Shown piece after piece: positions 1 through 51,968 of a DNA stretch of 51,968 nt. A program made the translations under genes and the position numbers. Source of the stretch: Candidatus Dadabacteria bacterium (GTDB lineage Bacteria; Desulfobacterota_D; UBA1144; Nemesobacterales; Nemesobacteraceae); assembly GCA_009837205.1 (NCBI GenBank), contig VXTZ01000008.1, positions 1 through 51,968 of the forward strand. The letters are read 5' to 3'. A model generated the notes under the pieces. That model made no database searches. It was not told where the DNA came from and saw nothing but the letters and a program-made list of their open reading frames with translations. Position 1 is the first letter of the stretch, and every line of letters begins with the position of its first letter.

Positions 1-165
1 ATGCTTACGTCACAACTTATCCCTTTTTGATTGAAAATCTGCCGAAGTCAGGAAACCTGATTCACTAAGAACTAATCCACGCTTGCATTTAAGATTTCGC
101 GTGCTATTTCCAAACCGGAAGTATGGAAGTTGGTCTAAATCTGCTTGTATATTATCAGCAATCAT

Positions 166-202
166 CCTTGCAATTGCGGCATTAAATACCGCAATTGCAA
201 GG
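166..202. repeat. Perfect 14-bp inverted repeat with 9-nt loop
   Basis: Arms at 166-179 and 189-202 (CCTTGCAATTGCGG and its exact complement) surround a 9-nt loop. It lies 59 nt past the stop codon of the TonB receptor gene, which is read leftwards. No T-run follows the stem on the minus strand, so it is not a textbook intrinsic terminator. It could still end transcription or be a protein-binding or recombination site. The rest of bases 1-260 shows no convincing gene; a 65-codon minus-strand frame overlaps the repeat but has no recognisable family. Confidence 0.6.
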
Positions 203-260
203 TACAAATCTCATTTTTAACAACGAAGATGAGTCTTAATACACCTTCCCAATTATCTCA

Positions 261-2669
261 TCAGAAGCGCATGCGCGTAACCACACCAAAAGTACGGGGC
301 TGACCCACTCTGTAGGCAAGACGGGCCCGTCCTCCCCGCTCGCGGTCAAACGAAAGCTTAACGTTTTCATCCGTAATATTCTTTACGTAAGCCGTGAACT
401 CGATATTGTCATATACCAAGCCCGCAGAAAGGTTAAACAGGTGGTATGAATCAAGCAGCAGATCAACTTCCGTTGCCTCATCGGCAGAAGCACCCCTGTA
501 GGGCAATCCATGTCCAAAAACTCCCCTGCCGGGAATCTGATCGCCTGATTGCGTGATGCTGTCACCTACAAACTGCCATGAAGCCGAGAGAAAGCTTTCT
601 CCGGCACTCAGAACACCTGGCAAAGTATAAGTGGCGGATCCTGAGAGCTGCCAGTCTGGAACAGAAGGTATGCGGTTACCCTCCTCTATTCCCTCAACCA
701 CATCCCCATCTGCCGTCCTGATAGTGGAATCAAACTCTGCTTCTAAATAGCTTCCGGCAAAAGCGAGCAGCAAAGATCTTGTCGGTTGAATAGACAGTTC
801 AAGCTCCGCTCCCGCAGTGTGAGATTCAGGTACGCTGATCGTAACCCTGGAAGAGCAGGGTCCCGCATCAACGTTTACACCCAGATTCTCAATGTCGGTA
901 TAAAAAACCGAGCCGTTGAACGTAACACTCTCAAAGGAGGACTTAAACCCGACCTCGTAGTTCCAGAGAGTCTCATCCTCAAACTCCTGATACCCCCGGA
1001 AAGTATCATAGGCATCTCCGCAAAGCAGCTGGTTAAGCGGGTCATTAACTCCGCCGAGACGAAAGCCCCGGGAAATCTGAGCATTCACAGTAACGTTATC
1101 GTTAGCATCGTAGCTCACCATAAACCGAGGTGTAAATCCGTCGGAGGAAACCGTAATGTCCTGATTCTGGGCATCAGCATTCGAGAAACCTCCACCGGAT
1201 CTGAAAGTCTTATCCTCTTCCCAGTCATACCAGCGCAGACCGGCCGTTAAGTCCAGACGTTCGAGCAACGCGTAGGTCGCCTCGCCGAAAAGCGCAATCT
1301 GCCTTAAATCATATGTCAGATCGGAACTATAAGGTGAATCCACTGCATCGGGGAAGTTAGTGTCAGCCGAAGGTATAAATAGCGCATCATACCCTGGAGT
1401 CGGCAAACGCTGAGAATAGTCACGTTCCACGTCGGAGTAGAAAACACCCGCAAGCCACTGAAATGCGCCGTTATCGCTTGAACTCAAGCGAAGTTCATGG
1501 GTCATCTGTTCAAGGTCGGTAGTGTCACGCAGATTGGATGGGTTTGCCACTTGATCCTCCGCAAATCCAAGGTCCACGCTCACGCTACCGGTAAGGGCAC
1601 TCGCATCACGACTTACAAGAAGATCTCGGTTTATATAGCTTACCGAGTATGTAACGTCAAAGAAGTCTTCAACGCTCCAATTTACCACGGTGTCAAAAAT
1701 CAGAGTTTCATCTTCAAAGGCCTCGCCAAGCAGCAGATGCTGCTCTCTATCACCAAGCGGAGTCGGGGGATCGGTATAGGGGTTTGCAAAAAGGTTAAAT
1801 ACCTCGTCGCGGTTAAAACCTCCAAGATCAATGTTCTGATATATAACTCGCGGAGTAATGGACAGGTTTTCGGTCGGTTCCCATAAAAGGGAAATACGTC
1901 CACCGTGACGGGTGCCGTCGTTTACATCCTCATCCACAGCACCCCCTTCCTTTTGCGCATCGATGAAACCGCCGTATCTAGTGCCGTAAGCAACCAAGCG
2001 AAAGGCCGCATCTTCGCCTAAAGGAACATTGAGGGCCGTTTTCAGATGACCTCCAACAGAACCTTCGTCAAGATAATTTCCGTCAATCTCGGCTTTAACC
2101 TCGGTTACACCCAAAAGTGGCTGGTTGGTTATATAGCGAACGGTACCGCCGATTGAGCCTGATCCGAAGAGCGTGCCCTGCGGTCCCCTCAAGGTTTCCA
2201 CACGGTTAAGGTCGAAAAGATCGATGTCAGGAGTGAAAAGCGACAGTGATATAGGGGTTTCGTCGAGATACACGCCAACCTGTTCCTTTACGCCAGGCTG
2301 GTCCCGCACTATCTGTCCGGAAGAAACGCCGCGGATCGTGACTACGCTTTGTCCTGGCCCGAGGTTCTGTATGGAGAGTCCGGCAACATTGCGGGAAAGA
2401 TCCTCCAGATTAGCAGTGTTAAGACGCTCTATATCCTCTCCTGACTGAACATTCAGGGAGAAAGGCACATCCTGGGCAAGCTGAACACGCTTGGTGGCGG
2501 TCACAAGCATTTTCCGAAGTGTGTAACTGCCTTCATCTACCGCGCTGAGACTTTCTTTTTGCTCATCCTGCCTCTCTTGCGCAACTGCGGTTAGGGGAAA
2601 AACTAATGAGAACAGGGAAAGAAATGCAAAGAATCTTATGGCTACGCCAAGCCGAATCTTAAAGTTCAT
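261..2669 (-). CDS. TonB-dependent outer-membrane receptor
   Basis: This is a TonB-dependent receptor for uptake of a scarce ligand (siderophore, vitamin or other) across the outer membrane. A hydrophobic signal peptide ends near VAQERQ. The plug domain covers roughly residues 55-190 and includes VETLRGPQGTLFGSGSIGG, the typical plug signature. The rest is beta-barrel strand sequence ending in ...VVTRMRF with a C-terminal Phe, as expected for BAM recognition. The length of about 800 residues is normal. I chose the ATG at 2669 over an in-frame TTG at 2675 because a perfect AAGGAGGT (2684-2677) sits about 7 nt before the ATG and would almost touch the TTG. The substrate cannot be told from sequence. 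No TonB/ExbBD or ABC importer is adjacent. The family assignment is secure. Confidence 0.95.
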   Translation of the reverse strand: MNFKIRLGVAIRFFAFLSLFSLVFPLTAVAQERQDEQKESLSAVDEGSYTLRKMLVTATKRVQLAQDVPFSLNVQSGEDIERLNTANLEDLSRNVAGLSIQNLGPGQSVVTIRGVSSGQIVRDQPGVKEQVGVYLDETPISLSLFTPDIDLFDLNRVETLRGPQGTLFGSGSIGGTVRYITNQPLLGVTEVKAEIDGNYLDEGSVGGHLKTALNVPLGEDAAFRLVAYGTRYGGFIDAQKEGGAVDEDVNDGTRHGGRISLLWEPTENLSITPRVIYQNIDLGGFNRDEVFNLFANPYTDPPTPLGDREQHLLLGEAFEDETLIFDTVVNWSVEDFFDVTYSVSYINRDLLVSRDASALTGSVSVDLGFAEDQVANPSNLRDTTDLEQMTHELRLSSSDNGAFQWLAGVFYSDVERDYSQRLPTPGYDALFIPSADTNFPDAVDSPYSSDLTYDLRQIALFGEATYALLERLDLTAGLRWYDWEEDKTFRSGGGFSNADAQNQDITVSSDGFTPRFMVSYDANDNVTVNAQISRGFRLGGVNDPLNQLLCGDAYDTFRGYQEFEDETLWNYEVGFKSSFESVTFNGSVFYTDIENLGVNVDAGPCSSRVTISVPESHTAGAELELSIQPTRSLLLAFAGSYLEAEFDSTIRTADGDVVEGIEEGNRIPSVPDWQLSGSATYTLPGVLSAGESFLSASWQFVGDSITQSGDQIPGRGVFGHGLPYRGASADEATEVDLLLDSYHLFNLSAGLVYDNIEFTAYVKNITDENVKLSFDRERGGRARLAYRVGQPRTFGVVTRMRF

Positions 2670-2772
2670 CTTCAAAACCTCCTTAAATCACTCACTTTAT
2701 TGCGATTCAGACCACATACTTAGCAATATTTCGCATTTTAACACATTTGCTCCGGAATTTGGTAGAAAAAAG

Positions 2773-2857
2773 TGCCCAGGGCCGGACTCGAACCGGCACG
2801 GGAGATACTCCCGAGGGATTTTAAGTCCCTTGCGTCTACCAATTCCGCCACCCGGGC
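2773..2857 (-). tRNA. tRNA-Leu (anticodon UAA)
   Basis: The 85-nt class II tRNA has a 7-bp acceptor stem (GCCCGGG with CCTGGGC, one G-U pair), a long variable arm (CGGGAGTATCTCCCG) and a T-arm GGTTCGAGTCC. The anticodon loop reads CTTAAAA with UAA as anticodon, which decodes UUA/UUG. CCA is not encoded. It lies beside tRNA-Cys in the same direction. Confidence 0.95.
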
Positions 2858-2881
2858 ATTACGCTGAACGGAGTTCAGAAC

Positions 2882-2956
2882 TGGAGGCGGCGCCCGGAAT
2901 CGAACCGGGGTATAACGGTTTTGCAGACCGTTGCCTTACCTCTTGGCTACGCCGCC
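2882..2956 (-). tRNA. tRNA-Cys (anticodon GCA)
   Basis: The cloverleaf has acceptor GGCGGCG/CGCCGCC, anticodon loop CTGCAAA (GCA), T-arm GGTTCGATTCC and the discriminator U typical of tRNA-Cys. The CCA end is encoded (2884-2882), unlike the neighbouring tRNA-Leu, from which it is separated by 24 nt. Confidence 0.95.
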
Positions 2957-3032
2957 CCTGTAACATGGGATTTTAAATTTTACCGAAAAAAAAAGTTTTG
3001 TGAATTTTGGCAAGCGGCAAATCCAAGTTCCC

Positions 3033-3827
3033 TTATGACTCTGGATTGATTTCGAAGCTTCCATCAATAATCGCTTTTCCCGACAGAAAGACTCTTTTCT
3101 CAGAAAGTCTTGTATTAACGAGGCCTCCTCTTTCTGACGCCTGATAGCCCGTGAGTTCTTTTTTCCCCAGCCTGCGGCTCCAGAAAGGACAGAGGCAGCA
3201 GTGAGCAGATCCCGTAACCGGATCCTCCTCTATCCCGGCGTTAGGAGCGAAAAAACGCGATACGAAATCATAACGGTGAGAACTCGAGACGCTCGTTATT
3301 ATAAGTCCTCTGGAATCAAGCCTACTGATGCGGGCGAGTTCCGGGACAGCACTTCTTACCGTCTTTTCGCTCTCGTAAAGAGCTATGTAATCAAAGCGGT
3401 TTCTGCCCACGTAAAGAGGCCTCTGGGAAATCGCCATAAGCAGGTCCTCCGGCATCTCAACTTCCCAAGGATCCTCTGAGGGAAAATCCATTTCTATGAG
3501 ATCGCTTTTTCTCCTCGCGGTAAGAATTCCGCTTTTTGTGGAAAACACGGCGTCTTCCGTATCGGGAAGGATACTGAGAGTGAAAAGAATATGGGCGCTT
3601 GCAAGGGTGGCGTGCCCGCAAAGGTCAACTTCCATCTTGGGAGTAAACCATCTGAGTTCAAAAACGCCTTTTCTCTTGAGTAAAAAAGCAGTCTCTGAGA
3701 GATTTACCCGGGAAGCAATCTCCTGTTTTGTCCGATCCGGCACTTCTTTTTCAAGAATGCACACAGCGGCCGGATTCCCGGAATTCGGCCCGTCGGTAAA
3801 AGCATCAATGGTGTATATCCTCATCAC
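3033..3827 (-). CDS. PhzF-family isomerase/epimerase-like protein
   Basis: PhzF-family proteins have a diaminopimelate-epimerase fold and catalyse isomerisations; most members have no known substrate. The N-terminus has the family pattern IDAFTDGPNSGNPAAVC, and NLSETAF places the catalytic Glu at residue 45. A second family signature, DPVTGSAHC, lies in the C-terminal half. At 264 residues it is normal or slightly short for the family. The start codon overlaps the stop of the upstream VWA gene by 4 nt (ATGA), so the two are translationally coupled. That link to a VWA/MoxR pair is positional only. Nothing suggests phenazine synthesis. Confidence 0.9.
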   Translation of the reverse strand: MMRIYTIDAFTDGPNSGNPAAVCILEKEVPDRTKQEIASRVNLSETAFLLKRKGVFELRWFTPKMEVDLCGHATLASAHILFTLSILPDTEDAVFSTKSGILTARRKSDLIEMDFPSEDPWEVEMPEDLLMAISQRPLYVGRNRFDYIALYESEKTVRSAVPELARISRLDSRGLIITSVSSSHRYDFVSRFFAPNAGIEEDPVTGSAHCCLCPFWSRRLGKKELTGYQASERGGLVNTRLSEKRVFLSGKAIIDGSFEINPES

Positions 3828-5038
3828 GCCGGGAGTCTCGACGCACCGTGGTGACCGGGGCGCCGCTTGAGGGCCAGAATAGCGTCTTTTATGCCCGAGA
3901 GCGTTAGGGGAAACATGTTGCCTTCGTAAAAATCGTTCAGCATGCCTATGCTTTCAGTCCACCTCCACTCATCTTGCGGCACGGGGTTAAGCCACACTGT
4001 AAAAGGATATTTCGCCTTTATCCTGTTAAGCCACAGAAGGCCCGGCTCATCGTTATTGTGTTCAACGCTTCCGTTGGGATACACAAGTTCCCACGGGGAC
4101 ATGGAGGCGTCACCGACTATAACGCACTTGTAGTCGCCGTTGTATTTGTTGAGTACAGAGAAGGTGGGAATCTTCTCGCTGAAACGTCTTGCGTTGTTTT
4201 TCCATACGGCTTCGTATATGCAGTTGTGAAAGTAGTAGAATTCAAGGTGCTTGAACTCATGCTTGGCGGCAGAGAAAAGCCTTGAGCAAAGCTCGACATG
4301 ATCTTCCATTGAACCTCCGACGTCAAAGAACATAAGAACCTTGACGTTGTTCTTGCGTGAGGGAACAAACTCAAGGTCAAGCAGCCCCGCGTTTTTCGAA
4401 GTCCTGTCGATCGTCTTTTCAATGTCAAGCTCCTCCCCTATCCCCTCTCTCGTAAGAACCCTGAGCTTTCTAAGGGCCATTTTCATGTTCCTGACGTTTA
4501 ATTCCACCGAATCGTCAAGATCGCGAAACTCTCTTTTGTCCCACACCTTGACGGCCCGCCTCTGCCTGCCTCCGTCCTGCCCTATTCGAACGCCGGCGGG
4601 GTTGTAACCGTATGCACCATAGGGAGAAGTGCCGCCCGTGCCTATCCATCTGTTCCCGCCTTGGTGGCGTTTTTTCTGCTTCTCGAAAATCTCCCTCAAT
4701 CTCTCCATCAATTCTTCAAGCCCGCCCATGGAACGGATCATCTGCTTATCTTCTTCGGAGAGGACGTTCTCAAAATTTTTGCGTAGCCACTCAAGCGGAA
4801 TCTGCATGAACTGCTCGGTATCGGCGAGCTGAGCCCCTTTGAAGTAAGCGGAAAAAAGCCTGTCGAATCTGTCCAGATGCCGCTCGTCTTTCACCATTAC
4901 GCAGCGGCTTAGATAGTAAAAATCGGTCGGGTCGTAACCGATCACGTCGCGGTCAAGGGCTTCGAGAAAAGTAAGATACTCTTTTAGGGTGACGGGAAAT
5001 CCGTCGTTTTTAAGCAGCAGGAAGAAATCAAGAAACAT
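3824..5038 (-). CDS. VWA domain protein, CoxE-like
   Basis: Proteins of this family carry a C-terminal von Willebrand A domain and usually work with a MoxR AAA+ ATPase in assembling or activating a metalloenzyme or complex. The metal-site (MIDAS) motif is DVGGS at residues 239-243, a variant of DxSxS seen in CoxE-like proteins. The N-terminal 120 residues are helical and charged. A Gly/Tyr-rich linker (about residues 127-158) precedes the VWA region. The MoxR partner lies 15 nt upstream and PhzF overlaps downstream. No CO dehydrogenase or other obvious client is nearby, so the client is unknown. Confidence 0.88.
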   Translation of the reverse strand: MFLDFFLLLKNDGFPVTLKEYLTFLEALDRDVIGYDPTDFYYLSRCVMVKDERHLDRFDRLFSAYFKGAQLADTEQFMQIPLEWLRKNFENVLSEEDKQMIRSMGGLEELMERLREIFEKQKKRHQGGNRWIGTGGTSPYGAYGYNPAGVRIGQDGGRQRRAVKVWDKREFRDLDDSVELNVRNMKMALRKLRVLTREGIGEELDIEKTIDRTSKNAGLLDLEFVPSRKNNVKVLMFFDVGGSMEDHVELCSRLFSAAKHEFKHLEFYYFHNCIYEAVWKNNARRFSEKIPTFSVLNKYNGDYKCVIVGDASMSPWELVYPNGSVEHNNDEPGLLWLNRIKAKYPFTVWLNPVPQDEWRWTESIGMLNDFYEGNMFPLTLSGIKDAILALKRRPGHHGASRLPA

Positions 5039-5053
5039 GAACTTACCCCTCCC

Positions 5054-5890
5054 TTACCTTCTGAATCTTCGCCTAATCGCCTCGAGCATCTCGTAGTCCG
5101 CCTCGTTCTTGATAAGTGCACCCGAGTAAGGGGGAAGGCTCTCTTCAATATCCACTCCCGGGAGTTCCCCAGCGGCCACGCGGTCGGCCGCAAGCAGTTT
5201 TATCCAGTCTATAAGTTCGCTCGTGGAGGGTTTTTTCTTGAGACCATCAATTTCCCTTACGGAATAAAAGAGGGTGAGCGCGTTATCCATGAGCTTTCGC
5301 TCGAGATCGGGGTAATGCACTTTAACTATTTTCTCAAGAGTCTTGCGGTCGGGAAAAGCTATGTAGTGAAAAAAGCACCTTCTCAAAAAGGCATCCGGAA
5401 GTTCCTTTTCGTTATTCGAGGTAATTATCACTATGACTCTTTTAACCGCCCTTACGGTTTTTTTGAGCTCGTAGCAATAAAACTCCATCCTGTCGAGCTC
5501 CAAAAGAAGATCGTTTGGAAACTCTATGTCCGCCTTGTCTATCTCGTCAATCAGAAGCACTAACTGTTCAGGACTCTCGAAAGCCTCCCAGAGCTTTCCT
5601 TTCTTTATGTAGTTCGAGATATCGTTTACCCTCTCGTCTCCGAGCTGCGAGTCGCGAAGCCTGGCGACGGCATCGTATTCGTAGAGGCCCTGCTGCGCGG
5701 TTGTGGTGGACTTTATGTGCCAGGTTATAAGTTGCTTTCCAAGAGCTTTTGCGACCTCAAACGCAAGCATGGTCTTGCCCGTTCCCGGTTCGCCCTTAAC
5801 AAGTAGCGGACGCTCAAGCGTAATGGCCGCATTAACGGCCACGGCTAAGTCGTTTGTGGCTATGTAATCGTTTGTGCCTTTGAACTTCAT
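5054..5890 (-). CDS. MoxR-family AAA+ ATPase
   Basis: MoxR ATPases act as chaperone-like motors for a VWA partner. Walker A is GEPGTGKT (residues 33-40) and Walker B is VLLIDEID (about 111-118), followed by an ITSNNEKELPDAFLRRC segment that holds sensor 1 and the arginine finger. The length of 278 residues is typical. It is followed 15 nt later by the CoxE-like VWA gene, the usual partner. The start ATG opens MKFKGTNDY. Family call secure; target unknown. Confidence 0.93.
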   Translation of the reverse strand: MKFKGTNDYIATNDLAVAVNAAITLERPLLVKGEPGTGKTMLAFEVAKALGKQLITWHIKSTTTAQQGLYEYDAVARLRDSQLGDERVNDISNYIKKGKLWEAFESPEQLVLLIDEIDKADIEFPNDLLLELDRMEFYCYELKKTVRAVKRVIVIITSNNEKELPDAFLRRCFFHYIAFPDRKTLEKIVKVHYPDLERKLMDNALTLFYSVREIDGLKKKPSTSELIDWIKLLAADRVAAGELPGVDIEESLPPYSGALIKNEADYEMLEAIRRRFRR

Positions 5891-5927
5891 TTTTCACCCA
5901 CCCGTAGGGAATCGCAAAAACTTCCCC

Positions 5928-6797
5928 CTACTTATTGAATACGATTGTCCTGTTTTTGTAAATCAAAATCTCCCGGTTTATATGGGACCAGATCGCGTTT
6001 GAAAGAACAAGCTTCTCAAGATCCTGCCCCTTTCTTTTGAGGTCGTCTATCGAATCATCATAGTTAACCTTTATGACGTCCTGCTCTATTATGGGTCCCG
6101 AATCTAGCTCCTCGGTTACGTAATGACAGGTTGCTCCGACCACCTTAACCCCTCTTTCATACGCGGAGTGATAAGGGCGCGCACCAGGAAAGGCCGGAAG
6201 AAACGAATGATGGATATTCATTATTCTGTTGGGGTAATGCGATACGAAATTCTCGGTAAAAATCTGCATATACCTTGCAAGCACTATGAAATCCACATCG
6301 TAGCTGCGAAGAAGTTCAAGCTGCTCTGCCTCCACTTCTTCCTTGTTGTCCCGAACGTTGTCAAACACGTAGAAATCCGCTCCATGAAGACCTGCCACAT
6401 CCCTGAGATCCGGATGATTGCTTATCACAAGGGGCATCTCAACGTCCCATTCCCTGGCGCGGAGTCTGTAAATTATGTCCGAGAGGCAGTGGGGAAGCTT
6501 GGAAACGAAAACCGCCATGCGCGGGATGTCTCCCGTAAAGAAAACCTCGAATTTCATGTCGAGTTTCTTCGCTACTTTCTCGCGGAAAACTTCCTCCGTC
6601 TCCTCGCGGGAGAGAGTAAAGCCGTCCATCCCCCACTTGGCACGGATAAAGGTCACCATGTCGTTTGTGTCAACACAATGCTGCAGCGCGTGGATATTAC
6701 CCCCGTATTCGAATATAAAGTTGGTGACCGCGTGAACAAGACCGGGGCGATCCGGGGAGTGCACTAGCAGAATTGCTTCTTCCTGTTTTTCCGGCAT
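5928..6797 (-). CDS. purU: Formyltetrahydrofolate deformylase
   Basis: PurU hydrolyses 10-formyl-THF to formate and THF, balancing one-carbon pools. An N-terminal ACT domain (about residues 8-85, starting ILLVHSPDRPGLVHAV) precedes a formyltransferase-fold catalytic domain. Catalytic residues are visible in NIHHSFLPAF (Asn194, His196) and LDSGPII (Asp232). The length of 289 residues matches the family, and the ACT domain separates it from purN. It ends 37 nt before the MoxR gene and may share its transcript. Confidence 0.95.
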   Translation of the reverse strand: MPEKQEEAILLVHSPDRPGLVHAVTNFIFEYGGNIHALQHCVDTNDMVTFIRAKWGMDGFTLSREETEEVFREKVAKKLDMKFEVFFTGDIPRMAVFVSKLPHCLSDIIYRLRAREWDVEMPLVISNHPDLRDVAGLHGADFYVFDNVRDNKEEVEAEQLELLRSYDVDFIVLARYMQIFTENFVSHYPNRIMNIHHSFLPAFPGARPYHSAYERGVKVVGATCHYVTEELDSGPIIEQDVIKVNYDDSIDDLKRKGQDLEKLVLSNAIWSHINREILIYKNRTIVFNK

Positions 6798-6846
6798 TTT
6801 CGATTAAGGTCCGCTTCCTGGTTTTTGCTGGCTTTCGCTTATAAGA

Positions 6847-7335
6847 TTAAGACCAAGGCTCCTTGTAGTAGTAGGTAAAGTTAGCGACCTTCGGCCGCTC
6901 CGTCCACCCTTTTTTTCTGTAAAAGCCCCGCAGATACGATGGCTTGTCCTTGCCGTTGGTCACCATCAGACGGTAAACATCCCTTTTCTTACCTTCTTCC
7001 ATAACTGCTTCGATAAGACGGCTCCCAGCCCCCATTCCGCTTGCCGAAGGACTTACAAACAGGTCCGAGACGTAGCCCTCGTAGCTTCCGAGCATAACGA
7101 ACGGTACCCAGTGAACGGTGGTAAACCCGAGGACCCTTCCCCCGGAATCACATGCGACGTACATGGTGTGCCCTTCCGGATCTCCGTCTGCTTGAAGTAT
7201 GAGATCCCGAATCGGAGACGACACTTCCTCAAGTGAAAGGGAGTTCCTTCTCTCAGACCAGCCGATCTCTCTCAGTATCAGGGCCATCGCCTCCGCATCG
7301 TCGCCCGTGGCTTTTCTTACGGTGACTTCTTTCAA
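6847..7335 (-). CDS. GNAT-family N-acetyltransferase
   Basis: Small acyl-CoA-dependent acetyltransferase of unknown substrate. The acetyl-CoA pyrophosphate loop is seen as VSPSASGMGAGSRLIE (about residues 94-109), and the C-terminal FYRKKGW is the usual GNAT end motif. It has 162 residues. It lies 49 nt upstream of purU and 16 nt downstream of the crotonase-like gene, all in one direction. No neighbour suggests the substrate. Confidence 0.88.
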   Translation of the reverse strand: MKEVTVRKATGDDAEAMALILREIGWSERRNSLSLEEVSSPIRDLILQADGDPEGHTMYVACDSGGRVLGFTTVHWVPFVMLGSYEGYVSDLFVSPSASGMGAGSRLIEAVMEEGKKRDVYRLMVTNGKDKPSYLRGFYRKKGWTERPKVANFTYYYKEPWS

Positions 7336-7351
7336 AGTTCTTCCTGCAACA

Positions 7352-8131
7352 TTATTGTTTTTTCTTTTTTTCTAAGGTTTCAACCAGAGCCCCAAGGCTC
7401 TCCAAAACCCCCGGGCTGCGCAGAATTTTCGGAAGTTCCCTGTCAACTTCGGCACAAGCTCCTTCCATATTCGCCACGACCTCGCGGCGAAGAGCCCTTT
7501 TAGAGAAGGCGTAACCGGGAATAAGCGACGGACCGTACTGCCCCGCGAACTCAACGCAGTGAGAAAGAAGCGTGTCCGCTTCGTGGCTTTCATCGAAAAA
7601 ACCGAGTCTGACGGCGTCGCGGGGTTCGTAAAGAAAACCTGTTGTCATGACCTGCTGCGCAATTGCCGTACCCAGCACGTAAAGCACGATCTGGGCTAGC
7701 GCCGAAGGAACGGGAAAACCTATGGTGATTTCATTAAGACCGAATCTTGCTACTGAATCAACGCATACCCTGTAATCGCAGCAGAGCGCCAGTATAAGTC
7801 CACCCGCTATCGCGTGACCGTTTACCGCAGCCACAACAGGTCTTTCATAAGTAAAGACCCGAAGCAAAGCGCCGCGAAAACGCTCGTACCACTGCCAGAT
7901 TTCCTCTTCGTCCCCAGCGGTAAAAAGCGAAAGATGGTACTTAAGATCAAGACCGGCGGAAAAAGCCCTCTGAGAAGAGGTAAGCACCACGGGGCTTTCC
8001 GTGTGATCGCTCTCAAGCGTCGTGAAAGCCTCTTCAAGATCGCTGAAGAAGCCCTCGCCCATTACGTTCATCGGGTTTGAGTTCATGCGCACGACCGCGA
8101 CGTCACCAATTCTTTCAATTTCCCAGCTCAT
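7352..8131 (-). CDS. Enoyl-CoA hydratase/isomerase family protein
   Basis: A crotonase-fold protein of about 259 residues. The oxyanion-hole segments are AFSAGLDLK and HAIAGGLILAL. In the second segment the Glu usual for true hydratases (GGxLELA) is Ile, while a Glu is kept in GLNEITIGFP. This favours an isomerase or an unassigned crotonase activity over standard enoyl-CoA hydration. I prefer the ATG at 8131 (MSWEIERI) over a TTG four codons earlier, since family members begin just before the first strand. It is a separate paralogue from the complete crotonase at 12220. Confidence 0.85.
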   Translation of the reverse strand: MSWEIERIGDVAVVRMNSNPMNVMGEGFFSDLEEAFTTLESDHTESPVVLTSSQRAFSAGLDLKYHLSLFTAGDEEEIWQWYERFRGALLRVFTYERPVVAAVNGHAIAGGLILALCCDYRVCVDSVARFGLNEITIGFPVPSALAQIVLYVLGTAIAQQVMTTGFLYEPRDAVRLGFFDESHEADTLLSHCVEFAGQYGPSLIPGYAFSKRALRREVVANMEGACAEVDRELPKILRSPGVLESLGALVETLEKKKKQ

Positions 8132-8161
8132 AATGTTTCTCAATTCGCCCGAGCGCCGAAA

Positions 8162-9868
8162 TCAGGCCCTTTTGCCCTCCGAGCGGCGGCTCCATGAATC
8201 CCTAAGGGAAACCGTCCTGTTAAAAACAGGCGCGCCAGAAGCCGAATCCACGGAATCAAGGATGAAATACCCCTTCCTCTCAAACTGGTAGTTAATCCCC
8301 AACGGATTTACCACATTCACAAGAGCCCGTTCTGCCACGCAGTCTTCAAGGACCTGCAGTGAATCGGGATTCAGAAATTCGGTGAATTCCCTCTGCTTGT
8401 CGGCCATAGGATTGGGAACGGTAAAAAGTCTGTCGTAGAGTCTTACGGTCACCCTCGAGGCGTTTTTCGCGCAAACCCAGTGTATGGTGCCTCTTACCTT
8501 TCTTCCGTCAGGCGCGCTCCCGCCTCTTGTTTCGGGGTCGTATTCACAGTGAACCTCGGTTACCTCTCCGGTCGTCGGGTCGCGCTCAAAACCCACGCAC
8601 CTCACTATGTAGGCGTAGCGCAGGCGCACTTCGGAACCGGGGGAGAGCCTGTAGAACTTTTTCGGCGGATCCTCCATGAAATCATCCCTTTCAATGAAAA
8701 GCTCTTTTGAAAAAGGAACCTTTCTTTTTCCCATGGAGGGATCTTCCGGATTGTTTACCGCTTCGAGCTCCTCTTCTGCGTCTTCGGGATAATTAATTAT
8801 CACCACCTTCAGCGGGTCAAGCACCGCCATAACCCTCTGCGCCCTCTTGTTAAGATCTTCCCTTACGCTGTGCTCGAGAAGCTCCACGTCTATCATGCTG
8901 TCCTGTTTCGTGATACCTATTTTCCGACAGAAATCCCTTATCGACTCAGGGGTGTATCCTCTTCTGCGCAATCCCGAGATCGTGGGCATCCTGGGATCGT
9001 CCCACCCGCTTACGTATCCCTCGGAAACCAGCTTCATGAGATTTCTTTTGCTGAGAACCGTGTAGCTGAGGTTGAGCCTCGCGAACTCAATCTGCTGGGA
9101 ATGATATATGCCGAGCTGGGCGATAAACCAGTCGTAAAGAGGCCGGTGGTCCTCAAACTCAAGAGTGCAGAGCGAATGTGTGATGCCCTCAATGGAGTCG
9201 CTCTGTCCGTGGGCCCAGTCATACATCGGATAAATGGACCAGTAATCCCCGGTGCGGGCATGGGGCTTCTTCATTATCCGGTACATGACCGGGTCGCGCA
9301 TGTTCATATTGCCCGAGGCCATGTCTATTTTCGCCCGAAGCACGTACTGTCCATCGTCGTAATCCCCGTCTCTCATAGCCCGGAAAAGCTTCAGGTTCTC
9401 CTCAACAGATCTCTCCCTAGAAGGGCTCTCCCTGCCGGGTTCCGAAAGCGTTCCCCGGTATTCTCTTATTTCCTCAGCACTCAGGTCGTCCACGTAGGCC
9501 TTCCCCTCGCTTATCAGTCCAAGGGCGTATTCATAGAGCTGCTCGAAATAATCAGAGGCGTAATAGATCCTATCCTCCCAGTCAAACCCGAGCCATCTGA
9601 CGTCTTCCTTGATAGCCTCTTCATATGTTACGTCTTCCTTTGAGGGATTGGTGTCGTCAAAGCGCAGGTTGCATGTTCCGGCAAATTCCTCGGCTATACC
9701 GAAATTAAGACATATGGATTTCGCATGGCCTATATGGAGATAGCCGTTGGGCTCGGGAGGAAAACGGGTAACGGGCTTTGCGATACCGCCCTGAAGATCG
9801 CTTCTTATCTTGGTTCTTATGAAATCTTCGGATTCCGGAGATCCGTCTTTGTCCGTCTTCGATTTCAT
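8162..9868 (-). CDS. glnS: Glutaminyl-tRNA synthetase
   Basis: Charges tRNA-Gln directly. The class I signature is intact: [15 protein letters not shown] near the N-terminus and the KMSKS-equivalent VLSKRN. The catalytic domain is followed by the two-barrel anticodon-binding region and a C-terminal end near [16 protein letters not shown]. The ATG at 9868 gives about 568 residues and a short tail before FIRTKI, close to the E. coli arrangement. A TTG at 9913 would add 15 residues with no better ribosome site. The presence of GlnRS implies that this lineage need not rely on GatCAB for Gln-tRNA. Confidence 0.96.
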
Positions 9869-9977
9869 GGTTATGCGCGATAACACCCACAGAACAAGAG
9901 GATGAAGTTCCAAGTTGCGGACACTAGGTGGCCCTCTTTTTCCTTCCGGGCGGTTCCACGCGGCAGGGAAAACCGCA

Positions 9978-10532
9978 CTATTTCCATTTTATGTTGCACC
10001 CGATGCTCGGAATCTGTTCCCATTCGATTGTCTGGCCCGCTATAATGGAGTCGAGTGCCATACGCATATCCTTTCCGGTAACCGGTTTTCCGTTTCCGGG
10101 TCTTGAGTCGTCAAACTGCCCCCTGTATATGCATTTCAGGTCGCGGTCGTAAACGAAAAAGTCGGGGGTGCAGGCAGCATCATAGACCTTGGCGATCTCC
10201 TGCGTCTCATCGAACAGATAGGGAAACGAGTATCCCTTTTCCTCTGCAACTTCCTTCATTCTCTCGGGAGAATCATCAGGATAGTTCTCAATGTCGTTTG
10301 AATTTATCGCTATGAAGGAAACTCCCTTGGAAATGTACTCATCGGCAACTTCCACCAGCCCATCCTGCAGGTGCTTTACGTAAGGACAATGGTTGCATAT
10401 AAACATAAGCACCGTGGCAACATCCGACTTGAGATCGCCAAGCGACAGTTCGCTACCGCTTACAGCATCCGGCAACCGGAAGTCGGGAGCCTCGCTCCCC
10501 AAGGGAATCATCGTCGATAGAGTCTTAACCAT
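9978..10532 (-). CDS. Thioredoxin-like AhpC/TSA-family protein
   Basis: This 184-residue protein has a thioredoxin fold with a CNHC motif at residues 46-49 inside [12 protein letters not shown], a pattern typical of a family of peroxiredoxin/ResA-like proteins. It has no signal peptide, so it is probably a cytoplasmic thiol reductase or peroxidase. The C-terminal part keeps the family stretch [20 protein letters not shown]. It lies 27 nt downstream of the CDGSH gene, so both may be cotranscribed in redox or Fe-S maintenance. Confidence 0.88.
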
Positions 10533-10559
10533 TTTTATCTTCTCCTAGTTCTTAGGCTA

Positions 10560-10967
10560 TTAGTCAGTGAAACCGATCTGCTTGTGTGAACCATCGCAAA
10601 ACGGCTTGTTCTCAGAAGCCCCGCAGCGGCAGAGATAATAAGGATCATCCCCCGAGAGCCCCGAATCATCCTCAACGCAAAGTTCAATATCTCCGCAAAC
10701 CTCGTAGGGGCCGTTTTTAAGCGACCTTATAACCGCGTCCCCTTCCTTGGCGGGAGCAGAAGATTCGCCAGACGGAAGACTGCTCTTAAACCCCGCCCCC
10801 CTGTGCGAACCGTCGCAAAACGGCTTGTTTCCAGAGGTCCCGCAACGGCAAAGAGCGGTTTTCTTTTTTATCGCAAGTCCGTTCCCTTCCCCGTCTTCAA
10901 GCAACTCGAGGTCGCTTACAATCAGGGGACCGTCATCCATGATCTCTATTTTGATTTTTTCACTCAT
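10560..10967 (-). CDS. Double CDGSH iron-sulfur domain protein
   Basis: Two CDGSH motifs are complete (CxC-x2-S/T-x3-P-x-CDGSH): CRCGTSGNKPFCDGSH and CRCGASENKPFCDGSH. Each should bind a 2Fe-2S cluster through three Cys and one His. I place the start at the ATG at 10967 (MSEKIKIEI). The frame stays open upstream to 11075, overlapping the thiolase gene, and encodes CPSGRITLTNGPD just before this ATG. That resembles the end of the Fer4-type domain often fused ahead of CDGSH domains, so the protein may descend from a longer fusion. The start is uncertain; the domain call is secure. Confidence 0.88.
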   Translation of the reverse strand: MSEKIKIEIMDDGPLIVSDLELLEDGEGNGLAIKKKTALCRCGTSGNKPFCDGSHRGAGFKSSLPSGESSAPAKEGDAVIRSLKNGPYEVCGDIELCVEDDSGLSGDDPYYLCRCGASENKPFCDGSHKQIGFTD

Positions 10968-11026
10968 ATCGGGCCCATTGGTTAAGGTAATTCGCCCACT
11001 CGGACAGCCGCCGTTTATGTCTGAGT

Positions 11027-12217
11027 TTACATTTTTTCGACAATCATTGCTATACCCATACCGCCTCCCATGCACAGAGAAACCATTCCGTACCCGCCGG
11101 GGCGGACGTTTTCAAATTCATGAAGAAGTTTTACGAGCAGCACCGCCCCCGTGGCCCCCACCGGGTGCCCGAGCGCTATGGCTCCGCCGTTTATGTTCAG
11201 TTTCTCCTCCGCAATGGGAAAATCGCTCAGTACGGCAAGGGACTGCGCCGCGAAGGCTTCGTTGAGTTCAACCAGATCGATATCGTCGATTCCGAGCCCG
11301 GCTTTGTCAAGAGCCATGCGCATTGCGGGAACCGGACCGATCCCCATGATCGCAGGGTCAACACCGGAGATTGCGTAGGACTTAATCGACCCAAGCGGAT
11401 TCAGGCCCAGTTTTTCCGCTTTGCTCTCAGACGTAACGATCAAGGCGGCGGCTCCGTCGTTAATGCCCGATGAGTTTGCCGCGGTTACCGTGCCGTCTTT
11501 CTTGAAAACCGGTCTTAACTTCGAGATATTCTCAAGCGTAACATCCGGCCTCGGATGCTCGTCAGTGTCAAACTGAACGGAACTGCCCCTTCGCCCGGGA
11601 ACAGACACCGGAACTATCTGGGAGGTGAATTTCCCGCTCTCCATCGCGGCTTTGGCTTTCATCTGGCTTGAGTAAGCGAACTCGTCCTGGCGCTCCCTTG
11701 ATATTTCATATCTCTCCGCAAGGTTCTCCGCCGTAACGCCCATGTGGTAATCGTTAAACGCATCCATGAGCCCGTCACACAGAATTCCGTCCACAAGCTC
11801 ATCGGAAGGCGTTGACATCTTGTATCCCCACCTGGCTTTCCGAAGATAGAAGGGAGCCACGCTCATGCTTTCCATCCCTCCTGCCACAATGCATTCGCAG
11901 TCGCCGGACTTTATGGCCTGGGCTGCATTCACGACGGACTGAAGGCCCGAACCACAGACCCTGTTAATGGTAATCGCGGGGGTCTCAGCCTTTAATCCGG
12001 AATTAATCGATATCTGCCTCGCCGGATTCTGCCCTTGTCCCGCTCCCAGTATGTTGCCCATTATGCAGTCATCCACCTGTTCGGGCGGCAGGGACGCCCT
12101 GTTTATAATCTCCTTTAAGACCGCCGTCCCTAGATCAACCGCGGAGACATCCTTAAGCGTTCCTCCGAACGTCCCTATCGCGGTTCTAAGTGGCTCTGAA
12201 AGCACGACTTTTTCCAT
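11027..12217 (-). CDS. Acetyl-CoA C-acetyltransferase (thiolase)
   Basis: A thiolase of 396 residues that condenses two acetyl-CoA or cleaves acetoacetyl-CoA or longer 3-ketoacyl-CoA. The nucleophile is Cys88 (NRVCGSGLQS). The second catalytic pair is His351 (ALGHPVGATGA) and Cys382 (SLCMGGGMG). It is followed by a crotonase only 2 nt away (start of the thiolase to stop of the crotonase), then HBD and ACAD, all on the minus strand, forming a complete C4 acyl-CoA interconversion set. The direction (butyrate/PHB-like synthesis or beta-oxidation) cannot be told from sequence. Confidence 0.94.
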   Translation of the reverse strand: MEKVVLSEPLRTAIGTFGGTLKDVSAVDLGTAVLKEIINRASLPPEQVDDCIMGNILGAGQGQNPARQISINSGLKAETPAITINRVCGSGLQSVVNAAQAIKSGDCECIVAGGMESMSVAPFYLRKARWGYKMSTPSDELVDGILCDGLMDAFNDYHMGVTAENLAERYEISRERQDEFAYSSQMKAKAAMESGKFTSQIVPVSVPGRRGSSVQFDTDEHPRPDVTLENISKLRPVFKKDGTVTAANSSGINDGAAALIVTSESKAEKLGLNPLGSIKSYAISGVDPAIMGIGPVPAMRMALDKAGLGIDDIDLVELNEAFAAQSLAVLSDFPIAEEKLNINGGAIALGHPVGATGAVLLVKLLHEFENVRPGGYGMVSLCMGGGMGIAMIVEKM

Positions 12218-12219
12218 TG

Positions 12220-13002
12220 CTACTCTCCTTTGAACTCAGCCGTTCTCTTCTCAACAAACGCACTCATTCCCTCAACCCTGTCATAGGAATCAAAACACTG
12301 AAATCCCGTTTCCATCTCGTATGCAAGTCCTTCAGAAAGTCCCGTCTCGGATCCCTGATTTATCGCTTTTTTGGCGTAACTGACGGCAAGCGGACTGTTG
12401 CGCGCGATCTGCTGGGCTATTTTCATAACCTCATCCATAAGTTCTCCCTGCTCTACAACCTTATCCACAAGCCCAAGGGCAAGCGCTTCAGCGGCGGTGA
12501 TCATCTCCCCGGTAAAAATCAGTTTCTTGGTTCTTCCAGGTCCTATAAGCTTGGTTGATCTCTGGGTTCCTCCCCAGCAGGGAAAGAGACCTAGCTTGGT
12601 TTCGGGAAAACCCACGCGGGCATTTTCAGAGGCGACTCTTATATCGCATCCAAGCGCAAGTTCAAGTCCTCCTCCCAAGGCGTATCCGTTTATCGCGGCT
12701 ATAACAGGAAAAGATGCCTGCTCCAGATAATCAAAAGCCCCTCTTCCCAAGGCACAGTAATCCTTGAAGTCGTCCGCTGTCATCTGACTCATCTGCCTTA
12801 CGTCGGCCCCGGCGACAAAAGCCTTTCCTCCGGCTCCGGTCACAATCAGCACCTTAATGTTCTCAGCGGGCAACTTTTCGGTCACAAAGTCTTTGAGCTG
12901 TCCTATGGTTTCGCCATTTAGGACATTCATAGACCTCTCTTTGTTAATCGTCAACACTCCCACGCCGTCATCAGTGCTTTCAAACAAAAGATCCTTGTAC
13001 AT
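12220..13002 (-). CDS. Enoyl-CoA hydratase (crotonase)
   Basis: 260 residues with both catalytic glutamates of true enoyl-CoA hydratases: Glu114 in GGGLELALGCD and Glu134 in FPETKLGLFP. The oxyanion segment AFVAGADVRQM is also standard. It should hydrate crotonyl-CoA or longer trans-2-enoyl-CoA. It is packed between the HBD gene (11 nt) and the thiolase (2 nt), which argues for one polycistronic mRNA. Confidence 0.94.
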   Translation of the reverse strand: MYKDLLFESTDDGVGVLTINKERSMNVLNGETIGQLKDFVTEKLPAENIKVLIVTGAGGKAFVAGADVRQMSQMTADDFKDYCALGRGAFDYLEQASFPVIAAINGYALGGGLELALGCDIRVASENARVGFPETKLGLFPCWGGTQRSTKLIGPGRTKKLIFTGEMITAAEALALGLVDKVVEQGELMDEVMKIAQQIARNSPLAVSYAKKAINQGSETGLSEGLAYEMETGFQCFDSYDRVEGMSAFVEKRTAEFKGE

Positions 13003-13013
13003 TTATGCCTCCT

Positions 13014-13898
13014 TTACTTTCTGCCGTATTCAAAAAAGCCTTTTCCAGTCTTTCTGCCCAGATTCCCCGCCCTCACCATTTCCTTAAGCAGGGGAGCGGG
13101 TCTGAATTTCTGGTCTCCATATTCTGTGTAGAGAACGTCAAGTACGCTCAGGGTGACGTCAAGCCCTATAAGATCCGCAAGCGCAAGCGGCCCTATGGGA
13201 TGATTTGCTCCGAGTTTCATGGCATTATCAATCTCTGCCGCCGTGGCAATCCCTTCATCAAGGGTGAAAATCGCTTCGTTTATCATCGGCAGCAGAATCC
13301 TATTTACAACGAATCCAGCCCTGTCTTTTGCCATAATCGGATATTTATCAAGACTCCGCGCAAATTCCATCGTCTCCTCAAGGATCTCAGGCGATGTTTT
13401 AGCAGTATTGATTACTTCAACCAGTTTCATTATCGGTGCGGGATTAAAAAAGTGCATTCCAACAACTTTTTCAGGCCTAGAGGTGTTCATGGCAAGCTCC
13501 GTAACTGAGAGAGTTGATGTGTTAGTGGCAATAATGGTGTCTTCTCCGGCGTTCTCCTCGATCTTGGCAAAAACCGCCTTTTTAAGATCCATATCCTCGC
13601 TTGCGGCCTCAATCACGATATCCGCACCGCTGAAATCACCGTAGTCTTCGGTCGGGTGAATCTTTGAGACGATGAGGGTGACCTGCTCCTTGTCGATTTT
13701 GCCTCTTCGGGCCAGTCTGCCAAGACTTTTTTCTATTTTTGCGACCGCATCCTCCGCAATATCCTTTTCAATATCCAAAAGAACGACGTTTTTTCCCGCT
13801 GAGGCGACAAGCTCCGCTATGCCTGAACCCATAGTGCCAGCCCCCACGATACCTACAGTGTTTATGTTTGACTCGGACATGCTTTTCTCCTGACTCAT
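13014..13898 (-). CDS. 3-Hydroxybutyryl-CoA dehydrogenase family protein
   Basis: This NAD(P)-dependent 3-hydroxyacyl-CoA dehydrogenase (294 residues) converts 3-hydroxyacyl-CoA and 3-ketoacyl-CoA. The dinucleotide loop is GAGTMG (residues 19-24). The catalytic His lies in MHFFNPAPIMKLVE, a family signature. It lacks the fused hydratase of FadB proteins, in line with its separate crotonase neighbour. An alternative start at Met7 (MSESNINTV) is possible. It is the third gene of the acyl-CoA operon. Confidence 0.94.
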   Translation of the reverse strand: MSQEKSMSESNINTVGIVGAGTMGSGIAELVASAGKNVVLLDIEKDIAEDAVAKIEKSLGRLARRGKIDKEQVTLIVSKIHPTEDYGDFSGADIVIEAASEDMDLKKAVFAKIEENAGEDTIIATNTSTLSVTELAMNTSRPEKVVGMHFFNPAPIMKLVEVINTAKTSPEILEETMEFARSLDKYPIMAKDRAGFVVNRILLPMINEAIFTLDEGIATAAEIDNAMKLGANHPIGPLALADLIGLDVTLSVLDVLYTEYGDQKFRPAPLLKEMVRAGNLGRKTGKGFFEYGRK

Positions 13899-13928
13899 AA
13901 CTGATTATGAACCCTGAATTATAACAGC

Positions 13929-15077
13929 TTAGAGCGACTCGGAAAGAACCTGCCTGGCGATAACGATCCTCTGTATCTCAGAGGTTCCTTCATATATCTC
14001 CGTTATCTTGGCGTCGCGGAAATGCCGTTCCACCGGATAATCGGTCGTATATCCATTTCCTCCGTGTATCTGAATGCCCTTGGTCGCCACCCACATCGCT
14101 GTCTCAGAAGCGTAGAGCTTAGCCATGGATGAGTGCTTGGCGTATTTTTCTCCGCGATCTTTCATCAAGGCCGCCTTGCAGGTAAGCAACCTCGAGGCCT
14201 CGATCCTAGTCGCCATGTCGGCAAGCATGAACTGTATCCCCTGAAAATCTGAGATCTTCTTGCCGAAAGCCCCCCTTTCCAGAGAATACCGCGTTGAGGA
14301 ATCGAGAACCGCTTGCGCTATCCCCACGGCCTGGGCCGCGACCCCTATTCTTCCCGCATCAAGAGTTTTCATGGCGACCTTAAAACCTCCTTCCTCTTTG
14401 CCAAGAACCCGGCTCGCCGGCACCTCGCAGTTCTCAAAGACAATCTGCGAGGTGCTCGTCCCCTTTATTCCGAGCTTGCTTTCCGATTTTCCAAGAGAGA
14501 TTCCGGGAGCATCAAGATCAATGATAAATGCCGTGATCCCACTGCTTCGTTTCCTTTTATCGGTCTTTGCGAAAACCACGGCGACTTCCGCCTCGCGACC
14601 GTTCGTAATCCAGCTTTTCGTTCCGTTAAGAATGTAAACCCCGCCTTTTTTCACGGCGCTTGTCTTTATGGCTGCCGCATCCGAACCCGACTCGGGTTCG
14701 CTAAGAGCGAAGCACCCTATGGCCCCCCGGCACATCCGCGACAGATATTCTTCTTTTTGCTCCTCGGTGCCGAAATCAATAATCGGAGCGCACGCAAGGG
14801 AATTATGAGCCATAACTATCGTCCCGGTTGAAGCACACGCCCGTGATATCTCCTCAATGGCGATTACGTATGAGAGGTAGTCAAGACCGCTTCCTCCGTA
14901 GCGCTCTTCAATGAAATGGCCCATAAAACCAAGATCGAACAGTTTTTCCACGATCTCCGAGGGGAAAGTGCTGGTTTTGTCAATTTCGGAGGCAACCGGC
15001 CTGATTTCCTTTTCGGCAAACTCCGAGACGAGATTTTTAATTAAACGCTGCTCTTGCGTAAGAGCCGAAGCGAGCAT
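13929..15077 (-). CDS. Acyl-CoA dehydrogenase (short-chain/butyryl type)
   Basis: An FAD-dependent acyl-CoA dehydrogenase of 382 residues. The N-terminal helical domain, the signature [18 protein letters not shown] and the C-terminal YEGTSEIQR with the catalytic Glu (Glu363) are all present. That Glu position and the overall length match short-chain/butyryl-CoA dehydrogenases. It is the first gene of the operon; the 173 nt upstream (15078-15250) should hold its promoter, though I see no clear consensus. No EtfAB is adjacent. Confidence 0.94.
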
Positions 15078-15250
15078 GGTGTGCGATTCCCTATTTTAGG
15101 ATTTGGGTATGCAGAAATTTTAATTCACCCCTCTCTAAAAGGCAAAAACGTGTGTTTTTCAATTTGTACAGTCAGGGTGCCCAGTGCGGTTTGTTACTTG
15201 CCAATCCTGTTCAGTGAGCCCCCGGGTGCCGTTTTGGTGAACTATCCTTC

Positions 15251-17617
15251 TCACCCTGATAACCGCTTCCCAGAGAAGGCAGGACGCCCATTCAAGTCGA
15301 ACTTCATAAGAAGCGGCGGCAGGAGAAGGAAATCGGCTATTAGGGCTAAAGCGATTACAAGCGCTGTGAGCTTGCCCATCGCTGAATTGAGTTCGAAATT
15401 GGAAAAACTCACCACGATAAAGCCTGCCACAAGCACAAGCGAGGTCGTAAGCAGTGCCTGACCCACGGTTCGGAAGGCAGTCAGTACCGCGTCAGAAGAG
15501 GTGGAACCGAGTTCGCGTCGGGTCCGCTGGTACCTGCTGAGGAAGTGAACAGTATCGTCGACCACGATACCCAGCGTCATGGCCGTTACCATCGAAAGGG
15601 ATACTCCCACTTGTCCGACTGTGAGACCCCATATGCCGAAGCCCAATGCCCCCGGAGTCAGGTTTGGGACCATGCTCGTGATTCCGAGTCGCCATGATCG
15701 CAGTGCGAAGATGAGGATGAAGGAAATTCCAATGAGGGCAAGTGTGGTTCCGACTAGCATGGAGATGATATTTCGGCGGCCGAGATTGGCGAACATCAAC
15801 GTGGTGCCGGCACTCACCTGACCGGAGATATTCGGCGCGTGGCCTGCGAGCCATTGCCGCGCGCGCTGATCAAGCGCGATCACTTCGTTTGATGAGAGCG
15901 TCTGCGTCCTCACTACCATCCGGGTAGCTGACTTGCTAACGTCGATCTGATTGTTGAGATCAAAACCATAGGGTAGAGAGATCTCGTAGAGAAGCAAATA
16001 CTGCGCGGCAAGCTCCCGGTTTGCGGGCAGCCGGTAATAGGCCGGATCGTCTCCGTTCATGCTCTTGTTTAGCCGTCGGAAGGTATCGGTGATGACGCCT
16101 ACATGTATCGTTTCAGGTTGCTCCTTGTACCACTCGGCAAACGCTTCGACGTCGGAGAGATACGCCGGGTCGCTGATCCCACCCGGGGAGTGCGATGGGA
16201 GCGAGTACTCCATAGCATATAAACCGGTGAGGTTGTTAACGATGAATTCAGAGTCTTTTCGGAATTCGATGCTCTCGTCAAAGTAGTGGAGGAAGACGTC
16301 GTTTAGCTCGTTCTGGGAAATCGATGCCACAAGCACTACCACGATCAGCACGGAACCCCAGAGCAACTGGCGGCTTCGGCGTATCACGAACTTGCCGAAC
16401 ATGACTATCAGGGAATTCTCTCGAGGCAGGGATGCGCGTACCCGAACCGGCAGCAGCGAGAGCAACGCCGGCAGAAAAGTTACGGAGAGTACGAACGCTG
16501 CACCTACCCCAAATGCAACGAAGGTACCCAGATGGCGGAAGGGAGGCGAATCGGAGAAGTTCAAGCTCAAAAAGCCGAGCGTGGTTGTCAGGCTCGACAG
16601 GAAGACCGGCTGAAGGTTCACCCGGATCGACTCGACAATCGCATCCCGCCTAGTCCTGCTGCCGCGATTCTCAGACGTGCCGGACACCGCATCATGCATG
16701 TAGTTGACAACGGCGGAATAAATGTGGACGCAGTTGGCAATAGCCACCGTCAGCACGACGACCGGGGAGACCGCCGAAGGTGATGTCATTGGAAGTCCTA
16801 CCCAGCCTCCGATGCCCACAGCGGTCATTACCGACATCGTCACGACGAGCATTATTGCGAACGTTCCAGAAAATCCCCGCGTCAGCAGCAGCAGCATGAA
16901 CGCCATTGCCAAGAAACTCACCGGGATAAGCGTCCTAAGGTCGTCCAGCGACACATCCATAAAGGCCTGGTTAAAAATCACCATTCCAGCCAATCGTACA
17001 TCAATGCCAGGGAAACGCTCCCGAAACTCATTCGCAAGTTTCCGCGAGTGCTCAGCAACCTCCGCACCTTCGCGCATCTGGTCCTCGCCCGGCAACTGCA
17101 ATGTGACGTTTACTCCCGAAACACCGCCGTCACGTGCCAGCAGGCGCCCCGCGAGAGCCGGTTCCGCCAAGGCGATTTCGCGAATCCGTGACCGTTCTTC
17201 AGCATTGCTGAAAGCACTCTCGTCCACAAGTTCACGCACCAATATCTCGTCGCCGTCGGCTTCGGTATGCTGAAAGTTGGTAATGGAATCGACACGGCTT
17301 GCGAATGGGGTCTGCCAAGCCCGTTCGGTGAGCCACTCTGTAGCTTTAAGTGCGAGAGCCGACGTGGCGTCCCGGTCCTCCGGCACGATGGCGAAAAAGA
17401 CGTTGTCGCTCTTGCCGTACATGTCCTCCATCTCCTGGTACTCCAGAAGCTGAGGATTGTTTTTGGAAAAGTAGACGCGGTGGTCGGTCGAAAATTCAAG
17501 CAACAACGTGCCGCTTGTTGCAATCCCGGTCAAGACAATGGCGGCGACTATGATCGGCCACCGGTGCATGATGGCCCAGTTACCCAGCTGCGACTCTATC
17601 TCTCTCAGCAATTTCAT
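15251..17617 (-). CDS. MMPL/RND-family transporter, paralogue 1
   Basis: A large inner-membrane RND-type pump (about 788 residues) with two homologous halves, each with an N-terminal helix, a periplasmic loop and a cluster of membrane segments. GIVVDDTVHFLSRY in the second half is a typical MMPL/SSD-like motif. It belongs to the hydrophobe/sterol-type RND subgroup rather than to drug efflux with MFP and TolC. It is clearly paralogous to the gene at 35097 (shared FRKDSEF/FRRSADF, ADW/AEWYKEQPE, ELAAQYLLLYE). The LolA-like gene lies 229 nt upstream, which suggests a lipid-handling unit. The ATG at 17617 and a TTG at 17626 are both possible starts. Substrate unknown; sterol or lipid export is inference from context. 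Confidence 0.9.
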   Translation of the reverse strand: MKLLREIESQLGNWAIMHRWPIIVAAIVLTGIATSGTLLLEFSTDHRVYFSKNNPQLLEYQEMEDMYGKSDNVFFAIVPEDRDATSALALKATEWLTERAWQTPFASRVDSITNFQHTEADGDEILVRELVDESAFSNAEERSRIREIALAEPALAGRLLARDGGVSGVNVTLQLPGEDQMREGAEVAEHSRKLANEFRERFPGIDVRLAGMVIFNQAFMDVSLDDLRTLIPVSFLAMAFMLLLLTRGFSGTFAIMLVVTMSVMTAVGIGGWVGLPMTSPSAVSPVVVLTVAIANCVHIYSAVVNYMHDAVSGTSENRGSRTRRDAIVESIRVNLQPVFLSSLTTTLGFLSLNFSDSPPFRHLGTFVAFGVGAAFVLSVTFLPALLSLLPVRVRASLPRENSLIVMFGKFVIRRSRQLLWGSVLIVVVLVASISQNELNDVFLHYFDESIEFRKDSEFIVNNLTGLYAMEYSLPSHSPGGISDPAYLSDVEAFAEWYKEQPETIHVGVITDTFRRLNKSMNGDDPAYYRLPANRELAAQYLLLYEISLPYGFDLNNQIDVSKSATRMVVRTQTLSSNEVIALDQRARQWLAGHAPNISGQVSAGTTLMFANLGRRNIISMLVGTTLALIGISFILIFALRSWRLGITSMVPNLTPGALGFGIWGLTVGQVGVSLSMVTAMTLGIVVDDTVHFLSRYQRTRRELGSTSSDAVLTAFRTVGQALLTTSLVLVAGFIVVSFSNFELNSAMGKLTALVIALALIADFLLLPPLLMKFDLNGRPAFSGKRLSG

Positions 17618-17846
17618 TATTGCCAAAACAGGGAATTTGACTTGCGCCCAGGACTAAGGGTCACGTCCCCTCTTTCTGGGTAATGGGATGTAGGAATGGT
17701 CGACGACATAGGTGTTCCACCGTTTTTTATGGGCCTGATGAATCCAACTTACGGAAACTCTCCGTTCGTTGCCTAGTGTGCTCGCCCAATTTCAGCTGCA
17801 GTCACTCCGGCGGACGGCAAACCGGACTGGGCAGTCAAGAAATTCT

Positions 17847-18668
17847 CTACCGTATCCGCTTTAGCGCTGTCTTGGTAAAGTCCTTGGCGTCGAGGTCGGT
17901 CCCGAACTTGTAGTCTGACCATAGCAGCACGGTACTCTTGCCCGTCAGAAGGTTTGTCATCGTTACAGTGCTGCTCCGCCAAAATCGATCAAGGTATTTT
18001 GCATAGCCCTCCACGACCATCGTCTTGAGGTGCTCATCCCTGCGGTCGAAGTAGTGGACCTGAATTGTTCGAAGTTCCTCGCGGTCGAGCCAAACCACCT
18101 GGCGTGAGTACCCGGAATCCTGGCTTTTCGGGATACGCTCCAGAACCAGGCACTTGAGATCACCGCAGGGCTCTTCGCGGATGAACCGGTGAGTAAATTT
18201 CCCGACCTCAACCGCTCCCATGTCCTCGTAGGAGAATTCGCTACCCATGAAAGAGCCGGATTGTTTCGAAGCGCTGATGCCTTTCACCCGCTTAAGGGCG
18301 GGAAGATAGAGCCACTGTTTGTCCGGGCCGGTCTTGTGGGCGTGGACGAGAAAGGCGGTTCCTTTGACATCCCGCGGGTGGTCAAATACAAACAAGGTTC
18401 GATCGCCGTCCTCCTGGGCTTCCATGACCTTGAGGCGGAGTGAGCGCTGGGTTTCTTTCCCCTGTTTGTTACGTAGCGTCATGGTCAGGCTTGCGGTAAA
18501 ATTACCGAAACCCTTCTGGCGCTCCCGGGATTCGGTCGCAATTCTGAGACCTGCCTCCTCAGCGGTACCGCTAAGGAGATCTGAATACGACTCAGCTGGC
18601 CAGAAACAAATTGCAAGAAAGCTCCCAAGTACCGCAAGTATTACGCGTGGGATTGAAAACCGAATCAT
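17847..18668 (-). CDS. LolA-like outer membrane lipoprotein-sorting protein
   Basis: A periplasmic protein of 273 residues with an N-terminal signal (hydrophobic stretch to about residue 28, SYSDLLSG). The body matches the LolA/LppX-like family: FGNFTASLTMTLRN, FDHPRDVKGTAFLVHAH, WLYLPALKRVKGIS and GSFMGSEFSYEDMG. Such proteins have a half-open beta barrel that shields lipids and often sit next to MMPL/RND pumps. AGGAGG lies 4 nt before the ATG. A shared promoter element (18700-18721) is 31 nt upstream. I read it as the periplasmic carrier of the RND pump at 15251. Confidence 0.87.
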   Translation of the reverse strand: MIRFSIPRVILAVLGSFLAICFWPAESYSDLLSGTAEEAGLRIATESRERQKGFGNFTASLTMTLRNKQGKETQRSLRLKVMEAQEDGDRTLFVFDHPRDVKGTAFLVHAHKTGPDKQWLYLPALKRVKGISASKQSGSFMGSEFSYEDMGAVEVGKFTHRFIREEPCGDLKCLVLERIPKSQDSGYSRQVVWLDREELRTIQVHYFDRRDEHLKTMVVEGYAKYLDRFWRSSTVTMTNLLTGKSTVLLWSDYKFGTDLDAKDFTKTALKRIR

Positions 18669-18699
18669 TGGTTCCTCCTGCTAATGGATATAAACAAAA

Positions 18700-18721
18700 C
18701 CGGAGATATAGTCAAATCTGG
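18700..18721 (-). promoter_or_regulatory. Shared regulon promoter element, copy A (LolA-like gene)
   Basis: In gene orientation it reads CCAGATTTGACTATATC. The TATATC (18710-18705) is about 37 nt before the start codon and leaves about 30 nt of leader with a good ribosome site, so it fits a -10. The CCAGATTTGA block lies directly upstream. The same element occurs before the barrel, P450 and TPR genes. Ends CCGGA...TCTGG give partial dyad symmetry. Confidence 0.6.
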
Positions 18722-18802
18722 TGTATTGGGGCATGGCCAGGCGAGGCACTGGTTCCTGATTTCACCTCGATTCCATTTTTGAATCTCACTCCAGATTATT
18801 AC

Positions 18803-19041
18803 TTAATCAGATTCGCTTAGTTTTCTCCAGTTATTTTTCGCGCACATCCCCAGCTTAAATATCACGTGCAGCAACCCTGAGAACTCAGGCATTTTTTGCC
18901 TTTCCCGATCCCGAGCCTTGTCGTCCCGAAGGCAGACTCAATCGGATTCGTTGTCCCCGCGCTTCTTCAATGTTTGTCGGGGAAGTCATAGAATGCCTTC
19001 AGTCCATTCCTGTCTTTCTCAAGACACCGTGTTGCGTTCGG
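18803..19041 (-). pseudogene. IS256-family transposase remnant (C-terminal part)
   Basis: The minus strand encodes EKDRNGLKAFYDFPDKH, a stop codon where Trp is expected, then TTNPIESAFGTTRLG, the hallmark C-terminal region of IS256-family (mutator-type) transposases. After a frame change the last part continues as FKLGMCAKNNWRKLSESD and stops at 18803. The catalytic DDE core is missing. It fills the gap between the barrel and the LolA-like gene and shows that a mobile element once landed inside this transport cluster. Confidence 0.75.
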
Positions 19042-19054
19042 ACCCTGATCCGAC

Positions 19055-20401
19055 TCAGAAACTGTAGGCCAGATTGATCTTTACGTAGCTGTCGCGCCGC
19101 ACATAGTATATGAAGTCCTCTTCGTCGATATCCAGGAAAGCTGAGGTCTCAATATGCAGCAACCAGTTGTCCGAAGAAAGGCGGCGCTTGAACTCGCCTG
19201 CGACGACGCGACTGCTTTTGTTTAGGGAGCCCAAAACGCTGAGGACAAATTCGGTGCTCTGCGGATCGTTCAATCCGAGACGCGCGGCAATGAACACGTC
19301 GTTCTCGAATGCATTGGTTGCCCAGCGGCCACGCCCATCGTAAGCCCATTCGGCAAACAGGACTAGGTCAGAGTTCGAACCCAATATGGAATAGAGCGTG
19401 TACTCGCTACCCAGGATAAAAGCTATGTAGTCCTCTTCCTCTAAAGTATTGAGGTGTTGAATGTACCTGCTGTTCCTTGCGCCGGCGCGGTAGATTCCTT
19501 CCAGCTTGAGCAGCAGGGAACCCCTTGTAAGCTGGGCATCCACACCGAATTGGCGAATCTTCTCGTAATGCGGAGCCAGAACCAGTCCAGAGTCGAGAAA
19601 TATCGGCAAAAGGGTGGGCTCTCGGTTCGTACCGTTGAACAGGCTGAGACCAATCTCGAGCGGTCCTAATGAGCCGCTGTACCGGCTGGCAAGATCAATA
19701 TGCCACTTTTTCGCGCCGGATTCGTATGAAATCATGTCCTGATCTACAATGAACTCATACCGCTGGCGACCACGCGAACCCGGATAGATGCGCGCACGGT
19801 GCCATGTCATCGCGAACAATTCCAGTGCTCCCCAGTCACCCGACCAGGTGAAATGAGCCATTGGCTGACCCATCTTTATCTTTTCGTTCGGGTGTTCAAT
19901 AACATCGGTCTGATTGATAATATCCACCAGGGAACGCAATTCCACGACGCCCCAAAACACCCGATCGATGCCCAGACGCAATTCCCATTCGCCGTCGCCA
20001 ATATCGCCGTACATCAGCAGATAGGCCTCACGGAAATCACCATACGTGCGGTCCGGGTCCCCGGCATCGTACCGCAAAAAGGGAGTTACCGTTATGCTTG
20101 TGCCTTCGTCGTTCTCAACATAGAACGTTGTCTCAAGCGCAAGGCCGCCCGCATACGAACGCTGGTCAGGATACGCAGCATCTTGGGGATACAGCCAAGC
20201 CTCCGTCGAGAGGCGCCCGGAGATATCAACCTCGTCGATTAAGCCGGCCGGGTACGCTACGGTCGGAAGCACCGAAACAAGCATCCCCAGCACCACCGCT
20301 AAAATCGCTGGGACGATTGAAGCCGGAGCGCTCTTGCCGCTCTCACCGGGTGCGGTGAACGGATTTTTGAGAATCCGGTGCTGGGTCTTTTCAAACAACA
20401 T
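19055..20401 (-). CDS. Outer-membrane beta-barrel protein, porin-like
   Basis: A 448-residue protein with a long N-terminal leader (hydrophobic core about residues 28-50, ending near TVAYPAG) and a body of alternating amphipathic strands rich in Tyr, Trp and Gly. It ends YVKINLAYSF with a C-terminal Phe, as in barrels inserted by BAM. It resembles the DUF1302-like or large-porin proteins that accompany MMPL pumps and LolA-like proteins, but I cannot place it in a named family with certainty. The shared promoter element copy B lies about 70 nt upstream. It probably forms the outer-membrane part of a lipid or steroid route with the LolA-like and RND proteins. Confidence 0.75.
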   Translation of the reverse strand: MLFEKTQHRILKNPFTAPGESGKSAPASIVPAILAVVLGMLVSVLPTVAYPAGLIDEVDISGRLSTEAWLYPQDAAYPDQRSYAGGLALETTFYVENDEGTSITVTPFLRYDAGDPDRTYGDFREAYLLMYGDIGDGEWELRLGIDRVFWGVVELRSLVDIINQTDVIEHPNEKIKMGQPMAHFTWSGDWGALELFAMTWHRARIYPGSRGRQRYEFIVDQDMISYESGAKKWHIDLASRYSGSLGPLEIGLSLFNGTNREPTLLPIFLDSGLVLAPHYEKIRQFGVDAQLTRGSLLLKLEGIYRAGARNSRYIQHLNTLEEEDYIAFILGSEYTLYSILGSNSDLVLFAEWAYDGRGRWATNAFENDVFIAARLGLNDPQSTEFVLSVLGSLNKSSRVVAGEFKRRLSSDNWLLHIETSAFLDIDEEDFIYYVRRDSYVKINLAYSF

Positions 20402-20471
20402 GATGGTAGTGCATAAGCCACATTTTATTTCAGAATATAGTAACCTAAATTTTCACGTTCCAAGCCTTGAA

Positions 20472-20493
20472 CCAGAATTATATTCAAATCTGG
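20472..20493 (-). promoter_or_regulatory. Shared regulon promoter element, copy B (barrel gene)
   Basis: In gene orientation it reads CCAGATTTGAATATAAT with a perfect TATAAT (20482-20477), 76 nt before the barrel ATG. The 22-mer begins CCAGA and ends TCTGG on the plus strand, so its ends form a dyad. It lies in the divergent gap between the barrel and the first sterol methyltransferase, so one regulator could control both. Confidence 0.6.
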
Positions 20494-20650
20494 TTTTGCT
20501 GAGGTTCTGAAAAAAGCGGGGCCGGTGACCCAAAGAATGTTTTTGACCCATTGACGGAGATTGGATAAGATAGTCTCCCAAAATTCAGAAGAAGAATCAG
20601 AAGGTGATAAGGAATCTTTCATATAGAAGATTCTACAGAGGGAAACACAA

Positions 20651-21652
20651 ATGGCAGATGACTCCGATAACCCAGTTTCAAGTGCAGCTCAGCCGGATGA
20701 TATTTTGGAAAGGCTGTCGAAGTACCGCAGAAGCCAGGGGATGAGCAAGGAAGAGTACGCCAACACGGTAACGGCGTTTTATAACCTCATTACCGACTTT
20801 TGCGAGCGTGGATGGGGACAGTCGATTCACTTCGCAGTGATGGAGCCGGGGATGTCTTTCGAGGAATCCATTGTCAACCATGAGTATTTTCTGGGCGAAG
20901 CCATTGGATTGAGACCGGGCATGAAGGTGCTGGATGTCGGGTGCGGAGTGGGCGGACCCCAACGCTCCATCGCAAGAAAGTTCGGCGCTTCGATCGTGGG
21001 CCTCAATATCAACAAATATCAGCTCGGGAAGTGCTCCGTGTACAACAGCGAGGCTGGACTGGACCATCTCTGCAGCGTCCTGCACGGCGATTTCCTGAAT
21101 ATACCGGCGGAAGACGGAAGCTTTGACGCGGCTTACCATATCGAGGCCTTGTGTCATGCGCCGGATAAAGCCGCGGCCTATGCTGAGATATTCCGTGTAT
21201 TGCGGCCCGGCGCGACTTTCGTCGGCTACGACGTGTGCACGACCCCGCTTTACGACGGCGGAAATCCTAAGCACCGGGAACTCAAGGAAATAAACGAGTA
21301 CGTCTCCGCTCTTCCTGAAATCGCTTCATTCACGGAGGTAGACGACAGCCTGCGGGCAGCCGGTTTCGAACTCATCGAGGCGCGTGACCGCGCTCTTGAC
21401 GCCGACCCCAAGACGCCGTGGTATCAACCGCTGGAAGGGGGCAGCCTGAATCTGAGAAGTTTCTTGAGAACGGCCTTTGCCCGCAAAATCGCCTCGACGG
21501 TTCTGCCAGTTCTGGAAGGCGTGCGCGCCGTACCCAAGGGGTCATCCGAGGCGCGGAAAATTATCAATGTCGTGGCCGACAGCCTCGTGGCCGCAGGACG
21601 TCTGGGAATTGTTACGCCCATGTACTACCACAAGGCTCGCAAACCGGGCTGA
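20651..21652 (+). CDS. Sterol C-24 methyltransferase (SMT/ERG6-like), copy 1
   Basis: SMTs transfer a methyl group from SAM to C-24 (or C-28) of the sterol side chain. SAM motif I is VLDVGCGVGGP (about 93-103), followed by IVGLNINKYQ; the LDVGCGVGGP + GLNxNxYQ pair is specific to the ERG6/SMT family. The aromatic sterol-binding region is represented by ERGWGQSIHF (about 52-61), and EALCHAPDK matches the SMT motif EAxCHAPD. The C-terminal half has PWYQPL, as in eukaryotic SMTs. 333 residues is near the usual 340-380. GAGGG lies upstream of the ATG. It diverges from the barrel gene and converges on the sterol reductase. Only about half the residues seem shared with copy 2, so the two probably do different alkylation steps. 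Confidence 0.92.
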   Translation: MADDSDNPVSSAAQPDDILERLSKYRRSQGMSKEEYANTVTAFYNLITDFCERGWGQSIHFAVMEPGMSFEESIVNHEYFLGEAIGLRPGMKVLDVGCGVGGPQRSIARKFGASIVGLNINKYQLGKCSVYNSEAGLDHLCSVLHGDFLNIPAEDGSFDAAYHIEALCHAPDKAAAYAEIFRVLRPGATFVGYDVCTTPLYDGGNPKHRELKEINEYVSALPEIASFTEVDDSLRAAGFELIEARDRALDADPKTPWYQPLEGGSLNLRSFLRTAFARKIASTVLPVLEGVRAVPKGSSEARKIINVVADSLVAAGRLGIVTPMYYHKARKPG

Positions 21653-21737
21653 TCCGTAGAGCAATCGGTACAACTCGAGCACGATACGTACAGACGGCGA
21701 CCGTAATCACCCCGAATGAACTCCGAAGAGAACTCTA

Positions 21738-22883
21738 TCAATAAATGCCAGGAAGAATCCGGTATTTGACCCGTGCCTGATATTCCGCCCACTTTTCGGC
21801 ACCGTATTTCTCGGCACAATACACATCGTCAAAACGTTGACGAAAGGTAAAAAACGTTACGACGAAGACAAAGTAGGTCCACGCCCAAGGATTGGTAAAG
21901 TAGCCGAATGCCAGGGCAATTGAAAGACCAAGGAAACCTTCGCCCAAGTAGTTGAAGTGGCGAGCGGCACCCCAGAAGCCACTGCACAGGATCTTGCGGT
22001 CTCCAGCCTGGATGTACTCAGGTTCGAAGATCCCGAGAAATTTGCGGTCGGGCCATCGCTTAAATGTATATTTCTGCATGTTGGCGCCGCGCGAGATGCC
22101 CCACCCGAACAGGAACAGCGCAGTCGTTCCGATTAGCCAGAAATATGTCCATCCCGACGAAAATCCGGGAGACGGATAAGCGGCCATGCCCCACAACGGG
22201 AGGATGAACAGCCACCCGTAGATCACGAGGCCTCCCCAGAACATTTTGAAGCCGATGCCCTCATGTATCAGATCGTAGGTATATAGCTGGACGCGCTCAA
22301 AGATAAAGTAATCCAGTATGTAGTATGTGTAGAATGCCGCATACAGGAAAACGCCCGGATTATAGTTCTCGCCAAAGATTTCGTAGTTGTACGCAGCCCC
22401 GGACAAGGCGTTGAGTGCCAGCATCGTCCCACCGACGACATAGAAATACATCTTTATATCGAAGCGCTCGTTAAAGAACGATATCTCCTGCGCCCGCCCG
22501 TCCCAAAGCGCCAGAAGCGGGTTCTTTATCTTGCCTTCCGGCTGGCTGAAGACCGCTATGATCGCAAAAATTGCGGTGAAGACTGTTCCGCCGACCACGG
22601 CATAGATCGAGGACCGGTAGAACCACTCACGCGGCATCCCGGTGAGCTCGAAAGCCCACACGATCAGCGCAACTGCAAACACCACGATACCGTTTAGCCG
22701 GTAATTACGGGGTTTACCGGTCTGCGGATTAATAACGTAGCCGGGAACCCGCTTTCCGGGCAGTATAAGCTGCGCCAGGAAAAACACGGCGAAAATCACC
22801 AGCGGGGTGAAAAACCCCGCAATCGCTTCCGTACGGGAAAGCTCGAAAAGGTGGCCAATACCAAGCCATTCAATCATAACCAA
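21738..22883 (-). CDS. ERG24/ERG4-family sterol reductase
   Basis: An integral membrane, NADPH-dependent sterol double-bond reductase (381 residues, several hydrophobic helices). The family signature is LCSGFWGAARHFNYLGE (about residues 290-306), matching the SGWWGxxRHxNYxGD pattern, and the protein ends in VKYRILPGIY, the conserved ERG4/ERG24 tail. Family members reduce the delta-14, delta-7 or delta-24(28) bond. Beside an SMT, delta-24(28) reduction is attractive; beside a P450, delta-14 reduction after C-14 demethylation is equally plausible. AAGGAGG precedes the ATG. The family is secure, the bond position is not. Confidence 0.92.
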   Translation of the reverse strand: MVMIEWLGIGHLFELSRTEAIAGFFTPLVIFAVFFLAQLILPGKRVPGYVINPQTGKPRNYRLNGIVVFAVALIVWAFELTGMPREWFYRSSIYAVVGGTVFTAIFAIIAVFSQPEGKIKNPLLALWDGRAQEISFFNERFDIKMYFYVVGGTMLALNALSGAAYNYEIFGENYNPGVFLYAAFYTYYILDYFIFERVQLYTYDLIHEGIGFKMFWGGLVIYGWLFILPLWGMAAYPSPGFSSGWTYFWLIGTTALFLFGWGISRGANMQKYTFKRWPDRKFLGIFEPEYIQAGDRKILCSGFWGAARHFNYLGEGFLGLSIALAFGYFTNPWAWTYFVFVVTFFTFRQRFDDVYCAEKYGAEKWAEYQARVKYRILPGIY

Positions 22884-23064
22884 ATCCTCCTTCCTTCAGT
22901 AACGTGGTCACTTATGGATATGGACACAGAGAAGATCAGTAACGCACAACACTGGAATTTTAATAATATTCGTAGCATATAGATTATATATCATGTTATA
23001 TAGAAGGGTAGTGCTTGGAATTTTTCGCAAATTCAAGTCTTCGGCATTTCTTGTTCAACACATG

Positions 23065-23086
23065 CCAGATTTGACTATATCCCAGT
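23065..23086 (+). promoter_or_regulatory. Shared regulon promoter element, copy D (P450 gene)
   Basis: It reads CCAGATTTGACTATATC on the plus strand, the same 5'-3' sense relative to its gene as copies A-C. TATATC (23076-23081) lies 103 nt before the P450 ATG. The first 17 bases equal those of copy A. Confidence 0.6.
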
Positions 23087-23183
23087 TGGACTATACAGTT
23101 GTTAGTATCACGAACTATGATTGTAGGCTTTACAACTTCTCTGTAATCATTACCGCGCCACAGATTGAAGGAGGCGCCGGCTG

Positions 23184-25202
23184 ATGAATGATCCTATTGA
23201 GAGCCAGCCACTGAGCTTGCTCGACGAGTTCATACTGATGCTCCTCGATGAGGAGAGTGGCTACTTTTACCAAATAGCCGCCCACAAAATGAACTGCGCT
23301 ATTATCGGTGCGGCACTTGCGGAACTCTCTCTGCTTTCCCGTATCGACACGGACGCCGAGTCTCTTCTCCTTCTGGACCCAACGGAAACGGGCAACCCAA
23401 GCTTGGACCTAATTCTTAAGGAAATCGTCGATGAGCCAGTTCAGCACAACGCCCAATTCTGGATTGAGAAGCTCATCCACCATGCGGAAACGATCACTGA
23501 TTTGACTTTAGATAATCTGCTTAATCTGGGAATTCTGGAACATCACCAGGGTGATTTCTGGACAGTGGCAGCTGGCAAACTATACGCGGATGCAAGCGGC
23601 GACGATGAAGATGCAAGTTTAAGTCAGTTCATCAGAACCAGAATCGGCAAAGACATCTTTTCAGACGACATTCCACATCCGCGAGATATTATCATCATCT
23701 GCCTGATCGAAACATGCGATATTTTTCCCCTCATGTTTAAACTCGACAAAAAGACGGAAGAACGGATCGAGCTTATCTGCAGAATGGACCTCATCGGCCG
23801 TTCAATAGCGGACGCGGTCGCAGAAAACATCAATAATCCGCTGCTTACAGCTTCTCATCATGGCAAAAAAATCCCGCGCGTCTCACTTCATCGGATAATG
23901 TTCAACCCATATACTCGTACTGGAAACCTTCCAGCACTTTTTGCAGATTTGACAAAGCAGTACGGTCCAGTCTTTGAGGTCTCCCTTCCTTTCTCAAAGC
24001 CAAATATTTTTATTTCCGGACCAGAAGTAAACTACTGGGTACGGCGACACGGACGGAAGTACCTGACATCCAAGAACCTCTTTGGCGAATTTGAGAAAGT
24101 GTATGGGGCGGTAGGCATATTACCTGCCCTGGATGGCGCAGATCATTTCCGGTACCGGAAAACCATGACTCCAGCATACTCCCGCGGGAGACTGGAAGAG
24201 CAGCTGGATCTGGCCTACAGCAAGGCTCGGGAATTTATGGCAGATTGGAAAGTGGGCGAAAGCTATCCTGCAAGGGATCTGTGCCGAAAAATGATTAACG
24301 CTCAGACGTCACCTTTAATGATGAACATTGATACGCAGGATATCATGGATGATATAATTGCCTACAAGGAGCGGGCGCTCAGCACCCATCTCTTAAACAT
24401 TCTGCCAAAATTCATGTTGAAAACACCGGGAATGAAACGCAAGGCCAAGGCAATAGGCACTTTGATGGAGCGGGTGCAAAATGTCCATACAGCGGCCCAA
24501 CGGGCCGGTTGTCCGCGAAACTTTGTAGATGATCTGCTAAGCCTCAATGCGAACTACCCGCTATTGATGCCCGAATCGAATCTGAGTTTCGCTCTATCAG
24601 CAGTGGTGCTTGCCAGCATGTACCTGGGTGACGGCTTTAACTTCGCCCTTTATGCCATGGCGTCACACCCTGAGCTTTACGAAAAAATTAGAAGTGAGGC
24701 CGACGCACTGTTTTCAAATGGTGATCCAACTGGCAAAGACTTAACTCCTGCCAATATGGAGATCACCGATCGCTTCATCAATGAATGCCTTCGTGTGTAC
24801 CCGATTGTTCCAATGTCCATGCGTGGCGTTGTGAATACGTTCACGATTGATGGCTACGAAATACCGCAGGGGGCCAGAATAAACATTGCACAAACCGCCC
24901 CGCACTATATGGAAGATTGCTTTCCGGATCCCTTTTCATTTGACATCGACCGCTACCTGCCGCCCCGCAATGAGCATAGAAACCCCGGATACGCCCCATA
25001 CGGACTGGGCCCGCACACGTGCCTCGGCGCCCGATGGATGACACTTCATATGGCTGTTAACCTGCTGATCATATCGCATTACTTTACTCTTCGGGTACAC
25101 CCCGAAAACTATAAACTTGGAATCACCGCGTTTCCATCAATGAAGCCGGACAACAAGCTTAAATTTCATATCGCCGAGCAGAAGCACGAACTGCCCACCT
25201 GA
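23184..25202 (+). CDS. GPP34 (GOLPH3-like) domain fused to cytochrome P450
   Basis: A 672-residue two-domain protein. Residues about 10-215 (SLLDEFILMLLDEESG, GAALAELSLLSRID, LLLLDPTETG) match the GPP34/GOLPH3 fold, which in eukaryotes binds PI4P at Golgi membranes and in bacteria has no settled role. Residues about 225-665 are a P450: ExxR is Glu534-Arg537 (ECLR) and the heme loop is YGLGPHTCLG with Cys613. The I-helix (about 468-492) reads LASMYLGDGFNFAL, so the usual acid/alcohol pair (AGxDT) is not present. Other parts (FRYRKTMTPAYS) are normal. AAGGAGG lies 9 nt before the ATG. A sterol substrate, such as a C-14 methyl or side-chain carbon, is inferred from neighbours. No ferredoxin is adjacent. 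Confidence 0.88.
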   Translation: MNDPIESQPLSLLDEFILMLLDEESGYFYQIAAHKMNCAIIGAALAELSLLSRIDTDAESLLLLDPTETGNPSLDLILKEIVDEPVQHNAQFWIEKLIHHAETITDLTLDNLLNLGILEHHQGDFWTVAAGKLYADASGDDEDASLSQFIRTRIGKDIFSDDIPHPRDIIIICLIETCDIFPLMFKLDKKTEERIELICRMDLIGRSIADAVAENINNPLLTASHHGKKIPRVSLHRIMFNPYTRTGNLPALFADLTKQYGPVFEVSLPFSKPNIFISGPEVNYWVRRHGRKYLTSKNLFGEFEKVYGAVGILPALDGADHFRYRKTMTPAYSRGRLEEQLDLAYSKAREFMADWKVGESYPARDLCRKMINAQTSPLMMNIDTQDIMDDIIAYKERALSTHLLNILPKFMLKTPGMKRKAKAIGTLMERVQNVHTAAQRAGCPRNFVDDLLSLNANYPLLMPESNLSFALSAVVLASMYLGDGFNFALYAMASHPELYEKIRSEADALFSNGDPTGKDLTPANMEITDRFINECLRVYPIVPMSMRGVVNTFTIDGYEIPQGARINIAQTAPHYMEDCFPDPFSFDIDRYLPPRNEHRNPGYAPYGLGPHTCLGARWMTLHMAVNLLIISHYFTLRVHPENYKLGITAFPSMKPDNKLKFHIAEQKHELPT

Positions 25203-25292
25203 TGTGCCATAATCCCTGAATACGTTGACGCAGCGGGGGTCGAATTTCAGCTTTCTAGGGCTTCCTCCTAATGTCTGTTCACCCTTGTTTTA

Positions 25293-25317
25293 CACCCGGC
25301 TGACCGGGTGCTATAAT
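25293..25317 (+). promoter_or_regulatory. Hairpin next to a TATAAT box between P450 and FAD genes
   Basis: A perfect 7-bp inverted repeat (CACCCGG, loop CTGA, CCGGGTG; 25293-25310) is followed at once by CTATAAT (TATAAT at 25312-25317). The hairpin could end the P450 transcript or act as an operator over a promoter for the next gene. There is no U-run, and the candidate TTGTTT at 25285 is 21 nt from the TATAAT, so the promoter is weak on paper. Confidence 0.35.
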
Positions 25318-25377
25318 GGGCAAGCACATTAAGAGGCCATGGTATCGGTTATGAATGAAACGGAGGACACTGGAAAA

Positions 25378-26733
25378 ATGAGAAAGGTTGCAATTATCGG
25401 TGGTGGAGTATCCGGGCTGGGGGTGGCTTGGGCCCTGGACCGACACCCTGATCTGTTCGAGTTCCGAATCTTTGAAGCCCAGTCTCAGCTTGGCGGCAAT
25501 GCCATAACAGCTGACATGCCTCAAGAAGATGGGACCTCGATCCCGTTCGATATTTCCGTCACCGCGTGCATTCCATCGGCATACCACCATATGGTGCTGT
25601 TCCTGGAGCAGCACGGCATTGATCTGTTAGACACAAAATTCAACTACAGCGTTAAGTACCGTGGCGAAATCTATGCACACGATTTCGACTCAGACATCAG
25701 GAGCCAGCTGCAACCGGAAATTGCCAAGTTCCAGAAACTCCTGAAGCGTCTCAAATGGTTCGGTCGACTTAACCACTCCAGATCCCGATTGCTCAATGCT
25801 CTCAATCCATTCAACTACATCAGCATGGGTGCGGTTCTTAACTGGGGCAGGTTCTCCGGAGACTTCAGGTACAAGGTTCTGAAGCCGATGTTCGTCAATT
25901 TTCTGATGGCAACAAACGTGTTCGACATGCCCGCGTCCCTGTTTGCCCGGTATCTGGAGTTCTTTGATATAGAAACCTCAACACCAATGCAAACATGGGA
26001 GATGGGCACACGGCGCATATACGAGGAAATGTCAGCCGGATTTCGGGACAAGATATACCTGAACAGGCCCGTGAAGAAAGTGTATCGGCGTGCATCCGGT
26101 GTGGTCATTGAAGATGAAAATGGAACCACGGAGACATTTGACGATGTGGTCTTTGCGTGCAACGCGAACCAGACATTGATGATTCTGGACAATCCGACCT
26201 TACTGGAGAGTTTTCTTCTTTCTTCGATTCGTTACGAGAGCGAATTGCACAACCATACGATTGTCCATTCGGATGCCTCAGTTCTCCCGGACAACGCTGT
26301 CAAGCCCCTCGAAACCCGGAGCAACCACATTGAACAGTACGGTGTGAGACCCGATAACTATGAAATTACCTACATCATGCACAACCAACAACCCTGGGCA
26401 AATAAATCGGACAAGCCATGCCTGGTGACCTACAACCCGATCAGTCGTATCAACGAAGAAAAAATCGTAAAGAAATGGTGGTTTCAGCATATCGTACACG
26501 ATGTGTTTCACGTAGCTTTTCTGGTTAATCTGTTTGGTTTCGTTCAGGGCAGGAAAAGAACCTGGCACTGTGGTGCTCATACTCTGATCAACAGTCAAGA
26601 GACATGTTTTGTTTCCGGCCTCGTTACGGCAAGACAACTTGGAGCAGACTATCCGTTTCAGGATTCCGAAGCGAGGAAGTGGTTTAACTTCTACGGACGT
26701 ATGATGTACGGATGGCGCCTCAGAAAGGCGTAA
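25378..26733 (+). CDS. FAD-dependent amine-oxidase-like oxidoreductase
   Basis: A flavoprotein of about 451 residues. VAIIGGGVSGLGVAWAL is the N-terminal FAD-binding Rossmann loop, followed by EAQSQLGGNA, the second FAD-contact motif of the amine oxidase/desaturase family. DDVVFACNANQTL and the C-terminal GAHTLINSQETCFVSG complete the pattern of NAD(P)/FAD proteins often seen near lipid-modifying enzymes. I favour the ATG at 25378, which starts right at the Rossmann strand and has GGAGG 11 nt upstream; starts at 25339 or 25351 are possible. It follows the P450 by 175 nt in the same direction. Substrate unknown; a steroid dehydrogenase or isomerase role is inference. Confidence 0.85.
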   Translation: MRKVAIIGGGVSGLGVAWALDRHPDLFEFRIFEAQSQLGGNAITADMPQEDGTSIPFDISVTACIPSAYHHMVLFLEQHGIDLLDTKFNYSVKYRGEIYAHDFDSDIRSQLQPEIAKFQKLLKRLKWFGRLNHSRSRLLNALNPFNYISMGAVLNWGRFSGDFRYKVLKPMFVNFLMATNVFDMPASLFARYLEFFDIETSTPMQTWEMGTRRIYEEMSAGFRDKIYLNRPVKKVYRRASGVVIEDENGTTETFDDVVFACNANQTLMILDNPTLLESFLLSSIRYESELHNHTIVHSDASVLPDNAVKPLETRSNHIEQYGVRPDNYEITYIMHNQQPWANKSDKPCLVTYNPISRINEEKIVKKWWFQHIVHDVFHVAFLVNLFGFVQGRKRTWHCGAHTLINSQETCFVSGLVTARQLGADYPFQDSEARKWFNFYGRMMYGWRLRKA

Positions 26734-26751
26734 AACAGCCCCGGCAAGTCG

Positions 26752-27543
26752 TCAGTAGTCGTCATCGTCATCGTCGGATTCATTGAGGTTATCGAGGGCC
26801 TCGACCGCTTCGATGTGCAGTATCCGTTCGTAAGCGTCCTTCGCCGGTAACCCGATGGAGCGCATCAGCAGATTCCGCGCCTTCTCCTGGTATTTAAAAT
26901 CTTCCAGCGCTATTAAGCCGAGTGCGTACTGCAGAGACACAGCTTTTGCATTGGGAGCCAGGGCAAGAGCCCTTTCGAAGGAAGCAATGGCATCCTTTTT
27001 CCGCGCACCGTAGACGGTGCGGGCCATGAACGAACCCATTGCGCCAACCAATTCCGAATGCCACCGCCCCAGGCTGAGATGTGCCGCCACCAATTTGGGA
27101 TTAATTCGAAGCGCGGTTTCCGTGGATTCGCGTATTTTTTCCGCCTCTCCCGCTGCTTCGAATATGCCTACAGTCTCCGCACGCCGTCCGATAGCACGCG
27201 CCAGCTGCAGATGGGCATCCGCATTATTGGGATTGGAGATAACCGCCTTCCTTGCCAGCGTTACGGCGCGCTCAAGCAACTCTTTCTTCTCGCCTTCTTT
27301 GGCAATGTAGTTGGCGTGGACTGACAGCGACTCTGCAGAGAGCGCGAACCCCTGTGAAGTCCCGAGGCTTTCACTGATCCGGGCTGCCTCGGCGAATCGC
27401 CCCTGTGTATAGGCCGCCTTTGCCTCGTCAATGGTTTTTGCGTGGGCGACACCGATTGGCGGCAGGACGTATACAAAAGCCAAGCAGCAGAAAAAAAACA
27501 GGCATACAGTATTAACCGGATAGTGTTTATTGCAACTGTTCAT
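26752..27543 (-). CDS. Secreted TPR-repeat protein with acidic tail
   Basis: 263 residues. The signal peptide has a strong hydrophobic core (CLFFFCCLAFVYVLPPIG) and a likely cleavage after AHA. The body is helical with tetratricopeptide-like repeats: AYTQGRFAEAARI, NPNNADAHLQLARAIG, INPKLVAAHLSLGRWH and FERALALAPNAKAVSLQYALG. It ends in a run of aspartates and Tyr. It should be periplasmic. It carries copy C of the shared promoter element and converges on the FAD gene. In the Methylococcus sterol-transport system the RND pump BstA works with periplasmic and outer-membrane-associated helper proteins, so a helper role here is reasonable but unproven. Confidence 0.75.
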   Translation of the reverse strand: MNSCNKHYPVNTVCLFFFCCLAFVYVLPPIGVAHAKTIDEAKAAYTQGRFAEAARISESLGTSQGFALSAESLSVHANYIAKEGEKKELLERAVTLARKAVISNPNNADAHLQLARAIGRRAETVGIFEAAGEAEKIRESTETALRINPKLVAAHLSLGRWHSELVGAMGSFMARTVYGARKKDAIASFERALALAPNAKAVSLQYALGLIALEDFKYQEKARNLLMRSIGLPAKDAYERILHIEAVEALDNLNESDDDDDDY

Positions 27544-27616
27544 TTTAACGGCTCCAGAGTAATTGGGGTCTGCCAGAAAACCGAACGTTCGTACACATTA
27601 TGTAGCGTACCAACCA

Positions 27617-27638
27617 CAAGAGTTATATTCAAATCTGG
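27617..27638 (-). promoter_or_regulatory. Shared regulon promoter element, copy C (TPR gene)
   Basis: In gene orientation it reads CCAGATTTGAATATAAC, with TATAAC at 27627-27622, 79 nt before the TPR start. The first 16 bases equal copy B. The element lies in the divergent gap with the receiver-phosphatase gene. Confidence 0.6.
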
Positions 27639-27825
27639 TATGCGGAAGTTATTCCTAAATGCGTTTGCCATAAAACAACTGCGGTTTCCGTGGATTTCTT
27701 AGTGTTCGACACAGGTATTTTGCCGAGTCAAGTATATGATTCCCTGTACATAACTTAGTGTAATCAGGTATATAATTACCGATTTAGCAATTAAATTAGG
27801 CCCTAAATGGCAAGGTAGGTTCTGA

Positions 27826-28983
27826 ATGGACGACGGCAAAATCCGAATTTTAGTTGTCGATGATGAAATAGATTTAGAACAGCTTATGCTGCAGAGAATG
27901 CGGCGTGAAGTTCGCCGCGGTCGTTACGAATTCGAATTTGCACACAACGGTGTGGAGGCTCTCGAACGTCTACGCAACGACGACGGGTTCGATATTGTGC
28001 TGTCTGATATCAACATGCCCGTTATGGACGGGTTGACATTGTTGGCACAGATACCGGACGTAGACCCTGATATTCGTGCCGTAATGGTCTCCGCATACGG
28101 CGATATGGAGAATATACGGACTGCCATGAACCGCGGGGCATTCGACTTCGTTACCAAGCCGATAGACTTCACGGACCTGAAGACTACAATTGAACGTACG
28201 ATTGAAAACCTTGCTATGTGGCGTAAAGCACTGAGTGCGCGCGACAAACTCGTAACTCTCCAGAACGAGCTTGATGTGGCAAGGACAATGCAGCAGGACA
28301 TTCTTCCGAAATCCTTTCCGACTTCTGAAACATTTGATCTGTACGCAAGCATGGTTCCGGCTCTTTCCGTAGGCGGCGACTTTTTCGATGTTTATGAATT
28401 TAGTGATGGCCGGGTTGGAGTTGCAATAGCTGATGTGTCGGGCAAAGGAGTGCCCGCGGCAATGTTCATGATGGCCAGTCGTACATTGTTGAAGGCTTGC
28501 GCGGCAATTTCCACCTCTCCAGCCGCCGTGCTGGAACAGGTAAATACGATGTTGGCGGAGGACAACGATGCCATGACATTCGTAACCCTGTTATATGGCA
28601 TTTACGATCCTGGAACGAAAGAATTCGTCTACGCAAACGGCGGACATAATCCGCCAGTCATTGTCAAACCGAATCTGACAACTGAACTGTTGGAGTCAAC
28701 GGGAGGAGTTGCTCTAGGCGTGATGCCGAATTTCAAATATGAGGAAAATACAGTCACCATCGAGTCGGGTTCCATGATCGTGTTCTACACTGACGGAGTA
28801 GTAGAAGCTGAAAAAAAAGATAAGGAATTATTCGAAATGGACAGGTTTTGTGAAATTTTCCAAAGCGGCACTTTCAAGAACTCCGAGGAAGTTACGAATG
28901 AGGTATTCGAGACGGTCAAAGAGTTCGCTGGTGAAAATCCCCAATCTGACGATATAACCTGTCTAGTTCTGCGGACAACATAA
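27826..28983 (+). CDS. Response regulator with PP2C (RsbU/SpoIIE-type) phosphatase
   Basis: 385 residues. The receiver domain (about 6-125) has the acidic pocket DDE, the phospho-acceptor Asp61 in LSDINMPVMDG, the switch Ser in VMVSAYGD and the conserved Lys in FVTKPID. A coiled-coil linker (about 130-165) leads to a SpoIIE-type PP2C phosphatase (about 175-385) with GGDFFDVY and ADVSGKGVPAAMFM metal-binding segments. Such proteins dephosphorylate a STAS anti-sigma antagonist when their receiver is phosphorylated. The STAS protein at 32891 and the kinase at 28983 complete a partner-switching set, and the histidine kinase at 30671 is the likely input. The stop overlaps the next start by 1 nt. 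Confidence 0.93.
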   Translation: MDDGKIRILVVDDEIDLEQLMLQRMRREVRRGRYEFEFAHNGVEALERLRNDDGFDIVLSDINMPVMDGLTLLAQIPDVDPDIRAVMVSAYGDMENIRTAMNRGAFDFVTKPIDFTDLKTTIERTIENLAMWRKALSARDKLVTLQNELDVARTMQQDILPKSFPTSETFDLYASMVPALSVGGDFFDVYEFSDGRVGVAIADVSGKGVPAAMFMMASRTLLKACAAISTSPAAVLEQVNTMLAEDNDAMTFVTLLYGIYDPGTKEFVYANGGHNPPVIVKPNLTTELLESTGGVALGVMPNFKYEENTVTIESGSMIVFYTDGVVEAEKKDKELFEMDRFCEIFQSGTFKNSEEVTNEVFETVKEFAGENPQSDDITCLVLRTT

Positions 28984-29417
28984 TGGGTAAAGACGGTAAG
29001 ATGCAAGCTTCACGTACGTTGATCGTTTCCAATCGGACGGAAGAAATCCAGACAATTGCAGTAGCGCTGGAGGAATTTTTTGAACAACAGGGTCTCCCCT
29101 CCGAATCGTTGTTTCCCACACAACTCTCCTTGGAGGAGATCTTCACTAACGTGGCCAGCTATGCGCATGATGATGATCAGGAACATGAAGTGGAAATTAT
29201 ATTCTCAAGAGAAGACGAAACCATAACTGTTGAGGTGCTGGATGACGGAGTTCCCTTTAATCCGCTAGAAGAGGCGCCGGAGCTTGATGTCGAAAGTTCG
29301 CTTGAAGACCGCCGTATTGGTGGAGCAGGAATAATGCTCGCAAAGCAACTGATGACGGAGTTGCGCTATCAACGCAACAGTGATCGTAATCATCTGACTA
29401 TGATCAAGAAAATTTAG
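28983..29417 (+). CDS. RsbW-like anti-sigma factor / serine kinase (HATPase_c_2)
   Basis: 144 residues of a GHKL ATPase of the RsbW/SpoIIAB type. LSLEEIFTNVASYAH carries the N-box (Glu-Asn), VEVLDDGVPFNPLE is the G1 box and RIGGAGIMLAKQL the G2 region. It would phosphorylate the STAS antagonist and may sequester a sigma factor or another target. No sigma factor gene is in the window, so the downstream target is open. Translation is coupled to the PP2C gene (TAATG). Confidence 0.9.
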   Translation: MGKDGKMQASRTLIVSNRTEEIQTIAVALEEFFEQQGLPSESLFPTQLSLEEIFTNVASYAHDDDQEHEVEIIFSREDETITVEVLDDGVPFNPLEEAPELDVESSLEDRRIGGAGIMLAKQLMTELRYQRNSDRNHLTMIKKI

Positions 29418-29427
29418 CAAAGATAAA

Positions 29428-30660
29428 ATGCGGTTATTAAGCAGACTGTCTCTCAAAAAAGTGATTGCCGCCTCAATAGTTGCAATACTGGCAACCGCAG
29501 CATCGGGGGAAGCCCAACAGCAAACACACGCTGTGCCGGGCGTATACAGTGATCGCATTGTCTTTGGGCAGTCCGCCGCCTTCAGTGGTCCGGCCGGCAA
29601 ACTTGGTAAAGGCATGCAAGCCGGCATTCTTTCCGCGTTTAAAGAGGTTAATGACCGGGGTGGCGTTAACGGACGTCGTCTGGAACTGCAATCAATGGAT
29701 GACGCATACGAACCGGAAGCGGCAATTGTAAATACGCGGCGACTGATTGGTGAAAATGTTTTCGCACTCATCGGCGCAGTTGGCACTCCTACGTCCAAAG
29801 CTGCGGTACCCGTCGCGGAGGAACACGATGTACCTTACATAGCGCCTATGACCGGCGCGGAATTCCTGCGTGACAGCGCACTCCGGACAGTAATCAATCT
29901 TCGGGCTTCGTATTATCAGGAAACCGAGGAGATGGTAGAACGATTGACGACCGATCTCGGAATTAATCGCATCGCCATTCTCCATCAGGATGACTCATTC
30001 GGTCGTGCTGGTCTGAATGGAATCCTTCTTGCTCTTGAGCGTCGCAAACTTTCTGCTATCGAAACGGGAATATTTCCCCGCAATACTGTCGCGATAAAGA
30101 CGGCCCTTCTTGATTTGCACGCTACCGGACCGGAAGCTGTGATTATTATTGGTCCCTACAAGCCAACTGCGACATTTATTAAGTGGGCGCGCCACATCGG
30201 TATGAATTCCATTTTTATGACACTTTCTTTCGTAGGCAGTAGTGCCTTGGCAAGCGAACTGGGTGATCAAGGGACCGGAGTTCTGGTTACCCAGGTGGTT
30301 CCTTTTCCAACCGGAAACACGGTGCCTGCCTCCGCTTCCTATCGTGCTGCGCTCAAGGCGTACGACCCGGCGGCAAAACCCGGATTTCTATCGTATGAAG
30401 GATATTTAGCAGGGCGTTTGGTTATCTATGTGTTAGATAATTGCGGCAAACAGGTTAACCGCGATTGCATCGACGCGGTGCTGCGGACTGGCAACAACAT
30501 TAATTTGGATGGCTTCACCTTGCAATATAGCAAGAATGATAATCAAGGTTCAGACAGCGTGTTCCTGACGATTATTGGTCCTGATGGCCAGTATACGCCA
30601 CTCACGTCTCTAACCTCCACGACGATACTGACCGACGGTTTGCATATACAAAAGAATTGA
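29428..30660 (+). CDS. Periplasmic ligand-binding protein (type I, branched-chain amino acid ABC family)
   Basis: 410 residues with a signal peptide (AASIVAILATAASGEAQQ). The mature part begins IVFGQSAAFSGPAGKLGKGM and GILSAFKEVNDRGGVNGRRL, the pattern of Peripla_BP_6/LivJ-like proteins. No ABC permease or ATPase is nearby. Instead it lies 10 nt upstream of a histidine kinase, after two partner-switching genes. I infer that it is a sensor accessory that presents a ligand to the kinase rather than a transport protein. Ligand unknown. Confidence 0.9.
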   Translation: MRLLSRLSLKKVIAASIVAILATAASGEAQQQTHAVPGVYSDRIVFGQSAAFSGPAGKLGKGMQAGILSAFKEVNDRGGVNGRRLELQSMDDAYEPEAAIVNTRRLIGENVFALIGAVGTPTSKAAVPVAEEHDVPYIAPMTGAEFLRDSALRTVINLRASYYQETEEMVERLTTDLGINRIAILHQDDSFGRAGLNGILLALERRKLSAIETGIFPRNTVAIKTALLDLHATGPEAVIIIGPYKPTATFIKWARHIGMNSIFMTLSFVGSSALASELGDQGTGVLVTQVVPFPTGNTVPASASYRAALKAYDPAAKPGFLSYEGYLAGRLVIYVLDNCGKQVNRDCIDAVLRTGNNINLDGFTLQYSKNDNQGSDSVFLTIIGPDGQYTPLTSLTSTTILTDGLHIQKN

Positions 30661-30670
30661 GATAAGCGGA

Positions 30671-32884
30671 ATGTTTTCAAAACTCTGGAACCGAATTTCT
30701 ACGCAACTTTATATAAGTTACGCAGGCGCCGTAGTACTCATCATCATCGTCAGTTTGATGGCTCTTTTCTTCCTTAGCCAAATCGGCAAAGTTCAGCAAA
30801 CCGTTAATGAAAAGAACATACCCGAGATGACATCGGCGTTTGCAATTGCCCAGCAGACAGCCATGCTCGTCGCCGCTGCTCCCCGACTCACCGCGAGCAC
30901 GCCTGAGCAGTTCAGGACCGTTGTCGGGACGGTCGACCTGCAGGCGGATGCATTTAAAACACAACTCTCGGCAATGATGGAAAACCAGGGAGAAAGCGAA
31001 CAAGCGCGGCAGATTCAATCCGACGGGGTCGCCATAATCCAGAACATTGAGCGAATCAAACTGCTTGTCAGGAAACGTTTTGACCTTCGCGAGAGCAGTC
31101 TCAATCTCAGAGACGAGCTCCGGGGTATCCAAAGTAAAATAACGCCGATTATAATTAACGAAATAGACGATCAGATGTTCTATTTAATGACCGGACACCG
31201 GTCTCTTGATGCAGTACAATCTCCTCGCTCGGTTCATTTCTCCGAACCGGAATTCCTGATCTATCGTCGCCTGTTTGAACTCCGCGAAGCGGCTGTAGTC
31301 GCTTCACAGTTGCTCGCAACCACGTTTGTAGTGACCGATGCGGCCATGCTGCAGCCATTGCGAGAACGGTTTGAAGCCGCAGCCGGTAGCACCAGCCGAT
31401 CTCTTGACGCGCTTGAGAAATACGAACAGGAGGGAGGCGACCTTCATGACCAGCTGTCTGGGATTTTCGAAGACCTGGTCTCATTCGGCAAAAGGGAAAA
31501 CAACGGATTCGACCTGCGCAGTCGGGAACTTGCAGTTGACGATGAATTATCCGCCCTGCTTCTCAAGAATCAGGTTTTGGGAATTGACATCGTAGCGCGA
31601 GTAGAAAGCGTTGTAAACGATTCGAGCATAGCTGCAGGGGAGATGGCGAGCAAAGCGGCTGCAGTAACTGCCACCAGCACGAAGGTACTACTGGCTTTCA
31701 ATATTGTTACTATAAGTGGTGGAATCTTGTTTGGATGGCTACTTGTACATCGTCGTCTGATTCAGCGTCTGGAGCGGATATCCAGTCAAATGCAAGAAAT
31801 GGCTGATGGCAACCTGGAAATAGCCGTCGACACCAGAGGTAATGACGAAATCGCGCAATTAGCCAAGGCGCTTGAGGTGTTCCGATATAACGCACTGGAA
31901 GTACAGCGCCTTAATCTTGTAGAAACGCTCGCCAACCAGCTGCAAGAAAAAAACGAGGAACTGGCACATACTAACGAAGAGTTGGAACGGGCGCAGGACC
32001 AGATCGTGATGCGAGAGAAACTTGCTGCGCTTGGCCAGTTGACAGCCGGGGTCGCGCACGAAATCAAAAATCCAATGAACTTCATCATGAACTTCTCAGA
32101 GGTTTCACAAGAGCTGCTGGAAGAACTGCTGGAAGAGGTAGCCAAAATGGAGGCTAATGGGGAGGCGAAAGAGGAATACGATCCAGAGTTAGTCGAGGAA
32201 GTAGCCGAGGATTTGACAGGAAATCTGAAGCGCATTCACGAGCACGGAACTCGTGCGAACCGAATTATAACAGACATGCTCAAGATGGGCCGTGGTGGCG
32301 GGGAATGGCAACCAACTGACCTCAACATACTGCTTAACGACCATGCACTGCTCGCGTTCCACAGCGCTCGCGCCGCCGACCCTGACTTCCAGCTAGAAAT
32401 CCAGGAAGACTACTCGCCGGATATAGGCGAGATCACGGTGCAACCGCAGGACATCGGCCGGGTTTTCCTAAATCTGGTAACCAATGCCTGCTATGCCGCG
32501 GATGAAAAACGAAAAATGCTGGCTGCTGCCGACGATGCGTCGAAGAAGGATTATCAACCAACGCTTAGTCTGAGTACGCGGTTGGTTGATGACCATATTG
32601 AGGTACATGTTCGTGACAATGGAACCGGCATTCCCGAATCTGCGTTGGAGCGTATCTTTAATCCGTTCTATACAACGAAGCCCACGGATAAGGGGACAGG
32701 CCTGGGATTATCGCTCTCCAACGACATAGTACGACAGCACGGTGGTGAGTTTCGCGTAGAAACGGAGGAAGGCGAATACACAGATATGATTGTTGTCTTG
32801 CCGCTTGACCCCGTAGCTAACCAAGTAACTGACACTTCAGGAGAAGGAGCAGAAGGCGAGGACCCGGCAACTGCTTCTTTGTAA
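30671..32884 (+). CDS. Membrane sensor histidine kinase
   Basis: 737 residues. TM1 is about 15-38, a large periplasmic helical sensor domain runs to about 335, TM2 is about 340-360, then a HAMP domain (ERISSQMQEMADGNLE), a coiled coil (about 415-455) and HisKA with the phospho-acceptor His463 (AGVAHEIKNPMNF). An acidic insert (residues about 480-515) follows, then HATPase with FLNLVTNACYA, DNGTGIPESALERIFNPFYT and GTGLGLSLSNDI. The size of the periplasmic domain fits interaction with the binding protein encoded just upstream. The likely output is the receiver-PP2C protein. Confidence 0.93.
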   Translation: MFSKLWNRISTQLYISYAGAVVLIIIVSLMALFFLSQIGKVQQTVNEKNIPEMTSAFAIAQQTAMLVAAAPRLTASTPEQFRTVVGTVDLQADAFKTQLSAMMENQGESEQARQIQSDGVAIIQNIERIKLLVRKRFDLRESSLNLRDELRGIQSKITPIIINEIDDQMFYLMTGHRSLDAVQSPRSVHFSEPEFLIYRRLFELREAAVVASQLLATTFVVTDAAMLQPLRERFEAAAGSTSRSLDALEKYEQEGGDLHDQLSGIFEDLVSFGKRENNGFDLRSRELAVDDELSALLLKNQVLGIDIVARVESVVNDSSIAAGEMASKAAAVTATSTKVLLAFNIVTISGGILFGWLLVHRRLIQRLERISSQMQEMADGNLEIAVDTRGNDEIAQLAKALEVFRYNALEVQRLNLVETLANQLQEKNEELAHTNEELERAQDQIVMREKLAALGQLTAGVAHEIKNPMNFIMNFSEVSQELLEELLEEVAKMEANGEAKEEYDPELVEEVAEDLTGNLKRIHEHGTRANRIITDMLKMGRGGGEWQPTDLNILLNDHALLAFHSARAADPDFQLEIQEDYSPDIGEITVQPQDIGRVFLNLVTNACYAADEKRKMLAAADDASKKDYQPTLSLSTRLVDDHIEVHVRDNGTGIPESALERIFNPFYTTKPTDKGTGLGLSLSNDIVRQHGGEFRVETEEGEYTDMIVVLPLDPVANQVTDTSGEGAEGEDPATASL

Positions 32885-32890
32885 CAAGGT

Positions 32891-33250
32891 TTAACCCGTT
32901 ATTGTAGCTATAGCATCGGAACGAGATTCGAGCACATTAATGATTTTGTCGAAACCCGCAATCTCGAAGATTTCTTTTATGGGACCGGGCAAGGAACACA
33001 GCATGAACCTCGTCTTTTTACCTTGAAGTGTTTTTGCAATAAGCAGAATTGAACGCAATCCCGCACTACTGATATAGGACAGCTTTTCAAGATCCAGAAC
33101 GACGGGATTGTCAGAACCGCCAATTTCCTTGTCCAGATTTTCGTGGAACTCCTGCGCGTTCATACCATCAATCCGGCCAGCTACGCTTATTATCAGGACT
33201 CCATCAATCTGATCGGCCTGTAACTCAAGTTGGTTGTTTTGAGTGCTCAT
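32891..33250 (-). CDS. STAS-domain anti-sigma factor antagonist
   Basis: About 119 residues, RsbV/SpoIIAA-like. VLDLEKLSYISSAGLRSIL contains the phosphorylatable Ser region of STAS antagonists. I use the ATG at 33250 (MSTQNNQ); an upstream in-frame start at 33292 adds 14 residues with no family resemblance. It converges on the histidine kinase gene with a 6-nt gap. It is the expected substrate of both the RsbW-like kinase (28983) and the PP2C phosphatase (27826). Confidence 0.9.
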   Translation of the reverse strand: MSTQNNQLELQADQIDGVLIISVAGRIDGMNAQEFHENLDKEIGGSDNPVVLDLEKLSYISSAGLRSILLIAKTLQGKKTRFMLCSLPGPIKEIFEIAGFDKIINVLESRSDAIATITG

Positions 33251-33465
33251 TCTCCACCAATAACAACAATCTATCTGACTATAGAGTAACAATCAAGATA
33301 GAACTTTTATATAGCAATAGCGAGCACAATGCCGGAATATTTCAGAGGACGCAACCCCAGGAATCCAGGATTGGGCAGGTGCTGCAGTTTTTCTACCTTG
33401 CGCAGCTAAACACACGTATCCGGGGATCGTAACGGCACGCGCGGCAAGCACGGTGCCAATCGGGC

Positions 33466-34503
33466 CTAATGGGGTTTGCGAGCCAGGAAACAGTACAGCG
33501 GCGTGAAGATACCGGTTTTACCACCATTGACATAGGCATCAGCGGTCTGGTCCAAGGATCGGAAGACTTCTGCGGAACCCTTCGGAAACAACCCAACCAT
33601 TTCGGCCAGCTTTGATCCTGCGACCAACACTCTGCGGCCGTGGGGAAGCCTGAACAAGGCGCTACCCAACATCCCGTGTCGACTCTCTATGGGTTGATAC
33701 CATGGTGTGGATGCCTCCCCCTCCGAGGCGCCCAGGTCCTTCCCCTCGATGATGTGGAACCCTGCCGCTTCAAGCGCTTGATTCACTTCCCCGAACGTGG
33801 CGATGTCCTTTAGTGCAATGCCGCGCTTGAGATCGCGCTTGAGGTCCCAGTGCCGGCTGTCATTCGGATCGAACTTGTCCGTCAGACACATTTCATGCCC
33901 CCAGAACAGGGCTCCGGGTTTCAGTACGCGGAATATCTCTTCGAACGCACCTTGCTTGTCCGGCGCATGGCACGTTGACTCGATGGCATAACCCCGGTCG
34001 AAAGTTGCGTCTTCAATGACGCTCATATCCATGAAGCTGCACGCTAGGTAATCGACCATGTGGTCGAGCCCCGCCTCGGCATTCAATTTTTTCGTCTTTT
34101 CCAACTGGATTTTGTTGATGTTGATCCCGACAACCCGGACACCGGCCTCACGAACGACACGGCGCATCGGGCCGCCGATTCCACAACCAACATCAACCAC
34201 CGTCATGCCCTGCTGCAAATCCAGCTTGTCGATCATCAACCGCTGATAGCGGATTTTGGAGTCCTCCAGGGTCTCATTCGGCGCGAGAGGTGCGAAGTGC
34301 AGGGACTCACCCCAACTCCATACCATGAGCTCACTGTAAAGATCGTAGTAGTCTTTGACCAGTTGGGCGTGGTCGTAATCGCCCGAGTCAACGGCTTCGG
34401 GCGTCGCTCGCTCCATCCAACTCTCGAAGTCTTGCACGCGACGGGCGATGTTGGAACCCCGGTACGCATCCCTGAGTTTTTTCGGTAGCTTGCCTATATC
34501 CAT
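33466..34503 (-). CDS. Sterol C-24 methyltransferase (SMT/ERG6-like), copy 2
   Basis: 345 residues. SAM motif I is VVDVGCGIGGP (about 102-112), followed by VVGININKIQ. The aromatic region I is WSWGESLHFAPL (about 62-73), closer to the eukaryotic YEYGWG..FHF than copy 1. ESTCHAPDK matches the SMT hallmark, and PWYQPI is near the C-terminus. Region I residues shape the pocket and can decide whether C-24 or C-28 is alkylated, so the difference between the copies (ERGWGQS versus WSWGESL) suggests sequential methylations. It lies 12 kb from copy 1, on the opposite strand, next to the signalling block and divergent from the second RND pump. Confidence 0.93.
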   Translation of the reverse strand: MDIGKLPKKLRDAYRGSNIARRVQDFESWMERATPEAVDSGDYDHAQLVKDYYDLYSELMVWSWGESLHFAPLAPNETLEDSKIRYQRLMIDKLDLQQGMTVVDVGCGIGGPMRRVVREAGVRVVGININKIQLEKTKKLNAEAGLDHMVDYLACSFMDMSVIEDATFDRGYAIESTCHAPDKQGAFEEIFRVLKPGALFWGHEMCLTDKFDPNDSRHWDLKRDLKRGIALKDIATFGEVNQALEAAGFHIIEGKDLGASEGEASTPWYQPIESRHGMLGSALFRLPHGRRVLVAGSKLAEMVGLFPKGSAEVFRSLDQTADAYVNGGKTGIFTPLYCFLARKPH

Positions 34504-35096
34504 GGCATGGTTTACCCCTTTCCCTCAGTTTTTTGGAGGGCGGAGATAGAGAACCCTGCTTCATGAGGATTCCCACTGAGATTATTCTCTTCCGTTCTCA
34601 TCCATCCTTGGAAAAGTTTCAAAATTGGGCTCGAAATGCGTTACCCCGCTTTATCGTAGACCTTGGGGCGGCTTGATAACGGGCCAGTCAGAATAAGCCT
34701 GTCATTCCTGCCTACACCTTAATACAGACGGTCGCTCCTGTCAATACAAAGGAATCTTTGTATTAGTGATAAACCAATTGTCCGGTTTCTTAACAAATGA
34801 ACTCAGACCGTGGGGATATCGAGAGAGAAGTCGTAAAAAAATGGACCGACCGTTAGAAACACGTGTGTTTTCTTGTGGAAGAGATGAAAAAGCCAATTCC
34901 CGGGATTGCATCCCCCAGAATATCCCGGTATTATTTTTTGTTGCGACATGAAAGTCCCATCTTGTTTGTCGCGCTATCATTATCCATTGTGTTCAGCAAT
35001 ATTGCACTGCCAAGGCGGATAGGGCCGGACATGGCAAAGTGAAGGGAAAATGCCAGATCTGAAACCTATACATATTGCGTAATTCTGCATGATCGT
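34504..35096. other. Divergent intergenic region with 9-bp inverted repeat
   Basis: 593 nt between SMT copy 2 and the second RND pump with no supported gene. A perfect inverted repeat AATACAAAG-GAAT-CTTTGTATT lies at 34743-34764, a possible operator or bidirectional terminator-like hairpin. A degenerate match to the shared promoter block (CCAGATCTGA, then CTATA) is at 35053-35070, just before the RND start. Confidence 0.5.
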
Positions 35097-37427
35097 ATGA
35101 ACCTGGAATCTTGCATCTCAATGATCGTCACCCGCCGCTGGCTGACCATTGTGCTCTCTTTGCTTGTTATGCTGATCCTTGCTGCGGGAGCCACGCGCTT
35201 GATTGTGGTGGACGTAGATTTCCGCAACCACTTCAGTAAATCCGACCCACACCTCCTTGCACTCGAACAGCTTGAAGAGACATATGCGCTGTCCGATGTT
35301 GTATTGGTTGCCGTAGCGCCGCATAACGGCACCATTTTCACACGGGAAACGCTTGTTGCCATTGAAGAGATGACTAAGCAGCTTTGGCGCACCCCGTACG
35401 CCACCCGCGTCGACTCTATTTCAAACTATACGCACAGCGAGGGATTCGAAGATGAGCTGGTTGTTGAGCAGCTTATCGACGAAGCCAGTTCCCTGAGCGA
35501 TACCGATATACAACGAATCATGGATATCGCGCTCGGCACTGAGGAAGTTGCCGGGCGATTCGTCTCCCGTGACGGACGAGTTGCAGGCCTGGTTGTCAGT
35601 ATTATTCTTCCTGACGACAATAGGGAATTGGCCAAGCGAGAGGTCACCGACTACCTGTATGAAACTGTTGCCGACGCCGGGGAGAAATATACATCCACCG
35701 ACTACCACCTTTTAGGTGGACTCATCCTCAATCGTGTCATAGGTGACGCGATTGACGATGAAACTGCCATCCTTGGGCCCATTGCTCTTGGAACCATGCT
35801 GCTTGTCGCCTTGATTCTGATACGTTCGATATGGGGGACACTTGCCATTGTGCTGATGATTACTGCCGTCATCCCATCCGCGCTGGGCTTTGCCGGGTGG
35901 ACAGGCTTAAAGCTGTTTGGTGAAAGCGGTGCCGCAATGTTTGTACTGATGGCTGTGACCGTCGCTCACTCCGTGCACATTATTGAGGCAATGGCCGTGG
36001 GCTTACGCCAGGGCATGACGAGAACAGAGGCGGCAATCTATGCCGTGCGAGTGGACGTGTGGCCTATTTTCCTTACCTCGTTCACAACCGCAATCGGATT
36101 TCTGAGCCTGAATTTCGTAGATATGCCGCCGTTTAAGGTCATGGGCAACATCGTGGCGTTCGGTTCCGTGTGCGCTTTTGTCTTTTCGGTGACCCTGTTG
36201 CCCGCATTCCTGTCACTATTACCTATTCGTCCCCGGAAGATACGCGAAAACAAACAGGATTTTTTCGATCGTCTCGGCCGTTTTGTCATCTCCTATCGTA
36301 CGATCCTTCTGTGCTCCTTTGGCATTATGACTGTCTTTCTGGTTGCCGGCATTTCCAAGATTGAACTTAGGGAGAACTGGCTTGAGGTTCTTGATGAGAG
36401 TTACGAGTTCCGGCGATCCGCGGATTTTCTGAGCGAGAATTTCCCTGGAGTGGAAACCTATGAGTACTCTCTGGATTCCGGCCGTGAAGGCGCCGTAACG
36501 GACATAGAATACCTAAAACAGGTCGAGTCGTTTGCGGACTGGTACCGGGAGCAACCGGAATTTGTCCATATCTTCTCAATTGCCGACATCATGAAGCGTC
36601 TGAACAAGAACCTGCATGGTGATAACCCGGATTACTACGTGCTTCCTGACGATCCCGAACTTGCTGCGCAGTATCTTTTGCTTTACGAATTCTCTCTTCC
36701 GGTAGGCCGTGACCTTAACAACCTGATCGACCATGACCGGAGGGCAACACGCGTAACGGTCTCAGTGAAAAGTATGTCCAGCAAGGAAAAGATTGATCTT
36801 GACGATCGTTCACGTGAGTGGCTGCGCCAAAATGCCCCCGGCATGGAAACCGGCGCTACGGGAATTTCGATTGTGGGGTCTCATTCGATTCAGAGGAATA
36901 TTGAAAATATGCTGCAGGGCACTTTCGTGGCGATGGCCATCGTCTCCCTGCTGCTGTTCGCCATATTCAGAAGTATACGCTTGGGACTGATCAGTGTGAT
37001 CCCCAATTTCATTCCGGCCGCCATAGCCATGGGACTGTGGGGGTATCTGGTGGGAGAGGTAGGAGTTCCGGCGGCGGTCGTCACCGCTATAGCATTCGGC
37101 ATCATCGTGGACGACACGATCCACTTCATGACAAAATACACGGATAGCAGAAAAGCGGGGAAACTGCCTTCGGAGTCCGTTCAGATTGCCTTTCGCCTAG
37201 TGGGCAGGGCACTGTTTACAACTACCGTAGTGTTTGGTCTGGGCTTTATGGTGTTCGGAGCATCCGGGGTGGTTGGAAACCAAGTGCTTGGTCTTTTAGT
37301 GGGAATAACGGTAATTATCGCTCTACTGGCAGATTTTTTCTTTCTTCCACCACTTCTGATGCTACTTGACGAGACCAAGGAAACCACCGAGGAGATCAGG
37401 GAGCGATTAAGGGGCTCAACCGCATAG
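35097..37427 (+). CDS. MMPL/RND-family transporter, paralogue 2
   Basis: 776 residues, clear paralogue of the protein at 15251 along its whole length (TPYATRVDSISNYTHSEG versus TPFASRVDSITNFQHTEA; both keep an LNK.-.GD(D/N)P stretch and a GIIVDDTIHF or GIVVDDTVHF motif). Membrane helices: one near residue 20, five at about 225-370, one near 400 and the last group at about 610-755. It belongs to the same RND class as hydrophobe exporters. No clear Shine-Dalgarno precedes the ATG at 35097; MIVTRRW eight codons later is an alternative. It is divergent from SMT copy 2 and convergent with the Rieske gene. Confidence 0.9.
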   Translation: MNLESCISMIVTRRWLTIVLSLLVMLILAAGATRLIVVDVDFRNHFSKSDPHLLALEQLEETYALSDVVLVAVAPHNGTIFTRETLVAIEEMTKQLWRTPYATRVDSISNYTHSEGFEDELVVEQLIDEASSLSDTDIQRIMDIALGTEEVAGRFVSRDGRVAGLVVSIILPDDNRELAKREVTDYLYETVADAGEKYTSTDYHLLGGLILNRVIGDAIDDETAILGPIALGTMLLVALILIRSIWGTLAIVLMITAVIPSALGFAGWTGLKLFGESGAAMFVLMAVTVAHSVHIIEAMAVGLRQGMTRTEAAIYAVRVDVWPIFLTSFTTAIGFLSLNFVDMPPFKVMGNIVAFGSVCAFVFSVTLLPAFLSLLPIRPRKIRENKQDFFDRLGRFVISYRTILLCSFGIMTVFLVAGISKIELRENWLEVLDESYEFRRSADFLSENFPGVETYEYSLDSGREGAVTDIEYLKQVESFADWYREQPEFVHIFSIADIMKRLNKNLHGDNPDYYVLPDDPELAAQYLLLYEFSLPVGRDLNNLIDHDRRATRVTVSVKSMSSKEKIDLDDRSREWLRQNAPGMETGATGISIVGSHSIQRNIENMLQGTFVAMAIVSLLLFAIFRSIRLGLISVIPNFIPAAIAMGLWGYLVGEVGVPAAVVTAIAFGIIVDDTIHFMTKYTDSRKAGKLPSESVQIAFRLVGRALFTTTVVFGLGFMVFGASGVVGNQVLGLLVGITVIIALLADFFFLPPLLMLLDETKETTEEIRERLRGSTA

Positions 37428-37503
37428 ATCGCAAAGATTCCACTGTGCGACATGGAAAAGCTGAATAGTATGCCGAAATCGGCATAAACATCCCTGCATA
37501 CCT

Positions 37504-38547
37504 TTACGGATTATAATACTGACCATCGGGATAGAACTGCCTGCAGTAGCGCCGATACTTCCCGATATCGCCGTCAACACTGCAAAGCCTCGGAAGTGAC
37601 CGATGTTTCAGATTTTTCCAGATGACTACATCCTGCATGACGTCATGCTCCTGGGATGAAATGAGGACCTTGTTCATGAGGCGGGTCCTGAGTCCCACGG
37701 GAAGGAGCCGCAGCCCGTGGCCCACTCCCTTCGGATTACGAAGTTGTCGCACTTGGCTCACCAGCGTCAGTTCAATAAATTTGCCATCAGTCGGTGTTGA
37801 AAGCACCCACAGGCGGGTGTCCATGTTGATCGAATGTTCGTGAACCTCGACAAGTGAATAGCCAAGCCCGTGTATGCTGGCGACCGCAGAAACGTCGTAC
37901 TCGAAAAGCTTGATGCCGGCAACCGTAAGGTTACGTTTGAAGTTAAAGGAGTTCCTGAGGAAGGAGCCGTCAATCGATACCGAACCGACAATGTTCACGC
38001 TGTTGTAGTGGTGCACATAGTTAAGGTGTGCGACATCCACGGAGTTCTCGGTAGTTTCCTGGGGATGTCCCGGGAAACGGAGGTGGCAGAATTCCATCCC
38101 GCCCCAGTCGGTATCCGTTGTGGAAATTTCGGGCAGGTGCCATTGAGGTTCTCGACCGCCGCTGCCCCACCAACCAAAAATGAGACCCTCTATCTCTCGT
38201 GTCTCGAACACCTTCAGCTTGGCGGTTTTTGGCGGAGGAGCAAAGGGTGTCGCCACGCATTGACCGCTCACATCAAACTCGAAACCGTGAAAAGGACACA
38301 CTAGGGAACCGTTGCGCACCTTCCCCCCTGCCTCAGGACCAAGATCGGCTCCAAGATGCGGACAGACCGCCTCAGCAACACAAACGTTCCCTTCCCCGTT
38401 GGACCAGACAACAATCTGTTCTCCAAGCCAGGTTCTCTTCAGGAGTCCCTTTTTTTCAATCATCTTGCGGCTGGCGACGAAATACCAGCCTTCCGGAAAT
38501 GGGTAAAGCAAGGATTCATCCTTGCGCACGTTTGAGTTTGGATTCAT
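37504..38547 (-). CDS. Rieske non-heme iron oxygenase, steroid type
   Basis: 347 residues. The 2Fe-2S Rieske site is Cys62-x-His64 (CPHLGADLG) and Cys84-x2-His87 (CPFHGFEFD). The mononuclear iron ligands are visible in NSVDVAHLNYVHHY (Asp171, His174, His179). N-terminal YPFPEGWYFVA resembles the DAF-36/Neverland cholesterol 7-desaturase and KshA groups, and also SdmA, the bacterial sterol C-4 demethylase oxygenase. With an ERG26/SdmB-like SDR at 42385, C-4 demethylation is the best guess, but 7-desaturation is possible. GGAG lies 10 nt before the ATG. No dedicated reductase is adjacent. Confidence 0.88.
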   Translation of the reverse strand: MNPNSNVRKDESLLYPFPEGWYFVASRKMIEKKGLLKRTWLGEQIVVWSNGEGNVCVAEAVCPHLGADLGPEAGGKVRNGSLVCPFHGFEFDVSGQCVATPFAPPPKTAKLKVFETREIEGLIFGWWGSGGREPQWHLPEISTTDTDWGGMEFCHLRFPGHPQETTENSVDVAHLNYVHHYNSVNIVGSVSIDGSFLRNSFNFKRNLTVAGIKLFEYDVSAVASIHGLGYSLVEVHEHSINMDTRLWVLSTPTDGKFIELTLVSQVRQLRNPKGVGHGLRLLPVGLRTRLMNKVLISSQEHDVMQDVVIWKNLKHRSLPRLCSVDGDIGKYRRYCRQFYPDGQYYNP

Positions 38548-38858
38548 TTGCTGTTACTCCGCTTATCCAGCGTTAAGTATCAGAAATGCATTTGCATTAG
38601 CCTCAGGGAATTATATATCTAAACAGAAAAAGTGTAAACACACTGCTCTCTCCCATCGTTTTGCCTGCCTTTTGTGTCTGGCTCAATGCACGGCCAGTCT
38701 GTTCTCTTAACACAAGCCCATAACTTGTCATTACGAAATGTTTTGGTTGCAGACAAAATGGCACCCGTCCAGCCAGGTTGATCTTGAAGTTGCATCTTTC
38801 ATTAAATACTATACTAGCGTTGGTGGTAATCGGTCGTTGTTACAGAATTCTTAATAGT

Positions 38859-38890
38859 GAGTTTCCGCACGGAAGAACTTCCGTAAACTC
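38859..38890. repeat. Imperfect inverted repeat, possible hairpin
   Basis: GAGTTT...AAACTC outer arms and a perfect ACGGAAG-AA-CTTCCGT core (about 38869-38884). It lies in the roughly 700-nt gap between the Rieske gene and the broken SDR, just before a small coding remnant. Bases 38548-38858 show nothing else I recognise. Confidence 0.5.
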
Positions 38891-39007
38891 ATGGGAGAGG
38901 CGGGAGACCTTGAAGTTTTCGGGGCCAAGTTTCCCAGAATGCAGATGTTGACGGTTCAGAATATCATAGAGGGGAAAAGAGAGAGGCAGATGCCTCTGCT
39001 TCCGTGA
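38861..39007 (+). pseudogene. Possible DNA-methyltransferase C-terminal remnant
   Basis: A short open stretch with no good start encodes FGAKFPRMQMLTVQNIIEGK followed by RERQMPLLP and a stop. This resembles the C-terminal end (WGK.(F/Y)PRIQILTIEELL.GK) of a group of site-specific DNA methyltransferases. Only about 35 residues are comparable, so the call is tentative. If right, it is the tail of a lost restriction or mobile-element gene. Confidence 0.35.
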
Positions 39008-39010
39008 ACT

Positions 39011-39124
39011 ATGGAAAATCTTAGATACATAATCAGTTACCTATTGGGATTTGCGGTTATTGCTCTTGTGGTGGTCTTGATAATACTCGGCGGTGTTAGT
39101 CTAGTTCGCTGGATTTCTGGGTAA
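39011..39124 (+). CDS. Small single-pass membrane protein (candidate)
   Basis: A 37-codon frame, 3 nt after the preceding stop, encodes a short polar start (MENLRYIIS), a hydrophobic helix (YLLGFAVIALVVVLIILGG) and a basic/aromatic end (SLVRWISG). This layout is typical of real small membrane proteins. There is no convincing ribosome site, so it may be chance. No family recognised. Confidence 0.35.
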   Translation: MENLRYIISYLLGFAVIALVVVLIILGGVSLVRWISG

Positions 39125-39256
39125 TTAAAGGGTTAAGTCCATAGCTACTTATTGCGGAGAATAATCCCTTTATAGGGAAAACCTGCCATGCAGCTCCGCA
39201 AATTACTGAACAGACTGAAGGCCGCGTACAGGGGGTCGAGGGCATACCTTAGGGAG

Positions 39257-40814
39257 TTAATAAACTGCGCGTCTTGCAATTTCTTTAAGCATCTGCCTGA
39301 AAATAACCCAGTGAGTGGGGTAAAGACCATACCAATAGATCAGGCCACCTAGGCCCAGGGGTCGGAAAACTGCTGTCTGCGTTATTCGACTGCCCCCTTC
39401 AGCGGGCTCGACTTCAAACTGAACAAAAGACTTACCGAAAAGAATACATAATAAATATAAATAAAAATTTTTGATATTCACAAACCCCCTGTAAATAAAG
39501 GCGATTGTGTGTTTTTGTAACTTCAAACTGAAGCCACGCCTGACCGGGCAACCTCATTTCCGCTCTCAGGCTCAGCAGCCGATTCTCTTCATACGCCTCA
39601 ACACGCCAGAAATCCAGAGGATCACCCGGGCGCAAGTCGGTCGGATGCCGCCTGCCCCTCCGCATGCCTACTCCGCCCACCAGCAGATCAACCAGGCCGC
39701 GCAGATACCAGATCCAGGTGGCAAAATACCAGCCCTGCTCTCCGCCAATGCGCCGTATGGGCGCAAAGGCCCGCGGGGGGTCCACGTTGACGACGGTCCG
39801 CTGGCAGTCGATAAGCCTCGAACCGAAACGGCCTCCTCCCCAAGACGGCCGGCTACCGCCTGAAGACACGGCGTCGCTCCAGCGGGTCTGGGCAATCTCC
39901 ATATCCTCCCGCTTAAGGGCCCGGTCTATCGCTTGAGACACCCCCAGAGGATGTACCGGGAAACGTTCGAGGGCCACCTTATCGCGGACAATGGTCTCGT
40001 TGCGTAAACCGTCAACGAGTTTCCTTCCCACCCTAGCATAAAGAGGAGTCACAAGCCCCAGCCAGAGACTCGAGAGATTGGGACTCAGGACAGGCACCGG
40101 AATCATAAGGCGCCGCACGCCGATCTGGCGGGCATATTCATTCATCAGTTCGCCGTAGGTAACCTGGTCGGGACCGGCGATTTCGAAAACCGCGCTGTCC
40201 TGCAGTTCCAGATCCAGGCCGCAAACGAGATAGGCTATTACGTCTTCGATGGCGATGGGCTGGGTTAATGTTCTCACCCAACTCGGGGTTACCATCAGCG
40301 GCAGCCTGTCAACCAGGCTTCGCAGCAGCTCAAAAGAAAGCGATCCTGAGCCGATTATGATCGAGGCGCGAAATTCCAAGGTCAGGGGACCTTCTGAGGC
40401 CAGAATACCCCCTACTTCCCTGCGACTCGCCAAGTGAGAGGAAAGTTCGCCGTCTCCGAACAATCCTCCCAGGTAAATGACTCGACGCACTCCATGCTGG
40501 CGTGCAACCCGGGCAAAATTACGCGCCCCGATACGATCCTGCTCTTCAAAGTTGTCCCCGGAACCCATAGAATGGACCATGTAGTAAGCCGTGTCCACTC
40601 CCGCAAGCGCGATCTCAAGAGAATCGGTGTCAAGCACATCGCCGGCGATAATCCGGGTATCGGGAGAGAAACGACCGGCGAGATATCCGGGGTTGCGGGC
40701 AAGACAGCGCACCCGCTCTCCCCTTTCCTCTAAAGCTGGGACCAGCCGCCCGCCAACATAACCGCTTGCCCCAGTCACCAGTACGATCCGGTCTTTTTTC
40801 TTATCCTCGGACAT
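39257..40814 (-). pseudogene. SDR-DUF2867 family NAD(P)-binding protein, broken by a 109-bp insertion
   Basis: The gene starts MSEDKKKDRIVLVTGASGYVGG (ATG 40814) with an intact GASGYVG NAD(P) loop and an atypical-SDR body (YYMVHSMGSGDNFEEQDR). The DUF2867 domain follows from about residue 330. After RLPGQAWLQFEV the frame runs into an AT-rich insert and stops at 39432. The missing end resumes in another frame as VQFEVEPAEGG, then SRITQTAVFRPLGLGGLIYW, and ends at 39257. Removing 109 bp between 13-bp direct repeats restores one continuous protein of about 480 residues. The open frame upstream of 40814 (to 41099) is antisense-like and not part of the gene. A partly active truncated protein cannot be excluded. 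Confidence 0.8.
39411..39532. mobile_element. 109-bp AT-rich insertion between 13-bp direct repeats
   Basis: ACTTCAAACTGAA occurs at 39411-39423 and again at 39520-39532. One copy plus the sequence between equals 109 bp, which shifts the frame (109 = 3x36+1). The insert is AT-rich (ATAATAAATATAAATAAAAA) unlike the host gene. Its inner ends share ACAAAA as a short inverted repeat (about 39423-39428 and 39513-39518), so a tiny MITE-like element is possible, although a 13-bp target duplication would be long. Confidence 0.55.
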
Positions 40815-40912
40815 CAAGAAAGAACCCAAATGCTGTAAAAAGCCTTTTTGTCTTCTTAACGAAAGGGCATATGGAGGATTTTCCCGCCTCCCCCGTCTCG
40901 GACACAGGAGGA

Positions 40913-41581
40913 CTAGGAAAGCAGTTTCTGAATTCTCTTTATCCTCTCTTCTTCCGTTTCCTCTTCCTTCGGGCTTGGGGGAATCCCGTTTCCCCTTATC
41001 ACGGCGGGCCTTTCGCCAACCTCGGCATGCCACCTGATAAGATTCGGAAAAGCCCCGAGATCCAGTTCCGCCCAGTCGTAAGCGTTTATCCATGGCCACG
41101 TGGCTATGTCGGCGACCGAATACTCTTCTGCAAGATACTCCACCTCAGAGAGTCTTTCGTCGAGTATCGAGTAGAGCCTTTTAGTCTCCTCGGTGTATCT
41201 CTTTATGGCATAGGGTATTTTTTCCGGGGCGTACTTTAAAAAGACGTTCAGTTGTCCCTGCATGGGCCCCACAGCCGACATCTGGAACATGAGCCATTGG
41301 ATGCACGTTGTTCTGCTACTGTCTCCGAGGGGCGGAAGAAAGCTTCCGAACTTGTCGGCAAGATATATGAGTATGGCTCCTGACTCAAAAACCGCCGTGC
41401 CGTTGTCATTATCGACTATCGCGGGTACTTTCCCGTTCGGGTTTATCTCGAGAAACCACGGCTCCTTGTGTTCAAACTCAGAGAGGTTAAGCGCGTGAAC
41501 CTTGTAGGCGGCTCCCAGTTCTTCGAGCATTATTGAAACCTTCTTGCCGTTCGGCGTGGCCGCCGTGTAGAGATCGATCAT
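40913..41581 (-). CDS. Glutathione S-transferase family protein
   Basis: 222 residues. The N-terminal thioredoxin-like half (MIDLYTAATPNGKKVSIMLEEL) and NPNGKVPAIVDNDNGTAVFESGAILIYLA contain the cis-Pro and the glutathione-binding E-S pair of bacterial GSTs (YfcG/nu-class-like). The helical C-terminal half includes SVADIATWPW, the N-capping box region. It lies about 98 nt upstream of the broken SDR in the same direction. Role unspecific: redox or detoxification. Confidence 0.9.
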   Translation of the reverse strand: MIDLYTAATPNGKKVSIMLEELGAAYKVHALNLSEFEHKEPWFLEINPNGKVPAIVDNDNGTAVFESGAILIYLADKFGSFLPPLGDSSRTTCIQWLMFQMSAVGPMQGQLNVFLKYAPEKIPYAIKRYTEETKRLYSILDERLSEVEYLAEEYSVADIATWPWINAYDWAELDLGAFPNLIRWHAEVGERPAVIRGNGIPPSPKEEETEEERIKRIQKLLS

Positions 41582-41711
41582 TTTTTGCCTCGGTTTATAT
41601 CGGGCCCTCAGTTAGGGAATTATATACAATAGTTACGAAAAATCCGGTCGATTTAACTTGTTTTCTGCATCGGCCGTATATGTTAAATTTACTTCTGGAA
41701 GGAATCAGGCG

Positions 41712-41783
41712 ATGACCGCAACGGGTCACGCTCCCGAAATGAAACGCAGATTGAGTACGGCCGGACGAAGGATGCACAGATGA
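41712..41783 (+). CDS. Possible 23-codon leader ORF
   Basis: A short frame (MTATGHAPEMKRRLSTAGRR...) starts 9 nt after AAGGA and ends in a TGA that overlaps the ATG of the sterol-desaturase gene (ATGA). This is the layout of translational coupling. The gene downstream has its own GAAGGA, so the leader may be chance. Confidence 0.25.
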   Translation: MTATGHAPEMKRRLSTAGRRMHR

Positions 41784-42415
41784 CTTATATAATAAGCGCA
41801 ATCCTAGTGATGAGCGGGTTTATGGGCGGGGCCCAGCTGGCCTACTCTAAGCTCTATGACTGGAGAATAGCCGAGGGAGACGGCAGTCGTCTCAAGGACC
41901 GTTACAGGAACACCGCAATGAACGGAACAATCGCCGTGGCGCTTTACCTTGTCGCGATCGTGATGTTCGGGGAACTCCTGATAGACTGGGATGCAGCTTC
42001 CACCTGGTACAAGCCTATCCTTGTCCTGCTGCTCTACGATTTCGGGTACTACTGGCTGCATCGTCTGCTGCATGTGCGGAAAGTCATGCAGAAAGTGCAC
42101 TGGGTTCATCACATGAACCTGCATCCTACCGCCGTTGATTCCCTGTACCTGCACCCGGTGGAAATGATCGCGGGGCTGGCTTTCCTGCTAATCTCGATAG
42201 TGATAGTGGGCCCCTTGGGTATCGGAGCGTTTCTGGCGGTCCTTTTGCTCCATACCATCATCAACATACTGCATCATACGAACCTGCAGCTACCTTATCG
42301 TCTGGCATGGCTCGCGAACCACTGGGCCGCAAGTCACGATGCGCATCATAGCCAGGGAGGAAATTACGGAGTGATTACGCCCGTATGGGACTGGATATTC
42401 GGAACGCGCTCATAA
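41780..42415 (+). CDS. Sterol desaturase / fatty acid hydroxylase family protein
   Basis: 211 residues, membrane-bound di-iron enzyme. The histidine clusters are His94-x3-His98 (HRLLH), His107-x2-His110-His111 (HWVHH) and His186-x2-His189-His190 (HDAHH), the ERG3/ERG25 pattern. Hydrophobic segments lie near residues 1-20, 50-68, 80-95 and 130-165. It could be a C-5 desaturase, a C-4 methyl oxidase or a hydroxylase. GAAGGA lies 7 nt before the ATG. Its end overlaps the 3beta-HSD-like gene by 31 nt, so the two are expressed together, as expected if they act on the same ring-A sites. Confidence 0.9.
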   Translation: MTYIISAILVMSGFMGGAQLAYSKLYDWRIAEGDGSRLKDRYRNTAMNGTIAVALYLVAIVMFGELLIDWDAASTWYKPILVLLLYDFGYYWLHRLLHVRKVMQKVHWVHHMNLHPTAVDSLYLHPVEMIAGLAFLLISIVIVGPLGIGAFLAVLLLHTIINILHHTNLQLPYRLAWLANHWAASHDAHHSQGGNYGVITPVWDWIFGTRS

Positions 42416-43416
42416 AAGATCCCGTACTGGTAACCGGCGGATGCGGATTCATCGGAGGGGCAATTGTCCACGCATTGGCCGACGAGGGGCGGGATGTGCG
42501 GGTAGTCAGTCCGCATTGCCATTCGTTTCGCTCCGACGTGGGGTTCCTGAACGTGGATATCAGAGACCTCTCGGCCCTCGTCCGGGCCTGCCGCGGATGC
42601 GAGACGGTTATTCATTGCGCGTCCGTCGTACAGACCCGCAACACGGCACGGGATGAAATGTGGTCCGTGAACTACGGCGGGACGGTCAACGTGATAGAAG
42701 CATGCAGGAGGGCCGGCATACGCAAACTCGTGCATATCAGTTCGGCCAGCGTGGTTTTCGAGGGCAGGGATATCGAGGCCGGAGACGAGACCCTTCCCTA
42801 CGCGAAAGTATCAATGAGCGCCTATGTGGACAGCAAGATAGAGGCGGAACGGCGTGTCCTGGAGTTCGCTGCAGAGGGCGTAACCCGGGCGTGCGCGCTG
42901 CGTCCTCACCTCGTCTTCGGTCCCGGAGACCAACGTTTCCTCCCGAACATCCTCAAACGGGCGGACGGGGCGGGTATCCAAGAAATCGGCCGGAGGGAGA
43001 AGCTGTCCGACTTCGTCTATGTTGACAATGTGGTCGATGCCGTGCTGGCCGCGGAACGGGCCCTTGACTCGAACGGGCTGGTATCCGGTCAGGCATATTT
43101 CGTGACGAACGCGGAGCCGGTCCCGTTTTTCGAGTTCATAGAACGCCTGCTTATGGCGTCAGGGTACAGTCCCATCGGACGACGTATTCCCTACTGGGTG
43201 GCGTACGCGGGAGCGGGCATTGTGGAGGGCTTCCATGCCGTGATGCGACGGGGTCTGGTCCCGGAGGACGGCCTGTCCCGGTTCGCGGTCCGCTACCTGA
43301 ATACGCATCACTACTTCCGCATTGACAAGGCGCGCCGCGACCTGCATTGGCAACCCCGCATATCCCTTGCCGAGGGGATAGAACGCACGGCCGATTCGCT
43401 GCGCGATTCGGCGTAG
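42385..43416 (+). CDS. 3beta-HSD/ERG26-like NAD(P)-dependent sterol dehydrogenase
   Basis: 343 residues, extended SDR. The NAD(P) loop is VTGGCGFIGG (about 16-25), with an acidic DIRD segment and the catalytic Tyr147-x3-Lys151 (YVDSK) plus Ser in HISSASVVFEG. Sequence layout fits the 3beta-hydroxysteroid dehydrogenase/isomerase group, which includes ERG26 and bacterial SdmB (decarboxylating 4-carboxysterol 3-dehydrogenase). Its start lies inside the end of the sterol-desaturase gene. With the Rieske enzyme it could form the oxidise-then-decarboxylate C-4 demethylation pair. Another steroid or isoprenoid dehydrogenase role remains possible. Confidence 0.87.
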   Translation: MGLDIRNALIKDPVLVTGGCGFIGGAIVHALADEGRDVRVVSPHCHSFRSDVGFLNVDIRDLSALVRACRGCETVIHCASVVQTRNTARDEMWSVNYGGTVNVIEACRRAGIRKLVHISSASVVFEGRDIEAGDETLPYAKVSMSAYVDSKIEAERRVLEFAAEGVTRACALRPHLVFGPGDQRFLPNILKRADGAGIQEIGRREKLSDFVYVDNVVDAVLAAERALDSNGLVSGQAYFVTNAEPVPFFEFIERLLMASGYSPIGRRIPYWVAYAGAGIVEGFHAVMRRGLVPEDGLSRFAVRYLNTHHYFRIDKARRDLHWQPRISLAEGIERTADSLRDSA

Positions 43417-43610
43417 AACAGGACGTTACGTGTTAAACAAGAACCCTCTATCGCAAAGGAACCAGGCGATAAAGGTGATGTCCCGCGATAACCGGACCTT
43501 CGGCGCACAGATCGTAACCACAGCAGAAATTTTCACTGAGTCCCCCTTTTTTCAGAAAGCCTCATGAAAGATCTCTTCAAGGAATCTCTGGAACTTGAGG
43601 GGTTACTTAA

Positions 43611-44252
43611 GATAGAATAATATCGTCAAAACCGGACAGTAACGATAACGGCAAAGGCGCAATCGGCTCCGTCAAGGCCATCCTGGGACATCGATGGAAC
43701 CTCCCCGGCCGAACCTATTTTTCAGGCGAACTTGACTTCGCTTATAACCTTAACAAAAAAGTAGACGGCAGGCTTAAAGGAGTTGATGACACTTCTTCGC
43801 CGGAGGCTCCCGACGTGTTTCCCGGAGACTGGGACCTTGAGAAGAACTACAGCGCGGGATTTAACGCGAAGCTGGGGTTATCGCCCGGGGAAGACATTCT
43901 GGGAAGCGGCGGTTCGATTTATCTGGTCGGAGGCGTTAAGTGGGCGGACTTCACGTTTGACGGCGCTTATGACGGCATGGTCGTCCTTCCCGACGGCACT
44001 ACCCAGCGGATTGCAGGCGTGGACAGCAAGGAACTCAGCGTGTGGCCCTGGCTCGTGGGAGCCGGAGTAGAATTCGGAAGCGAACAAAACCGTCTTGATC
44101 TGAGGGTTACCTACTCCAGGTATAAATTCGATTCAAGCTCGGGAGACGGACTGACCACCTCGACGTCAAGGGTTGATTATGATTTTGAAATCAGCGAATG
44201 GGGGGCCTACGTTGGCTACACCTTCGCTACCGGGTTCGGTCTGGGCATCTGA
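43611..44252 (+). pseudogene. N-terminally truncated outer-membrane beta-barrel gene
   Basis: An open frame from 43611 (stop just before) to 44252 lacks any ATG until inside the coding region; only a GTG at 43815 is available. It encodes typical barrel strands (WNLPGRTYFSGELDFAYNL, SIYLVGGVKWADFTFDGAY, NRLDLRVTYSRYKF, EWGAYVGYTFATGF). There is no signal peptide and the protein ends GLGI rather than in an aromatic residue. I read it as a decayed remnant of an autotransporter- or Omp-like barrel. Confidence 0.6.
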
Positions 44253-44492
44253 GTTCCCGGATAACTTTCGACGGACGCAGGGTCCGGCGAAAAAGCGAGG
44301 TGCCGTATGTGCTTGGCCGATCTTGCAAGCCGACACCTAAGTGTTCGCATCAAGTTCAGCCATTTTTCCGTTTTCCCGGCACGCATCGGAGAAATTCCAA
44401 TATCCGTTCCGACCCCACTGTAGTTTGAAAGCTACTTTCATCAAACGATAAAAATGGTCTAGGAATTTAAGGAAAGAAAAAGAATGAAATTT

Positions 44493-44577
44493 GAGGTGTC
44501 ACCTAGTCACCTCTGGAGTATGCGAGGAGGGCTACTGCTCTCCTCCTACGGAACTTTTGGGGTCGAGGGTTCCCCTC
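44493..44577 (+). repeat. Three closely spaced short hairpins
   Basis: GAGGTG/CACCTC (44493-44498, 44508-44513), GAGGAG/CTCCTC (44524-44529, 44540-44545) and GAGGG/CCCTC (44565-44569, 44573-44577) lie within 85 bp of the 477-nt gap 44253-44729. No gene is seen in this gap. They might be a structured RNA or a transcription end region; no U-run follows. Confidence 0.35.
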
Positions 44578-44697
44578 AGCAGTCGCAAGCAGATTTTGCC
44601 GCATATTCTTAATAATGGAATTTACCGAATGATTAACAGGAATCAATAGAAATTATGCCAGTCCCTGTTTCCCGCTCTTAGCATAAAGAGAAAGTGA

Positions 44698-44721
44698 TCA
44701 AACCATTTTTGCAACCACACC
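44698..44721. repeat. 24-bp direct repeat, left copy
   Basis: Begins TCAAACCATTTTTGCAACC; an exact 24-bp copy lies at 47113-47136. The pair brackets the DUF1295 gene, an acyl-CoA dehydrogenase remnant and the LLM gene. Confidence 0.75.
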
Positions 44722-44729
44722 TATACAGG

Positions 44730-45626
44730 TTAGCTGAGCAGCTCAGTTCCATTGTCGTTTCGCACCTTCAGGCAGCCTATCCGCGTAAATGGCATTAGCT
44801 CTGGAACCGATTCCTGATATTCTCGATAGGTAGGATACCTCTCAAGAGAAATCGACTCTACCAACTTTGAAGTAAAAACGAAAAGCAACGTTAATATAAT
44901 GAAGCCGAGCCCGGACCAGTTCAACCACTGCCCCGTAGCCGCAACGGCGAAGAGATAGAACACCCACCACAGGCTTATATCGCAAAAATAATTCGGATGG
45001 CGGCAAAAAGCAAAAAGGCCGGTCTTGATAAATGGTTGCGTAATTTCCTCGCCTGCCGCGATCTTCTGTTTCTTAGCCTGCTGAAACGCCCACATTTGCT
45101 CATCAGCAATGGTTTCACCAACAAGGAACACCAGGAATAAAGTTACAGATACTCCATCAATCCAAGTAAGCGACGTATCGCGTCCTAACCATGCCAGATG
45201 CACTGGAGCAGTAAACAACCAAATTATGAACATCTGCCCGAACGCAATAAACAGGATATTAATCACTTGAAACCTGAGTTCGCCAACTTTTTCGCGTACG
45301 ATGCCCCATCGATAGTCTTCACCCCCTTTCCAATAACCTCCCTTGCGCGCAAAGTTGAATGTGAGACGAACTCCCCAAAGCGATACGAGAATCAATATGA
45401 GATTTAAACGCGGCACGTCAAAGTCAACACTTGCTGCAACGATAAGGCAATAGATGGTTGGACAAATTGACCACAACCGATCAACCCAAGAGTATTCGCG
45501 AGTTACCACGGACAATAGCCACACCATCGCCGCCAAGATCAGACACAGGTCAAGTGCTGTACCAAACGGTGTACCTGCGAGTGGATGGTTAAAAAAATTG
45601 ATATCCAGCATGCTTCTATTTTCCAC
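44730..45626 (-). CDS. DUF1295 / steroid 5-alpha-reductase-like membrane protein
   Basis: 298 residues with about seven hydrophobic helices. The C-terminal GLFAFCRHPNYFCDISLWW carries the RHPNY motif of the DUF1295/5-alpha-steroid reductase and ICMT-like superfamily, and ERYPTYREYQ near the end is also typical. Members reduce steroid or enone double bonds with NADPH or have unknown roles. In a locus full of sterol enzymes a steroid substrate is likely but not shown. Start GTG 45626 or ATG 45611; a GGTGGA fits neither perfectly. It is a different family from the ERG24-like protein at 21738. It lies inside the segment bounded by the 24-bp repeats. Confidence 0.85.
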   Translation of the reverse strand: MENRSMLDINFFNHPLAGTPFGTALDLCLILAAMVWLLSVVTREYSWVDRLWSICPTIYCLIVAASVDFDVPRLNLILILVSLWGVRLTFNFARKGGYWKGGEDYRWGIVREKVGELRFQVINILFIAFGQMFIIWLFTAPVHLAWLGRDTSLTWIDGVSVTLFLVFLVGETIADEQMWAFQQAKKQKIAAGEEITQPFIKTGLFAFCRHPNYFCDISLWWVFYLFAVAATGQWLNWSGLGFIILTLLFVFTSKLVESISLERYPTYREYQESVPELMPFTRIGCLKVRNDNGTELLS

Positions 45627-45843
45627 CGACTAACGTATCCGTCATACGCTCCAGCATCAATATCGCTCTGTTCAAATGTCGCAAATGAGTTTCTACAGTA
45701 CCAACTTAGAAATTTGCACGTGCATTAAGTTCGCGCCATACCGGCAAAGCTTGAACTTTCGATTAATTCATTGCTCGTAACACACTAAGCAAACCAAAGA
45801 AAGTAAACACGTATCGACTTGCCCGGTAACGGCCCTACGCCCA

Positions 45844-46005
45844 TCAATTGTTGCTTCCTGTAGGAATTTCGCTGAATGGAATCCCCTTATCGGAGCGGAG
45901 GTCCTGTGGCATTCCGAGAACACGTTCAGCCAAAATTTTGAGCATTATTTCATCTGAACCACCCGCAATGCCACTATCTTTGTAATTTGATAAAACCAGC
46001 TCTCA
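45844..46005 (-). pseudogene. Acyl-CoA dehydrogenase C-terminal remnant
   Basis: The minus strand encodes about 53 residues, including GIAGGSDEIMLKILAERVLG followed by MPQDLRSDKGIPFSEIPTG and a stop. This is the unmistakable end of a long acyl-CoA dehydrogenase (G-G-(S/T)-x-EIM-x-x-IAERVLG). An in-frame stop at 46008 closes the upstream side. The rest of the gene is absent. The other bases in 45627-46074 show no gene. Confidence 0.75.
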
Positions 46006-46074
46006 GACTATACTTTTTGTCAACTTTTTTTTACAAGTCCCATAAGTTAAAAACAACTTTAAGGAGGTATGAAT

Positions 46075-47100
46075 ATGAAATTCGGCATTGGTTATTACAG
46101 TCTTCAATCACCCTCTCACCATCCAAGACCACATAGTGAATTGTACAGCGAAATGCTGACTGAAGTGGAGATGGCAGATCAGATGGGGTTTGACTCCGTA
46201 TGGCTGACGGAGCATCACTTTCTGGACGATGGTTACTGTCCCTCAATGCTTATAGCCGCTTCGGCAATGGCCGCCAGGACTAAAAATATCCGTATAGGTA
46301 CAGGTGTGTTGCTGATACCCCTTCATGACCCGATCCGAATAGCGGAAGATGCTTCCGTTGTTGATCTCATTTCCGGCGGAAGATTTATACTGGGACTGGG
46401 GCTGGGTTACAGGAAAGAAGAGTTTGATGGATTCGGCAGGCAGTTAAAGCAGCGCAGGGGCAGGATTGAAGAAAGCCTTGAGATACTGAACAAGAGTTGG
46501 AGTGATGATCCGTTCAGTTTTGATGGAAAGTATTATCAGATAGAGAATTTGAATGTAACTCCCAAACCCGTTCAACAGCCAATACCAATATGGATCGGTG
46601 CTTTTACAGAACCCGCCATAAGGAGAGCAGCTAGGATTGGTGCTCCGCTTTACGTTCCGGCAATCGGCGTAATACCGATTATCAAATACCTTTTTGATAT
46701 GCATTCATCTTTCTTGAAGGAATATGGCAAAGACCCCGACGAAGTTGAAAAGCCACTTGTCAGAGAAGTTTATATTTCCAACAAAAAAGCCGATGATGCT
46801 TGGGAGGATATAAAAGAGCACGTCACTTATACGGCCAAGGGATATGCTTCATGGGGTTCAATGGTGGATGCTGAGGGCAACTTGCTGAGTGATCCGTCAG
46901 ATCCGATCTTGTATGACCTTGCAAGGCAGCAGTCAATTATAGGAACCCCCGAAGAATGTGTTGAGACTATCATGGAATACCGGGAAAGTTTATCTATAGA
47001 CAACCTGATATGTAGATTTAAATTCCCGGGTATTTCGCATGAAGAAGCAGTAAGGTCAATGAAATTGTTTGTGGATAAGGTGCTGCCTGAAGTAGGATAG
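46075..47100 (+). CDS. LLM-class (luciferase-like) flavin-dependent oxidoreductase
   Basis: About 341 residues with a bacterial-luciferase TIM-barrel fold: MKFGIGYYSLQ at the start, MGFDSVWLTEHHF, RIGTGVLLIPLHDPIRIAEDA and GRFILGLGLGYRKEEF are typical. It should use FMN or F420 in a monooxygenase or dehydrogenase reaction; the substrate is not evident. I use the ATG at 46075 because the perfect AAGGAGGT (46061-46068) is 6 nt away, while the ATG at 46069 abuts it. It is divergent from the acyl-CoA dehydrogenase remnant and lies between the 24-bp repeats, so it may have arrived as part of a transferred segment. Confidence 0.9.
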   Translation: MKFGIGYYSLQSPSHHPRPHSELYSEMLTEVEMADQMGFDSVWLTEHHFLDDGYCPSMLIAASAMAARTKNIRIGTGVLLIPLHDPIRIAEDASVVDLISGGRFILGLGLGYRKEEFDGFGRQLKQRRGRIEESLEILNKSWSDDPFSFDGKYYQIENLNVTPKPVQQPIPIWIGAFTEPAIRRAARIGAPLYVPAIGVIPIIKYLFDMHSSFLKEYGKDPDEVEKPLVREVYISNKKADDAWEDIKEHVTYTAKGYASWGSMVDAEGNLLSDPSDPILYDLARQQSIIGTPEECVETIMEYRESLSIDNLICRFKFPGISHEEAVRSMKLFVDKVLPEVG

Positions 47101-47112
47101 CTCGGCTATTTC

Positions 47113-47136
47113 TCAAACCATTTTTGCAACCACACC
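47113..47136. repeat. 24-bp direct repeat, right copy
   Basis: Identical to 44698-44721 and 12 nt after the LLM stop codon. Flanking bases differ after the repeat (CACAGGG here, TATACAGG on the left). Confidence 0.75.
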
Positions 47137-47152
47137 CACAGGGCGGGGTTCA

Positions 47153-47752
47153 TCAGGCCTGAATCTCGTCCGCTTTCCGAAGATGTTTCGCGTATTCGAG
47201 AATTTCCGGGAAAAACCGGTTGAAATGCTCGTTCATCTCGTCGTAGTGCGCCACGAGTTCCTGCTCGGACCCGGAAAGGGGATTTTTTCTCCTTACCCTT
47301 ATCGACATCCCCTGGAATACGACGCCGAGCCCGGAAATGCTCCGGTACTTCTCTATCCAGCCGCCCTTGATAATGGTGTTTATCCTGGCCGCTGCGGGCT
47401 CGGGGAAGATATCCGCCGCCCCGAGGATTATACCGTACGACCTGTCAAGAAAGTCCCTTAGGCTCTCATCCGAATACCTCTCCCAGTTAACGGCAAGCAG
47501 GTGGTCATAGAAGATGTCAAGAATAACCCTGCTCCAGCGCCGGCGCTCGGGACTTATAAGCCGGGCGCACTCCCTCGTTATCTCATGAGAATCCGTCCAG
47601 GCGTCAATCCTGCGGTGCATCACTATCCCGCGTCTTATGCCCGGGGAATAGCACTCCTCGGTGAGACGGCCCTTCACGAAATCGCCCAGGAAATTTCCTA
47701 TCAGGCATTCCGGGTCATCCCCGGCAAGGCGTATATGGGCAAGGTAGTTCAT
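47153..47752 (-). CDS. acpH: Acyl carrier protein phosphodiesterase family protein
   Basis: 199 residues matching the AcpH/DUF479 family, an HD-like hydrolase that removes 4'-phosphopantetheine from acyl carrier protein. Signatures: MNYLAHIRLAG, GNFLGDFVKG, GIVMHRRIDAWTDSH and ILDIFYDHLLAVNW with conserved His and Asp. It follows htpG by 9 nt in the same direction, so it may be expressed from the htpG promoter. Confidence 0.9.
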   Translation of the reverse strand: MNYLAHIRLAGDDPECLIGNFLGDFVKGRLTEECYSPGIRRGIVMHRRIDAWTDSHEITRECARLISPERRRWSRVILDIFYDHLLAVNWERYSDESLRDFLDRSYGIILGAADIFPEPAAARINTIIKGGWIEKYRSISGLGVVFQGMSIRVRRKNPLSGSEQELVAHYDEMNEHFNRFFPEILEYAKHLRKADEIQA

Positions 47753-47761
47753 CTGCGGGTA

Positions 47762-49612
47762 TCACCCGGAACTCAGCCGCTCAAGCAGCTTGTTTATTCT
47801 TCCGACCATGCTTCCGGGATTCTCCATGTACCCGGCGGCCAAAAGCGCGTTATCAAAGAGCTGCTCAACTATGATTGCGGCGAATTCTGTGTCTTTTTCC
47901 CTCATGGAAGCAAGGTTTTTTATAAGCGCGTGGTCGCCGTTTATCTCAAGGCGGACAACGGAACGCATCTCTGCGCCCGCGCTTATGTTCCTCATGATCC
48001 TTTTCATCCCCTGAGTCATGGTGGAATCGGAGTTAAACGCGGCGGCGGGACTCTCAATGAGCCTCCGGCTCATGCGCACGTCCCCGACCCTCTCGCCAAG
48101 CACTTCCTTCATCCAGCCGCAAAGCGATTTTTCCTCCTCGGAAGGACGCTCTGAAGAACTCTCCGCATCCTTATCCGCAACTCTTACGTCGACGCTGTCG
48201 GCGGAAACAATCTTTTTTTCCTTGTACTCCCCAAGAGTCGACATCACAAATTCGTCAATCGGCTCGTATATGAAAAGAACCTCGACGTCCTCTGAGCGGA
48301 AAAACTCCATGTGGGGCCCGTTCGAAAGCGTGTCTCTTGCGGAACCGAATAGGTAATAGACCTCCTCCTGTCCCTCGCGCATCCCCGAGAGGTAATCCTC
48401 AAAGGAAACCAGTTCCCCTTCCCCCTTGCGCGAGGACTCGAAGCGAAGCAGCCCCCGAAGCTGCTCTTTGTGCTCAAAATCCGAGGCCACTCCCTCCTTT
48501 ATGAAAAAACCGAACTTGCCGTAGAAATCGCCGTAGCTCTTCGGGTCGTCAGCCGAGCTCTGCTCGAGGAACTTTATGAACCTTTTAGTGATGGCGGAAT
48601 TAAGCTTCCTCACAAGGGAGCTGTCCTGCATGGTCTCTCTTGAGATGTTAAGAGGGATGTCGGCGCTGTCCACCACGCCCTTGAGGAACCTCGCCCACTC
48701 GGGAAGAAGATTGTCGGGGGAGGCGTCTATAAGAACCCGCCTTGAGTAAAGGCTCACTCCGGTGTCCATTCTCCCGAATCCCAGGCGCTCCATGTTGTCC
48801 TCCGGCACGAACAGAAGCACGTTCATGTCAATCGGGGCCTCCGAGGAGAAATGAAGCCTGTATCTCGGTTCGTCAAAGGAGTTTGTCTGGAACCTGTAGA
48901 AGCCGCCGTACTCCTGATCCGTAATCTCGCTTCTGCTGCGAAGCCAGACCGCTTCGGTGGTATTTATCTGTTCGCCGTTTAGCTTAAGGGGGAAGGGAAC
49001 AAACGCGGAGTATTTTCTGAGGATGTCCCCTATCACGTCCGGATCTGAGTACTCCTTTGCATCCTCCCTCAGAGACACGACGACCTTCGTTCCCCTTCTG
49101 TGCCCCTTTCCCTTTGTTATCTCGAACACTCCGTCCCCGCTGCTTCGCCAGACGAGGTGCTCTGAATTCTTCCTGTAGCCGCGGGTCGCTACCTCGACCG
49201 AATCGGCAACCATAAAGGAGCTGTAAAAGCCCACCCCGAACTGCCCGATCAGGTCTCCCCCTTCGGTCCCGCTTTTCTCCATCGCGTCAAGAAAGCTCCT
49301 TGAGCCCGAGCGTGCTATCGTTCCCAGGTTCTCAACAAGATCCTTTCTGCTCATTCCGATGCCGTAGTCGGTAAAGGTGATCGTATTGTCCTCGCTTGAG
49401 GTGGATATTTCGATTTCAAGCGGGAGAGCCTCGTCGTATATCTCTTTTTCGGTAAGCTGTATGTACCTCAGTTTCTCTAGCGCGTCAGAAGCGTTTGAAA
49501 CCAGTTCCCTGATGAATATCTCCTTGTCCGTATAGAGGGAATTGATCACGATATCCATCAGCCTTCGCACTTCGGCCTGGAACTCGTGCTTTTCAGTTTT
49601 CTCCTTGGTCAT
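47762..49612 (-). CDS. htpG: Molecular chaperone HtpG (Hsp90)
   Basis: 616 residues, the usual bacterial Hsp90 size. N-terminal ATPase motifs are complete: ELVSNASDALEKLRY, DYGIGMSRKDL and GQFGVGFYSSFMVAD. The middle domain has NIPLNISRETMQDSSL and the C-terminal dimerisation part ends near INKLLERLSSG. GGAGG lies 6 nt before the ATG. A short hairpin (49626-49645) sits just upstream of that ribosome site. No CIRCE element is seen. Confidence 0.97.
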   Translation of the reverse strand: MTKEKTEKHEFQAEVRRLMDIVINSLYTDKEIFIRELVSNASDALEKLRYIQLTEKEIYDEALPLEIEISTSSEDNTITFTDYGIGMSRKDLVENLGTIARSGSRSFLDAMEKSGTEGGDLIGQFGVGFYSSFMVADSVEVATRGYRKNSEHLVWRSSGDGVFEITKGKGHRRGTKVVVSLREDAKEYSDPDVIGDILRKYSAFVPFPLKLNGEQINTTEAVWLRSRSEITDQEYGGFYRFQTNSFDEPRYRLHFSSEAPIDMNVLLFVPEDNMERLGFGRMDTGVSLYSRRVLIDASPDNLLPEWARFLKGVVDSADIPLNISRETMQDSSLVRKLNSAITKRFIKFLEQSSADDPKSYGDFYGKFGFFIKEGVASDFEHKEQLRGLLRFESSRKGEGELVSFEDYLSGMREGQEEVYYLFGSARDTLSNGPHMEFFRSEDVEVLFIYEPIDEFVMSTLGEYKEKKIVSADSVDVRVADKDAESSSERPSEEEKSLCGWMKEVLGERVGDVRMSRRLIESPAAAFNSDSTMTQGMKRIMRNISAGAEMRSVVRLEINGDHALIKNLASMREKDTEFAAIIVEQLFDNALLAAGYMENPGSMVGRINKLLERLSSG

Positions 49613-49625
49613 CCGAAACCTCCAT

Positions 49626-49645
49626 CAAGCGGCAAATTCCGCTTG
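49626..49645 (-). promoter_or_regulatory. Hairpin in the htpG leader
   Basis: CAAGCGG-6 nt-CCGCTTG forms a perfect 7-bp stem that ends 2 nt before the GGAGG of htpG. It does not pair with the ribosome site itself. A role in heat regulation is possible but not shown. Confidence 0.35.
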
Positions 49646-49777
49646 GAAAAACCTTTTTCACATTAGTAAAAATAAGACTGATTGCTCCCTTGACAAGTGC
49701 ACGCGGCCCGAGAACCGTTTTTTTTATACGGCAAATGTCCCAAGACGGCTAGCTTGTTGGTGAAAGCTCAGAAGAAA

Positions 49778-49800
49778 GATACGGGGTCAGGTCTTGATAA
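49778..49800 (+). repeat. GGGGTCAGGTCTTGAT, REP/RAYT-like scar
   Basis: The string GATACGGGGTCAGGTCTTGA resembles the conserved ends that accompany REP-associated tyrosine transposases in many bacteria. No transposase is present. It may be a solitary REP-like copy between htpG and the methyltransferase. Confidence 0.3.
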
Positions 49801-49816
49801 TGTTCAGAAGACAATC

Positions 49817-50635
49817 CTACTTACGCCCTATAGCCTCCCCCCAGGCAAAAGCCGCCAGCGCTCCGGGGGTGTCTCTCCACTCATCAAGCTCCCGGCGCCA
49901 GTCATCGAACTGCTCCCGGGTGGCAAGCCCGTATTTCGTGGCCGCTTCGACAGTAGCCGGAGAGAAAAACCAAGCGCTAATAAAACCGTGAAGAAAATCA
50001 ATGTCTTCATCCGTCGAGAAAGGCTCAAACGAAACGCTCGCGCTTATATCCCGGAAACCGGCCTCGATAAACAGCCGCTTGAGCTCCCTGCCGATCTGAG
50101 GGTGGCCCCCATTGGCCTCGATAAGCTTCGCGAACGTTTCCCATCCGCCTCTCATCGAAGGCTCAAGAAACGAAGAGTCAACAAACATCTCCCGGCTTGA
50201 GATGATGCCGCCGGGCTTTAGAACCCGACGCACCTCCGCCAGAACGGCCACCGTGTCCGGGGCGTGCATGAGCACGGCGTGGCAGTGCGCGACGTCAAAC
50301 GAGTCATTCTCAAAGGGCAGATCTGTCACACAAGCGGTCTGGAATGTCGCGTTTCGGTGTCCGCCGGCCTCTGCGGCGGCCCGTGCGATCTCGATCTGGG
50401 AAGCCTCCATATCGACGCCGAAAAGCTCTCCGGGTTCAACCGCTTCTGCCAGCCCCACCGAAATCGTTCCGGGACCGCATCCGAAATCAAGAACCCGCAT
50501 GCCCGGCTCAAGGTGCGGGAGCAGGTGCGCGGCACTGCTCCCCGCGTTGCGGCGCCTGAGCAGTTTCTGAAAATCGTCGCTGTATCCCATGGTGTAGGTG
50601 GCAGTGGAAGCATCTTGGGTCTTTTTGCTGTTCAT
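49817..50635 (-). CDS. Class I SAM-dependent methyltransferase
   Basis: 272 residues. Motif I is RVLDFGCGPGTISVGLAEAV with an acidic strand-2 end (GVDMEAS), and motif II-like LPFENDSFDVAHCHAVLMHA; the UbiE/methyltransferase-11 pattern. It lacks the SMT-specific GLNxNxYQ, EAxCHAPD and PWYQP signatures, so I do not count it among the sterol methyltransferases. A Trp-rich C-terminal half (FDDWRRELDEW) is family-unspecific. Substrate unknown. Confidence 0.85.
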   Translation of the reverse strand: MNSKKTQDASTATYTMGYSDDFQKLLRRRNAGSSAAHLLPHLEPGMRVLDFGCGPGTISVGLAEAVEPGELFGVDMEASQIEIARAAAEAGGHRNATFQTACVTDLPFENDSFDVAHCHAVLMHAPDTVAVLAEVRRVLKPGGIISSREMFVDSSFLEPSMRGGWETFAKLIEANGGHPQIGRELKRLFIEAGFRDISASVSFEPFSTDEDIDFLHGFISAWFFSPATVEAATKYGLATREQFDDWRRELDEWRDTPGALAAFAWGEAIGRK

Positions 50636-50665
50636 GGATTCCTCCCGAGTGTTCTTGGCAAATCA

Positions 50666-50914
50666 TTATAGACCCCAAGCGCCGCATTTAAAAGCCCCGG
50701 GGAACCGGAATTCCCAAAAAACTTGAGCAGGGACCTCTCCGCCCTCCCCCTCCTCCAAACACTCACCGGGAATATTCCCTTTTGCTAACTGTTCTCCCGA
50801 ACCTTTTATCGCCCGTTCAGCTTTAGAGAGCGTCATACTAAAATATGGTCCGAGCCGCGATCTGGAAATATTCACTTTCTTTTTTTCGCTCTCCACACCT
50901 AATTCTTTCTCCAC
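50666..50914 (-). CDS. Hypothetical small ORF (doubtful)
   Basis: An 82-codon frame starting with GTG (MEKELGVESEKKK) and rich in Glu, Lys and Gly. No ribosome site, domain or signal seen. It fills the gap 50636-50958, which otherwise shows nothing. Probably not real, but it is the only sizeable frame here. Confidence 0.2.
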   Translation of the reverse strand: MEKELGVESEKKKVNISRSRLGPYFSMTLSKAERAIKGSGEQLAKGNIPGECLEEGEGGEVPAQVFWEFRFPGAFKCGAWGL

Positions 50915-50958
50915 AGCGTGAGATCGTCTTGCGCAAAAACCCCGGGCTTAACTGAGGC

Positions 50959-50988
50959 TTGACAGTGCGCACTCATGTTTGTTAGACT
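50959..50988 (+). promoter_or_regulatory. Sigma70-type promoter of the adhesin-like gene
   Basis: TTGACA (50959-50964, perfect -35) and TAGACT (50983-50988, four of six -10 bases) are 18 nt apart. A start near 50995 would give a leader of about 70 nt to the ATG at 51064, with the G10 tract in the ribosome-site position. Confidence 0.5.
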
Positions 50989-51043
50989 AACTGTACATAC
51001 CTAGACCGACCGGATGTTCCTAATACGGGAAGTCTGTAATCAA

Positions 51044-51124
51044 GGGGGGGGGGAAGTGCTTCCATGAAAGATTCAGCCCATAGAAACAAACCGACTCAAC
51101 TGGAGTTTAGTTCTACCCCCCCCC
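51044..51124 (+). repeat. G10 and C9 homopolymer tracts (putative phase-variation switch)
   Basis: A run of 10 G (51044-51053) lies 10 nt before an ATG at 51064. A run of 9 C (51116-51124) lies 49 nt into the frame from that ATG. With 9 C the frame meets TAG at 51136 after 24 codons. With 10 C it continues without stops into the signal peptide and body of the protein that follows. These are the only such runs noticed in the window. Confidence 0.65.
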
Positions 51125-51167
51125 ATTTTATTCCTTAGTTCATAATCAGAGAACACTCGTTTCCCTT

Positions 51168-51968
51168 ATGCTGGCTGCGCTTGTCGGCGCTCTCTTGCTG
51201 TTCGCCGCACCTGCCAGTGCGCAGACCACGCTTTGGTCCGCCACGTTGACGGTGAAGAACTTGGGGAGCGGCATAGGATACGGCTGCTGGAACGGTAGCG
51301 CAACGCCCTCGGCACGATGCTCGACTGCAGCAACCCTGTCGAACGACGATTTCAACCACGGCGGCGTGGATTATCATGTCAGCGCAATCATTAGTAGTGC
51401 CGGCAATCTGGACGTTGCGTTCGACAAGGCGATTCCCCAGAGCCTCCGTACCACCGCGACGCTGAATGTCGGCAGCAATGCCTATACGCTGGCAAGCGCG
51501 TCGTTCTCCAACAGCAACAAGACTATGAGTTGGGTCGGGAATTCGGCCGAAATTCCGCTGCTCACCTTGAACTCGAACGTATCGCTGAGCTTGGTGCTGC
51601 CGCAGCAGATGCAGACGCTGAGCGTCGAAGCCACCCCGCCATGCGGGTCCACCGTCACCGACCTCTCCGTGCAGCCGTCCCACGTTCTTGTGCTCGATCC
51701 CGCCCCGGCTGCAGATACCATCGTAGAATTTCGCTGGGTTGCCGGAGACTCCGCGGGGCCATGGGGAGAGACAGGCCTGCCAATCAGACCGTCCGGACGC
51801 TCGGACTCTGTAGCTCACAATCCCTTTGCCGATCTGCGGAATCTGCGCCCTGGTTTCGAGGGATTTGAATTCAGGCTCCAGAGCGACCACAGCGTCATGG
51901 CGGAATGCACCTGGACGCTTAGAGAAGGCTCCGTGCGGACTCCGCCTCCGCTCCCACCACCCCCACCT
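51168..51968 (+). CDS. Secreted adhesin-like surface protein (partial, runs off the window)
   Basis: The frame is open to the last base, so the protein is incomplete at its C-terminus. The signal peptide is LMLAALVGALLLFAAPASAQ with cleavage after SAQ. The mature protein starts TTLWSATLTVKNLGSGIGYG and continues with a Cys pair, LSNDDFNHGGVDYHVSAI and LDKA-like FDKAIPQSLRTTATLNVGS. I recognise this from large repetitive secreted proteins of host-associated and marine bacteria; its function is unknown. After about 250 residues comes a proline-rich linker (TPPPLPPPPPP), so repeats probably follow. The first ATG in frame is 51168, but the frame is open back to 51111. This fits a true start at 51064 reached only when the C tract has one extra base. 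GC content is higher than in the neighbours. Confidence 0.7.
   Translation, partial: MLAALVGALLLFAAPASAQTTLWSATLTVKNLGSGIGYGCWNGSATPSARCSTAATLSNDDFNHGGVDYHVSAIISSAGNLDVAFDKAIPQSLRTTATLNVGSNAYTLASASFSNSNKTMSWVGNSAEIPLLTLNSNVSLSLVLPQQMQTLSVEATPPCGSTVTDLSVQPSHVLVLDPAPAADTIVEFRWVAGDSAGPWGETGLPIRPSGRSDSVAHNPFADLRNLRPGFEGFEFRLQSDHSVMAECTWTLREGSVRTPPPLPPPPP

Follow-up and report, generated by a model that had tools for sequence, protein, structure and literature searches.

A GPP34-cytochrome P450 fusion with an altered I-helix turn in a probable sterol-remodelling module of Candidatus Dadabacteria

In a Candidatus Dadabacteria genome, we identified a gene that joins a GPP34 (GOLPH3/Vps74-like) domain to a cytochrome P450. 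The domain architecture is real and conserved, is undescribed in the literature searched and, judging from the genes around it, lies within a probable sterol-remodelling module. Among papers with open licences, none turned up that treats GPP34 together with cytochrome P450 and sterol; an earlier description elsewhere is possible. With moderate confidence, we propose that the fusion is a P450 that docks on the membrane and belongs to a module for remodelling imported sterols, in which it would act with a FAD oxidoreductase, a Rieske oxygenase, a C14-type reductase, and sterol methyltransferases (SMTs). The fusion and its parts are located as follows in the window, that is, in the whole stretch of 51,968 nucleotides that was analyzed:

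23184..25202, + strand: GPP34-P450 fusion ORF, 672 aa, one uninterrupted frame with full-length homologs
23217..23825, + strand: GPP34 (GOLPH3/Vps74-like) domain, residues 12-214 (Pfam, profile search, AlphaFold2 model)
23826..23918, + strand: linker, residues 215-245, with a conserved K(K/P/E)IP and then a GN(L/I)PA motif (alignment of fusions)
23919..25121, + strand: P450 domain, residues 246-646 (Pfam)
24609..24632, + strand: I-helix turn LASMYLGD, residues 476-483 (family alignment, profile-profile alignment)
24783..24794, + strand: ExxR motif ECLR, residues 534-537 (translation, family alignment)
24990..25037, + strand: haem-binding loop YAPYGLGPHTCLGARW, residues 603-618, with Cys613 (translation, family alignment)

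The fusion had been proposed in an original prediction made from the DNA letters, and it was confirmed: one ORF spans exactly 23184-25202, and both Pfam scores are far above the gathering cut-offs (29.1 bits for GPP34, PF05719; 22.8 bits for P450, PF00067). PF05719 matches residues 12-214 with 85.5 bits (E=6.8e-24, model positions 1-200 of 201) and PF00067 matches residues 246-646 with 140.9 bits (E=6.7e-41). The genome of the window (1.69 Mb, 97% complete) has a sole GPP34 domain and a sole P450 domain, those of the fusion.

The same architecture was then found elsewhere, as the original prediction had asked. Full-length fusions are encoded by nine Dadabacteria genomes of the window's genus, that of the window included, with contig-end-cut pieces in two more, and by 26 of the 395 Acidimicrobiia genomes sampled. 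Named relatives are Candidatus Dadabacteria MAGs with 87-89% identity and Acidimicrobiia MAGs with 54-56%; in the Acidimicrobiia sample, most fusions are 55-60% identical and one is 43-44% identical. Because the fusion is present in so many independent genomes, an assembly artefact is ruled out. Two Acidimicrobiia loci carry tandem double copies, other Dadabacteria encode GPP34 and P450 as separate genes without the fusion, and no relative of the fusion was found in the viral contigs searched. One Acidimicrobiia fusion has an in-frame TAG (L009:8080-8082) in an otherwise open frame, either a single-genome nonsense mutation or a sequencing error.

In a tree of GPP34 domains, every fused domain belongs to a single clade that contains no stand-alone domain, with a support of 100/100. 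The P450 tree places the Dadabacteria copies as the sister group of one Acidimicrobiia subgroup (100/100) and, with a midpoint root, within the Acidimicrobiia. These topologies suit one fusion event and a transfer between Dadabacteria and Acidimicrobiia. The dN/dS ratios between the window and locus L002 are 0.18 for GPP34 and 0.23 for the P450; therefore, both domains are maintained by purifying selection.

The P450 domain has what places a protein in the superfamily, namely a score above the cut-off, an ExxR motif, and a haem-Cys loop, and the expectation that the latter two would be intact held in 44/44 sequences of the family. The acid-Thr pair found in the I-helix of typical monooxygenases, a common but not universal trait, is missing. 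We aligned the profile of the fused P450s to that of stand-alone, canonical Dadabacteria P450s (AGQETT, AGHETT), and the AGx(D/E)T turn fell, ungapped through the I-helix, on Leu476-Ala477-Ser478-Met479-Tyr480. The Thr position is Tyr480 in all 44 fusions, and the acid position 479 is Met, Val, or Ile (Met here). Ser478, Tyr480, and Gly482 are invariant in 44/44 fusions, and position 483 is Asp in 43/44. A phmmer alignment to CYP51 contains a one-residue gap that would move the I-helix register by one, and the Thr is absent either way. The original prediction of an atypical I-helix was therefore right about the missing Thr, which is a family-wide change and is accompanied by loss of the acid, and wrong about the register: LGDGFNF, which it had read as the AGxDT turn, is located five residues downstream of the true turn, and the profile-profile alignment rules it out. 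Because the Thr is missing, oxygen activation in the fused P450 may differ from the usual, although the motif does not prove it.

How much the altered turn matters depends on the chemistry. We give nearly, but not quite, an even chance to an ordinary O2-dependent sterol monooxygenase in which the absent Thr would be of little consequence, protons being delivered by Tyr480, Asp483, water, or the substrate. The ExxR motif and the haem loop are intact and conserved, some working monooxygenases, such as P450eryF, lack the Thr, and a reductase that feeds oxygenases is likely present, given the Rieske oxygenase of the genome. However, the loss of both acid and Thr together with an invariant Tyr in 44/44 fusions exceeds one tolerated substitution, and the canonical motif is kept by the stand-alone Dadabacteria P450s and by two actinobacterial P450s.

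By profile, the nearest solved P450s are taxadiene 5alpha-hydroxylase (E=1e-28) and CYP51, the sterol 14alpha-demethylase of Methylococcus capsulatus (PDB 6mi0, E=6e-27). This result is compatible with a terpenoid or sterol substrate but is no proof of one; a P450 of sterol-type ancestry may today act on something else. Like CYP51 in bacterial steroid clusters, the fusion adjoins a C14-reductase-type gene. We do not accept it as a CYP51 because it has LASMYL in place of the GxHT(S/T) I-helix motif. It also differs from CYP51 in bearing an N-terminal GPP34 domain and in belonging to a genome without the cyclase.

The GPP34 assignment was submitted to a test set beforehand, in which a structure prediction unlike GPP34 for residues 1-215 would have spoken against it; structure prediction and profile search agreed on a GOLPH3/Vps74-like domain. 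The five best PDB matches of a profile built from fused and stand-alone GPP34 domains are all Vps74/GOLPH3 structures (E=5e-13 to 1e-11), whereas phmmer with a single GPP34 domain had no match in the PDB. Compared with the PDB, the AlphaFold2 model of residues 1-225 (pLDDT 71, pTM 0.75) gave a single match at E<1e-3, human GOLPH3 (3kn1, TM 0.64), followed by Vps74. The whole fusion, modelled from a 12-sequence alignment, reached a pLDDT of 38. Residues 12-214 thus share both fold and sequence family (PF05719) with human GOLPH3 and yeast Vps74, from which they differ in being bacterial, in being linked to an enzyme, and in the lipid pocket.

In eukaryotes, the GOLPH3-like domain binds the Golgi membrane. 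The Trp and Arg of the Vps74 segment FW...ALRG, which we take to be PI4P-binding pocket residues of the eukaryotic proteins, are the pocket residues that could be placed, and in the profile alignment they fall on Ile31 and Ile41; all fusions with a residue at position 41 carry Ile, Val, or Thr there. Since both residues are replaced, lipid binding of the eukaryotic, PI4P-type kind, implied when the domain was first noted, is not supported. Any lipid binding by this GPP34 would therefore be of another kind, and membrane docking is suggested by the fold and not by a conserved site. It is somewhat unlikely, in our view, that the domain is instead a protein-docking or regulatory module and not a membrane binder. 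The absence of the eukaryotic pocket residues would agree with such a role, as would the stand-alone GPP34 genes of other Dadabacteria (at L022:1498-2503, L026:1498-2549, L027:1498-2550, and L025:1095-2100), which directly precede a small gene that by eye resembles an anti-sigma-factor antagonist (111 aa, STAS-type by sequence reading). Against it, a tether would suit a domain linked to an enzyme whose substrates are expected to be membrane lipids, and R153, R194, D202, and G205 of the domain are invariant across the family.

The surrounding genes bear on the reading that we favor, a membrane-docked P450 acting on sterols. The original prediction had linked the fusion to membrane sterols, and the sterol-type genes next to it bear out this context:

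15251..17626, - strand: MMPL/RND transporter with a sterol-sensing-domain match (domain match)
17847..18668, - strand: LolA-like periplasmic carrier (domain match)
from 19055, - strand: probable outer-membrane barrel (weak DUF1302 match)
20651..21652, + strand: sterol methyltransferase-like protein 1, Methyltransf_11 + Sterol_MT_C (Pfam)
21738..22883, - strand: ERG4/ERG24-type sterol reductase (Pfam; best solved relative Delta14-sterol reductase 4quv)
25339..26733, + strand: FAD oxidoreductase, Amino_oxidase (Pfam; best solved relative LkcE)
33466..34503, - strand: sterol methyltransferase-like protein 2, SMT2 (domain match; 63% identical to the SMT after the fusion in locus L096)
35097..37427, + strand: second MMPL transporter, adjoining the Rieske gene (domain match)
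37504..38547, - strand: Rieske oxygenase, Rieske + KshA_C (domain match; family conserved beside Acidimicrobiia fusions)
41780..42415, + strand: fatty acid hydroxylase / sterol desaturase superfamily protein, a looser member of the neighborhood

The MMPL transporter, the LolA-like carrier, and the probable barrel are consecutive (15251-20401) and could form an envelope lipid-transport set reminiscent of the HpnN or BstABC systems. Ahead of the FAD gene, positions 25289-25317 hold a promoter-like site (11/12 matches and an extended TG), which might give this gene a transcript of its own, apart from that of the fusion. Not all of the neighborhood fits a sterol module. The region from 26.7 to 32.9 kb contains mostly signalling genes with no relation to lipids, and the SMT2, MMPL, and Rieske genes beyond it are 8-13 kb from the fusion, a separation that counts against the sterol-module explanation.

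Comparison with other genomes singled out two partners. The FAD protein is present in 22 of the 26 Acidimicrobiia genomes with a fusion, a count that takes in genomes with the FAD gene on a different contig, and in 1 of the 369 without (395 genomes; p=5e-31, which overstates independence because the genomes are related). In Dadabacteria, it is present in exactly the nine genomes with a full-length fusion (9/9), and the full-length protein is 72-77% identical between the two groups. Among 28 Acidimicrobiia loci, the FAD family is found within 4.3 kb of the fusion in 18 and the Rieske family within 5.4 kb in 23, and this neighborhood recurs in several unrelated flanks. That the association holds across several flanks and two bacterial groups speaks for a functional link between the fusion and these partners.

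Another mechanism would be that of an O2-independent, peroxide-using or rearranging P450 that works in the manner of CYP74/CYP8A1; its substrate would be an oxygenated sterol delivered by a partner such as the Rieske oxygenase. CYP74 enzymes use hydroperoxides, require neither O2 nor electron donors, and have an I-helix groove unlike that of monooxygenases (PMC10813956). The corresponding turn of the fusion is invariantly altered, and the haem Cys is retained as in these enzymes. However, the likeness is one of the altered I-helix alone: the residues differ, no sequence closeness to the fusion was seen, loss of the acid and Thr does not by itself prove a chemistry, and the hydroperoxide-forming partner is hypothetical. 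We consider this mechanism unlikely.

The partners also leave room for a different substrate. The P450 might act on a non-sterol lipid (an isoprenoid, a fatty acyl chain, or a secondary metabolite), the nearby sterol genes belonging to a separate pathway. The strictly linked partners in most Acidimicrobiia loci are FAD and Rieske proteins alone, whose families ('FAD amine oxidase' in the case of the former) serve non-sterol pathways too; LkcE, the best solved relative of the FAD protein, is an amine oxidase of the lankacidin pathway; and an SMT is adjacent to the fusion in just 1 of the 28 Acidimicrobiia loci. These points count against a sterol module. Yet Sterol_MT_C proteins are encoded in 30/31 fusion-bearing genomes and in 0/14 controls, the latter providing no background for fusion-less Acidimicrobiia, and in locus L096 the trio is accompanied by an SMT and a sterol-sensing MMPL (in a row: fusion, SMT, sterol-sensing MMPL, FAD, Rieske). 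In the window, moreover, the fusion adjoins an ERG24-type reductase and an SMT. Altogether, a non-sterol substrate seems to us unlikely. A P450 domain that has lost all catalysis and serves as a sterol-binding protein, as the lost acid/Thr pair might suggest, is very improbable given the haem Cys and ExxR kept in 44/44 sequences and the P450 dN/dS of about 0.23.

Returning to the sterol-remodelling module, the source of the sterol has to be considered. Neither the SHC/OSC cyclase family (SQHop_cyclase_N, PF13249) nor the squalene synthase family (SQS_PSY, PF00494) was found in the genome of the window, in 12 congeners, or in 8 further members of the order, and de novo sterol synthesis in this Dadabacteria genus is thus not supported. 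Three fusion-bearing Acidimicrobiia genomes have cyclase matches, and in the one examined (L042) the motif is DLDDTA, that of squalene-hopene cyclases; a self-made hopanoid is nevertheless ruled out as the common substrate because the Dadabacteria have no cyclase. We infer a sterol substrate from the neighbors of the fusion, the SMTs of the fusion-bearing genomes, and the missing cyclase. If the substrate is a sterol, it would be imported in Dadabacteria, as these lack both cyclase and squalene synthase.

Because the fusion is set among sterol-handling genes in bacteria without de novo sterols, it probably remodels sterols from the surroundings. In the pathway that we propose, a sterol would be taken up from host or food, and MMPL/LolA-type proteins would shuttle it between membranes. 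The N-terminal GPP34 domain would dock the enzyme, as a peripheral-membrane P450, on the inner membrane, where the P450 domain would oxidize or rearrange the membrane-embedded sterol. The adjoining FAD oxidoreductase, the Rieske oxygenase, the C14-type reductase, and the SMTs would belong to the same pathway, in which the sterol of the P450 would be modified by the FAD and Rieske enzymes as well. Membrane docking, import, and the order of the steps are inferred from gene content and domain folds.

The bacteria of the window are probably marine sponge dwellers, to judge from MAG names and from papers on sponge Dadabacteria, which have been reported in sponges (PMC12648040 and PMC8163846). The steroid clusters described so far in sponge microbiomes are of the ERG24-CYP51-ERG7 type (PMC9531527), and SMTs of sponge symbionts are known to be active (PMC10070321); Dadabacteria are not named in the main texts of these two papers. 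The locus resembles both kinds of cluster in its ERG24-type reductase, SMTs, and oxygenases, and in coming from probable sponge bacteria. It differs in that GPP34-P450 replaces CYP51 and that the genome lacks ERG7/OSC and the squalene synthase family. The makers of the unusual sponge sterols are an open question that bears on the oldest animal biomarkers (PMC10070321). The clusters published so far suggest bacteria with de novo sterol synthesis, whereas the locus points to an alternative route, in which bacteria without cyclase or squalene synthase carry enzymes that would modify imported sterols. It also contributes a P450 architecture that includes a GPP34 domain and in which the oxygen-activation turn is altered throughout the family. 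One could also imagine, as a speculation that we would not expect to hold, that P450s docked by a GOLPH3-like domain, with an invariant I-helix Tyr and no acid/Thr pair, form a sterol-acting class and the signature of a module transferred between Dadabacteria and Acidimicrobiia that alters host sterols and adds to the unusual sterols of sponges.

Several smaller features were also observed. Two more Sterol_MT_C proteins are encoded elsewhere in the genome of the window (G000:C27:43746-43940 and G000:C11:1038-1220), for a total of four. The window also encodes a DUF1295 protein (44730-45626), possibly another sterol reductase, since DUF1295 proteins are related to steroid 5-alpha-reductases. 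A partner-switching-like set is found at 27826-32884, with a response regulator and SpoIIE phosphatase, a HATPase_c_2 protein (28983-29417), a periplasmic binding protein, and a sensor kinase, and its order is kept in five related Dadabacteria loci. Finally, in one relative, a transposase-like ORF (L005:3734-4981, IS110 type by eye) is located between a 448-aa gene and the SMT gene.
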